Positions 1 to 64,000 of a DNA stretch of 64,000 nt are shown here, piece after piece; the first letter of the stretch is position 1, and each line of letters opens with the position of its first letter. Below the pieces are notes generated by a model, which did no database searches, was not told the DNA's origin, and saw only the letters and a list, made by a program, of their open reading frames with translations. Origin of the DNA: Bryum argenteum (lineage: Eukaryota > Streptophyta > Bryopsida > Bryales > Bryaceae); the NCBI GenBank assembly GCA_037043015.1, contig CM073321.1:4221001-4285000 (forward strand). Reading direction: 5' to 3'. The translations under genes and the position numbers were made by a program.

Positions 1-59
1 CAGGGCGTTAAGCCAGGCCAGGGAGTCAGGCCAGGCCAGGCCAGGGCGGCAAGTCAGGA

Positions 60-2651
60 ATGGAGGTTCGAAAGAACATGGGGGAAGAGACGCCTAAGTC
101 TATTAGGGAATCTAGACCACGAGCAGAGGTGGAACCCAGTATGAAGAGGAAGTCTACATATCCACTGAAGCGTGTCCCGGGGACGCTCATCGTTGAAAGG
201 AAAATGGACAGAGCTATTCTGCTCACATTCCTTCGCATGCAACATTGGAAGAACTGGAGAGAATTGGAAGATGATGTTTGGGCGGAAAGAGTTGGTTTGG
301 GGAGCTTTTACGAATTTACCTGGCCTGAAATACGCATAGAGTTGGTGGCGGATTTTGTTGAAGGTTTTCACTACATTAAAGGAGACAAGACCGGTACTGG
401 AGATGGCTCCAACGTTGCAATAAGAGCTACAGTTCAACGAAAAGCGGTGGAATTTACTGCGTCGACGGTGCAACAGGCCTTGGGTATCGAAGGCAAGAAG
501 GTACTAAAGAGGGGCAAGAAAGACTTTGATCCAAGGTATGTGGAGGAGTTTGGATTGAAGCCTACTGATTTTAGCTCTGATGGAGCAAAAATCAATGCAT
601 TCACACCTGTATACCAAGATAGGATCAGGGCCCTAGTAGAGATCATGTATTTAAAAGTAAAATTGGAGTACGCTAGCAAATCGTTGCTCCGGTATATGTT
701 CCAGGTGATTGAGGAAGGAGATGTGAACTGGGCCCCACTTGTGTTGTCCAGCTTAAGGCGAGTTCTCATTCAGGTCCATACAAGCAATACGAGGAACATC
801 AAAGGGGCCGAGTTGATAGATGCCCTATTAAGGCCATGGTTTCCAGATGATGAGGAGTATGTGGAACCAGACTCATTTGCTCAGGAGGAGAGTTCAGAGG
901 ATACCAGGGACGACAGTGAGAGATTGCCAGAGAAGTCACTAACGCGATCGAGAGCACATTCACCACTAGATGCATTCAGTGGAGAAGGTTCCATGAGACC
1001 ATTCACAGGCTTACTGCCCACCCAGGAAGACCAGACAGGAGAAGGACACAAATCATCGTCACCACAGGAGAACTTGGTGTATGAGAGAAGAGGAGCAAAA
1101 CGGTTAGAGTTCTCTCCCATGTCTTCTCCAGAGGTAGGACGCACAAATAAACGACTACGGGAGCGGAGAAACATTTCAAGGTATCGAGATAGCACAACAG
1201 ATACAACCAACTCGGAGGATGAAGACGAGATCACGTCGTCGACTCCATAGGTGCAGAAGAAGGGCAAAGAACACATGAAGCAGAATCCCACGCGGGCTAC
1301 ATGTACGATTCAATTGACTAGCAGCTCTGAGAATCTACATCAATTGGATGACAACCCGATCAGCAACCGAATCGAGCCCATTCGTCTACATCAAGAGCAT
1401 AGAAGCCAGGTGGAGGAGCAAGTGAATCACCCGGATCTAGTGCTTGAGTTACATTACCCATCTGAAGAACAGCAGTTTGTACTGCCCCAAGATGTTCACC
1501 GATCACTTGAACAAGGTGAGATTGCTCCAAAGGTACGAGTTCTACAGGAGCAACAGTCCCAATCAAATCAATCGCCATTGTTACAAGAGCAAAAAGAGAT
1601 TGCACTAGAGGAGCAACTACAGGAGAGCCAACGGAATGAGCAGTATCAGCTACAGCATCCACATGAGCAAGTCACGGAGGGACGAGAGCAACCAGACAGG
1701 GCACCTACCCCTGATCTGCCACAGATCAAGACACCTACTCATCGTAGTATTATAGCGGGCGGACTCAATCATTTGGTACACCAACTACAGACAGTATTGA
1801 CAGATGTGGCAAGGGTACGAGAGCTTCAGGAGGTGGAGGACACGTCAGGAGACGGATATAGGAGGTTGGTCACAACCAACTTAGATCTACAAGGACAAAT
1901 ACATGAACTGACTGCTAAGCTTCAACTTGCATAGCGAGAATATGCTCTAAGGGAGGACGTCTGGGCAGATACAACGAAGTAGTTGAGGATTCTACAGGAT
2001 GAGCAGTTTAGAGCACTCCAGGTAGAGGCGGTACGGCAACGACGTTTGGAGTTGGAGGCCTGTCTGAGTGCCAGAATCCGAGATTATGATAGACTGGCAC
2101 AAGAGCACTGACACTTGCAGCTTCGGTTGGAGTTGGCAGAGGCCAGATCGACTCAAACATTTCGAGACTTGAGCAAACATCTTCTGACGACTGCAAAGAA
2201 ACAAGTTTTGCAGGAGATCCAGGCCTATACCACGGACCAAGAGAGATCCAATAGATACTTGATGAGGTTTGCAGAAGCCTACCCAAACTTTGTTTATTGG
2301 TCAGATGACGAAGAGGAGAACGATGAGGAACCAATCGTGCCAATTATGACACAGCTATTGGATGGAGTTGGAGCGTCAAGCAGTGCTCCAGGGAGTGCTT
2401 CAGCTATTGAGTTAGTGAATTGTGGAGGACAAGCGGAGGCAGCACCAGTTTGGAGACCACCCAGTGGAGATGGCAGAGGAGACATTCATCCTTTCTTGAG
2501 CAGTGTAGGGCAGTCATCTGGCCAACATCCTCATGCTAGAGCAACACGGAGTTTATCAGGAGAGAGTATTCCTGCCATCCCACCCGGGCCAGATACAGTA
2601 ACGCCAAGACTTGAGGAGGTAACGAAGGGAGCGACGTCACCAGGACCATGA
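60..2651 (+). CDS. Extra (post-pol type) coding region of LTR element, broken
   Basis: The first third encodes an alpha-helical domain of about 280 residues followed by an acidic, Ser-rich tail. It recalls the helical extra-ORF proteins seen in plant gypsy-type elements and sometimes annotated as 'putative plant transposon protein'. The middle third is rich in Gln and Glu and should form a coiled coil. The last third is another coiled-coil segment followed by a Gly/Pro/Ser tail. The function is unknown; a structural or nucleic-acid packaging role is a guess from position and composition. As an LTR-element fossil it is broken in a few places. Similar domain order recurs at 47.05-49.09 kb and, more loosely, at 19.5 kb and 38.4-39.1 kb. 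Confidence 0.55.
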
Positions 2652-3000
2652 GACATTGACACAGTCAAGACCTACATAGTAGACTTAGTGTTTACATTAG
2701 ATATTTGAGTGAAATTGCGGCGAGTTGTTGTGGATTGTATTGGTTTCGCTAACATTTAATCCCAGCCAGGAACATCTGAGGACAGATGTAAACTAAAAGG
2801 GGGATAATGTTAACCGAGTAGTTACCTAGCCAGTAATCTTGTAGTTACTGGACCAGTAGTCTGGACTTTCTGGGTTACCCTAAGTCAGATTTTGGATGAA
2901 ATCTGATAGATGGATGAAATCATGTGGATGGATGAAATCAGTTAGGGTTTGGAGACCAATGTGGCGACTAGGGTTTGGAAGGGGTTTGGGGAGCGAGGCT

Positions 3001-3083
3001 CTCCCTCTCTCTCTCTCTCTCTCAGGAAGTTGGAGCTGGAGCTAGGGTCTGTGAGAGTGTGTTTGTGAGTGTGTGTGTGTGTG
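3001..3083. repeat. CT and GT microsatellites inside LTR
   Basis: A run of about a dozen CT dinucleotides (3001-3024) and a GT-rich run (3057-3083) lie within the LTR. Both are simple-sequence DNA, of no coding significance. Confidence 0.85.
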
Positions 3084-3349
3084 TTGAATAGACGAGATAA
3101 CCACTGCTTTAGAGATATATCTGGAGATACTAGGGAGTGGACTGCCACGGGCAGAAGTTATCAGTACTATCATGAGTTTTCAATGAAGTATGTTTGGATT
3201 TGTGTGTAAATGTGTTGGAGCGTGATTCCAAGTTTTCCACTCTGGAGTATTGGAGGAATAGGGTTAGAAGGCGGGGTTGATCAGTAGTATTGTTAGAATT
3301 GTAGTACCATTGTGGTACTGTCTAGGGCTTGTACGGGTACTGTCCAAGC

Positions 3350-3612
3350 CAGTTTCAAGGCTAACTTCAAGGTCAGTTCAGGACCAGTTTGAAGTCCAGG
3401 GCAGGGTTAGTGAAGGACTAAGCCAGTTTCTGGTTTAGTTCAACATAAGTCTGGAATCTAAGACAGGACTAGTTTTGAATCTAAAACAGTTCTAGGACTA
3501 GGCTAAGACAAGTTTGTGATCCAAGGCAGGACCAGCTTTGAGTCTAGTCCAGTTCTAAGTCTAGACCAGGACCAGTTTGAGGTTCGGGCCAGAACCAGTT
3601 TGGAGCCTTAGG
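3350..3612. repeat. Degenerate short tandem repeat field
   Basis: Variants of a roughly 20-base phrase (aggaccagttttgagtcta-like) recur about ten times with drifting spacing. It is a decayed tandem array in the distal LTR. Confidence 0.55.
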
Positions 3613-3633
3613 TAGGATCATTGTTGAGTCTAG

Positions 3634-3660
3634 AACACGTAATTCGTTATAATGGTAATA
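3634..3660 (+). repeat. Terminal inverted repeat, T/P transposon family (T1 side)
   Basis: AACACGTAATTCGTTATAAT followed by GG. The same terminus occurs at 11,677 and 63,698 in this orientation and, diverged, inverted at 33,078 and 63,863. It lies about 450 bp beyond the C-terminal end of T1, so it probably marks the T-side end of that element. The preceding four bases are CTAG; no matching right-hand copy with the same flank was found. Confidence 0.75.
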
Positions 3661-4083
3661 TTCAAACTCTCAAAAACCAATCGACCTAAATTCCAACATA
3701 TGTATCGAGCTAAACGCGCGTGTTGTAGAGCTAAAAAGAATACATAAGATGATGAAAGTAGCAAACGCAAATGCATTCCGACACCAATTTGCAAAAAGAG
3801 CACAATAAAATGATAAACTCAATTAAACTGGGAATCGACAATCAACGCCGAAAAAATACAAACACTTGAATCGTTGACCTTTAAGGCACAACGACTGTAC
3901 CAATATTTAACTACGGATATCAACCGCTAGCAAAGATAAGAGATAGGACTTCTACGTGCATTTCTAAGATGATTCTATTGGCAAAAAGTCACGACACGAT
4001 AAATTGATAGCTCAAATTGCACTGAGGTCATTTAGCTCGACCAGAGCTAAATTGGCATGCCCAAATAAACTAGGGATGTCAGG

Positions 4084-7000
4084 CTAAGCCTCTCCACCGT
4101 CGGACCGCTCAATACTTTGTTTGATGATGTCGATTTGACGCTCCGATAATGAAATAATCGAACGCCGAGAGCCAAGTTTTGCACTTGATTTCCATGACGT
4201 AAAAATAGCATCAGCATGAAGCCATTCCGGAATGTGAGTGTCTTCAACTGTCCATTTGAAAGTCTTCGAATGTAGTCTTTGATATAACCCTTGAAGTCAG
4301 GTGTTTCCACTATCAAATGAGGAATAACCGACAAAGAATCTGCGTCCTTAAATGACTTCATCAACTGAGGAAGTGTGAGAAAGTCATTCTCTTTCAGATT
4401 CATACTCCAACGTCCATAGAGGGCGTCAATATCTTCGTGGGTATGTCCAACTAACAAAAAATTGACATATTTTTCACGGAACACACCCATGTGTACCAGA
4501 AGAGACCAAAAGCAAAACATAAATCTATTCTTATTGTCAGAAGCTGCGTTGTCCACTTGCACATGCAGGACAGGAGGTAGAGGCTCCGCCACCCCAGAAA
4601 CTTCACTTTCAGGAAGAAGAGAGTTTAAACACCCTTCTTTTCCAAACAATACAGCTTCAAATAAAGGCAACGACTCCGAATTTGCGAATAATGATTTCGA
4701 ATACGAGATCGGAACACCTTCTAGATCTCGTAAAAGCTTCAATATTGATCCAACAGTGTGATTGCAATCACTTCGATAAATATCGAGCCCATAATGAGCA
4801 TTCCGGACATCGCTATGCCCGTGCGCAATCATGCCAATTACAGCAATTGGAAGCTTCATCAATGCATCATTTGCCATTGTTTTATGTGAAGATACAGGGC
4901 ACGCGGTCTTTGCATGATCCATTTTTTCATGTATTATACAAAGTACATTTCTCGGCCTCTGAATAGAAAGAGAACGATTTGAGTAATAATACTCACGATG
5001 CGTTTCTTGATGATGCAAATGCTCTTCTAGCTTCTTGATCCACATATTCTTCTCACATGAATCAGGTACCATAGACTTGATCATTGTCTCCATCCTGTCA
5101 CAAGTTGAGCAACGAGCAAAGTTGTCCCCTGGCGCCTTCTTCGAATACTCAGAAAATTTTGACCTACTAATCCTGCTAAGTGTGCTCTGAGAAATGGACT
5201 TCAAGCCCAACCTCTTATTGATGTCATTAATCTCAGGTATGGCATCCTTCCATCAGAAGGACGACGGCAAGGACCGTGAGACAACTTTCTCACCAGATGT
5301 GAGCCAAAAAACCACTATGGAGTGGCCTTGGTCACAAGGGGATTGACAAGAACAACACATGAAGAGAGGAACAAAGGAGAAGAGAAGATGAGAAGAAATG
5401 AAGAAGAAACAAGGGGAAGTGAAGAAGAAAACCCACGCCGGCCTCCTTTTAACCCTCTTCCGGTTTTGGCTTGCCATCGCTTCATCTTAGGTCCGATTTG
5501 GGCGTGCCATAGCTTTTTGGAAAGCTAAGTCAATTTTGCACTCACCCTCAAAATCTCAGAAGCATAGGATCAAAACCCGAGGACTGATGGCCAAAATACT
5601 GGGGCCTACTTCTTCTAACCGCCGGCAGGAAAACCCTTCAACACCCCCAACTTTGGAGGGGTGTTTTTCCCTCTCTAAAGATTGCATCGGGGCATACCAT
5701 ATATCCCTGGAAAGCTCTTTTTGAGCTCTATTTACTCTAGAAATTTCAATAGCATAGGGAAAAAACTCCGTGACTGATTGTTGTTTGAACACAGCTGATT
5801 TGTTCACTGTCGGGGGGAAACCGTTTTCAACACCCCGACTTTGGGAGCCAAATTCTCCCTCTCTACAACTCGGATTTGAGCATGCTTACTATCGTTGGAA
5901 AGTTCTACTTACAAGCTACCTACCACGAAAATCTCAATCAATTGAGCGACTATTGAGGGAAAGACCGAGAGACATTTGATGGGATTGAGAGAATTGAGTA
6001 AAAGCGGCCCACGGCCTCCTTCTTCTACCAACAACTAAGCAATTTAAGAAGAAATCAAAAGAAACAGAATTGAGAGGGAGGTCCACCTGCCTCCCTACTC
6101 CTACTCTAACTAAACATTACAAAGAAGAAGATGTAGACAAACAAGATATGAGACAAACAAGATGGAGGAGAAGGAGGCCCATGGCCTTCCTTCTCCTACT
6201 CTAACCAGATTGAGTGGGTGATGATAGCTTGGAAACAAGCTATTAAGTACAAAATGAGAGCCGCCAAAGAGGCGGCTCACCCTAAAGCCTAACTAAGACC
6301 TAAGCCCTAATTAAAGCCTCCATGGATGAATAACCGCCACTCCACGCGCTCCGTCCTTGAAGCCTCCATTCCTTCAACCACTTCATCAATGAATGTAGCC
6401 TCACATGCTACCACAAGGTTAGATGGATGAGACTTACAACAATCAAATTTCAAACACAACATGGGCATCAAAGACTAGTTGTACAAAGCCCATGGTAAAA
6501 CGCTCAATTCTAATTTAAGAAACTAACCCTATTTCAAATTAGGATTCACTAGGGGAATTTTTCCTCCTCTAGTTCTTCTCCATCATCAATTGGATCCACT
6601 AGGGGGAATTTTTCCTCCTTTAGTCCTTCCACACTGTAAAGCTTAAATTAGTTTTAAACGTCCCATCAAAGGCCTTGCAACAACTAACCGCTAATATACA
6701 AATAGTATTCAAAACTAAATCATTGTATATTCATCAATTTACCTCAAGATGTCATGGTTTGCAAACACTTCATTAATAAAAGTCATTATTAACAACATTT
6801 AAACAAGAGAGCGCTCTCACGCTCTCACACCAAATGTCAACATCTTCGTCCTGTAAAGCATATGATCAACAGCATTGTCAATGAATGTCTTCAGAGTAGC
6901 TACAGCTTGCTTAACATGCAATCATGGTTTCTTCTGACCAACATTGCCATGGTGGCGAGCACGTAGTCCAGCTGCAGCTTCTGCCTTCCTCCTGTAGAAT

Positions 7001-7833
7001 GTTGAAATCGGAACTCCACTTATATGCTGCCATGCACGCGCACAAACGTTGATGTCTTTAGTGGTTACCATCATCGTATCGTCTGGTGCCTGATGAAAAC
7101 AATTATGAACATCTATCTTGAAATGTGACTTAAATTTAAAACCTGACGCCTCGGCTTTTGGAGAGCCATAATTTTGTCTCGAGGGAAAGGTTGGCAATAG
7201 TTCTTGTTGCAACAAATCTTGCTTGCAACCAAGTTGACTGGATCTAACGTCAGGAGCTCCTCTTCTCTCTTGGTCCTTAAGAATCGTGAGTTCCATTGTC
7301 CCAACTCAAACGGTCGCACCCCCTTTCTATTTGGATGATTGCGGGCACAAACAGTGACGTTAAATTTATCAACTCGTAAATGATGAAGCAGTGATCAACC
7401 CTCATGGATAGCATGGCAAAGCTTCCAACTCCTAGTTCCATATATGGTCTCAGCAGGTATGAAGTTAAAATTCAACCACACTACGATCTGCACAACTACT
7501 TGATCTTCACATACATGCTCGTCATTACTCTGTAACATTCTATCAGCATCTAGAGTCAAACAAATACCTTCACCAACAACATCCCCTCTAACGTTCAGAA
7601 GGGTTATAAATTTCGTAACCCATATACATCTGGCAGTTTGGGGCAATCTTTCAAATGGTCCAAGAGAACAAGCTCACAAAGAACATCCAAGTCTTATGAA
7701 ATTACAAACAAAGACCAATTAGTACCAATGTATAAACTCAAGACAAAAATATATTGAGCAAAATTAGTAAATAGACTACCTCAAAAAAAAGACGCTGAAA
7801 ATCACCGTCGCCATTGGATTCACTCAACTCCAT
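4084..7833 (-). pseudogene. T1: transposase-like (DUF7869-type) gene, split and decayed
   Basis: It resembles eukaryotic proteins annotated DUF7869 (from memory, not searched). A start at 7833 gives MELSESNGDGDF, ending in a plausible splice donor near 7780. Homology to T3 then continues down the minus strand: a DNA-binding-like segment (VCARAWQHISGVPISTFYRR), a CxxC (ARCSTC), then three acidic signatures that could form an RNase H-type active site (KMDHAKT; VDNAASDNKNR; GHTHEDIDALYGRWS). A 1.53-kb solo LTR (5298-6829) interrupts it between the equivalents of MPHKSR and SGEKV of T3. About 200 codons are missing near the C-terminus relative to T3, and the tail (FKWTVEDTHIPEW) is in another frame ending at 4084. 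It probably excised or integrated the parent element when active; it is non-functional now. Confidence 0.7.
5298..6829. mobile_element. Solo LTR (copy A) inside T1
   Basis: A 1532-bp unit begins TGTGAGCC and ends GCTCTCACA, with no internal element. It is flanked by imperfect 5-bp duplications, CCAGA (5293-5297) and CCAAA (6830-6834). A second copy of the unit is at 49,499-51,041. TG...CA ends plus a 5-bp duplication indicate an LTR left after recombination between two LTRs. It has no coding capacity. Its last 700 bp look the same as copy B, while the first half is visibly more diverged. Confidence 0.8.
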
Positions 7834-7939
7834 GATTACCTGAATGCCAGCAATAAACACATAATCATGAAAAATCACTCGTAAATTAATATACCTACAA
7901 TCAGATATGTGTAGGACCATTGAGGGAATTAAATGACCA

Positions 7940-9143
7940 TTTAGCTCGAGTCGAGCTAAATGCGCAGCAAGATATTTGTTCATCAAGCTAGCCTCAAAGC
8001 AGTTGCATGTCGATGACTATTTAGCTTGAGTCCTGCTAAATGGTCAACGAGATACAAATGCCTCAGGGTATGTTGATGAACAAATACCTTGATGCCCATT
8101 TAGATCGACTCGAGCTAAATGGTCATCAAGATTTTTGTTTATCACGCTAACCTCGAAGCATTTCTAAAGGGAAGACTATTTAGCTCGAGTCGAGCTAAAC
8201 GGACATCCAACTACAAATGCCTCGGGGATGGTCGATGAACAAATATCTTGAAGACCATTTCGCTCGACTCGAGCTAAATGGTCTTGAAGATAATTGTTCA
8301 TCACACTCACCTCGAAGAGTTGCATCTGGATGACCCTTTAGCTCGACTCAAGCTAAATGGTCTTTTTTTTTAGAAATGCAACGGGTTTGTTGGTGAACAG
8401 TTATTTGGATGACCATTTACCTCGACTCGAGCTAAATGGGCATCAAGATAACTGTTCACCAACAAGCCAATGTATCTAGATGACCCTTTAGCTCGACTCG
8501 AGCTAAATGGTCTCCCTTTAACATATGCTTCGAGTTGAGCGTGATGAACAGCTTGATGCCCATTTAGCTCGGGTCGAGCTAAATGATCATCGAAATAACT
8601 ATTCACCAACAAGCCCCGAAGCATATGTATTTGGATGACCATTTAGCTCAACTCGAGCTAAATGGTCTCTCTTTAACATATGCTTTGAGGTGAGCGTGAC
8701 AAACACTTATGTTGATGACCATTTAGCTCGAGTCGAGTTAAATGGTCATCAAGCTGTGCATCACGCTCTCCTCGAAGCAGTTGTATCTAGATGACCATTT
8801 AGCTCGACTCGAGCTAAATGGTCTTCTTTTTACAAATGCTTCGGGGTTTGTTGATGAACAGTTTTCTTGAAGACCATTTAGCTCGACTCGAGCTAAATGG
8901 GCATCAAGAAAACTGTTCGTCACGCTCACACCGAAGCATGTAAAAAAAGAAGACCATTTAGCTCGAGTCGAGCTAAACGATCCTCGTACAATCATCTCCC
9001 AAGAAAACTCAAATAATTCTTAGATGGATGACCATTTAGCTCGAGTCGAGCTAAATGGTCTTCCTATGAATCATTCAAGTACTCGAACTCGTGAACTCGA
9101 AGCATTTGGATGTAGATGCCCATTTCGTTCGACTCAAGCTAAA
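7940..9143. repeat. Palindrome array, about 79-bp period (core 1)
   Basis: Sixteen copies of a 21-bp dyad (arms TTTAGCTCGA / TCGAGCTAAA, one central base) start at 7940, 8020, 8099, 8179, 8258, 8337, 8416, 8487, 8563, 8642, 8722, 8798, 8877, 8957, 9034 and 9123. Thirteen of the fifteen steps are 76-80 bp; the exceptions are 71 and 89. Neighbouring spacers are approximate reverse complements of each other, so the true unit is a 158-bp two-site inverted module. The array sits at the upstream end of T1. A role as a binding site array for an element protein is inference. Confidence 0.9.
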
Positions 9144-10125
9144 TGAACTTGTGCATATTAAATGCATTCGAGATAAGAAACTGCCACGATATTCGTGCAC
9201 AGTAATTTTTGAGAATGATTCTTGGGAACTGTGCACAAATAAAATAGTATATTTGCCTCGATTTTCATGCACACCGGCTCCGACGAAATCCACTTTGCCA
9301 TCAAGAATGCACCACGATGAAGCCAACATATGACCAATCAACAACAAATTCTTGTTACACATTGAAATTGAGGTTATTGATCGAACTCACCCTCACGCCG
9401 TGCCCGACAGCTGCAATAATTTAACGAAGGCCCTGCGCATCCTCAAAAGCAGCACGCGCATCAACTCCAGAGCTACTAAGAGTGTCGCGCACCTCTCCTT
9501 GAGGAGTGCCCGCAACACCAAGGGCCCAAGGGGGACACCGGAGTGACGCCCGGGCCTTGGGGTGCCAAGGTGAAGGGAACCTAAGTGGGCCTAGTGTGGG
9601 AGAGGACCCCGGGCGTTGGAGACGCCTCTCACCCACGGAGACTAGGAGCCACGAGGGAATGGACATGAGATTATGGAAGCTCATGTTGCCACGATTCCGG
9701 GATGCTAAGGAGCACCTCAGTTGGAGGTGTGAGCTAAAAGTTATGGGAGTTGGAAGATTGTGGGACTAAAGGGAGTGCTGTCCAGGGACAGTGCTGGACT
9801 GGGAAGCTGGCCCGGGACTCCCGAATCTTCAGAGGGGCATAACTCCCTCAATACTTGTCGGAATGAGGCAAGTAAGGTGTCTATCGGCATCTACTTGACG
9901 AGTAGATGTCGATAGAGTGGTCGCTCGTCGCGTTTGGATGCGGGACGAGGTAGATACGAGCCCTGGAAGGTTCGGGAAGTCTCCGGGGCCTTCCAGCGGC
10001 TAAGGCATTGGGAGATTGGGTGGTCTTCCAAACCTTAGAGGTGTGAGGGTCCAGCCCTTCACCTAGGACCAGGGGCTGCCGAATCCCACAGAGTATACTA
10101 TGGGGAGGGCTGGTCTCCCTCCCCA

Positions 10126-10398
10126 CTCCCATGGTGCCTTGGTGGTGACCAAGGTGGGAGTCCCGAGTGGTGTGGCTAGTGTTGGGGCCTCACCATGGGG
10201 ACTCCCAAGCCAAGGTGAGTCCCAATGGGTGGAGCTAGTGTTGGGGCTCCACCATGGGGACTCAAAGTGCAAAATGAGGCACGGTGGGTGGAGCTAGTGT
10301 TGGGGCTTCACCACGGTGGCTCATAAGGACAAGGTGAGTCCCGGTGAGGAGCTAGTGTTGGGGCTTCACCACGGGGACTCATATAGGCAAAATGAGGA
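10126..10398. repeat. G-rich minisatellite
   Basis: About four tandem units of roughly 60-67 bp share the phrases gagctagtgttggggc and ttcaccacggggactca. The unit is variable; it lies in LTR-like debris and has no coding role that I can see. Confidence 0.7.
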
Positions 10399-10937
10399 CC
10401 ATGAGTGCTACCGATGTGGGGTGGTGTCTCACCGCCGGCGTTGTGATTACTTGGTGGCCTTGGGGTCACCATGGTGGTCATGGGCGGTGGTGAGGAGACA
10501 CCACCAAGTGCGGTTAGGCCGCGTGGTATGGGAGTGCCACCAAGTTGGGCCTTGGACATAAGTGGAAGTCCGCACCTAACCATTGGCTACCTACGAAGGG
10601 GTTGAGTCCCGGTTGCATGAGTAAGAGGGATTGATAACCAAGCGGTGAGCTTGGTGGTTGGTATGGAGAGCTAACTTTGTGCATGTGGGGGATGTGCAGA
10701 GTTAGCGCTCGTGACACTTGCTAGAGTTGGGAAAAAGTTGGTGTAAGCCAAGGTGAGCTAGCAAGGGTTGCGACAAAGAGTCCCAAACCCTAATCAAAAT
10801 TTACTAAACCGGAAGCACAAATGGGGAACGGAGTATAGGCGAAACGGACTATAGTGAGACGAAGGGCAGAGGTGCGGAGGTGCGGAGTTGAGGCCAAGGG
10901 CAAATGTGTGAAAGTACGAAGGTCCGGAGGAGCGGAA

Positions 10938-10978
10938 GAGCAGAGCAGCAGAGCAGCAGAGCAGCAGAGCAGCAGAGA
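10938..10978. repeat. AGC microsatellite
   Basis: Repeated agcagagcagcag phrases make up simple-sequence DNA in the GC-rich stretch. Confidence 0.85.
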
Positions 10979-11676
10979 ATCGGAGGAGCGGGATAGTGCG
11001 CAATGAGAAAGAAGAGCGAGCAACACCAAGCAGGAAGAGAAAGGGCGCCAAAAAAGGCCACTACCAATCAGAGAATTTTGAGTAAAAGCGATGTGGTTGG
11101 AAACTTCGCGAGGAAAGGGGAACTTCGCGAGGAACGGAGACATCTTGGAAACTTTGGGAGGAACGGGGACATCTTGGGGGAGTAAAAATCAATTGAAGTT
11201 AAGTCACCGAGAAATCCGGAATATTTCTAAAAATAGAAATTACATAATTGTAATAAAAAAACCCGGATTTGCGAGGAAAGTGGATAACCAAAACTCAAAT
11301 CAACAAAATAATCACATATTGGGCACTAGAACGTTAACCTCTAAATGCGCCGAATGTCGATAAACGACATTTTGGATGGAAGGCAGAACTTTGAATAGCC
11401 ATATCTTCTTCATCCGAGGTCCGTTTTGGATGAAATCACTTGGGTTATGCTCCAAATCAAGTCTAGTTTGTATTGTAAAATTTGCAATAAAGTATGAATT
11501 ACTGGAATGCACTTTAGAGAAGACAACTCTTCTATTTTATTGGAACTCCAAGCATGGGGCATGTATTATCATTGCAAGCCAATTATGTAAAACTAAAAAT
11601 AGTTTTTCATGATTTTGCTTTTTTATGGTCATGATCTTTAGGTGATTCTTAACAAATTTGTAGTGACAAGTTTATT

Positions 11677-11780
11677 AACACGTAATTCGTTATAATGGGA
11701 ATATATACTGATTTTGGTAATAAGGGAGACTTCCATTTAGATCGATTCTGACCTGATTAGTTACCAAATCACCAGGTTTT
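11677..11780 (+). repeat. Terminal inverted repeat, T/P family (P1 side)
   Basis: It begins AACACGTAATTCGTTATAAT. About 100 bp inward is an imperfect inverted match to 32,975-33,078, including the phrase gggaatatatactgatt. The flanking four bases are TATT here and TATG after 33,078, a 3 of 4 match, so 11,677-33,078 may be one 21-kb insertion with a 4-bp target duplication. Confidence 0.75.
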
Positions 11781-11801
11781 TATTGATAATAATGAATTTT
11801 C

Positions 11802-12551
11802 TCAATATAAAAGACAATAATAGAAAAGAATTGAAAAGAATACAGGGTCCTCACTACGTGTGTATTTAGAGAAGGCAGGTTCGTCCATCTCCATAAGCCC
11901 ACCACTTCTACGACGCTTCGGTGCACGTCTCCGTAATAGACGGTGAGTCTCAGTCGAAAATCGCGTCGGATGAACGCGAGAGTTTGCCCCAAGAGATAAG
12001 GAGCAATGAGCCACAGTATTTGGCAAGGAACTATTTAGCTCGAATCGAGCTAAATAGGCACCGGCGTCGACGACGGGGTTGCGTAATACAGCTTCACCTT
12101 GGGGTGCCGCTGCAACCGAGGTCATCACACTGATTCGATCATTGCCGGTTGCAATAACTGGTTGAATCTCAATAGGGGGACTGTCTACTACACCATCATC
12201 GTCATTATCCATGTCCTCCTTCGTATAGTCTACAGCCGACGCATCGTCCGGAGCAAAGTAGATTAGCCGTCCCCGCATTTGTTCTAAGAAAGTTCTGGAG
12301 TCGTCACTTGTAATGGAAGCCTCTGAAACCGTCGCAAGACCAATTACAAGATTTGCTTGCAAAGTACATGATGGATGTGGAGAGAGCTGACATCCAACAG
12401 CAGCAACCTGGTTCATAAACACAGCCATATTAGCAAGTGAGTCCAAGACACTAAGTGCAATGAAAAAGGTACACAATATAGCAACGCATTTAATCATGTA
12501 TGTCGAGGGTGGATTCACCAATCGATCTACAATATATCTCCATCTAAGCAA
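11802..12551 (-). CDS. Q1: unknown protein with one hydrophobic segment, next to terminus
   Basis: I do not recognise this family. It has about 250 residues: a hydrophobic, probably membrane-spanning stretch near residues 18-45 (IKCVAILCTFFIALSVLD), an acidic patch (DYTKEDMDNDDDGVVDSPP), then an Arg-rich tail. Its counterpart Q2 lies at 32,064 in the mirror arm, and conservation of the acidic block (DASAVDYTKEDMDND) shows that it was once under selection. A core-1 palindrome at 12,034 falls within the reading frame and encodes YLARFELN. The first in-frame codons follow a likely acceptor (gcttag), so this may be the last exon of P rather than a separate gene. No ATG clearly starts it. Confidence 0.45.
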   Translation of the reverse strand: MLRWRYIVDRLVNPPSTYMIKCVAILCTFFIALSVLDSLANMAVFMNQVAAVGCQLSPHPSCTLQANLVIGLATVSEASITSDDSRTFLEQMRGRLIYFAPDDASAVDYTKEDMDNDDDGVVDSPPIEIQPVIATGNDRISVMTSVAAAPQGEAVLRNPVVDAGAYLARFELNSSLPNTVAHCSLSLGANSRVHPTRFSTETHRLLRRRAPKRRRSGGLMEMDEPAFSKYTRSEDPVFFSILFYYCLLY

Positions 12552-12608
12552 CCGGTAAACATAAGCTCTCTAGGGTAAAAACCAGAATAATACCACTGAT
12601 AAAAGAAT

Positions 12609-13465
12609 TTAAGGCAAATTCTTCCCACTGATTCGGTCCTGATTCCACAAATATGGAAGATTACGGCTCAAGAGCATATACAACTCTGAGTCCTTCGACA
12701 GTTCATTATGCGTGGGTCTACGATGGCGCATAGTCTCGGCAAAATTCTCAGGACCGTTCAAATGCACGGAAAGACATATCTCGCCTATCCTCTTCAATAA
12801 GTCGGACTTTGGATCCTCCGGACAGGAATGGTTCCACGGAACAGTGAAAAGTGTGTTCTTTGTGGGAACCGCAATGCAAGTTTCAGGCTTGGAATCCACA
12901 ATGAGCAAATTATCGTCATTAATATTGGCACCCTTCCTAGGATACAACCGCCGTCAAGGATATTTTAAGAGGATGGGATTTGTCGTGCCGGGTACTTGGC
13001 GAATGCGTAATTCTTCAACAACAGATTATCGCATTGGTTGGAAGCCAAGACAAGTCCAGGGGCAGCGTCTGACTTCGAGAACAAAAAGGAGCAGAGTCCA
13101 TGGACAACCTTAGGCTCTAGGGTACTCCAGACGTGGATGTGGCAAAACAAATTTAGTAAGCGAAGGAACCCGGTCAACCCGGGACGACAGTAGACAACCC
13201 TACCGGCAATTAAGGTTGGGACGGTGGAGGAAAACATCGGAGGACTATTGGGATCCGGAAAAGACAGGCACTCTGCAGGCGTTAGGGTAGACACAGAGGC
13301 CATCGAACATAGAACCCCGTCCAACTCCAACATCACATTCAACCACTTGGGCTTGGACCGTAAAAGACTGCGGGAGATATGCGTAATGGGTAGCTCGGGC
13401 GAGATACGCTGTTTGAGATGTTTGGACGGTCCTGCCTGCAGTGAGGGAACACGTAACAATGGCAA
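12609..13465 (-). pseudogene. FCP1/NIF-like phosphatase segment at the end of P1
   Basis: The order of motifs is that of FCP1-homology (HAD) phosphatases, which remove phosphate from the RNA polymerase II tail: a motif-I-like NVMLELDGVLC, then RPGLTGFLRLLNLF and HIHVWST, then NLLIVDSKPETCIAVPTKN. The usual nucleophile Asp of the DxDG motif is Glu here (ELDG), so activity is doubtful. There is a frame break near 12,960. The segment ends KDSELYMLLSRNLPYLWNQD, matching the end of P2 (31,905-31,985), but P2 has no phosphatase segment before it. It is therefore either an acquired piece in P1 or one lost from P2. In-frame linkage to P is inferred from that shared ending. Confidence 0.6.
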
Positions 13466-14218
13466 ATGGTATTAAAACAAGAGGGTGTGTACCTTGGAAA
13501 ATGCTGAAGAATGCAAAGAACTGCCAGCACTGATTGGGTACTGAACCGCCACACCCAGAGGTAACATGAGGTGGTTGGCGGGGGATTTTGAAGCAATCGG
13601 ACGGAACAAGGTATTCAGAAGGGGGGCCTGATAGAAAAGGACGAAGTTTAGGGCCTTATGATGAGAAGGACGCAGACTCACTGAAGATAAAAAGTGATGT
13701 GAAATAAAAGAGTCTCAATTTTATTGAATGATGTTCCAATAAGTACAACGATTATAATTGTACTATGTACAAAAAGCGAAACAGCATCCATTAATTCGGA
13801 GACTACTCGTCGACCTACTCGCCGCCATTGCGGCCGGACTCCTGTCAAACAAGGAGCGCCGGCTTTAAGATTACTAAATGCGAAAACTTGAAGACATGAG
13901 GGAATAGCAGAGCAACTGCCATCACCATCAACGATCACAAAGACAAAGAGAAGGAAAGGATAGTAACTAACCTCTGGATTTACCGGTGAAGTTATAGCCG
14001 TCTTAGTAGCAGCCACAGGAGAGTCATCGGTAGGAGGAACTTCGGTAGCAGCCACGGGAGAGTCATGGGTAGGAGCATCTTCTCCATGCTCCCCCAATGC
14101 GACAGCAGAGGTGTGATGGGTCGGCGTTGTCGCTGCCTCAATCGGGACTTCATCCTCTTTCTCCGGCTTCTCCGAAATCTTGAGGGGTATGGGGCGGGGT
14201 GCGATCTCCGGTTCAGCA

Positions 14219-14702
14219 ACAATAGGAGGTTGTGGAGGCGCGACGATGGGAGGTTGTGGAGGCGCGACGATGGGAGGTTGTGGAGGCGCGACGATGGGAG
14301 GTTGTGGAGGCGCGACGATGGGAGGTTGTGGAGGCGCGACGATGGGAGGTTGTGGAGGCGCGACGATGGGAGGTTGTGGAGGCGCGACGATGGGAGGTTG
14401 TGGAGGCGCGACGATGGGAGGTTGTGGAGGCGCGACGATGGGAGGTTGTGGAGGCGCGACGATGGGAGGTTGTGGAGGCGCGACGATGGGAGGTTGTGGA
14501 GGCGCGACGATGGGAGGTTGTGGAGGCGCGACGATGGGAGGTTGTGGAGGCGCGACGATGGAAGGTTGTGGAGGCGCGACGATGGGAGGTTGTGGAGGCG
14601 CGACGATGGGAGGTTGTGGAGGCGCGACGATGGGAGGTTGTGGAGGCGCGACGATGGGAGGTTGTGGAGGCGCGACGATGGGAGGTTGTGGAGGCGGAAC
14701 GA
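14219..14702 (-). repeat. 24-bp tandem repeat coding a Pro-rich octapeptide
   Basis: About twenty nearly perfect 24-bp units encode PPQPPIVA on the minus strand. The corresponding place in P2 (about 31,740) has a single unit (IVAPPQSP). All six frames are open across it because the unit is a multiple of three without stops. Near-identity of units implies recent expansion. Confidence 0.95.
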
Positions 14703-16350
14703 TGGCTGGTGGACTCGCGTCACAGATGCTGAGGCGAGGTTGATCGGGGTTGATGGAGGCAATGGATTTAGGATAACTAGGCAGTTGGGATAAGATATTT
14801 CCGAATGATTGAAACATCTGCTCCATCTTGCCTAGTGCCATGCGGGTTTCGGACTGAGAGCTCAGGAATGTGGACTCCAATCTGTCCACTCGAGCATTCG
14901 CGGCTGCAATATCTGCTAACCTTTGCTTCTCTCTCTCCGCTTTTCTCTCCGCTTCTTCCTTTGCCTTGCGAGCCTTCAGAGCCTCCTTCTCTTGCCGCTT
15001 CTGTGCTCGCTTCTAATCCTTTGTGAGCATGGGGGCGACAACTTCCACTTTCACTGGTGGTTGTGAAGGCTCTCCTTCTTCCCTGAGCAGAGGCACGACA
15101 GGGAGAAGAGGATCATCCTCAGCCCTCAAAGGCTTTGGAGAACTAGGCTCCTCCGAGAAGTCGTAAAACCGGATTTCCATAGTATCCTCCGGCTCGTCCT
15201 CGGGCTTCCAAACACCTTTCACGAACCATTTGCCGTACTTCCCCTTCTCAATCTGCCTCCTGAGTGCGCTCTGCGGGCCTTGGGGAGGAGGCGCCAAAGT
15301 AGTCTCCTCCTGGGATGGATCAGGAGCCACCTCGTCGTCTAAGGTCATGGCCGCGAGATCAGCATCATCAGCTTGGTCATCGTCGTCCCCGTCGCCATTG
15401 CTCGCACCCTCAACATCGTCATTGTCTAACAAGTCCGAGCTGTCAGATGATGATGCATCCCGTGGCACACGCTCTTCCCCAGGTTCTACATCGTCTTCGC
15501 CAAAGAGATCCCGGTAGATGCGATCGTTCGAGTTCTTTGAACGAACCTCCCTCCGAAACCCCGGGGGTGGAACACTGTGCTGAACCGGAGTCCCAGCGGC
15601 CCCAATATCGACGATCCCTGGAGACTGCTGGTTTAGCTCGACTCGAGCTAAATCCTCCCCGATGGTCGACCACGACGCAAGCGCTGGAGGGGGGGGATCT
15701 CAATGTCTCCGACGACATCGCGGGCGCCATAGTTGGCTTCGAGCGTCGTCTGTGCTTGAGGCACAGTAGCGCTTCTGGACCGAGAAGCCTCTCCAGCTCG
15801 CGCCTCAGAAGAAGAACGCTTGGTAGATTCGCGCGGAGGGGCGCGTGCTGTACCGCGGCCATGAGACGTAGAAGACCGAGCTCGACCGCTTCCACGACCT
15901 TGAGGGGGAGCACGAGCAGTACCACGACCACGAGGGGGAGCATGAGCAGTACTGGACGGAATTGCCACCGCAGCCCAGTCAATTGCGGGAGGAGACACCA
16001 GAGGAATAGCTGAATCCATGGGGGAATTCATCCCCGCCGGAGAAGAAGGACCACCTTCATCTTCACGCTCGTGCTCAGAAGCGGAAGAGTCGTCGCTTAC
16101 AGGCTGGGTGGATTTCTTCTTGGACTTCCTCTTCTTTCCCTTCCCCGACCCTTCAGCAGAAGGCTTGGGACCGCGATTAGCTTCCGGATTTACGTATGCT
16201 GCGACGTTGATATCGTTGTAGTCCAGATGTTGGTAATCCGTCGCACCATTCGTATAAGCCTCCTTCTCGGTCTCGCTGAAAACAACATATGTCTCAGCCT
16301 GACACATCTGTTTTAGAAGGAGACAGAAACTTATAAGAAGACTAAGAGAA

Positions 16351-16578
16351 AATAGCACGACTCGAGCTAAAAGGCCATGGACAAAATACAAAATGAAGAG
16401 ATTTAAGCATGAGACCGTTTAGCTTGAGTCGAGCTAAACAAGCATGAGACCGTTTAGCTCGAGTCGAGCTAAACAAGCAGGAGACTGTTTAGCTCGAGTC
16501 GAGCTAAACATGCATGAGAGTGTTTAGCTCGAGTCGAGCTAAACGAGCATGAGACCGTTTAGCTCGACTCGAGCTAAA
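16351..16578. repeat. Palindrome array, exact 35-bp period (core 1), in a P1 intron
   Basis: Five copies of the 21-bp core start at 16,418, 16,453, 16,488, 16,523 and 16,558, exactly 35 bp apart, with gcatgagaccg-type spacers. A degenerate half copy is at 16,351. The array lies in the intron between the two halves of the methyltransferase-like segment. The matching intron of P2 holds two scattered cores (29,167 and 29,267). Confidence 0.92.
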
Positions 16579-18781
16579 CGAGCATGAGAAGTTCAAATTG
16601 AAGGAATGGTGCGAGGTACTTACAATTCCAGCCAACAGTGGCTTTGTGCCACCCATAATCGATAAAAACTTCCCACCCGGAGATGAGAACATCTTCAACA
16701 CCCGACAGTAGAACTCCAATCGCAGCTCGGTGTCACTAAGACCAAGGTCGTGTTCTCTGTACGCGCTGGGCTTCGAGTAGAGGGGCAACTCTGGAGCGTA
16801 GAATACAGAGGATATCGCATCCAACACACTCTGAGCATGGCTGCTCTTCTTGACAAGGAAGAGGAGGGGGAGCAAGTGCTTCTCTGAAGCTTTTCCCTCT
16901 GCAATGCCGTTGAAACGCTTGTTGCTGGCCGGCATGTAGTTGGCTGCCTTGCGAGAGTACTCGTCCTTGAACTTCTTGTCGACGTAAATCATTGCCTGGC
17001 AGTGACGGTCGACGTTGGAGGTGATGAACAACCAAACCTCGGGATTCTTGATGTGAGGATCGGTCACGATGTCTGCCCACACATCAAGGAATTCTTGGAA
17101 GTATGGACTCTCCGTGTCGTCCACTCTACTTCCACTCCCTGGGACAGCTCGCAAATCAATCAAGCCTAAATCACACTTGCTAGATTGGTTCCAGGCGTAG
17201 TTCTTGTCCCAAATCCCGAATTTGAATTCGGAAGAGTAAAAGAGCCGCGTGTAAACAATCGGTGCAGGAGGTTCAAACGTCCCTTTGACATCCAGGAACT
17301 TCTTGAAGAACTCGGCTGCATATTCCGATCGTTCGATCCGGAGTCTCGTTCAGCAAGTGCTGCGCCAAGACCTCGAGGTTCTCCGCGTCTAACTGCCCCA
17401 TTCCCTTGAAGAACTCCCTGTTCAAGGTCAACTTCTTTGAGACGGTCTCCCAATCTTTCCCCTGATTGAATGGGAGCTCGGTGTCGGGGTCGATCAGCTC
17501 ACCAAGACTGTAGTCTGTGATGAACCTCTTCCACAACTCGTAGACGTCGTCCGGAGATGTGATGATGAGGAGCTCGTTGCGAAGGTCGGACGGTCTGACG
17601 ATCTTGTCCTTCGCGTTATTTGTGTTGATGCTGATGAACCTCTTCACCATAGCAGCCGCGAATGCCTGCACGAAAGCCTAAATGATTAAGAAACAACCTA
17701 TGTTGTTTTAGCTCGAGTCGAGCTAAAATGACGTCCCCAAAAATGTCGACAGAGAATGCAAACAACGCCAACCAGAGAAAGAAAAGAACAAGTAATCTCA
17801 TACCTCACAACGCTTCCGGTTATCTACTTCAACCGGTGTCTCACGTCGATGCGGCTTCTTGAGTTTCTCAGGGCAGCCATAGTCTTCCCAAACCTTTCTT
17901 GCGCCCATGATGTTCGTTGCCCAGGAAGGTATGAACGTCCCAGCATTGTTCGTCTTGTTCGCCATGGCCGACACGTCCAGAATCTTGCCAATGTCCGAAT
18001 GCCACACAACATGGGCTTTCCATGTCTGAAGGGCAAGGATCTTCGAGTCGTCAATCTTCTTGTCACGAATCAACTGTTTCGCAGCCTCAACGTGGTGCTG
18101 CCCGTCGATAATTCGGAACCGACAAGATTGGACCAGATCTTCCCAATCCCACATCTCAGGCTTAGCTTTGATCTTCGGCATAATAATGATGGTTTGCCTC
18201 GAAGTAACATCGAGGGAATTCATCAAGATGTTCTTGTAATGCGCGATGCCAGCCGGTTCCAGAGATCGCACGATAAACCTTGGTTCGGCAGGGTCAAGCA
18301 GGTCGATCGACACGTCAAGCGGATTGTCACGTCCGAAGACATAACACTCTGCACAGTTGTCCCAGTAGTCCTTCAGAGACTTCGTCGCTTCCTCATACTC
18401 GATCTCCTTCTCCGAGACAGCCACGTTCATTGTAGGGTTCATGAACGTAAGTGCGCTGCCCGAGGATTTGCTCCTTTTGGAGCCAGAGCTGGATGAGATC
18501 GGGTTTGGCCGCTTCGTTCCTTGCACGCCTAGACTTCCCTCTGGAGTGCCTAGACCTGACGAAGCATTCTCGGATGGAGCCTGCAACAGTAGATTCCCAG
18601 ACCGTTTCATCAGAGCCTTGCCTTTCTTCTTTGCAGTCTCGAAATCAGACATGGCCTTCCATATCTGCGCAGTGTATGGAATGTACGATCTGACGAAGGC
18701 TTTCGGCGAAGACACATTGGGCTGCAATCTTGTGTCGATATGAAGAAGCTGAGTGGGATCGACCTTCCTATCAAACCTCAT

Positions 18782-21700
18782 TTTTTCGTTTTTGCCTTAT
18801 TTCGGTCCGGTTAGTGGTTAGTAATAGTTAAATAGAGGAAATAAAAGCCCCTATAACGGCCTATCCGGATAATGACCGGGTAGGGTTAGCTTAACCAAAA
18901 ACCTGCCTAACCGGGAGCATCCTTAAGCTTAGTGGGCAGGATAGGATAGCGGAACTTTTTAAATTTCTCTTTCTTTTTAGTCTTTGTCTTTTAGGCCAGG
19001 GCCCAGCCTCGCCGTGCCAGTCCGGCCGCTGCATACCCGGGCAGGGCTCAACTGACCCTTCGCGGGTTGACTTCAACCCGGGGAGGGGTGTCCCGATCAG
19101 GCATGTATCGACCGGGCATGGCCTGACCGGGCATGGTCGGGCCGGGTATGGCCCCGCCGGTTATGGCCCGGCCGGTGAAGGCCTGGCCGGTTATCGATGG
19201 CCGGGGATGCCTACCGGGTGGAAGGACAGGCCGGGCGGAGGAACCACCGGCGGCGGCGCCGACAGTCCCGGGCTGACAAACCCGTGATTAATACGGCGCC
19301 GCCAAAAGGGACCGCCACCTCCCTACTTCCTTTTGTCTTTAGCAGCGTGGGAGGGGCCGTTACCCTCCTTTTTGGTTTTCCCCCCCCCCCTCTTCCTCGT
19401 TTTGCGTGCGCCATTGCCGACTGTGTCGCTCCCCCAATTCTCGCACGAACCTGTCCACGCGGCCGTCCTGCACACCGTAGCCCCGAGAAGAAGAGTACGG
19501 AAACATGGCCGGAGAGAGAGCTTCGCAAATCCGGAGTAAAATTATCCAGGTTGGCATCCCAATGGCGGACGATGCCCGGGCGCAGTTGGTGCAGGACTTC
19601 ACTCGGATGGCGTGTGCGGGATTGTATTGGGTGCCCTGGAATGTGGAGGACGCAGGGATCATCGAGGAGGCCGTGTCCGGACAAGATCCACCAACCTTCG
19701 TCGACAACCCTGTCCGGGCCAAGCCGCATTTTTGGCATGAGGCATGCTGGAGGGCGACGTACGGCTTTCCGGACTCCTCCATCGGATACATACAGGTGCG
19801 GAACGACCCCTCCCTCGGTGGGATGTTCCACAATCCAGCACACGAGCACGATGGATACCGGGTGGAGGATTGCGCGAATGCTCGAGAGCGGCGGTTGCTC
19901 AGGTACCTGGCCCCGATCCTCAACCCGGAGAAGCCCCAGTTTGTCTCGAATAGGCTCCTGAAGGCGATCATGGATTCTTACCTGGGCCGGAAGCGAGTAG
20001 GATGGGGCCACATCCTCGAGGAGGTAATCGTCGTGGCTTCAAAGAAGACCACCAGTGCGAAGGGCTGTCCTCTGGCTCCCTATGTGTACCACTTGTACGC
20101 GCACTACGAGTGTCTCAACCCGGGAGAGGTCACTTTCCTCCGGATGCTAATGGAGGGCAGGAGAGACATGTTTCCCGGAGAACAGATCCCCGAGGCAGGA
20201 GTCCCCGCTGTAGCCAGACTCCTCCCCAGGATACCGGCCCCCGGAGTAGGGGCACTCCCTCCACCTCCACCACCATCCCCACCAGGGCCGCAGGGACCAC
20301 GGAGGACAGGACCAGCTGCCCCCGGAGCCGAAGACGGAGGAACACCAAGACCGGGTATAAGAGGAGCTGCCATACCTATGGCGGAGAGAGTCATCCCACC
20401 CCGGCCGGCTACCACTCACATGATGGCAACCCGGAGTGTAGCCACACCCGGGCCCAGCCAGCCAACCCCGGCCTTAACCGGAATGGGGGAAGATTCTCCG
20501 GTAGCCAGGGCAACCCCTCTAGCCCCCGCGATTGCCTCGCCACCCCCCTTACAGCCTGTACAGGGGAATGACAGTGATGGGGAGGAGCTTCCGGTCTTGC
20601 GTCGGAGGAAGTCAGGGCGAGTTCTCCGGTTTGTGGAGGCCGACTCCTCTTTGCCAGGAGAACCGGGGGTAGGGACTGCGCTACCACCAGGAGAAGCTGA
20701 GGCCGAAGGAGCCTCACGACTAGCTGACCCCATCCCAGAGGTACGGACCCCGACGAGAGAAGGGCTGGTTGAGGAGGTCCCCATTGAGGCCCTTCTCCTG
20801 GCCGACAGCCCTGTCGAGGTCCCCGGACAGACCACAGTTGCGGGAGGAGTAGAGTGGGGGGAGCCAAAATACACCACGAAGAGGAAGGCACACCTCCCCG
20901 CAGACAGCCCTTGACCCCGGGTCCGGAGGAAGCTTACTAGGCCCAGGGAGGATGCTACATCAACCCCTGCAGGTTCTCCTGTCGGCCGGGCCGAAGCCCG
21001 TGAGCCAGTTGCCAGGGCAATCCCGGTCGCGCAGTGAACTACATCGTCAGGGGACAGGTCCACCAGGAGGAAGGGGAAGAAGGCGATGGAGGAAGACTCG
21101 GAGTCAGAGGACGAGGGTGAAACTGGCAACCCCTCCCCCCTCCACGCTACCTGGGAACAGGGGTTGGCGGCCCCATCCACCGCAGCCCGGTTGTCCGGGT
21201 GGAATGATTTCACCCAACAGAGGCCCGGAACATGATCCGAGGCTCCTCGTGCCTCCATTCCGGATTACGGAGGATGACCCCGTGCAATCCATCGCCTATG
21301 CCTTGCAGTTGTGCACGCAGGAGCACCTCCAAATGCACAAGGCACTGTGGGGGATAGCAGTCGCACTCAGGACCAACCAGATCGAGCGGTACCCGGACAT
21401 GGTTCGGGAGTTAGTGCGGGGAGGCCCAGCTCAAATCTCAGCTATTCGACGCCCAGTTCCAGGCATCCGGGTCGGACCTCCCAACTCGAATGGCGGCTTA
21501 TATGAAGAAGGCCATAGAGCGGATGGAAGGAGCCTTATAGGAGATGAGGGGCCTCATTCGTGAGATGACCAGGGCTTTTCCGGGAGAGGCACCCCCACCG
21601 GAGGTAGTCGAGACCCCTCCTACCCGGGTCGTACCCGAGACCGCTGAGGCTGCCATGGTAGAGGAAGAGGAGTCCGCCGATCCCGTAGCGATGGAGGAGT

Positions 21701-23640
21701 CAATTCCTCCACCCGTCCGCAGCCCGGGAAAGATCCCGACCGGGACAGGCGCCCTGCCACTCCTTCCCGAGGATAACCGGGGAGAGACAGAGACAGCCAG
21801 GGGAGGGATACACCCTGAGGAGAGGGCTTCCCGGATAGAGGCGGACAGCAATAGGGTGAGGGCTTCCTCACCAATCCCACCCGACCGGGTAGTGGACCCC
21901 ATGGACGAGAGCCCTGCTCCCGCCTCAGAGACCACGATCCAACCAGGGGAAGAAGGGAGGACCGACCTCCGTCCACCCGGACAGGGAGCAGAGGCACCCC
22001 AGCCCCTCCGAGGACCGGAGGCAATTCCCCTCTTAGGATCTCCTGATCCCGAGGGTTCCCCTGGGTTAACCCACACCTCGGAGACTACCCTCCTTGTCCC
22101 CGAGGAGCTGGTAGAGGTCCTGGAGACCGGGGAGGTATTTCCGGATACCTCGGCCACCGCTCCTTCCGGAGACACAGAGCTCGTGGACGGTGGGAGAACT
22201 GTCCCGACACCTGGCGAGGAGGAAGAGGAAGAAGAAATCACCTCCCAACCCGATCCGAAGGCGCGGGTAGACGGCACCCCGGCGACTGCCGAGGCTCTGT
22301 AATGGCTGGAACAGGGAAAGTGGGGGGGGTGTATCGACTAAGGAGAGGTAGTTGTTTGTGGATGCCTCTGACCGAGGTTAGGTTAGAGTTTAGTGCTTTT
22401 AATGCGAGTAGGAGAATGACGGCGCTAGACTGACAAGGGTTAGATTTAGAAAGATTCCCTGGCGCGGGATTTTGTCCCCTTCTGGGATGCCAGGGAGGAT
22501 CTGCTACTTAGCCGAGGGAAGGATACTCCCTCGGGGTCTTTTTGTGCCTTTTGCAATACCCTAATTCAGTTGCAAGTACGCCCTTTCTTCCATTCTGATT
22601 GTGTGCGTGTGTGTGTGTGGATGTGGGTCTGAGTTTGTGTAACCATTCATGTTCCCCGTCTTGTATGCTGTGCCGGGGTTGTTGCGGAGTCCAGAAGGCC
22701 CTTGCTGTCTGGGCAAGAGAAAACGGTTCCGTCTCTGAACGAAGAGTAGTAAGGAAGGTAGAGAAGCTGACCGGAGAGGAGTGCGGCCAACGAACGGCAC
22801 CTCTCACTTAGGGCACAGTACGGTCTGTCCGTGCAGCATCCAGGATTACGGCGGCCAGGAAGGGATTCCTGTCGTTTAACCGACTCCCGAGAACGTCATC
22901 GGTTGAGTCTCCCTGGGTTGCTGAAGTCCGGATAGGCAGGTTGGTGCGTAGGTGATAGTGGTGAACTCCGGGTTAGTCGCACCACCCCCAGTCCAGTAAC
23001 CCGGGATCTACTAACCTGGGTAGCGAGTCGTGATAATCGGACCATAGGACAACCGGATACCAACCTTTGTGACATGCGTGCGGGTCTAGAGTCCGGGCGT
23101 AGAGGGAGGTGTAAGGGAAGTTCCTAACAGGGTAAGGAGAGAGAGAAACTCGGTGACCTTTCCGGTCACGTTAATCAACGGGAAAAGTGGTCTAATCCCC
23201 CACTTAGCTAAATCCGGGAAAACCCCTCTGAGGTGAATACAGAGGCTAAGCTAAACTATAAAAACCAAATCCCCTCCCTTCTCCTGTCCGGGTCACTTTT
23301 CCAGGACACGATACGGGGTACGAGGGTGATCCGAAAATACCCGGATAGGGCAAATCCGGGTTGACTAACTGGTGGAATTTGTTGCTCTTGCACTTCGTAG
23401 GATCTCCGTGGACGAACACTCGGGTTCTTGTTCGGGAAACCTCTTTTACCACGAAAAAGGGTTATCCGGACACGAATCAGGAAAGCACGTTACGACAAAC
23501 ACAATTAGGTTATTGGCGTTGCCCCTCGTCATTGATTTTGTTTGTATTTGCGCGCAATGAAATTAAGTCTGTAGCATTGCTTTCAACTGATTTTGATTGT
23601 TATTGCGCACAGTCATGCGCTGTGTGGTAAAAAGGGAGTC
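18782..23640 (+). mobile_element. Polymerase-less LTR-type element (large, non-autonomous)
   Basis: A GC-rich block sits between P1, which is cut at about 18,775, and the AT-richer DNA after 23,640. It carries one long coding region (19,505-22,302) and a purine/G-rich tract near 22,314-22,328 just before TGTATCGAC, which may start a 3' LTR of about 1.3 kb. No reverse transcriptase or integrase is seen and I could not pair two LTRs. A tail at 22,600-22,620 is GT-rich. It resembles the element at 34.7-39.4 kb in plan. As an LTR-type fossil it appears broken. Confidence 0.5.
19505..22302 (+). CDS. Large coding region of the polymerase-less element, broken
   Basis: The N-terminal 200 residues form a compact domain (WHEACWRATYGFP ... 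ARERRLLRYLAPILNPEKPQF ... GRKRVGWGHILEEV). This is clearly the same domain as in the minus-strand element at 38.4-39.1 kb (SKQWQATYRYPDL ... ARELRLLRFLLPILGLDKPTF ... GKRVVGWHHIINKV). The remainder is Pro/Glu/Ser-rich and disordered, ending in an acidic EEEEEEITSQ run. No enzyme motifs are seen. A capsid-like or packaging role is conceivable from position but unproven. It is broken in about two places. Confidence 0.55.
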
Positions 23641-25680
23641 ATGGTGTTAGGGTTTGCGAGAATTTGATTTGGTAGGGAGGTCCTGTGCGGTTGTGGGGGC
23701 AGAGCTGGGGGCGCAGGGATGCGTCGGAGCGGAGTCGGTAAAGAAGAAGGTGCTCCGACAGAGACTACTTCACTAAAGGGCTCTTCACACCTCAAGGTAC
23801 ATAGCTGTGTGGAATTATTTTTATTACCTTCCAGACCAAAAAGTACTGATAGCTTTTACACTTGCATTTTAAGCCCTATCTTCACAGCATAGTAAACACA
23901 ACAGTTACAAATTTTATGTTCGTACATACCACTTACCGCTTCCGCAGCATGCGGCTAGTGTTTTCGCAGAACTATGAGCATGAGATAAAGTTAAATGGCC
24001 TTTCAAGGCACGATTTGCAACCTACACTCCGCTTATCCTCAAATGAACAGATTGAGAAGATGGAGGAGATAACAATTGTTTTGACCTTTACGCTCTAACT
24101 CTGCACATACCTGATGCGTTACATATCTTTCCGAGGCTGATTCCGAAGCTCAATAAAGTTATTACCTTCCTCTGTCTGAACAGTTTATTTCGTAGGTGCC
24201 GGTGCGACGAGCCCTTAATAAATCTGATGTTTTGCTTTAGTTTCGATGCATGTGCCCACAATTTATGCTTTTGAACCGAGTGACATGCGAGCATCATGGA
24301 TACGAATTTGTCGGTAAGGACCAAATTGTTTGGATTAGATTACTGTTTGTAGGTGTTGATGTGTTTGTCGAGCCCATCAATCTCTCTGCATCTTGTATCA
24401 TTTTGTTCGGCTGGCTCTAGACCATGCTTGGCCTTCCCACACCCATTGAAGTAGGTAGATGATAACGCTTTTGCTGTGGGTACGGTCAAGATTGTCCTAT
24501 GGATTGGTTGAAAGTTCGTTATCACTGTTTCGGTGTGTCGGTACCCACTAGCTGTCATGAGTACACATTCGGAGAGACGGCAGTTTTATTGGTCGGTGCT
24601 CGCGACAGAGTGGGTGATGTGCGGTCAGCAAGAAGAGAGAGTATTCTTTGGCATATATGCATATATTTGAGTGTTTTAGGGTGATCAGATTTGCTTGATC
24701 CTAAAGCTCTGTGGTATGACGCACGCTTAGGTAAATTTGCACGTGGGTACATGGTGGGCTTGGAGTAGTAGGGTGTGTGTGAAGGATGAGTAGTTGTTTA
24801 TACATAACCGAGGAAATAATTCATTTCATGTGAAATTCCTACAAGAGGTATAGTCTCACTCCTAAAGTAACACAAAATTTGATCTAAGCGGCAGTTTCGA
24901 TCTAACGGAGAATTTGATCTAACCGGCAGACTATACTTCAATCTAATCGCAGTAAAAGATGCCATAGATGATGGCATATGTTGTTGTTCCAGCTTTGGTA
25001 GCATTGAATACTGAATGAAGAATGAAAAACGCCACAAAATTTGAGAGATCATTACCTTTCACGAGGTTCAAAATCGGTGTGTATGAACTAGAAACGGCCA
25101 GTCGATGAGGACGCATAAGTCTAGGGTCAAGAGCCTTGTAGGTGATGTGAATGTATAATCTTCTTATTGAGTATACGTTTTACCCGTAAAAAAAACATAC
25201 GGCGTATTCACTTCTATCTGTTGTTTCTTAATTGTTGCAGTGTTTCCCTGAGTTTCACTAGTAACGTTGGTGTATGCCTAAAGTTCGGGAAGTGCTGAAC
25301 TGCTACGGTCTGAACTTCACTTCTAGCTTCTGGGAAGGGGAGAGGTGATATCTGCTTTCCGAGACTGAGGGAGGTACTAATTTGATCCACACAGTCTGTA
25401 ACTGGCAAATGCGATGTTTTGTATTTAGATCCGATGCATACCTCCTCTGCCTTTGCATTGAAGCTGAGATGTATGGGGGCGTTATCGCTGATTGTTTTGA
25501 TGCTTTTGTTATTGAGAGTTCACAGTAGGAACTAGATCAAGTAGTCAGCTTACAGCTTCGGAGTGTTGGTGCAATTCAATACGTGGATCGCATGCCATCT
25601 TGGAACCAGTTTGCGGATTTCATCTAAAAAGAGTCCTCGTTCTATGTAGTAGGGTTCATCTTGCTTCGTGATGCCTATGC
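23641..25680 (-). other. Unassigned stretch with weak minus-strand coding traces
   Basis: No gene can be assigned. Short minus-strand open stretches (24,340-24,558; 24,088-24,324; 25,214-25,408; 25,440-25,640) have protein-like composition, for example DKFVSMMLACHSVQKHKLW and VDQISTSLSLGKQISPLPF, and some are bounded by possible splice sites. They match neither T nor P copies here. It could be a decayed host gene or another element gene on the T side of P2. Confidence 0.3.
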
Positions 25681-25690
25681 TTGATGCCAA

Positions 25691-26287
25691 TTTAGCTCGA
25701 CCCGAGCTAATTGAGCGTTGTCACAACGCATGAGCAGTCATGCAAGAGATGATTTCATAACCTTTAAAAAGGCTCAAGTCGATTTAGGTCGAGTTGAGCT
25801 AAATAGGCTCGCAATTTATGGAAAAGTGCGGTTCTCCTCATCGAATTTCGGGTTCTTAGACGGCTCATTTAGCTGGACTCAAGCTAATTGAACGCTCTCT
25901 CAATGCATGAGCAGTCATGCAAGGCATCTAGATATGAATTTCTTTAGGACAGCTCAAACCGATATAGCAAGAGTCGAGAACAAAAATGAATAAGTCCTGC
26001 ATCTTCTTGCCATCTTTTGTTTTAGCTCGAGTCGAGCTAAATGGTCTTATGTGCATTTGATTTGCCCACGTTAATCTTACATGTCAATCTCCGTAAATGA
26101 ATTACAGTCATGGCGAGGTCTAGAACCACTGCTCGAATCGTTCAAACAGATACCAATGCACTAGTCGAACTTCCCGAAGTGGAAGTCAATATGGACTCAG
26201 AGGAGCAAGAGTCTATTCCAGAGGTAAGACTGCAACTCATAGACATATTCTTATTTGATGTGTCAATTTCGCTCGAGTCGAGCTAAT
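25691..26287. repeat. Core-1 palindromes upstream of P2
   Basis: Five copies, variously degenerate, start at 25,691, 25,783, 25,868, 26,021 and 26,267. The first four precede the P2 start codon; the last lies in its first intron. Steps of 92 and 85 bp suggest the remains of an array like that at 7.9-9.1 kb. Placement between P and the expected T side matches the T2-P3 layout. Confidence 0.8.
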
Positions 26288-29200
26288 TTGCCTTTTGTAC
26301 ATTAGTTAACTATAGATCACTTACAACATGTAAGTACTAGAGGGATACCCCGAACCAGTCTTGCTCGAATCAGCAGACCATCCGCTTGCAGCTATTGCTG
26401 AGGACGCGCAATGGGGGAGGTTGTGGACCCCCAAGAAGAATTCCATTCTCTCTTGGTCTATTCGTCCGATGAACAAGACCCATTTCTTCTTCCTACAATC
26501 AGGGTCCCATGGGGCATTATTACCTCTTTGTATTGATGCCTCATCGGTCTTGTTACTTATGAAGACGCATACCTCCTGATTAAGTTCGAAGCATCCGAGG
26601 TCGACCGTTTCGTCTTCACCATTGTATTTCCGCCGATTGAAGTCCGATTCTCCACGACTTCATCCGCGATTATATAGTCGGGAAGGTCGATCCCTCTCAG
26701 CTGCATCATCTCAACACAAGATTGCTACCCAAACTTTTGTTGCCAAAAGCCTTTGTGAGATCGTATGTTCCATGCACTGCGCAAATTTGGAAGGCTCTGT
26801 CTGATTTCGAGACTACGAAGAAAAAGGGGAAGGCTCCAATGAAACAGACCGGGAATCTACTATTGCAGGCTCCATCCGAAAATGCTCTGTCGGGTCTAGG
26901 CACTCTAGAGGGAAGTCTTGGCGGGCAAGGATCAAAGCAACGAAACCCGAACTCATCTAGCTCTGGGTCCAAAAGAAGCAAATCATCCGGGAGCGCACTT
27001 ACGTTCATCAACCCTACAATGAACGCGGTCGTCTCTGAGAAGGAGATCAAGTATGAGGAAGTGACCAAGGCTCTCAAAGACTATTGGGATAAGTGCGCAG
27101 ACTATTATGTCTTTGGCTGCAATAATCCACTTGACATGTCGATTGACGTCTTTGACCCTGCAGAAGCGAGATTCATTGTTAGATCGCTGGAACCAACTGC
27201 AATTGTCCATTACAAAAATATATTGATGAACTCCCTTGATGTCAGTTCCAGACAAACAATAACCGTTATGCCAAAGATTGAGGAAGAGCCCGAGATGTGG
27301 GATTGGGAACTACTAGTCCAAACTTGTCGGTTCCGGATCATCGATGGGCAACACCACGTTCAATATGCAAAAGAGTTGATTTGAGACCGAAAGGTTGACG
27401 ACACCAAGTTCCTTCGCTTGCAGACATGGAAAGCCCATGTGATGTGGCACCCGGACATTAGCAAGCTTCTGGACGTGTTGGCTATGGCGCACAAGACGAA
27501 CAACGCTGGCACGTTCACTCCTTCCTGGGCGACAAATATCAAGGGCGGAAGGAAGGTATGGGAAGACTACGGCTACCTGGTGAAGGTGAAGAACCCCACC
27601 GTCGTGAGACACCAGAGGAATTAGATAACCGTACGCGCTATGAGGTACGAGATAACTTGTCTTTTTTTTGCATGTCATTGTCTGTCTGGCTCAACTCGAG
27701 CTAAGTTTGTTTTGTATGCGGACGTCGTTTTAGCGCGAGTCAAGCTAAAACCGCATTGCAAGTTTCTTATTTGCTTCACTTTGATCCAGGCCTTCGCGGC
27801 TGCTATGGTGAAGCGGTTTGTGAGCATCAACACGGACTTGAAGGACAAGATTGTCAAAACATTGGACCTTTGCGATGAGCTCCTTATAATCACATCCTAT
27901 GAAGACGTCTACGAGTTGTGGTCAAGGTTCATCACTAGCTACGGACTTGGAGAGCTTATCGACCCCGACACCGAGCTCCCTTTCAGATTGATTAAAGATT
28001 GGGAGTCCGCCTCAAAGAAGTTCACGTTGAGCCGGAATTTCTTCAAGGGTATTGGGCAGCTAGACGCTCAGGACTTTGAAATGTTGGCGCAGCATTTGTT
28101 CAACGAGACTCCGAGTCGGATATTGCCTTACCCCAAGGTGTCCGTGAAGAAGCCCTCAAAGAAGTACTTCGAGTGCTTGAGCGCAAAGCAGTGGGTTGAG
28201 AACCGGAAGAGGAAGAACACTGTTGCAAGGGAGTTGCACAACTTAAAACCATCGCTTGGATTGTTCGACTCGGAATGGCACTTCGAAGCCAACAACTCGA
28301 AGAAGTTCAAAGAGGACCATAATTTGACTCGTCAGACTATGTTTATGCTTCTCACGGTCCCCGGCGACTCGTTCTTCACCTCCTATTTCCAAGAAGAGAC
28401 AAAGAATAAAAGTGTAGAAGAAATTTCGGAATATGCAGGTGAGTTCTTCAAGAAGTTCATGGATGTCAAAGGGGCATTTAAACCTCTTACACCGATTGTA
28501 CACTTGCGACTATTATTCTCGTCCACATTCTGATTCGGGATTTGGAACAAAGACTACACATAGAGCCATCCTAGCAAATGTGATATCGGCTTTATTGATG
28601 TGCGATCCGTCCCTGGGAGTGGAAGTAGATTGGACGACACAGAGAGTCCATATTTTCAAGAATTCCTTGATGTGTGGGCAGACACTGTAACTGACCCCCA
28701 CATCAAAAATCCCGAAGACTGGATGTGGATCACCTCAAACGTAGACCGGCATTGCCAGGCTATGGTCTACGTCGATAAGAAGTTGAAAGATGAGTACGTT
28801 TGCAAGGTAGCGGGCAACATGCCATCCACCAACGAGCGCTTCAATGGCATAGGAGAGGGAAAAGCTTCTGAGATGCACCTGCTCCCCTTGCTCTTCCTTG
28901 TTAAGAAAAGCAGCCATGCGCACAATGTGTTGAATACAATTTCACCTGTGTTCTATGCTCCAGACTTGCCCCTGTACACGAAGGTCGGGATGTACAGAGA
29001 ACACGACTTACGCATTAGTCACTCCGAGTTGCGATTGGAGTTCTATTGTCGTGTCTTGAAGATGTTTTCATCTCCGGGTGGGGAGTTTTTAACAATAATG
29101 GTCGGCACAAAGCCAATGGTGGCTGGAATAGTAAGTATCTTGCACCGTTCCTATTTAATCGGATCATTTAGCTCGACTCGAGCTAAATGTTCTCATGTCA

Positions 29201-31985
29201 TTGGTCTTGGACTCTTCGTGCAATGATACTTCAATCTTCACACTCTACGTTTGTTGTCCATGGCCATTTAGCTTGACACGAGCTAATTCTTCCGCCCTAA
29301 CTATGGCACATATTTTTAAGGCCTCTGTTTGGCTTTGTGATGATTCGTCTTCTAAAAGTTTGTTGTTTCTTTCTTCAACAGATGTGTCAGGCTGAGACGC
29401 ATGTCGTTCTCAAGGAGGGTGAGGAAGAGGCTTACACGAATGTTGCAGCGGTGTATCAACATTTGAACTACAATGATATCAACGTCGCAGCATACGTAAA
29501 TCTGGCAGCCAATTCCGGTCCAAAACCTCGTCCTCAAGGGACGGGAAAGGGAAAGAAGAAATCGAGGAGGAAGTCCTTACAACATGTTAGCGCTGATGAC
29601 GACTCTTCGGCTTCGGAGGATGAACACGAGGTTGAAGGTGGTACTTTTTCTCCGACGGGGATAAATGTCCTTTGATTCAACTGATGCCCTCGCGTCTTGT
29701 CCCGGCATTGACTAGGCGGGCGTGGCAGTTCCGTCGAGTACTGCTTGTGCTCCCCCTCGTAGTCGTGGTACTGGCGGTCAGGTTGGGTCTTTAGCTTCTT
29801 GTTGCCGTGGTACAGGACGCGCCTTCTAGCGCCAATCGGCTGCGCGTTCTTCTTCTCAGCCGCGAAGTGGTGACGCTTCTCGGTCAAGAAGCGAGACAAT
29901 GCCTCAAGCACAAAGGGTGCTGTTGTAAAATTATAGCGCTTGCGATCTTGTGGGGAACATGGAAGGCCCGCCTCTCCTGCGCGTGCGTCCTGTACGACCT
30001 TCCGAGGAGGATTTAGCTCAAGTTGAGCTAAACGTGCAGTCTCCAAGGGCGGAGGATCTTGAGGCCACTAGGACTCCAGATGTACTCACGGACTCATCGT
30101 CGGATGTGCTAAAGAAGACTTATTCAAAAATACGAACGATCAGGTCTACTGGGACTTTTTGGCGATGATGATGTATTGTTTGGCTAAGAGCGACTGCCAC
30201 GGGATGCGCCAACATCCGACTGCTCTGACTCGTCGGTATTCACGGTGAGAGTGACGGCAATGACCCTGTCCCCATGAGCTTAAGGTACGAGGTGGTGACT
30301 GATCCATCCAATTGCGTGACTAGTCTGGCGGTTGTTTCTCTTGTCGAGTCTGCTGCTCCTCAACGCCCGCAGAGTGCAAATACGAGGCAGGATGAGAAGG
30401 GGAAGTACGAGGGTAGAAGCACACTAAGGGTGTACAAAAAGGTTGTTACAAAGTGCTGTTTCTGAAGATTTATGCATTCAATTCGTTGTAGAGTTTTAAA
30501 TACTATCTCTTTGAGGGATGGTATGGAAAAATATTGTTGTATATATAGATGAGGAAAAAAATTTCTCCTTTCTTTTAATAAACTCCTCATGGCTTGGCCG
30601 TAGTGAGTATATTTATATACCAAGGTTGTGACAGACAAAGTATATATTTTTTTAAAAAATATACGCCATTTGTGGGTTTTAGATTATAGATTTCGATTAC
30701 CTCTTCATTATAAGTGTAATGTATGTTTATGAAGCATATTTTGTGTAAAAATTCCCAAAAATTTGCTATTTACTCAATAATTATTAAGGAAATTTGGATT
30801 ATTTTAGAAAGTGGCTCAACATAGGGAAAAAAGAATTTTTATGAATTTTTGAATTGGCCCTTATAGAAGAGATAGCTTGTAACGTGGGCCTCTTAAAAGT
30901 GTGTGCCGTAGAAGCATTTTCCTACCCAATTCATTAACTTAATAAATCCAGGGATCTGACAGGGTGCATATACTATTTGTACTCTTGTAGTACTACAACA
31001 TACTTCGTACGGTCATTTGGCCAATGGTAGATGGCCATGTGTCATTCTAATTCTTACTTTATTGCCAGTAGTCGACTTTGGACGGCCAAGATTGATCTGA
31101 TAGAGAGAATCAAAGGTTCCGGCGCTTTTACAAAATCTCAAAGCATTCTTGAAAAGGGATATACTTAACATACTTAGATTTTTGCCCAAAGTGTACCCAC
31201 CTTAGTGTCCTTCTACCCACGACGTATGGCTTGTGAAAGGAGTCTGAATGCCCGAGGACGAGCCGGAGGATGATGAGGACATCCGATTTTACGACTTTTT
31301 GGAGGAGCCTGATTCTCCAAAGCCAAAGTATGAGGACGATGACCCTCTTCTCCCTCTCGGGCCGAAGGAAGTCTGTGAGCCTTTACAACCAAGAGTGAAG
31401 CTCGAAGTCGTCGCCCCTCTGCTCAGCAAGGATGGGAAGCGGACGCAAAAGCTCAAGGAGAAGGAGGCACGGAAGGCCATGAAGGCTTAGGAACTTGCTG
31501 CAGTGCGGATGGAGAGGGAGAAACAAAGGCTTGCAGACATCGTTGCCCAAAATGCACGAGTTGACAGATTGAAGTCTACCATAATGAGCTCTCAGACTGA
31601 AACTCGCTTGCATCTGGGCAAGATGGAGGAGATGTTTCTTCAATTTGGGAATATCTTATCCCATTTGCCTCTGCCTCTCCCCATTGCCTCTTTTAGCCCT
31701 GATCACCCTCGCCTGAGTATCTAGAAGGCGGTTCCAGCAGTCATTGTCGCGCCTCCACAATCTCCTCTTGATTCTGGACTAGAGGTCGTACCCCGCCCCC
31801 CACTTGAATCACGGCATTCCCTTGAGATTACGGACAATCGTAACGACGCCGTCGACTACAAAATCGATGCGGACATGCCAAGACAAGAGGATGACCCAAA
31901 GGACTCGGAGTTGTATAAGATCTTGAGCCGTAATCTTCCATATTTGTGGAACCAGGATCGAATCACTGGGAAGAATTTGCCTTGA
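26110..31985 (+). pseudogene. P2: ParB-like / methyltransferase-like fusion gene
   Basis: This is the most complete P copy. The start at 26,110 gives MARSRTTARIVQTDTN, and the exon ends at a donor (gag|gtaaga, about 26,223). Later come the ParB/sulfiredoxin-like segment (27,100-27,600; FRIIDGQHHVQYAKELI), an intron with cores at 27,684 and 27,729 ending tgatccag, then the methyltransferase-like segment (27,790-29,450) with GFIDVRSVP at the DPPY position and GTKPMVAG across the intron at 29,131-29,380 (acceptor ttcaacag). Both introns match P1 in position. Acidic linker, coiled coil (31,500-31,640) and the ending LSRNLPYLWNQD follow. A 808-bp TIR element interrupts it at 30,411 and several stops and frame changes are present, for example after KELI at 27,382. 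P2 lacks the phosphatase segment and octapeptide array of P1. Confidence 0.65.
30411..31218. mobile_element. 808-bp non-autonomous DNA transposon with TIRs
   Basis: The ends are inverted repeats, GGGTAGAAGSACACTAAGG (30,411 forward; 31,218 reverse). The flanking target duplication is ACGA (30,407-30,410 and 31,219-31,222). Comparison with P1 confirms an insertion: EKGKYGKWFVKGV of P1 is split here between EKGKY and YGLVKGV. The inside is AT-rich and non-coding. The superfamily is not recognised. Confidence 0.85.
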
Positions 31986-32063
31986 ATACTTTCATTGTTG
32001 GTATTGTTTTGATTTCCCCCCTGGAAACCTTATGTATATCAGTTGCTTAGATAGAGACATATT

Positions 32064-32765
32064 GTGAAAGGATTGGTGAATTCCTCCTCGACATACGTGA
32101 TTAAATGCGTTATTATATTGTGTATCTTTTCCACTGCATTTACTGTCATGGGCTCACTTTCTGGATTGGGTGTGTTTATAAACCAGGTTGCTGCCGATGG
32201 ACATCACTTCTATCCACTTCCATCATGTGCTTTGCAAGCAAATCTTGTGATTGATCTTTCAACGGTGTCAGATGATTCCATTACAAGTGAGGACTGGAGA
32301 ACTTTCTCGGAACGGAGGCGGCGTCGGTTGATCCACTGTGCTCCGGATGACGCGTCGGCTGTAGATTACACGAAGGAGGACATGGATAATGACGAGGACG
32401 GTGTAGTAGACAGTCCCCCTATTCAGACTCAACCAATTATTGCAAACTACCATAATGAAATCGGTGTGATGACGTCGGTTGCAGAGGCACCGCAAAATGA
32501 AGCTGTGTTTTGCAACTTCGTGGTAGATGGCCGCGCTTATTTAGCTTGACAAGACCTAAATAGTTCGTTGCCAAATACTGCGGCTCGTTGTACCTTGTCT
32601 CTTGGGGAAAACACCCGCCTTCATCCTGCACGACTATCGTCCGAGACTCATCGAATGTTATGAAGGCGTGCTCTGAAGCGTCGTAGAAGTGGCGCGTTTA
32701 TGGAGATGGACAAGGCTGCATTCTCTAAATACACACGTAGTGAGGAACTTGTATTCACCAAGAAG
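32064..32765 (+). pseudogene. Q2: counterpart of Q1 in the mirror arm
   Basis: It shares with Q1 the hydrophobic N-terminal stretch (VIKCVIILCIFSTAFTVMG), the Cys-containing PSCALQANLVI block and the acidic DASAVDYTKEDMDND block. The frame closes at about 32,549, exactly at a degenerate core-1 palindrome (32,540) that is open in Q1; homology (LPNTAARC, KRRRSG-like) continues to about 32,765. The function is unknown. It lies between the end of P2 and the terminus at 33,078, as Q1 lies between P1 and 11,677. Confidence 0.5.
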
Positions 32766-32974
32766 GATTCTAGTGGTGATACCTCCTTTCGGCCACGTTG
32801 TGATGTGTAGATAGTATAATGCCTACCTCTTGGAGGTCTACAATTACACCAATAAATTGTTTTTGTGCATTCTCATCAATAAAATGTACTCTGTGAGGAA
32901 CACATTCCTTAGCTTGATTTACAGTTTTCTTTCTCATATTGTCTTTTATATTGAGAATATTCATCCATTTTAGT

Positions 32975-33078
32975 AAAAGTCTGATGATTTGGTAAATAAT
33001 CCGGGGAGAAACGATATAAATAGAAGTCTTCCAAATTACCAAATCAGTATATATTCCCATTATAACGAAATAAGTGTT
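32975..33078 (-). repeat. Terminal inverted repeat, T/P family (P2 side)
   Basis: The inverted copy of the 11,677 terminus ends ...AAGTGTT at 33,078, with a few changes in the outermost bases and a long inward match. It is flanked by TATG. Confidence 0.75.
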
Positions 33079-33123
33079 TATGGCGCTACCATGTCCAGTA
33101 TTTATCAGAAATCAAATCACATA

Positions 33124-34696
33124 CTACGCTGAAGGTGTAGCAGCATTAAAGTGTTGGTTACACTCATCAGCCTCAAAGAATATAAGCTTAAGCACATTAA
33201 TGCTGAAACCTGGACGTGTACTATTAGACAGAATGGGAGATGGAGCTTGAACGAACTCTTGAACAAGACGCTCAGCGTAAGAAGGTACGGTGAAGGTTGA
33301 TGGGTTCCTGCGGAGATGAGCGTTGCGAGTCAACCGCTGTTTCATACATGCGGTGCTAAAAGTACAAAGAAAGTCAGTTCAATACATTTGTACGTGCGGA
33401 ATAAAAAATTGAGGAAGTGTATATTTGATGATATTACGCACCAATGAACTTTCGTGGCTTCTTCACTTGCGGTGCGTCAGAGTCATAATTTGCGGGTGGG
33501 GCTGATTCACCACTTTCTTCATCATCGGCAGCACCATCCTTGTAGTCCGCTAATACACCATAAAAAATCCCTTCATCAGGTTCCATAGCGAATAGGTGTC
33601 GGTTTGAGAGCGCGCAAGCAATAACAGTAGCACCTAAACATTCAGAAACTCACGTTAGCAATGCAAAGTGCATAAGCTAAATTAAAAAATACCGTTACCG
33701 AAGCATTACCTGCACTAGCGCTCTAGTCGGAGACGATTCCTCCATTGTCCGTGAGACAATCCACGAAGCATTGAATGAAGGAGGGGTCCTTTTCTTGGGA
33801 GCCACGCCATGGCATACCGTTCTGACGATAACTTAATGTCTCTTCATCCGCAAAGTTACAAACGTGGTCTTGCTCGTCAGGCATGATTGCCACGCCTGCA
33901 TTCGTGTGTGCCACCTGCCTAGATTTGAACTTTGAAACAAACTTCTTACGAACATAGACCTTGATATTGAAGTTGTGAGTCTTCGAAACACAAGTATAAA
34001 TATATTAAAATACAAGCAGATAGGGCATTAACAAGGAATTGTGAAATAGGAAACTTTAAATTGTTCCGTACTTGTTTCTGGTGCGGTAGGATAGAGGCCA
34101 TTGGCAATGGATTGTGTCTCCACGAGTCCCGAACAACACGGAAATTATAGGTTGCGAACCCCAAATTGAGAGTACGCTTAATTCTATGATCTTTGGGATG
34201 CATAACAAGGATGGCTCCAATGTCTGTCAAGTGGTATGCGCCAAAGATGAAGAGGTTCTCGAAGTAGTTTATGTAGTTTTTATCACGCCGGTTCCAAGAT
34301 GGAATTTCTGTAGGAGACACACCAGGCACATGCAAGCTCTCTGGATTGTCCGCAAAAATTAAATCAATGCCTCGATCTTGAGATCATATTCCATCGCCGT
34401 ACACAAGTACTTCCAGTCCTTTCCAATCTAAGGTACATGTGAACAATTAGAAAATGGATAGAAGAATTACAACATCAGAAAGTAAGTAAGGAGAAAATAA
34501 ATGTCAATATCACGTGATAGTTCCTTGTTGATGTGTATGACGATATCCAGAGTTTGTGAATCCCAGTTGCCAGTTGCCAGCGATTGATAAACTAAATCTC
34601 CGATGTTCTCCTTCTTGAGATACATAGGCAAGGTGACTAATATTTTCGACTATCGTGGATTACCAAACCAAGTAGGACCAAAAACAATCCAATGAA
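33124..34696 (-). pseudogene. M: DNA N6/N4-methyltransferase-like pseudogene
   Basis: The motif order is that of amino-methyltransferases of the beta class: VLVYGDGI then GIDLIFADNPES at the usual DPPY position (DNPE here), then YINYFENLFIFGAYHLTD and GAILVMHP, then QCFVDCLTDNGG, and a SAM-site-like SASAG|ATVIACALSNRHLFAMEPDEG joined over an intron near 33,660-33,710. Stops occur within the motif-IV and motif-I areas (TAG before SASAG, another before SQDRG), and introns are inferred near 33,360-33,450, 33,990-34,070 and 34,430-34,500. The upstream end (HWIVFGPTWFGNPR) runs into the insertion at 34,704. It lies just outside the P2 terminus and upstream of T2; whether it belongs to the T2 element is unclear. 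It is distinct from P: no ParB-like part is seen. Confidence 0.55.
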
Positions 34697-34703
34697 CCAC
34701 TAA

Positions 34704-37700
34704 TACCTAACAAAAGCTCCCACCTTCCGGGTAACGTTCCTCGGAGACTCTGTGAAGTGCGAAACAAGACTCAATCCGGTTTGGACTACTGGTGTTACTC
34801 TACAACGACCTACCCCAATCCGGTTGGCAGAACCGGTAATTCTCTCACTCGGATCCGGTCAAGCTCAAACTAACCGAGAAAATACCTGATCCGGTTTCCG
34901 TTCACGGTCGTGTACATTACCGTTCGGATAGTGTTGAAGTAACGAATGTTGATTTAGTTTTACCTCCATAAATCCTTGGAGGGATCCTTCCTATTAATAT
35001 GAAGAGTGCGGAATTATGTCACTCTCTACCGATTGATTCAGGTGATCAGAGTTTTACCGGTTTGTTACTTGGTACTTCGTCTCTCTCTCTCTCCCGGAGT
35101 TCTTCCCTTACAACTACTTCAGCCACCCAATTTTACCTTCCAAATGGCTGGTCACTCAAGCAATTATCTGGTTCTCTCCCTCTCTCTAGTCCACTAATAA
35201 CTTGCGGTCCGCATTGCAGTGAAGAGTATCCCGCTGTTCAATCCGCGAGATTTTGACTAACGTCATGTAGAACTAAACCGATTTCCGAGTTTGCACACTA
35301 ATTCTTGTGAGAACTCCCTCTACCGCATATCCCGTCCGGGAGGTTGGCTACCGGATCAGCTTTACTCGTCAACTCCGTACCTCTGTCCAATCCAAAGTAC
35401 AGCGACAACTCTCACGACCAGTAGATACACACACAAACGCTCGGACTCTCCCACTCGGATCATTACTGACACCACTACTACTCTAACAATCCCAAACCGG
35501 GTACTAGAGCAGCAGCCACCAAATCTGCAAGGGACTTTCTATTCCAACAACCAAATTCAGACCGCACTTACACAAGACAACCCGGAAATCGCAAAACAAC
35601 AACAAGGACACACAAAGTAGAGATGCAAGCTAAACCTTTACTCACGGGTGCAGGGAATATAGAAAGACCCGGACAACTCCGTAGAATCCTTGATAAGTAT
35701 CCAGGGCTCCCGGCTTCACCGCTAACCCTCATCAGATCCAAAATATCCGGAATACGAGATTTCTGGAGTGAGTGGACTTAGCTAAGCATTTGCATTATTG
35801 TCATTAATCTAAATATCTAATTCTACTACCTACTAAATTACGCCCTCGTCTGTCACTGGTCTAGCCAGAGTGGAAGGCGGCGCAGCCTTCTTTGTTGACC
35901 CCGATCGCTAGTTTCCCAGGCTCGCTAACACGGTTCCCTCAAAGTCACTACTAGCTGCAGGGCCGCAAAAAGGAGTTTCTACGTCCAGGACTCTGAGTAA
36001 AAGTCTAGTCCTCTTCTTCCGTGGGTGTAGACTCTCCGGATCCGGGTGTACTCTCCGGACTGGTATCGACAATCCTTACCGGGCTTGGAAACATCATTTC
36101 CGGATCTACACTCCTCTCCATTGACCCAGAGGTCCCGGGTGTCTGAATGGCGATCTGGTACAGGTCGGCCGGCTCTTGAATTTGCACAAAAGGGAGAAAC
36201 ACTCCGTTACGCACAGGAACCGGAGTATTTACGGATGCCACCCGCTCGGGGGACTTCACATCTTTCTCCGGTTTCTCCTCTTCTACTTGCATCATCTCCG
36301 GTAGTACCGCGGTAGCCTCCTCCTTACTCTCCTCCGGTACCATCGCTCCGGTCTGCTCCTGGATTGGGAGTATCTCGTACGGGTCCTCCGACTCCTCTTT
36401 AACCGGTTGTCTAATCGGTTCTTCCACTGCATCGACTACCGGACCAACTACTAGTTGCACAACGAGTTGCACTACTAGTTCCACTTCCGGCTACACTTCT
36501 CGTTGCACTTCTGGTGCCACCATTGGTCCTGCACCCAGTGTCTTATCCTCCTCCCTCTGCAATTTGGCTGTGGCGTATCTGGTGATGGCCCGCTCTGCTT
36601 GATCTTCCCGAGGTCCGACAATGCCGACTCCTGCCGGCTGAGCGGATTCCACCTCTACTTTGGCTGGGGTGACTACTCCGGTATCCCCTGCACACCTACC
36701 AATTCCGCTGGGCTAACTAATCCGGTTATCAGGACGTCAACGAAACTCGCAGGTGTTGTCACAATGTTCTTTGGGGCAGGTTTGGGTACGAAACTCGCCG
36801 GCATGGTGATCTTGCTCGAATCTGCAAAGGAGGTGATAGCCATCAATTTACCCCAGAGCACCCAGAAATCCTTCAGTGATTGATGTACTCCCAGGGCGTG
36901 CCTCCTGAGTAACCCCTCCAATCAGGTTGACTCATCCAAGGTCGAGCGTGCGTCGTAGAGCTTCGCCTTCATCTGAGTCTCCCCATCCGGTTGAAATAGA
37001 ACTCTTCTCAAGCGTATGCTGCATCATCCGGTCGATGCTCTGCAATCCCTAGATTACATCCTCCTGCTCCCGCACGGTCTTCTTCAAGGCCTCCATCTCT
37101 TACTCAGTCTTCCTCGCGGTTTCTGCTTTCTCGGCTCTCAATTCCACTACCTCCTTGTTCAGTTCCTCCGCAAGTTCCGGGTAGCGCTCAACATTGGATG
37201 TCTCGAAAATACGACCGAGTTGTTCTATGAACGAGAACAACCGGCGATTGTCCCGCTCCACCTCCTCGATGGCGAGTCGGATCGGATGTAGGATGCCTCG
37301 CTGGGAATCTGGTAATAGGGTTGGGGTAGTGTGGGCATGACTGCATTGATAGTTGGGGTTGGCGCAACCCGGATGTCCACTTCCGGTTGTGCTCTTACTG
37401 TTAGTTGGGATGGCTTAGGTGGTGTTGGCTGCTCTGGTTTCCTGGGACGTTTGGACTCCGTTGCTTCTTGCACGATTTCTTTACTAGTGTCTAAACGTTG
37501 TCTGTAGGAGACCGGATCTGGTTAAACACTACCTCCCGTGTTGATAACCGGGATGGGTTTTGGATCCTGCATGACATCGGGATCCGATATTTCCTCTTCC
37601 TCTTCTCTGCCTTCTGGCTCCACCGACTCGGCTTCAATTGTTCTCTTTTTTGTGCTCGTCTTCAGCTTGAAGTTCGGCACTTGCCCTCCTACGGGTGCTT

Positions 37701-39352
37701 GCTCAGAGGCTAGAGCTGGTGACGCTACTCCGAGTGGATCAACTGAACCCGGTGTGACTGCAGCTCCAGAAGTCTCTCCTTCCTTTGTAGGCGTCGATAT
37801 AGGAGTCCGCATCCTCGCCAACCAGGGTGTGAACTTTCTTTTGTTCTTCCTTCCAGCACTTGTTCCCGTTTGGGCGGGGGTCTCCCATCTGGTTTCTCCT
37901 TCTTCATCCTCGTCCAAGTCCTCTCCTTCCGAATTGTCCTCTTCTTCATTGTCATCCTCAGATTTAATCCCCTCCGGCCTCGGCTACGGCTTTGGTTGCG
38001 CGTTGCTGTGCACGCGTCCTTCTCTAGATAAAAGAAGTTACCTCTTCCTCTTCTTCTTCTTCTTCCTCTTCCTCTGATCCCTCCTCCTCATCTCCGTAAG
38101 GCGTGAAGATGGATGGAATCGCTTGCGTCGACCGGGTCGCTGGCCTTCGTTCGGTCTGCTTCTGTGGGGTAGACCCCGTGGTGCTTTGCTAGGTCTAGCT
38201 CCATCCGGATTGGCCTTCTTCTTCTTCTGCGGAATCCGGTTCACATACTTGGGGGATCCCTCCAAGTCAATGATTGCCCTATCCGGATCCTTCTCGTCGG
38301 ACTCCAAAGATAGGTCGACATAGGGAGGAGCGACCTCCAAGGGCTGTAGCCTCTCCCATCCTGCTGCTTCCGGTTGAGTGAGAATGCCATACCAAGCGTA
38401 CAGGTGGTAGAGGTAGGGCGTCTACGGACAACCCTTCTTTTTGCCAATCTTAGCCACCTTCTTCTGCACCACTTTGTTTATGATGTGGTGCCATCCGACC
38501 ACCCTCTTCCCGTCGTAGCTCCACAAGATGGACTTCATTAGCTTGATTGTGCAGAAAGTCGGCTTATCCAGACCGAGAATAGGCAGCAGAAACCGGAGCA
38601 GTCGCAGCTCCCGCGCACACTTGCATTGATCGAGCTTCAATCCATCCTTGTTGTCGGGCGGCCGGTTGAATCGACTCTTCAACCCCTCATTGCCCTTCTT
38701 CGTGATGTAGCCCACCACCAAGTCGGGATACCGATAGGTCGCCTGCCATTGCTTCGACATCCAGCTCTCCGGTTTGCCACGCAGCTTGTGATCTCGGTGC
38801 TCCTCCAACCACTCTTTGCTGATTACTTCCTCGACGATCTTCTTGTCGACAAGATCCAAGGGGACCTTGAAGAATCCCTCGCAGCCCATTCGGACAAGGT
38901 CCTCCTGCAGCTGCTCCTCATCCTTCCGATTCCGCGGGGAATCCGGTTTCACTGTCTTAATCAGGATTGGTTTCTCCAACCTCCACGGCGAGTCAGCTCG
39001 CTTCCTTGGCATTGTGCGGTAGTACTTGCGCTTCTTCCAAACTTCCTGCTCTCCCCAAGAACTTCCCTCTCTCTCCAAACTCTCTTACGCACAAACCCTA
39101 CTCTCCGGAACACTAACAGGGCGCTCGGAATTAAAAATGGGAGGTGAAATTTGGGCGCGCGGGAGTGAAAGAGCACTGGGAGCGTACAAAGCACTTGCGG
39201 AGTGGAAGTAATTGATGGCCGCAGAACTTAAAAGCAGCAATCCGGACGTTTCAGTACACCGGCTACTACTACGGATGTAGGGGCCTATCCGGACCGTACT
39301 ACTGACAGTCCTCGGGAAACCGGATTACCTGATTTTCGGTAACCCTAACAAT
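34704..39352 (-). mobile_element. Polymerase-less LTR-type element inserted in M
   Basis: A 4.65-kb insertion is flanked by a direct repeat CCACTAA (34,697-34,703 and 39,353-39,359). Joining the outer flanks would restore a continuous M reading. One long minus-strand coding region runs 39,078-36,005 and a non-coding 1.3-kb tail follows, beginning near 35,932 with TGTTAGCGAG, an LTR-like start. No reverse transcriptase or integrase is present. Clear paired LTRs are not seen, so classification as a large non-autonomous LTR-type element rests on plan and homology to the element at 18.8-23.6 kb. It is broken. Confidence 0.5.
36005..39078 (-). CDS. Coding region of polymerase-less element, broken
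   Basis: The N-terminal domain (residues about 35-215) includes GCEGFFKVPLDLVDKKIVEEV, SKQWQATYRYPDLVVGYI and LRLLRFLLPILGLDKPTF, and is homologous to the protein at 19,505. It is followed by a Lys/Arg-rich stretch, acidic low-complexity runs and Pro/Val/Glu-rich tails. A polypyrimidine tract near 38,040-38,090 encodes a KKKKKKR run. No catalytic motif is seen. It has a few breaks. Confidence 0.5.
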
Positions 39353-39359
39353 CCACTAA

Positions 39360-40235
39360 GGTCAACCATCTTGGCTGCCGTACTAAGAAACTACTAATTG
39401 AATGGTTTTAGCCATCCGATCTTTATTCTTAGTCATTAAAATACTATTCTAAATACTAAGCACACAACAAAATTCAAATTTTTGGAGAACAAGGTTCGAC
39501 ATTGCAAACGAGTTGCTACCAATGTGTTTGGGTTTTGGAACTGGGAGCTTGGCAAATTTGGGTTGATTGAGGCAACGAGGAGACTGCGGGGACTTGTCGT
39601 CAATGTTGAAAGATTGAAGAGGGGATTCCGCATTCGTAAGTCCACCAGCAGAAATCTGAGTCAATCGTGCACCACCTCTAACTACATTGATTGTTGCTCC
39701 ATCTGAAGCCTGAGTCAGATTAGGTTCCTGTGTACCTGCAATGCCTTATGGGAGCGGGGCGATTTCTTCGGGATCTTGTTCAAGATCTACTAGAGGCTCC
39801 GTAGCAGCGTTGCATCGCTTTTTGTTTGTCCTAGATTAGGGCTGTGCAGGTCGTGAAGGAGGTGGAGATGGTGGGACAAGTGCTCCTAATAAAATGGAGA
39901 AGTCGTCGTCGTCATCATCGTCAATCTCTATAGGTGCAGTGTCAGCGGCGTTAGCACCGAGGTTTCAAAGAAGATGTTTTTGCTCCTTGTGCACGTAGTT
40001 GTCGTCGCACTCAAGGAACCAACCACTGGTCAATCGGTCATCAATTGTGAGTTAGTAAACCGCCTCTTTTGGGCTTCTGAGAAAATGCTGCAGGGTGCGT
40101 TTGTGATTGAAATGTCTTCGAACCCTACTGGAATGGACCATGAAGCTAATGCTCCTTTGGCAACAAGCTCTTGCTTCAAATACTTACACTCAAGCAAACA
40201 TATTAGAACAATAAAAATAAATATGTGATACAAAC
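39360..40235 (-). other. Acidic/Pro-rich coding remnant upstream of M
   Basis: Minus-strand open stretches encode an acidic run (IEIDDDDDDDFSILLG), a Pro-rich piece and QISAGGLTNAESPLQSFN. They could be the 5' exons of M, since M resumes across the 34,704-39,352 insertion, or the 3' end of T2. Two in-frame stops are seen. I do not recognise a family. Confidence 0.3.
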
Positions 40236-40449
40236 TTTGCTAGAAAAAGCCATATTCGTTAAAAAGAGACAAGTTTAAGTCTCATTTTCAACTCACTAAT
40301 TCTAAATCATTAAATTGGTTCATTAAAATGAGACATATCATTAAATTGAGACGTATGATTGAAATGAGACTTGCAAATTTATGAAACTGTGTTTAAATAA
40401 CACTTAAAATTTGTTTGTTAAATTAAGACAAGCTATTAAAACGAGACTT

Positions 40450-42430
40450 TAGAGAGACTTTAGATCCTCTTTTGGGATTTCGAATGACCTTCTAAAAACT
40501 CACCACCACTCCCTAAGTAACCTTCAACAAACTCCTTAAAATTGCAAACTTCTTCTATCAAATGAGGAATCACAGGGTGTGTCTCACAATCCATGAAAGA
40601 TTTCGTAAGTCTAGGAATAGTTGGAAAGTTATTTGCCTTCAACTTCAAGCTCCATCCCCAAACATGGCATCTATGTCTTTATGTGTGTGCCCTACTTTGA
40701 GAAAGTTGTTGTACACTTAACGATAAATGCCTTTGTATACAAGCGGTGGACAAAAGGCAAAAATGTATCTATTTCTATTGTTACCAGAAGCATAATCAAG
40801 CTGCAAAATCAATATAGGAGGCAAGGGATTACCTGGAATCACCACCTCTGGTAGAGGTAGGAGGGACTCCAAACAAATCTTCGAACCCTTCAAAACAGCC
40901 TTGGTAAATGCATCTGCGTATTTTCTTCCGAAAATAGCTTGCATGACAAATTCTTCGAGGCCTCCTCACGATTGCGTAGCAACTTCGCAATGGATCCAAT
41001 GGTATGGTTGGAATTTGTTGCGAATGTATCAAGGCCATAGTGGGCATATTTAACATCTCCATGACCATGAGCAATCATTTCCGTTACTGCAACTGCCATC
41101 CCCGTGTAAGAGTCTGTAGCTTTAGTCTTGTGAGAAGAGTGGGGTGACACAGTCTTAGAATGATTCATTTTGTCATGATTGATACTTAGCATCTTATCAG
41201 GGAAGCCTTCAGAGACCGTCCAATTGAAATAGTATATTTCTCTATGGACCCTTGCACAATTCAGGTAAGCTTCCAAAGCCTCACTCCACTTTGATTGTGC
41301 ACACAAGAGGGGAGTACAAGCACTGCGTAATTGCCTGTACTTATCACTCAAACCACAACGAGAGAAACTTTCTCCTCTAGCCTTCGCAGCATATTCGAGA
41401 AAAGAAGCTCGTCGAATATTGCTCAAGCTTGCTGAAGAAATTGGCGGCAAATCACATGCTCCATTAATCTCATTGATGTGAGTCATCTAGTCACTCCAAC
41501 AAAACGCAGAAGGCAGAACCATTGATGGAACTTTTTCACCAGAAACGAGCGGTTTGGTTTTGTGTGGCATTTGGTCAACATCAGAAACTATAAGTGATCG
41601 AAGAGTCGCAGTAGCTTGGACTCTGTGTAGTCTGGGTTTTTTCAACCTACATTTCCGTGCACCTCAGCTTGTTTTCTTCCTCGGGCCGCATCTTTGTACA
41701 TGTAGAAGGTAGCTCTCGAAATCCCATGAATAGTCCACCACGCCATGGGACAAACTTCCCTTCCTTTTAAGGTAGTCCACTCGTTTCCAACGGAATTCTT
41801 GTGGACTTGTTTTTGCACCTCAAGAAGGCACTTCTTTCGAGAGTACACACTATCATTGATATGAAGTTCTGAGCGAATATCATGATTCCGTCTGCGCGGA
41901 AAATGGTTGCAGGAAATTGTTTCCTCAACATGTTAGAGTGGAAGCTAAGGTGATTGCTTGAGGGGCAATGAGAGCCTCTTTCTTTCCGGTTACAACAGCC
42001 TCAACTCTCTCACGTATGGTCTCATAGGAATGTACACCTTTCCGACGACGCTTATTGAGAGCCTTGACGGCCATGTTGTACACATGAGTAGGGTAATGGT
42101 CAAAGAGACTAACACCATCTAGTATGACTAGTTTTATATCCCATGATTGAACTGACCACATCCAACCGACTCGTACAAGGGCTGCGCAATTTGGAAAAAC
42201 ACTCTGTCCACCCCTAAAGGATCGACAGGAGGAGCGTAAGGATCCACTCTGTCATCAACGGTAGTCGGATCCGTGTTCTAGCACAGTGCTTTGGCGACGT
42301 CTATGCCGTCTTTGCTGCGAATAGTAATTGCCTTCTAATACCACTTTGAAAACGAGGCAGCCCTTCGCAAACAGCAATCTCTAGAGGTAACACAGGAATA
42401 GGTCCGGCAAAATCCATAGGCTGATGCGTG
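40450..42430 (-). pseudogene. T2: transposase-like (DUF7869-type) gene, decayed
   Basis: It is collinear with T3: DIKLVILDGVSLFDHYPTHV (T3 IQQVLLDGVTLFDHSQQDV), VCPMAWWTIHGISRATFYMY (T3 VCPIAWMKIMGVSKSTFYR), DLPPISSASLSNIRR, MNHSKTVSPHSSHKTK (first candidate acidic site changed from MDHSKT), AHGHGDVKYAHYGLDTF, QLDYASGNNRNRYIF, then the end at FLEGHSKSQKRI. The reading is spread over several frames and stops before the C-terminal third that T3 has. It is divergent from P3 across a 1.9-kb gap filled with core-2 palindromes, the clearest example of the T-array-P plan. The amino acid divergence from T1/T3 parallels the change in palindrome. Confidence 0.65.
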
Positions 42431-42601
42431 TCCATCCTGCGATAACAAGATCTTCAATCAATACAATGCAGTTGTCTAAACTATAAGTAGCAACTGTGCA
42501 TCATATAATAGTTCTTGAAGATCAAGAACTTGAAGCGCAGATACCCGCAAGGTTATCCTGATGACGGCTTTGCAAAATTGAATGGAAGAGTACAGTGAGA
42601 C

Positions 42602-44551
42602 ATATCGTCGAGGGGGCGATAACAATGAAATGTAAAAACAATGCAAGCTTCCTTAATGGATCCTAGACAAATCATATTGTATCCAACAGTTTAATATACG
42701 AATACCAAAAATAATACTGAGTGCATGAATCCATCAGTGTATCCTTAAAATAGAAGTGGGCGAGAGTACGGACGTTTAGTATCGCAAATCTCATACTTGA
42801 AACATTGAAATATATCGTCCACTCAACAATAACAGCCAACTTCAAACTGAAGACAAAGACATAGTCCAAGAGACTAAGTACCACAGTGCGATGTAACAAA
42901 TATTATTCTCATACTACCTCATGTCGAAACGATGGCACCATTCAGTGACTAAATAGTGTCAAATAATCAATAGCTATAGCCGATAACTTAATCAATCAAA
43001 GTTATGGTCGACCCAACGATAACACGCCATGGTAGTAAATATTTCAATTTTACATGCACCTACTGGTTAGCACAAGGGATATCGAATAGTACATTCTATA
43101 CAATTGCATAACAAAGTGTTATAGAATGGAAGCTAACCTTTGGTAGAAGTTAGAAGCAATCGAAGTTAAGAACAATCCAGCCCAGGAATGGATAGAAGAG
43201 GAAGAGAGGAAGGGAGGAAGAGAGGAAGAGAGGAAGAGAGGACTCATCAAAGCGGGTTGCAAATTCCACCTTGCTACTGTGATGATTTGAAGATTTTTGT
43301 TTACCTTGTTCAAAGCATGCCTAGCATTTTCAAGTAAGTGACCTTGCAGGTTGTGATAGTGTATGTGAATCGTTGTTTTGATGCGTTGGTTGCTGAAGGT
43401 AGAGAACTGGAAGCAACAGTAGCATGCAATTGCTGCTATTTGCTATAATATATGACTGTAATAGATTTCAGGCCTAGCTGCAATTGGATAAACAACACTC
43501 CTAGCTAAAGAAGGGTTTAGTGAATTGTACGGTCAGCAACGCAGTTATCGTCGACCCGACAATAACTATCAACATTTTTTAAAGTAAAAGTAAACAGAGT
43601 TATCGTCGAACCGACGATAACTTTACACATTTTATTAAACAAAAGTATTAACATGATTCGTGTAATTATAACCATGTATTTTGTAATATGTATGTTTTTT
43701 GTCGACACGAAGATATCGGTTATATTTTGTGCTGTCACACGAAAATGTTAGATAACTAGAGCTAATTTGAACATCGTATTTCTTATCGTCTGGTCGACGA
43801 TAAGGAACATTTTGTAGGTTTAACGGATCGAATCGCAAGGTATGTTATGATTAATATTAGAATGCCTACAGCATGTTGATATTGTCGACACGACGATAAG
43901 ACATAATTGTTTCCCGCCCTGGATTGCGCTAATCAGTACTTATCGTCGAGGCGACGATATGGTTTGGTTGTAGGTTCTATATCGTGTAAACTTATCATTA
44001 AGATTCACAATATATCGATACGTAATCTCAGAAATAGGTAATCATAAAGAAGTTAAAACCAATTTTGAAGAATTATGACCAACAATGTGGTACTTATCGT
44101 TGGGTCGATGATATGACCAAGAATGTTGTTATATGTAAGTGAGTGTATATTCTTATTGTTGACACGACGATATCAATTGTAGTCTGTGCTGTCTCACGAA
44201 AATGTGAGAAAGCTTCATAAGAGCTAAATAGAACATCGTAGTATTTATCGTCGGGTCGAAGATAAGAAACTTTCCGTAGGACTAGCATCAAATCCGAAGG
44301 TATGACATGATATATCTTGGATTGCTTACAGCAATGATGAGGTCAAAAAGCACCACTTGAATTGTTCGAAAACATGGAAGTTGATCACTTGTCGGGTGAG
44401 ACATCAGATCACACAGAGGTACGAGTTCTTTAGAATACGTTTTTGGAATCCACTTGCATCGTTCTAACCAATTAGAAGGTTTTGACGAAGGTCCTTGATT
44501 TCCTGTGTCTCCAAATAGTTGTAACCTCTTATCGTCGGGGCGACGATAAGA
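42602..44551. repeat. Palindrome field, core 2, between T2 and P3
   Basis: About 13 copies of a 23-bp dyad (arms TTATCGTCG / CGACGATAA around three or so variable bases, usually bounded by C/G) lie near 42,602, 42,811, 43,002, 43,544, 43,599, 43,696, 43,782, 43,879, 43,939, 44,093, 44,152, 44,243 and 44,529. Several keep both arms intact (43,599; 43,782; 44,529). Spacing is irregular (55-190 bp). Core 1 is absent. Further copies lie in P3 introns or flanks at 55,829, 57,245 and 57,326. Confidence 0.85.
43190..43240. repeat. GGAAGA-type microsatellite
   Basis: Repeated gaggaagagaggaag phrases form a purine tract within the T2-P3 gap. Confidence 0.8.
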
Positions 44552-46082
44552 TTTAAACTTCTGGACTCTAAAGAACACGGGAATCTTTTTATGTGCTTAA
44601 CTTTATGGTAATTTAGTGCCAGAGATGGACATAGGATCTTGTCGGGTTGACTATTCATTCTGAAGTAGAGTCATGCTGTACAATGTCATTCTGTTCCTTA
44701 AGTCAGTTTCTAAGGTTGCTTCTTTTGTTCTGTTTAGACGGCGACGATGACGTTCGAAGATACATACAACTACGATGTCACTCATCCTCACCTCGTACCG
44801 TTCAAGAATCCCTTCGAGCCGGAAGCCTTCAGCGACATGCAAGTCATATATGGCAAGCTCTTCCGATTCCAAGAGAACATAATACAGTGGTCATTTGGAG
44901 TGAAGAAGTACAAAAATTTCGTCTTCCTGCGCATTCAGGTCGGTGTCTCAACGGTTTTTAGTATCTAGAATCCAAATGAGAAAGTCTCAATCATCGAGAA
45001 TGTCCGGGATCACTTCATAGTGATCGTACTTAGAGCGGTAAATGACAACGGGAAGGAGCTCGACCACCAACACTCAATTGTCTTAGATTGTAGAAAGAAA
45101 CATGCGAGGTTCAATCTAGAGAACCTCATGTCCTTCATCCAGGGGACAAAATGAGAACCCCTCAACGAGTAATTCACAAAATTGAATTATATTCCATGGG
45201 TGCACAATAATAGAAATAGTATTTCCAATAGATTAAATAGAATCTTTGCCTCTCTCTACCGGTACGCCACTGAATCCTCCACTAAAACGCCGAATATTGA
45301 CGGCAAATCAAAGAAGAAAAGCGCATCTCCCACAAAGTTGAAGACAAATCTTACCTCCACGGATGCTGGATCTGGGAGCTGTGCTACGAAGCCCAGTCAG
45401 CCAAGACCGGCAGCTAAGAAGAGAGATGCCCTCCTCAAGCAGCTGCAAGGTCAAGTCGAAAGCGGAGGAAGACCTTAGGTGCTTCTCGTTTAGTTGTTGC
45501 TGATGATCCTACTGCTGGAAGCGGTATTTCAGCTATAGCAACTGTAACAGCCGACCGCACATCGACGAAAGACGAAGTGCCCAATTTTAGAAGAATGCGA
45601 CATTGCAGAAAAAGTTCTGATATAATAACACAAAATGCTTCTTCTTCGATTTGAAGTTTGTAGATGTGACCATCCATCAATGCATCCTTGCGAGTGATCA
45701 GTACATCATTGAACCGTTCAAAAGGACATAATGGAAAGTGTTAAGGTTAGTCTTGTCGGTATGATTGACGACCGGCAGAGACAGAAGGTTTGCTTGACGC
45801 CTATTGATAAGGATAATCAACTTCTTTGAAGGAAGCCTTCGAAGTGGGAAGATATCAAGGACGGAAATTTCATGATCATAAACGGCCAGGATAGCATCTT
45901 CGCATCGAAGGCACTTCAGACTTGAGGTTGCAGAGCAGATCGCCATCAGAGGCTACGCACATGGAGTGCATTCATTGTGTGATCCCTTGATCCATCTCAG
46001 CTGAGGGCTATTTCCAAACTCTATAACATCACAAACCATCTGGACCATGCCAAGCCAACATGGGGTAACCAGATTGTGAAAA

Positions 46083-46868
46083 CGTTAGCTGGGTATGTAT
46101 GGAAGTGCTTTACAAGACTACCTAAGTCGACCATTGTTCGTATTTTAGAGGCAACGTAGAGTACTTTGGCAGAGTAGAGGGAGAACGGGGAGTTCAGTCG
46201 GTGTCAAGAAACACTTCGAGGGTCAGACTGGACCAACCCGCGACAACGTTAACTGCTCTGTTGACTAACGATGAACGTTGACGGAAACTCAACGTTGGCT
46301 GCATTTGTCCACGAGTTACTACGAGAAGGGAACTCATGGCGCCAGCTTTGTAGTCTAAGGTTGACATTGAGCGAGAGGCTATTCTAACACTTAGTCGGCG
46401 AAGGAATACTCGAGGGAGGGAGGTGCAGAGAGAACAGACGAGAGAGCTAGTGTGGCCGGCGTTGTCTGACGTTGCCTAACACTTAGGCAACAAAGAGGGT
46501 GAAGAACGTCCTTCCCAACAGCGCTCACAGTCTGCGAAGGAGTCGCAGGCAGCAAGGTCTTTCGGCAAGAAGAGGCAACATTCAAGAAGTGTAGAAACAG
46601 AGGGTTAGGAATTTGAACAATAGTTAGCTTAAGGGAACTCAGATGTAGAGAGAAGACTAGCCATGGCCTTGTATTGATGATGGAAATGAGTACACATGTT
46701 TTCACTCCTAATCTCTTGTCTCAATGCCTATCCAAAAACCGGTCCCTACTCTGCGTCGACTATGCTCTTAAGTAGCTGATGTCCTCCGAAGTCCATGCTG
46801 TCGATCGGTAGCCCTATCCTCCTGACTTGGCCGTGATCTCCCTGTTGGCAACGTTGGCTACGGTAACA
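46083..46868 (-). repeat. 3' LTR
   Basis: 786 bp, matching 54,921-55,706 almost base for base over its length, with TG...CA-type ends on the inner side (ends GGTAACA). Confidence 0.92.
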
Positions 46869-47053
46869 TTTTGCCTTCCCTGTGAGAGCCCAATCCGTCT
46901 CGGGATTGGTCTTTAACGAGAAATTTGTACGGCAGGGCGTCTGTTAGGTGGAGTGACCTTGCAATGTACGTGGTGTTCGCGTCGAGGGGGCACTTCCTTG
47001 TTATAAATGACCTTGATGGCCGCAGCAATTCCTCGGTGTAGCAAGGTTTTATC

Positions 47054-49086
47054 TCAAACATTGATGGCGTGGGTGTAGATGTCGTGGACAGTTTTTCCCA
47101 ACATCTTGTTACACCCGAGGCTGTAGACATCGTTGGCTTTTGGGTCGGAAAACTTACGGGCTATGTCCGGGTTTTCAAAGAAGTACTTGCAGACCTCCTC
47201 CTGTGCGTTACTGATCTCCTCTTCGTCTTCAGTGGTGTCTCCTGTTGTGACACCCCACGTGGCATCATCCGATATTCCAATGAGATGCTTCCTATGTTCA
47301 GCAAATGACCTAGGTGTTGTGTTTACTGATGGGCGTTCGGAACTTGGTGACGTAGGTTTTTGGCGAGGGAGGATGGCTAGGCGCGCTGTTGTCTGTGGCT
47401 GGTTGTCTCGGAGATGGCAACGGCGTCTCATCGGCATCGGTGAAGTGATTGAGTATGTGCACTTGTTCCGCATGTTGTTCCATTGGTACCACCTGAAATC
47501 TTTCTTCATGTACACTGGTGTCAACAAAGGCAGCTTGGTCCTCCGCAGTGAGTACTTCCGTGTCCTGGGCAAACAGTAGATTATTACTGACTTCATCCTC
47601 GAGGTCGCCGGTGGTAGCCGTGTCGATGACGTCGAGGGTGGAGGCGTTGTCATAGGGACCATCATAATCCGGTTCGGCCAGCCCTAAGTGCCGTAGTACT
47701 TGGTCGACACATTGCGTGACGAAGTCTTCCGGCAATTGTTGGTCAGCGGGGTATTTGCACATTGTGTCAAACATGTTGGACGCAATGGCATTGGCGACAT
47801 TTTTGACCCATAGCCTCTTGTTGGCCTCAAAATTTTCGATGTTATTGTGCAGCTCTCTCTGCTGCATGACATCTGCGGAGACTCCTTGTCGACAACGTTG
47901 GTGGGTCTCGCAGATGAGCTGATACTGCCCTCTGAGGGCTGCCTGATCGGCCTCCAAGGCCTTAACGTGTTTGTGTGCGTAGTTCTGCTCCTGCTCAATC
48001 GTGTGGATTCGGTTGATAGCGGTATTCAAATCTCATTCTAAGATACTTACTCTGGTGGCCAATAGCTGCCTGTCATCGATGGCCTGTTGTAGGTCTCGCT
48101 GCACTTGAGATAGCTTGACCTCCCTTTTGCGTATCTCAGCGTTGGCAGTTCGCAACTTTCGAGCATTGTCGACTTCCAATTCTTGAACACGAGTGTCCAA
48201 GGCTTCTCTGTTGGCTTCAGCGGCGTCAAGCTGTGTAAGCAGTGTTTGCACACACAGGTTTAGGGCGTCGGCTTGCGCTTGGAACTGCTCCCTTGGCAAC
48301 ATTTGTGTTGCCTCCCCGGATGCCTGTGCCTCGAACTGAATTCGAGGGCGTTTGTTGGAAGTGACTTCAACGGTGGTCAGAACAGCCACCGGTGGCGGTG
48401 CTGGCGTATTTTGCTCGATGTCGGCGAAGGTCATCAGAGGTGGCATCGATCAATACTCCTTGTGGTAAGCCAGCGTACTTATGATGAAGGCCGACAGGAA
48501 AGGGCCGATGGGGCTTACGTACCTCTGTTTCTTCTGGTATTGTTTCAACTCCAGACGCAAGTTTTGGTCTACAAGCATTCCCCAATTAATCTTTGCGCCG
48601 GCCTCGATAAGCAACAGGAGCTTCAGTGTTTGCGCCGGCACATTTTTGCAATTGAGCCAGAAGAATATCTGGCTGAGCATCCCACGGAGCCTAACGTACC
48701 ATGGTTCTGAGTATGGCGCCCACCTGCCGCACATCGTATCCTTTGATTGGATCGAAGTGTACGTTTGGGAACCTCGCGTGTAAGTCGGGTTTTGCGTACC
48801 CACAGTCTTCCGTCCACTGCGTGAGCCCTATTCCATCTCGCCCATAGTGCTGAAATAGGTAGTAGGGCGAGAATTGCACCTCTATGCCGTCGACGGTGCT
48901 TGTGGGGAACACATTGGCGTCAGTGTGCTTCCCCATGCTGTTGATGAACTGCCGGCAACGACCGATGTCGAGCTGCCGGTGATGCGTATCATCGCGGTAG
49001 CGGTAAATGCCCGCCTTTGCTGCCCATACGTTGTCAATGCGCGAAATCCAGTCTGTCAAGTTTTTCGGTATGTGAAACGGAGGCAA
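47054..49086 (-). CDS. Additional post-pol coding region, broken
   Basis: Upstream part (49,086-48,450): an alpha-helical domain with FHIPKNLTDWISRIDNVW, YYLFQHYGRDGIGLTQW and a PFLSAFIISTLAYHKEY ending, similar in style to helical extra-ORF proteins of plant gypsy elements. Downstream part (48,446-47,054): about 140 residues of strong heptad pattern (QLDAAEANREALDTRVQEL), then further coiled coil and an acidic, His-rich tail. The function is unknown. Its position between integrase and the 3' LTR is unusual for simple gypsy elements but known for some plant lineages. It is broken. Confidence 0.6.
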
Positions 49087-49498
49087 CAGTGGAGGTCGCT
49101 GTGTGTTTTCCTAACGCTGCGCCGTTGTGACCGTAGAGGAACAAAAACTACGGAGTAGCAACGGTGAGAGGAGAGAGAGAAGCGCCGACTGAGTGCAAAG
49201 GCGGAATGATAGAGTGAGTCAAGGGAGAGAGCAACGAGAGTGAGCAAAAGTCGGCCTCTCGCAAAAAGTGAGGCACTAACTGCTGGTGCTCCCCCTTAAG
49301 TAGCCTCTGATGTTCGAAATGATGGCTGTCGTTGGCGGCGGAGAGTTGCCTAATGGAAATGAGTTTGTGAGGGTGACTTTGGCGGCGTGAGTAAGTTTTC
49401 GAATGCTTAGTACCGTTGGCGTCCGGTTGTCCATCATGGGGTCATCATGGTTATTCATGATGGCCCAATCCTCCGGGCATCGATGTTGGCTTTGATGG

Positions 49499-51041
49499 TG
49501 TGAGCCAAAAAACCACCATGGAGTGGCCTTTGGTCACAAGGAGATTGCCAAGAACAACACATGAAGAGAGAAACAAGGGAGGGGAGAAGACGAGAAGAAA
49601 TGAAGAAGAAACAAGGGGAAGTGAAGAAGAAAACCCCCGCCGGCCTCCTTTTAACCCTCTTCCGGTTTTTGGCGCGCCATCGCTTCATCATAGCTCTGAT
49701 TTGGGCGTGCCATAGCTATTTGGAAAGTTAAGTCAATTTCGCACTCACCCCCAAAATCTCAGAAGCATAAGATCAAAACCCGAGGACTGATGGCCAAAAT
49801 ACTGGGGCCTACTTCTTTTAAACGCCGGCGGGAAAACCCTTCAACACCCCCAACTTTGGAGGGGTGTTTTTCCCTCTCTAAAGATCGGATCGGGGCATAC
49901 CATATACCCCTAGAAAGCTCTTTTAGAGTTCTATCTACTTTAGAAATCTCAATAGCATAGGGAAAAAACTCCGTGACTGATTGTTGTTTGAACACAGCTG
50001 ATTTGTTCACTGCCGGGGGGGAACCGTTTTCGACACCCCGACTTTGGGAGCAAATTTCTCCCTCTCTACAACTCGGATTTGAGCATGCTTACTACCGTTA
50101 GAAATATCTACTTACAAGCTACCTAGTACAAAAATCTCAATCAATTTGAAGAAGAATTGAGCGAGTGATGAAGGAAAGACCGAGAGACATTTGATGGGAT
50201 TGAGAGAATTGAGTGAAAGGGGCCCACGGCCTCCTTCTACTAACAACTAAGCAATTCAAGAAGAAATCAAAAGAAACAAAATTGAGAGGGAGGTCCACCT
50301 GCCTCCTTACTCCTACTCTAACTAAACATTACAAAGAAGAAGATGTAGACAAACAAGATATGAGACAAACAAGATGGAGGAGAAGGAGGCCCATGGCCTT
50401 CCTTCTCCTACTCTAACCAGATTGAGTGGGTGATGATAGCTTGGAAACAAGCTATTAAGTACAAAATGAGAGCCGCCAAAGAGGCGGCTCACCCTAAAGC
50501 CTAACTAAGACCTAAGCCCTAATTAAAGCCTCCATGGATGAATAACCGCCACTCCACGCGCTCCGTCCTTGAAGCCTCCATTCCTTCAACCACTTCATCA
50601 ATGAATGTAGCCTCACATGCTACCACAAGGTTAGATGGATGAGACTTACAACAATCAAATTTCAAACACAACATGGGCATCAAAGACTAGTTGTACAAAG
50701 CCCATGGTAAAACGCTCAATTCTAATTTAAGAAACTAACCCTATTTCAAATTAGGATTCACTAGGGGAATTTTTCCTCCTCTAGTTCTTCTCCATCATCA
50801 ATTGGATCCACTAGGGGGAATTTTTCCTCCTTTAGTCCTTCCACACTGTAAAGCTTAAATTAGTTTTAAACGTCCCATCAAAGGCCTTGCAACAACTAAC
50901 CGCTAATATACAAATAGTATTCAAAACTAAATCATTGTATATTCATCAATTTACCTCAAGATGTCATGGTTTGCAAACACTTCATTAATAAAAGTCATTA
51001 TTAACAACATTTAAACAAGAGAGCGCTCTCACGCTCTCACA
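49499..51041. mobile_element. Solo LTR (copy B) nested in the Ty3/gypsy element
   Basis: A 1543-bp unit, TGTGAGCC...GCTCTCACA, is flanked by a perfect 5-bp duplication GATGG (49,494-49,498 and 51,042-51,046). It inserted after the host retroelement and is therefore very young. It is the same family as copy A in T1. No coding capacity. Confidence 0.9.
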
Positions 51042-51099
51042 GATGGCTATACCCTTCATTATATGGGGCATCATGGACAACATGGATGTGGTTTATGTA

Positions 51100-53674
51100 T
51101 GCCACCATGGGTGCATCCCTCCATTCTTCGTTGCCTTCGGTCGGCCTCTCCGTTTGTCTATCCTCTGTGGCCTACTGTTGAGCCTCGTTGACTAAGTTGT
51201 CATGGAGTTGTCCCAAACTCAATGTGGGCTTCGCTCGATTGTCCTGACTGTGGTAGTGTTTGAGTTTAGCTGTGTTGACAATGGTGGCCTGTGTATCTCA
51301 GTTGTCCTCGTTGACGACCAACATTGTGTTATTTGGTAGCGCTAACTGGACTCGGTATGGCCCGTGCCACACAAATTCAAACTTTGATTTGCGCAACTAT
51401 GGATCTCGTGGACACCAGAGAACTTGGTCGCCCTTGTGAAACACACGAGGAGGCTTGAAAAATGTTGCGCTTAGTGTGTGTTTATGCAGAATGTTTTTGT
51501 AGGCATCATTTTGGATTTCTTCCAATTTATGTAGATCCTCCATTCTGGCTGCCAACACTCGATGTGGTGCAAAGTCTTTTGGTTGGAGTGATCTGAAGGT
51601 CGGCACCAGGTATTCTGTTGGCAACAAGGGTTGTGTGCCATAGACTAGCTCAAAGGAGCTGGCCTGAGTGGCCGACTTCGTGGCGACACGGTATGCCCAT
51701 AGAGCTGCAGGTAAGCAATCATCTCAGTCGCCGAAGTTAGCCTGCGTAAACTTACGCAACATGTTGATGATTGTTTTGTTTGTGGATTCGGCCTAGCCGT
51801 TCTCCGGTGGATAATATATTGTGCTTGTTCTTTGCTTGATGAGATGCTTCTCCATCAGCTCTTCGATGACAGCGTTGACGAACTGCGTTCCTTGGTCAGA
51901 AACAATTTCTAGAGGGCATCCAAATCTCGTAATGATGTTATCATAGATAAACGTTGCCGTTACGACAACAGTCTTGTTTCTCAACGGTTTTGCTTCTACC
52001 CATTTCGTTGTGTAGTCAGTCGCAACTAGTAAGTATTTATAGCCTTGTTTAGTCACCGGTCGAATAAGTCCAACGAAATCTAGTCCTCATCTCTGGAATG
52101 GTCTTAACGGAGGTATGGGCTTCACCGGCACCTTTCCTTGGTATTGGAAGTTGGTGGATGCCGTTTGACACGCATGACAATTCTTAACGTAGGCAAAGGT
52201 GTCTTTATGCAGCGTTGGCCACCAATACTTTGCTGCCAATATTTTCTTGATCGTTGTCTCCAGTCCTTGATGCCCTCCTGCTGGTCCATCATGCAAGTGC
52301 GATATGATAGATTGCTACCGATGAGATGGTACGCACAGGCGGACCTCGTAATTTAGTCCCTTGTCGTATAGCTGTCCTTGCACGCCTGTATATGGCAACG
52401 TTGTGCGCACAAACTTGATCCTTTGTATCCCTGTTGCGTCAGCAGGTAGTGTTCTGAGGGTTAAGTATTCCATGATGTGTTGCTTCCAGTTGTTGGCATC
52501 CGATGATTCCTTTGGCTGTATCGGTGCCGCTTGTATGGCATCTGATGACTCCATTGGCTGTATCGATGCTGTTTGTATGTATGGTTCGTTGAATGAGTCA
52601 TCGATGCCTTCTTCAGTTGTGTTGGTGTCTCGTGATAAGTAATCTGCTACAATGTGTCTTTTGCCTGGAATGTATACCACTTTGATATCATAATCCATAA
52701 ATATCATTGATAATCCATCTAGCTACTCTCCCAGTAATCAATGGTTGATTCACGAGATAAGACAGACTATGATGATCTACCATGAACCTAAATTTGTTTT
52801 TAAGTAAGTAATGGCTAAACTTTTTCACAACATATATCATGGTGAGTGCTTCTCTTTCTGTCGTTGAATAATTTCTTTCCGTTTGGTTGTATAGTCTGCT
52901 AGCGTAGGCGACAGGTTGATCATGTTTGCCATCCACATTTTGGGCTAACATGACCCCCACGGCAATCTGAGAGGCATCTGTGTGAACTTGGGATTGTTTT
53001 GTCTAATCCGGTGTCAACAGTATAGGTGCCTTTGAGTAGGCTTGTTTGATTTTTTCTAAGAGAGCTTGGGCTTCTGGCGTCCAATCAGGTGGGTAAGTGT
53101 AGCCAATGTGGTTCAACTTTGTTATCAGAGCTGTAATGTGAGCCACCTTCTTGATGTTCATCCCATTAAACTGTGATAAACCCAACAATCTTTGGACGCC
53201 CTTCTGATCAGTAGAAGGCGTCATGTCCATGATGTCTTGGATCTTGGCTGGATCTTGGAGTTTGCCATATTTGCACACTATATATCCCAGGATAACTCCT
53301 GCAAAGAATAAAAATATACACTTGTCGGCATTGAGGCTTACTCAATTGCGTCGACAAGCCTGGAATATTTGTCGTAAGTGGTCAACGTGGTCCTTTATTC
53401 GTCCATATACTATCCCATCATCCAAGTAAATACAAAAAAACCTTCTTAAATAAGGACAGAATATTAATTCCATGACTCTCTGGAATGTCATCGGTGCATT
53501 TTTGGCTCCGAATGGCATCCTTTCGAATTGATAAGGTCTCCACTCAGTAGAAAAAGCCGTTTTATTTTTGTCTTGTTCGGCCATAGCAACTTGGTAATAC
53601 CCTGAAAAGCAATCCAGGAATGAATACATTTCGTGCCCGGCGACTTCATCGATGTTTTCTTCCATATGTGGCAA
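51100..53674 (-). CDS. pol: reverse transcriptase, RNase H, integrase; broken
   Basis: Reverse transcriptase is seen at 53,674-53,342 (FLDCFSGYYQVAMAEQDKNK; MPFGAKNAPMTFQRVM; catalytic YLDDG). RNase H (Ty3/gypsy type) is at 52,960-52,320 (PVAYASRLYNQTERNYSTTE; DYDIKVYIPGKRHIVADYLS-like). The H2C2 integrase zinc region is at 52,296-52,087 (NCHACQ), and the integrase core at 52,056-51,793 (YKYLLVATDYTTKWVEAKPL; IVSDQGTQF), followed by the C-terminal region to about 51,397. The order RT-RNaseH-integrase identifies Ty3/gypsy. Protease was not located. Broken at several points. Confidence 0.9.
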
Positions 53675-54767
53675 TGGATAGTGATCTTTCCTCGTGGCGG
53701 CGTTTAGTTTTTGAAAGTTTATGCAGATACGTCACTCCACCTCGCCTATTCGGGCTGGGTCTTTGGTTGTCCAAAGACATCGTGGTGTTGTTGTTTGTTT
53801 CCGATCTCGGGCGACTTCGCGACCATTGTTGTTTCAAAACAAGGCATTGGCCTCGCCGATGGTGCAAGGAACCACACTCCCAACAGCCATCACTTCTGCC
53901 AAGTTGGAATGTGCCTACATGGACTTCCTTTGGATACAAGGCGACAGAGGTGGGCCGGGGTTGCCTTGTGTCGTCATTGCGATTGTTGCCTGAGGCGAAC
54001 CAAGAACGCCCATTGTGAGCTTTTCCACATGTCGTGCACAACGTTACGATTATGCGGGCATCATTCCGTTGACTTTGACTGGGTAAAGGCAACAGAGGAG
54101 CTTGGGTTTTATTAAGTAGCCCGAGCTCTCTACTGATGTCACTGGCGGCTGTTAAGATGTCGGGTAAGGTTTTTACCCCTCTAATGACGACACCTTGCTG
54201 GATCCACGGTAACAGCCTCTTTTTGAACCATTTGCACAATAAGTCATCTGTTGGCGTTTGATTCAACTTATCAGCCAACTGTTTGAATCTGTCGTAGAAT
54301 GTATCCATAGTTTCTCCCTTTTCCTGAGTAATGTTTCCCAAGGCGCGGAGAATTTCGGAAGACGTCTTTAGTTTACGAAATTTCTGCAGGAAACTTCTTT
54401 TCATGTCGTCCCAGGTAGGATTGGCATGTTCGGCTTCAAAGTCCATATACCAGTTGATATGGTTCTCTTGTAATGTGGTACCAAAGATGTCCTGTAAGTC
54501 AGCAGTGGTGTAGACTCCATTAGTTCTCTCTATAACCTTAATTGGCCAAATATGCCAATCAGGGTCAGCAATGTCATCAAACACCGAGTATGGTATTTTT
54601 TGTAACTTAATGTGCCTATCTCTTTCTCCTGCATCCATCGAAGTAGCTACTGCCGGGTATATAGGAGGCATCGATGGTGACAATGAGGGCATTGCTGCAA
54701 TCCTAGAACTGAGTATGGCAGCTGAACTGAGTATGGCAGCTGAACTAAGTATGGTTGCTCCATCCAT
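53646..54767 (-). CDS. gag of the Ty3/gypsy element
   Basis: About 373 residues: repetitive N-terminus (ILSSAA repeated), then the retrotransposon gag helical domain (NWYMDFEAEHANPTWDDMKR; FYDRFKQLADKLNQ), then a CX2CX4HX4C zinc knuckle (CWECGSLHHRRGQC). The role is structural nucleocapsid protein. It overlaps the start of the pol region at its 3' end. Confidence 0.85.
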   Translation of the reverse strand: MDGATILSSAAILSSAAILSSRIAAMPSLSPSMPPIYPAVATSMDAGERDRHIKLQKIPYSVFDDIADPDWHIWPIKVIERTNGVYTTADLQDIFGTTLQENHINWYMDFEAEHANPTWDDMKRSFLQKFRKLKTSSEILRALGNITQEKGETMDTFYDRFKQLADKLNQTPTDDLLCKWFKKRLLPWIQQGVVIRGVKTLPDILTAASDISRELGLLNKTQAPLLPLPSQSQRNDARIIVTLCTTCGKAHNGRSWFASGNNRNDDTRQPRPTSVALYPKEVHVGTFQLGRSDGCWECGSLHHRRGQCLVLKQQWSRSRPRSETNNNTTMSLDNQRPSPNRRGGVTYLHKLSKTKRRHEERSLSIATYGRKHR

Positions 54768-54900
54768 TGTAAGAATTCCGTGGTAGCATCAGAATCGTTA
54801 GTAGGTGAGACTACCTCAGGCTCTTTGTCTTACTTCTGCCGAGGCGGCATTTTGTTTGCGTAGGGCTTCTACTCCACTTCTGAGTATGTCAACACTCCAT

Positions 54901-54917
54901 CCCCAGCATGGTCGCCA
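54901..54917 (-). promoter_or_regulatory. Primer binding site
   Basis: Three bases inside the 5' LTR on the minus strand, TGGCGACCATGCTGGGG has the form of a tRNA 3'-end complement and resembles sites of plant gypsy elements. Confidence 0.7.
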
Positions 54918-54920
54918 AAA

Positions 54921-55706
54921 TGTTAGCCGGGTATGTATGGAAGTGCTTTACAAGACTACCTAAGTCGACCATTGTTCGTATTTTAGAGGCAACGTAGAGT
55001 ACTTTGGCAGAGTAGAGGGAGAACGGGGAGTTCAGTCGGTGTCAAGAAACACTTCGAGGGTCAGACTGGACCAACCCGCGACAACGTTAACTGCTCTGTT
55101 GACTAACGATGAACGTTGACGGAAACTCAACGTTGGCTGCATTTGTCCACGAGTTACTACGAGAAGGGAACTCATGGCGCCAGCTTTGTAGTCTAAGGTT
55201 GACATTGAGCGAGAGGCTATTCTAACACTTAGTCGGCGAAGGAATACTCGAGGGAGGGAGGTGCAGAGAGAACAGACGAGAGAGCTAGTGTGGCCGGCGT
55301 TGTCTGACGTTGCCTAACACTTAGGCAACAAAGAGGGTGAAGAACGTCCTTCCCAACAGCGCTCACAGTCTGCGAAGGAGTCGCAGGCAGCAAGGTCTTT
55401 CGGCAAGAAGAGGCAACATTCAAGAAGTGTAGAAACAGAGGGTTAGGAATTTGAACAATAGTTAGCTTAAGGGAACTCAGATGTAGAGAGAAGACTAGCC
55501 ATGGCCTTGTATTGATGATGGAAATGAGTACACATGTTTTCACTCCTAATCTCTTGTCTCAATGCCTATCCAAAAACCGGTCCCTACTCTGCGTCGACTA
55601 TGCTCTTAAGTAGCTGATGTCCTCCGAAGTCCATGCTGTCGATCGGTAGCCCTATCCTCCTGACTTGGCCGTGATCTCCCTGTTGGCAACGTTGGCTACG
55701 GTAACG
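54921..55706 (-). repeat. 5' LTR
   Basis: 786 bp, starting TGTTAGCC on the plus strand; the partner of 46,083-46,868. The 104-codon open stretch within it is shared by both LTRs and is probably not a gene. Confidence 0.92.
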
Positions 55707-57351
55707 TAGTCGTAGAAACATTTGGACCTCGCTCGATCGTCTTGCCGAGTACAGCCTTGAAGACAAAGAGAGGGGTAACGACGTTGTCTTCAACGAGGCG
55801 AATTAAACGGTTAGTTTGCATTCCTGCTTGTTATCGTCGGGTTGACAATAAGGTTCTTCTATTACTTCATCGATTCTTGTAATCTAGCTTGTGTTACTTA
55901 CTTGAACTTTCTGGTAAAATTCATAATTTCATGGACGTTGTCGTGGATAAACATCAACCACGACGGTGAAAGAGCTAAGATTCAATCCTTGAAAGTTTGA
56001 GCTCCAAATAATCACTTTGGCGGATAATATCTGGAAGCACTGGGCGGACTTCCTTACCTTGCACCACGACGGGGAAATTATTGACCCAACCACGATGGAG
56101 CCCTACAAGCTCGCCAAGGGGTAGAAGACGCACGTTCTGAACACGAGTTCTTCAAACGATTTGGTTGGTTTACGGACAAGGACTTTCAAACCGTGGTTCA
56201 GCATGTGCTTATGTTGACCCCCGATCGAAATGCATCGTATTCCAAGATCTCAGTGCACCGAACAAAATTTCCCGTTCCCGACAACATGTCGAGCGCCGAT
56301 TGGATTGAGCGGCATAAGCGCAAGAAGGTGGTCAAGCAGGAAAACTTGGATCTCAAGCCTGCGTTTAAATTTGTGGACAACGGCAGTGATGTAATAAAGG
56401 CAACGTGGTTGGCCTTGAAAGCTAGGCACAAGCTCACGTCGGCTACATGGGATCATCTTATTGCACATATACCTGCGGATTTCTTTACCAAAAGACTCCG
56501 CAATGAGGCAAGACATAAGCGAGCAAAAGATATGGCCGACAATCATTCCGAGGTAAAATTTCTGATGAAAAGGTTTATGGCCTTGAAATACCGATTACCC
56601 TGGAGTGCGGGAGGAGTATAGATGAGAGGAATAGATTGGGCCAACAGGGCGCTTGTTCAGAGTTCTACGTATGCTTACACTACTCGGCCGGTAAACCTCG
56701 TTGTATTGGATGTTCGGAACATTCCACGTTGCCCCGTGATCGACACACGAAGCGCCGTCGATCCATTCTTGAACTTCATGCAAGAGGAGTTTGAGCCCGC
56801 AATCGATACTCCTAAGATTTGGCTCTTCATTATTCTCAACAAGGACGACATACGGGTCGCCTCAGCATTTGCTGCTCGGAAGCTCTCCGGATACAAGTAG
56901 AAGGTCTCTACATACGCCCCTGCTAAAGCAGAAATGCTGGATAATGTGTCAAACGAGGCAGTTTCTCCAGAAGTGACACTGCTCTTCTTATTTAAGAAGG
57001 GCGACGAGCTTCCGGGTTTAGCGAAGAATTTGATAAAAGATACATATTCCAACCCCGCAACTTGTTTGTACTGTAACGACATTGCCAAAAATACAGAGGC
57101 GAAGTGGAGGCATTACGCAAGTGAACTCCGCATGGAGTTTTACCTTGATAGACTTCACGCGTGTGCCTCACCCAATGAGAACGTCGTCGGGGTTTACGCC
57201 GGTGCAAAGATTATTTTAGCGGCGAAGGTAACGACACATCCTTCGTTATAGTCGGGTCGACAATAACCTTTAGTTTGTACGGAGCTCTCGGATTGTATAA
57301 ATAGTGATGTTCTCATTAGCTAGCCCTTATCGTCGGGTCAACGATAATCTT

Positions 57352-57834
57352 CATTGTTGTATGTAGCTCTGGGATTGACTTAACCCCATATTCGTTATAT
57401 TTGGAACATTTTTATCTCTCAAATTAAAACAAGACAACGGATGAAGCAGAAATCAACATTTAGAGGGGTTTCACCGTATGCATATGTACTCGGAATTTAC
57501 TAATTTCCATTATATTTGGAGATGATATGAGACCTCTTGTATCTTAGAAAATATGTTTATCTTAAAAAGCGTTTCCAACCATACATACATATATATGATA
57601 CGATACATGTCAAGATTAACATACTAACAAAAAATAATTTTCTTTCAATTGATAATAATGATGGAGTCAACTTAAACAATCTTCTTATACAAAATTAATA
57701 TATTGAATATCGATAGTAAATAGTACAAATATATAATACTCTATATACTAAATATCAAAGTAATATATATATGTCAATACCATGTTTAAGTACTATCACA
57801 CCTACTTCCATAATAAATACTATATACTAGAAGA
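57352..57834. other. AT-rich gap between P3 and T3
   Basis: No gene. Very AT-rich from about 57,540. At 57,387-57,422 the phrase attcgttatatttgg...tctctcaaa resembles the terminus at 3634 plus its inner flank and may be the decayed T-side terminus of the T3 element. Confidence 0.4.
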
Positions 57835-60730
57835 CTACTCTTGAGAAGATGAAGCAAGCTCCCGTAAAGAAGCCTTGATGATTTCGACCTGCTTCTTGGG
57901 TATTGTAATAATTGCGTCTATACCTTCACTGCTTTCCTCGTCAGAATGCATAATTCTTGATTTCCAAGCATTGAAAATAGCATCTGTAGGTTGCGAACAT
58001 ACATCTACACCTTTCTCAACAGTCCAACGAAGCTTTCTATTTGTATCCCAATCTGTGTAATACTTCAGAATTTCTTTGGAGCGTGACATTGGACGGAAGA
58101 ACTGGATGTCGACCGTATTGGGTAGGTCTGGGTTTGAATTTGGATCAGACATTGCTCGCCCGAGCCAAAAAGGTCGGCCATCGGTGCCGCATGGACGTAG
58201 TGCAACAAAATAACCCTTATAAAGGTCACGTCCAACTCGAAATGAGGGAGCAGGACGATCACGTCTCTGGCCAACAAAATGATCATCGTCGTCGTACTCT
58301 TCGCGCACATTCCCTTCTAAAGTAAACTCATCTTCCATAGCATGTACTAGTCGAGTTGATGGCCAAAAACCATGTTGTAACGGTAATGGTTCCTCCAAAC
58401 TTGACAGGAACCCATTTTGTGACGATGGAAGTACGTCCATAGGTATACAAAGAGCATCTTTAACGCCGCTCCAGTAATGTGAGAGAGGCTCGTACAATCT
58501 CCGTGATTCAATTGACTCACGTGATAATCGTTCCCAATGATCAACAAAGCCTGAAATCCCTTTCACCACCTCAGGCAAAGGCGCATCTCGTTTGGACGCA
58601 TTGCATCCGGTTCACCACGTGGCCATAATGATCTGCCTTGAGAATCCTCCTTCCACAATTTAATACCAGCATGATCACCTCTAGGAAGCCATTCCTCGTC
58701 GTGACAGAAATTCTTGTACTTCATTACGGGGCATCCACTTGAATCCATGTAAAACTTGAATTAATGCGCTTTCGTATGCCCTACCAATGCTTCATCGCCA
58801 CCTAACATCCACTCTTCAATGAATTTCTTGAAGTCCGGAACCTCTTGAACGAGGTGTGGAATAACAAGAAGTTTCTCTATCCTCATAAAAGATTTCATGA
58901 GAAGAGGGATGGTAGGATAATCCTCCTTTCGCAACGCCATGCTCCAACGCCCAAATAACGCATCTATGTCATCATGAGTGTGACCGACGAGCATAAAATT
59001 TACATATATCTCTCGGAATACTCGCTTCGCTACCAAAAGAGACCAGAAACTGAAGATGAATCTATTCCTGTTATCACTCACAGCAATATCCATTTGGACA
59101 TTCAAAATTGGAGGCGAGACTTTCTTTGGAACTAGGATGTCGAGAATCGGGCCTAATGGATCCATACACACCTCTCGACCTCGTAAAGAGCGTTAAGATA
59201 CGATGGATGCGATGGGGGCTCTGTAAAGAGTTGTCTAGATGAGGATTTAGCTTCGAGATCCCGCAGAAGTTTTGCAAATGAGCCAACCGTATAATTGGCA
59301 TCATGTGAGTAAACATCTAGTCCGTAATGAGCGTATCGCTGGTCTACATGACCATGAGCAAGAATTCCCGTAACTGCAAGAGGTAACTTCATGAGTCCGT
59401 CTAAGTTCTTCACCTTATGAGACAAGGCGGGTGATGTTGTTTTTGAGTGGTCCATCTTGTCATGCATAATGGTCAAAACATCTTGAGGCGACTCCTTAGA
59501 CCTAAAGCGATTGAGGTAGTACAAGTCTCTGTGCGCATATGCGGAATTTAAGTGCACATTCAACTTCCTTGACCATATAAGCGATGATTGTGTCCCGGGA
59601 AGAGTGAGCTTCATCAGTGATTGTAACTCATCACACTTGGAACAACGCGCGAAATTGTCCCCCGATCTTTTGGCATAGTATTCTGGATAGCTGAGGCGGC
59701 GAATCTTACTAAGGTTTGAAGTTGACACCGGCGGGAGCCCACACTCTTCAAGGTGATTATCAAGAAGAGGAATTTGGTCCTTCCACTTAAAACTTAAAGG
59801 AAGTACCTTGGCAACGACCTTCTCCCCTGATGGAAGGCTCCGGGACTTGTGAGGCATGTGATCGGCATGTCTATCAAGTATCGCCCCTAAGACGGCAGAA
59901 GCAACAATCGTATGCCTCCTAGGCTTTCGCAAGCCCGTGTTCTCGTGTAACTGGGCCTCATAACCATCAGCTGCATTCTTGGCGTTGCGATAAAATGTAC
60001 TCTTGCTCACGCCCATGATTTTCATCCATGCAATTGGACAAACATTGATACCCTCTAGAGTGAGTACATTTCGCCTTTCAGCATTTCTGTGGAACTACCT
60101 ATGGACATCGAGTTTGACGTGATTCTTGAACTGCACAGTTGTCTTATCGTACATGCGACACCTGAGAACCTTAATCTTCTCCTTTGGGTATAGTTCAACA
60201 CAGTTGTGCCTACAGCACGTATTATATGCGACCGCATTGATTGACTCCGCTGTCATCAGAAACTGTGCTTTGCGCGAAACTGGAGTAGACTCATTCCTTG
60301 AAGAATTATCATACGATCGAGTTCGAGATGACCCGTGCCGCCGACTACGTTCCCGGACCCATCTGTTGTAAACATCTTGCTGACTATGGTCAAAAAGAGT
60401 AACACCGTCTAGGAGGACTTGTTGGATGGGCCAGGACTTGAAGGAGTATATCCAGTCGTCTAGATCCTCGACATCAACAAACAAAGTTGAAACTTGCACC
60501 TCAACTCGGGAATGACCGAGTAAACCATTACAATCAGGTACAACCCCAGATCGAAGGTTTCGGAGTAAACCCTCAGCGATTTTGAGTCCATCGGGATCAA
60601 GCATTGACACAGTTCTCCCTGTCCAGAGCCGTGGAGGAACAACTTGAGTAGCAAGTAAACCAGGATTCATAGGTGCGTCGCAGAAAGTGTCATCGTTTGA
60701 GGAGAAATCCATCCTAAAATATGTCTTCAC
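57835..60730 (-). pseudogene. T3: transposase-like (DUF7869-type) gene, nearly complete
   Basis: This is the best copy, with about 965 codons and no obvious intron. Order: N-terminal domain (VLLDGVTLFDHSQQDVYNRW), helical DNA-binding-like segment (VCPIAWMKIMGVSKSTFYR), CxxC (ARCSKC), RNase H-like candidates (HDKMDHSKTTSP; QMDIAVSDNRNRFIFSFW; GHTHDDIDALFGRWS), a cysteine/tryptophan-bearing region (MDSSGCPVMKYKNFCHDEEW) and a C-terminal domain (YFVALRPCGTDGRPFWLGRA ... KYYTDWDTNRKLRWTVEKGV). Three defects are seen: a TAG after KLDVHR (about 60,095), a TAA after GHTKAH (about 58,760) and a one-base frame change near 58,580. Core-1 palindromes lie directly upstream. A DDE/D-type recombinase is inferred from motif spacing. 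P is missing on its right side. Confidence 0.7.
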
Positions 60731-60800
60731 TAGATTAGAAAATAATTAGACAAAAACATGGTCACAACTCCAAGACTGTTTGAGAGATTATCAAAAGCAG

Positions 60801-61141
60801 TTTAGCTCGACTCGAACTAAACTTACTAATAGAATACATTCTACAGTTTAGCTCGAGTCGAGCTAAACTGCGTAATATATTTGATCAATCAGCTTAGATC
60901 GACCCGAGCAAAACTGTCTAACCTTCACCCCTTGCAGTTAAGTCTGACTCGAGCAGAAGTAGGAATACTGCTTCTCGATATAGATTAACTCAACACCAGC
61001 TAGAAAGGTTCACCTGATGACTGCTACAGGTTAGCTCGACCCGAGCTAAACTGTCCGACAAGATGCAGACAGCAGTTTAGCTCCAGTCGAGCTAAACTGC
61101 AGATAGAAACGAATATTGCAGTTTAGCTCGAGTCGAGCTAA
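60801..61141. repeat. Palindrome array, 45-46-bp period (core 1), upstream of T3
   Basis: Cores start at 60,801, 60,847, 60,892, 60,937, about 60,984 (very degenerate), 61,030, 61,076 and 61,121. The flanks extend the dyad by CAG/CTG in the best copies. It is immediately upstream of the T3 start, so it could also act as an operator. Confidence 0.9.
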
Positions 61142-61773
61142 ACTGCATGGCAAAGTACCAAACTAGTCCCGGAATATCCGGCGGGTTTCACGGGATTCTA
61201 ATAGAATTTCGAATACCGTTACAACCAGCGCTCTCTCATTCTATCGTCACACGCAGGAATCAAAATATACTCTTGTACCAACGTAATCGTCAAATCAAAA
61301 TAATATGTCAACAGCGACTCCGAATGCACCATGCTGACGTACAAGTCATTAGAATACAACCATTGAATTGAATTCGTTAAGTACTACTACTGAAGATAAG
61401 AAGCAAACTATGAAGAATATGAATCTAACAATGCGAGAAGCTGTGCAAAGCAAGTTGAACGACAAACATTCATGCATAAGTGCAATCGACAAACACGTAT
61501 GCGAAGGTAGAGGGCGAGTTGAAGGAAGCGCGGAGAACTCAGAAACGTCAAGGGAGTTCGGCAAACTGAGAGATTGAAAAAATAATCATTCCGTCATGGA
61601 TTTTGAAGGTCATTGCGTAGCGCAATGCCGCCGTTTTAACCCGCAAGGAAAATGGAGGGAATTGACTTTTAGAAAATTGAAAATTGGCGGAATCAAGTCT
61701 CGACAAATGAAGTGTCAACAGTTAATAATAGGCGGGAAGAAAGGGCCCGCCATTTGGAAATTGGCGGGATTGG
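61142..61773. other. No recognisable feature
   Basis: Mixed-composition DNA with only short open stretches. The expected P gene on this side of the array is absent, so the element is truncated here. Confidence 0.4.
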
Positions 61774-61808
61774 GGTTATAGGGTTTAGGGTTCAGGGTTT
61801 AGGGTTTC
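61774..61808 (+). repeat. Interstitial telomere-like repeat (TTTAGGG type)
   Basis: About four units of the plant-type heptamer, some altered (ggttatagggtttagggttc, then agggtttagggttt). It lies at the junction between ordinary DNA and the AT-rich block. Confidence 0.7.
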
Positions 61809-63094
61809 TATTATAGGTGTGTGATGATTGTAATTGGTCAAAAAAATGTTAATTTTTATACACCAACTGTGAGGAATACTATGTTAGCAAACACTCAATG
61901 ACACAATAAAATTTTAGTATAATCACTTGTAGGCAATACATGGATACAACTTTCAATTTCATATTCTTGTGAATCGAGTATTCTTAACCTCAAAGTTTTC
62001 TTTCTAAATAAAGTTCCTATACAATAAATTCGATGCAATTTTTATCTTAAGGTGAAGTCTGACATATTTAATTAAATATGGTCAGTCCACGATCTACAAT
62101 TAAGTACAATAGTTGCAAAATGATTTCCATAATCTAGATTCCATGAAGATACTCTTCAAATATGTAGATTTTAAGGTCATGGATGGAGGAATCTCCACAT
62201 GTTTTAAAGTCCATAATAAGCCCAAACTCCATATTTAATTAAATGATGCATAAGTCTTATTAAGTATTAGGTTATTAATATCTTATCTATAAGTTTATTA
62301 CTATTAACGTTTTTGTGTATATGCAATTGCTAACAATTCTTAATTGAATGTTGATTATTATAACTTCAAATTAAATTATACACTTCAAATTAATTCTATC
62401 ATATGCAATATTTCGTTAAAAATTGTATGAGTAAACATATTTTTTATTAAATTCTGTTTACTTCTTCGTATATACGAAATATATTTGATAATTGTATACA
62501 ATCTAATATAGTAAATGATATTTATCACATATTATATTCCATACTATTTATCTATAAATAAAAAATATATCTTTCAAATTGTTAATTCATACAATGTAAA
62601 TATAATCTTAGTATATTATGTAGAGTATCAAATTGATTCAGTTATAGATTGTACTGATGAAATCAACTATCTTAACTTTAAATTTTAAATGAAATCTTCA
62701 AGGTTATCAACGATGAAAAATTTATACTATTTCATAAGTAAGTTTGTAAATCTTGTTAAATACACTTTGGAATATTTAATAAAAGAAGTTTTAATATACA
62801 TAAAATTTTATGTTTAAACTTAATTTCATTGTATAGATGCTCAATGGTATATATGTCATTTAAATTTTTTTAACATAAAGCTTACCAAAATAAGATTACA
62901 TTTGAACGTTTTAATTTCATTTGTAGATGCTTAACCTTACAATTGGATGTTGTATTGAAATGTTCAAAATCAGTTGCAAATATGGACATCTTTTCGTTTA
63001 AAATATGCATTTATCAAATACAATCTATACATCCATTGATCTTTAAAGTTAATATTCTATTCTGCAGATTTCAGTAACTATTTTTAATTAAATC
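61809..63094. other. AT-rich non-coding block
   Basis: No gene. Strongly AT-rich compared with the rest of the window. Because it runs into the mitochondrial rRNA fragment, it may be partly of organellar origin, but I see no organellar protein in it. Confidence 0.4.
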
Positions 63095-63446
63095 GCTGCT
63101 GATTGTCCAAGAAATGGAGATTTCAGCATATAGCCTGATTAGCCTGAGATGTTTCCATCCAAGCGCACCTTCCTTAAAGGCATTCGCCCTAGATAAACTA
63201 ACCAACATGCAGTGTTCCGCCTCTGTTTCGGCACTTAGACATCCTTAGACGAAAGAGTGATATTCCAAGATTGGAGGTGACGTTACACGTCACCAACTCT
63301 CACCTATCTTTCACATTCAATGAAGGTTGTCATTGCAAAGCTATAGTAAAGGTGCACGGGGTCTTACCGTTTAGCCGTTAATACTTCGCATCTTCACGGA
63401 GAGTTCAATTTCACTGCCTCCATGTTGGAGAAAGCAGGGCAGCCAT
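63095..63446 (-). rRNA. Mitochondrial-type LSU rRNA fragment (domain V), nuclear copy
   Basis: The minus strand carries invariant domain-V signatures: GGCAGTGAAATTGAACTC, GTGAAGATGC, AAGACCCCGTGCACC and TTTACTATAGCTT, followed by a GATAGGTGAGAG helix and the GTTAGTTTATCTAGGGCG and AAGGAAGGTGCGC regions, in the order found in bacterial 23S rRNA near positions 2020-2300. The variable parts are short and AT-rich, as in mitochondria. Only about 350 nt are present, so it is a transferred fragment rather than a working gene, unless the whole block is organellar. It has GGTAAGACC where bacteria and land-plant mitochondria have GGAAAGACC. Confidence 0.85.
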
Positions 63447-63697
63447 TTTATTCTTATCGTTAGTATTACTTATTTTGTGACGTTCTATTAGATTTATACT
63501 TTCATTCTTGAGGATTAAATAACTAAATAAACATCTGAGTATTTTAGAAAGTCTATGTGTGAGAAATTGAACCTATTTTATACTTATGTCTTAAATTATT
63601 TGACCTTGTGAAATCATAAGAATAAGATTTATAAAAACCAATTAAAGAAATGAAATTTTTTAGTTCAGTACCTTCTTAAGCTGAAAGGTAAGCTTAA

Positions 63698-63863
63698 AAC
63701 ACGTAATTCGTTATAATGAGAATATGCAGATTATCAAATTGATGAAAATTGAGCTTGAGTTGAGCCAAATGTCTAGTGTGGGTACATTTACCTCAACCCA
63801 AGCTAAACCCACATTAATTATCTCAAAATCAGTGAAGAATACCATTATAAAAAATTACGTGTT
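63698..63863. mobile_element. 166-bp MITE of the T/P family
   Basis: The termini are AACACGTAATTCGTTATAAT (63,698) and its near-inverse ending ACGTGTT (63,863). The flanking 4-bp target duplication is TTAA (63,694-63,697 and 63,864-63,867). Inside are only two degenerate core-1 palindromes (63,749 and 63,787). It is a deletion derivative with no coding capacity. Confidence 0.85.
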
Positions 63864-64000
63864 TTAACCGAATCGAGTTTAATTCATCATAATTATATTG
63901 CTTTCGTTGTAATTATTATAATGAGTCATAAACATATGCAACTCCTTACGCCCTGTTATGATGTATTTCACACAATATAGTATAATTTATATTTATTTTT

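Follow-up and report, generated by a model that had tools for sequence, protein, structure and literature searches.

The genes described here carry palindromes in their own non-coding DNA that are specific for the clade of a protein, P, and whose types, over two genomes, agree with the tree of P. We think it probable that these genes are what is left of large eukaryotic DNA transposons encoding P and a second protein, T, and that a protein of the element, likeliest P, reads palindromes that are private to its family and have diverged along with it. One of the genomes is represented by the window, by which we mean the whole 64-kb stretch of DNA that was analysed. It is transposon-rich, with 46% GC, few long reading frames, intron-containing genes and the remains of LTR-type retroelements, and Rfam (at gathering score) and tRNA scans of it gave no hits.

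T and P genes and their palindromes in the window

There are three T genes in the window (T1, T2 and T3), all on the minus strand and all matching DUF7869 (Table 1). The profile match has E=3e-36 in T1 and E=1.7e-42 in T4, a relative from the second genome, and a 198-aa piece of T2 matches PF25273 at E=0.0035, which is below the curated cut-off. The closest relative of T3 is the uninterrupted T4, with 54-69% over the T3 pieces and 71-76% over the aligned pieces used for the tree. A sequence of 1.5 kb has been inserted twice, once in T1 (5299-6829) and once in an LTR retrotransposon (49499-51041), and the translations of the two copies are identical over about the second half.

The P genes were delimited by similarity, and their exon ends were placed by eye and by similarity rather than from transcripts. 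P3 is decayed and split by the LTR retrotransposon. Its 5' part is matched by P6 in two segments (44744-45424, 29%, E=5e-22; 45555-46075, 35-51%, E=2e-34) and by P1 at 45752-46066. The naming of the insert as LTR/Ty3-type was made by eye from the translations; its long terminal repeats are near-identical, and it must therefore be young relative to the decayed P3. T2 and P3 are divergent genes on either side of an array of palindromes, while T1 and P1 are both on the minus strand, and some T-P pairs may for that reason not belong to a single element.

In one stretch of P, F-x-I-x-G-Q-H-x-V, the residues F, I, GQH and V do not vary among P1, P2, P4, P5 and P6, and the decayed P3 has GQD in place of GQH. 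In the form F-x-I-[DN]-G-Q-H-x-V we take this stretch to resemble ParB. Scans of the same five proteins (P1, P2, P4, P5 and P6) against PHROGs gave a weak match of P1 to phrog_1033, a ParB-like partition protein (E=0.028), and no ParB match for the other four; Pfam and NCBIfam gave no ParB match for any of them. A second stretch follows, by eye, the order of the beta-class methyltransferases. The motif of N4/N6-methyltransferases is [DNS]PP[YFW]; it is absent from P1, P2, P4 and P5, which have D[FVL]R-x-x-P at the aligned position and then a glycine-rich segment, and no significant match for this stretch came from profile searches. Two AlphaFold models of P were of low confidence (mean pLDDT 31 and 38), and Foldseek with the second of them found nothing at E<=0.001. 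Since the profile matches are weak and no AlphaFold model is usable, ParB-like and methyltransferase-like are readings here and not established domains. After the methyltransferase-like stretch sits a NIF phosphatase domain, found in P4 (E=2.4e-14; L010 1368-2219) and, below the curated cut-off, in P1 (E=0.0018; window 12968-13471). The usual first motif of a NIF (FCP1-like) phosphatase is DLD, and because P4 has DLNG and P1 has ELDG, a phosphatase activity of P is doubtful. P1 also contains, at 14225-14705, twenty tandem repeats of 24 bp that are 99% matching and encode PPQPPIVA repeats; no tandem array of this type was listed in P2.

Some further features of the window may be mentioned. At 61773-61807 there is a short interstitial array of GGGTTTA, 89% matching, which is the plant-type telomere unit. 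The stretch 62000-64000 has 28% GC and, by eye, a fragment of an organelle-like large-subunit rRNA near 63.3 kb, for which Rfam gave no match at gathering score. The genes at 19538-20128 and 38368-38958 form a related pair, about 39% identical, and could be plain retroelement remains.

Table 1. Positions of the T and P genes, the palindromes and the inserted retrotransposon
Feature	Position	Strand	Remarks
T1, DUF7869 gene	4050-7637	-	similarity and profile; insert at 5299-6829
T1 upstream array, 16 core-1 palindromes	7940-9143		about 79 bp spacing
P1	11674-18796	-	core-1 sites at 17707 (intron 1), 16351-16558 (intron 2), 15632 and 12034 (taken as intronic)
P2 upstream group, five core-1 palindromes	25691-26287
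P2	26641-33081	+	core-1 sites at 27685 and 27729 (intron 1), 29167 and 29267 (intron 2), 30012 and 32540 (taken as intronic)
T2, degenerate DUF7869 (transposase-like) gene	40469-42224	-	frameshifted; tblastn to T1, T3 and T4
Array of 13 core-2 palindromes	42602-44549		between T2 and P3; starts at 42602, 42812, 43002, 43545, 43600, 43696, 43783, 43879, 43940, 44094, 44153, 44245, 44529
P3, 5' part	44744-46075	+	N-terminal and ParB-like stretch; in-frame stops (decayed)
LTR retrotransposon inside P3	46066-55703		LTR-like repeats 46066-46865 and 54904-55703; coding remnants 52.3-54.8 kb
Core-2 palindrome	55831-55851		P3 intron-1 position
P3, 3' part, methyltransferase-like region	55999-57248	+	exon pieces 55999-56118, 56145-56588, 56628-57248
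Two core-2 palindromes (57246, 57327)	57246-57347		where other P genes have intron 2
T3, DUF7869 gene	57856-60784	-	similarity and profile; frameshifts
T3 upstream array, core-1 palindromes	60801-61142		mostly 46-bp spacing
P4	contig C243
P5	contig C269
P6	contig C74 (4.2 kb)		gene truncated by contig end

The palindromes were found with a dyad scan in a 9+3+9 layout that allows at most 5 mismatches in the 18 arm positions, or 4 under a stricter limit. Two types occur in the window, core 1 (TTTAGCTCG-NNN-CGAGCTAAA) and core 2 (TTATCGTCG-NNN-CGACGATAA). At up to 5 mismatches the whole window holds 47 core-1 and 17 core-2 sites, against 0-3 and 1-5, respectively, in eight dinucleotide shuffles of it, and at up to 4 mismatches the shuffles give 0-1 for each core. 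The exact half-site TTATCGTCG is present in 11 copies where 0.29 are expected.

A sequence-only reading of this DNA had claimed about 16 core-2 copies between and within T2 and P3, and no core 1 there. The count is borne out, as 16 core-2 sites have at most 4 mismatches, 13 of them between T2 and P3 and the other 3 at P3 intron positions, and the T2-P3 territory has no core-1 site at up to 5 mismatches. The placing within P3 needs a correction: three sites do lie in P3, beyond the retrotransposon that splits it, but at intron positions and outside the coding sequence. The 17th core-2 site, at 57211 and with 5 mismatches, is at the chance level. It had also been claimed that T1, T3, P1 and P2 have core 1 only, and the scan agrees, with no core-2 site at up to 5 mismatches in these four territories and with 17 (T1), 9 (P1), 11 (P2) and 6 (T3) core-1 sites at up to 4. 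Three weak core-1-like sites (570, 63749 and 63787; 3-4 mismatches) lie outside every T or P territory.

The spacing of the core-1 arrays varies, from about 79 bp in T1 to 46 bp in T3 and 35 bp in intron 2 of P1, and the T1 upstream array is a tandem repeat with a period of 159, which is about two spacings. Upstream of P1 the dyad scan found no palindrome. Within the arrays it is the 21-mer alone that is conserved; the majority share in the arms, compared with that in the 25+25 flanking bases, is 96 vs 66% in the T1 array, 91 vs 59% in the T3 array and 89 vs 47% in the core-2 region. Among the decayed sites in the window, 24 of 54 changes in core 1 fall on CpG positions, which make up 4 of the 18 arm positions, and 21 of 30 in core 2, where CpG makes up 8 of 18. 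Such a CpG-biased decay is in line with methylated, silenced copies.

The possibility that the sites are insertions of small palindromic elements was considered and is not favoured, since they are units of tandem arrays with different spacing. At 7933-9143 the array units that surround the core-1 palindromes are found facing either way, with long inverted repeats between units, and the segments between the palindromes of the T1 array look as if they had been flipped. Positions 3-6 of the half-site (TAGC at 7940-9143, ATCG at 42602-44549) are exact base-by-base complements of each other, perhaps by chance.

Palindrome type and protein clade in two genomes

The second genome was reached by a pattern-based scan of prokaryote species genomes with the T alignment, which gave 72 candidate stretches, one of them encoding a relative. 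This relative, T4, comes from a contig of 4.3 kb in a MAG whose record assigns it to an uncultured Synechococcales cyanobacterium. The assembly comprises 4.8 Mb, and its T and P genes are on the contigs C71, C243, C269 and C74 (L012, L010, L011 and L018). Neither the T4 query in 386 genomes of the same phylum nor the P4 exon-2 query in 29 genomes of the same order gave any match beyond the MAG itself, and the introns of P4, P5 and P6 have, by eye, the form GTAAGT...CAG. On these two grounds the contigs are probably a eukaryote contamination of the reference genome. Five scans of viral contigs found neither a relative nor a palindrome site, plasmids gave no match to P4 exon 2, and the ParB-like stretch of P4 returned five weak records from phages, with E of at least 2.

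T4 is an uninterrupted open reading frame, 947 aa long when counted from the first ATG, and core-1 sites lie both upstream and downstream of it. The ParB-like part is uninterrupted in P5 and P6. P4 and P5 have the palindrome TTCAGCTCG-NNN-CGAGCTGAA, which we call c3, and P6 has TTATCCTCG-NNN-CGAGGATAA. Core 1 at up to 3 mismatches has 16 matches in the MAG, all of them on C71, C243 and C269, against one for the reversed control. Core 2 has four matches, as does its control, and all four core-2 matches are on the P6 contig.

All four types fit one generic form, TT-N4-TCG-NNN-CGA-N4-AA, including the 3-bp spacing. In the whole MAG this form, with 18 matches, is no rarer than its control, with 17, although 14 of the 18 are on the four contigs with T and P genes. 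The inner four bases of the half-site found so far are TAGC, CAGC, ATCG and ATCC, and positions 2-9 are strongly conserved within each type. One base separates the half-sites of P3 and P6, and one base also separates the core-1 half-site from that of c3.

The proteins divide in the same way. Over the ParB-like stretch P4 and P5 are 88% identical, P1 and P2 76% and P3 and P6 46%, with all other pairs at 23-33%. An IQ-TREE analysis of the ParB-like and exon-2 alignments of the six P genes gives the clades (P1,P2), (P4,P5) and (P3,P6), each with a support of 100, and their half-sites are TTTAGCTCG, TTCAGCTCG and TTATC[G/C]TCG, respectively. The distance between sites is correlated with that between P proteins (Mantel r=0.68); of 720 relabelings, 8 attain this value, and the true labelling is one of the 8. 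At up to 4 mismatches none of the 87 sites in nine gene territories is of a foreign type, and one P4 site ties between core 1 and c3. Because core 1 (with T4) and TTATC[G/C]TCG (with P3 and P6) are present in both genomes, the type must follow the element family and not the host.

As for the T genes, core 1 goes with T1, T3 and T4, and core 2 with T2. The unrooted tree of four leaves, which is a weak test, sets (T3,T4) against T1 and T2 and so does not separate T2 from T1. The support from T is weaker than that from P. For the ten genes at hand, of which the window copies are decayed, the site type agrees with T no less than with P. The suggestion that site and proteins switch together is upheld by the six P genes in their three clades, and the four T genes agree with it; among these ten genes no palindrome type was found that fails to follow the phylogeny.

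Sites lie upstream of T1, T2, T3, T4, P2, P3, P5 and P6 and in 5' introns. Where intron 1 is placed, every one of the six P genes has a site, and the site is always of the type of that gene. Intron 2 has sites in P1, P2, P4 and P5, and the corresponding position of P3 has two; the P6 sequence ends short of intron 2. Once the sites are masked, not one of the 15 pairs of intron 1 aligns at E<=0.001, the best being P1-P3 with 18 bp and E=0.007. In P4, P5 and T4 the sites are upstream, downstream or in apparent introns; several of these are within open frames that extend into an intron. Site 778 of P4 is inside an open frame taken for an intron.

Readings of the palindromes

We suggest that an element-encoded protein, most likely P acting as a dimer through its ParB-like part, binds the palindromes. 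Such binding could mark or de-repress copies of its own family, as VANC does for the Arabidopsis VANDAL elements, and P and the palindrome would then diverge together, so that each family became a private system. The T2/P3 switch would be one such divergence of protein and site. Both P and T are candidates for the binding, P being the likelier. An outcome in transcription or silencing is suggested by the sites upstream of genes and in 5' introns, where VANC motifs are also found. On a more specific version our judgement is evenly balanced: a modular code, in which a ParB-like family reads TT-N4-TCG-NNN-CGA-N4-AA and the clade sets the inner four bases. The palindromes would then be a private address in promoters and introns, by which the accessory protein finds only its own kin and keeps them active, a VANC-like arrangement that would have been invented independently, from ParB-type machinery.

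The main rival is that T, or a TNPA-like cofactor, binds the palindromes for synapsis or excision, like the subterminal repeats of CACTA elements, and that P is incidental. The site types of the four T genes and the sites on both sides of the T4 reading frame would fit this, and CACTA subfamilies do diverge in their subterminal repeats together with the presumed binding protein (PMC2613891). We nevertheless find it unlikely, as sites also lie deep inside the element, in introns 1 and 2 of P, the unrooted T tree does not separate T2 from T1, and in three regions the 25 longest pairs of each included no convincing terminal inverted repeat. A host transcription factor, with the palindromes as captured promoter or intronic enhancer elements, would account for sites upstream of eight of the genes and in 5' introns. 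One factor would however leave at least two site types per genome unexplained, types that follow the transposon clade in both genomes, and following the P clade is the opposite of following the host species; this reading is quite improbable. Even more so is a neutral origin, by which an ancestral tandem repeat was inherited and amplified with no protein partner. The copies do stand in tandem arrays, and related elements could share their sites by descent, but the 21-mer alone is conserved while the array units differ, the masked introns fail to align between clades and yet all six P genes have the site at intron 1, and the TT-N4-TCG frame with its 3-bp spacing has been kept in all four types.

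The bases next to the arms raise another question. The first flank position outside the arms is self-complementary at 38 of 52 sites, with 16 expected from shuffled partners, and the pairs AT, GC, TA and CG are all used. Over flank positions 1-5, 68 of 130 cells (26 sites) are paired in introns against 46.4, and 84 of 165 (33 sites) between genes against 48.5; no shuffle of 5000 reached the excess in either place. The sites counted here come from arrays, and some of them are not independent of one another. Flanks that are self-complementary with varying letters are not what simple recognition of fixed bases would lead one to expect, and the candidates are a symmetric birth of the sites, inversion at the sites and an extended symmetric contact. 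A hairpin or cruciform, of RNA or DNA, in which pairing matters and the identity of the bases does not, is favoured by this flank pairing in introns and between genes. The outermost arm pair points the same way; in the putative contaminant contigs (L010, L011, L018 and L001) it departs from T-A at 9 of 24 sites, and 5 of these 9 are another complementary pair. Against it, changes in the arms of the window sites are one-sided in 74 pairs and two-sided in 5, of which 1 is still paired, each type strongly conserves positions 2-9 of its half-site, and G.T mismatches are not clearly preferred over A.C on the sense strand (33 vs 25 in introns, 34 vs 38 between genes). With one-sided changes dominating and no clear wobble preference on the sense strand, an RNA hairpin is not our main reading, and pairing as such is a rather improbable explanation of the palindromes.

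Comparison with known systems

Recognition by P, which remains our preferred reading, has a close likeness in a Sola1 transposon of Ectocarpus. It carries a ParB-methyltransferase accessory protein, which its authors suggest could bind and modify its own transposon (PMC12477816), and the accessible main text of that paper mentions neither a palindromic cognate site nor a subterminal motif. Like the elements proposed here, it is a large DNA transposon with a second gene on the strand opposite to the transposase (here in T2/P3, not in T1/P1), and in both a single large protein combines a ParB-like with a methyltransferase-like stretch. Unlike the Sola1 protein, P has no classical methyltransferase catalytic motif and has a NIF phosphatase domain. 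The likeness is through the accessory protein; the transposase-like T here matches DUF7869.

The VANDAL elements are Mutator-like elements, unlike those described here, which carry a DUF7869 protein. Their VANC proteins are anti-silencers that cause a loss of DNA methylation at their targets. The VANC motifs stand in tandem repeats, both within introns of VANC21 and VANB21 and in the region upstream of VANA21, and VANC6 has another motif than VANC21 (PMC5735166). In both cases a motif private to the element is dense in non-coding DNA, in its own introns and upstream, in fast-changing tandem repeats, and related proteins have different motifs. The VANC motifs, YAGTATTAY and AGTTGTCC/AC, are short, and their arrays keep to a single orientation (PMC5735166, PMC10398659), whereas the sites here are 21-bp palindromes, and Pfam found no VANC-type family in P. 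The CACTA (En/Spm) elements with their TNPA also have an element-encoded DNA-binding protein, here a candidate, and repeated motifs that diverge between subfamilies; the CACTA motifs are subterminal, and those here are in introns and between divergent genes (PMC2613891). No TNPA-type family of Pfam was matched by P.

An analogy can also be drawn with bacterial ParB and Noc, whose palindromic parS and NBS sites switch in few bases with the protein subfamily, through few residues (PMC7383237), just as the bases of the palindromes change with the subfamily here. The parS and NBS sites are of 16 bp and have no spacer (PMC7383237), unlike the 21-bp palindromes with a 3-bp spacer described here, and P has no significant match to a ParB-family profile. 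VirB, which acts at virS, is a ParB-related antisilencer and a CTP-dependent clamp (PMC10770331), and a ParB relative acting as an antisilencer is what we would propose, by analogy, for P.

The protein class is thus already known, and so are sequence-specific motifs private to a transposon (VANC, TNPA). A literature search that covered few subscription papers found no family of palindromic sites whose types go with those of a ParB-like accessory protein. For the algal ParB-methyltransferase accessory proteins, binding to the own element has been suggested, with no site named in the accessible text (PMC12477816), and there is now a candidate cognate site in four versions. As these versions follow the P clades in two genomes, the suggestion becomes directly testable. 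If the reading is true, sequence-specific recognition private to a transposon would have arisen a second time, independently of VANC, and the palindromes would offer a natural series in which the joint change of protein and palindrome could be followed, as has been done for ParB and Noc.
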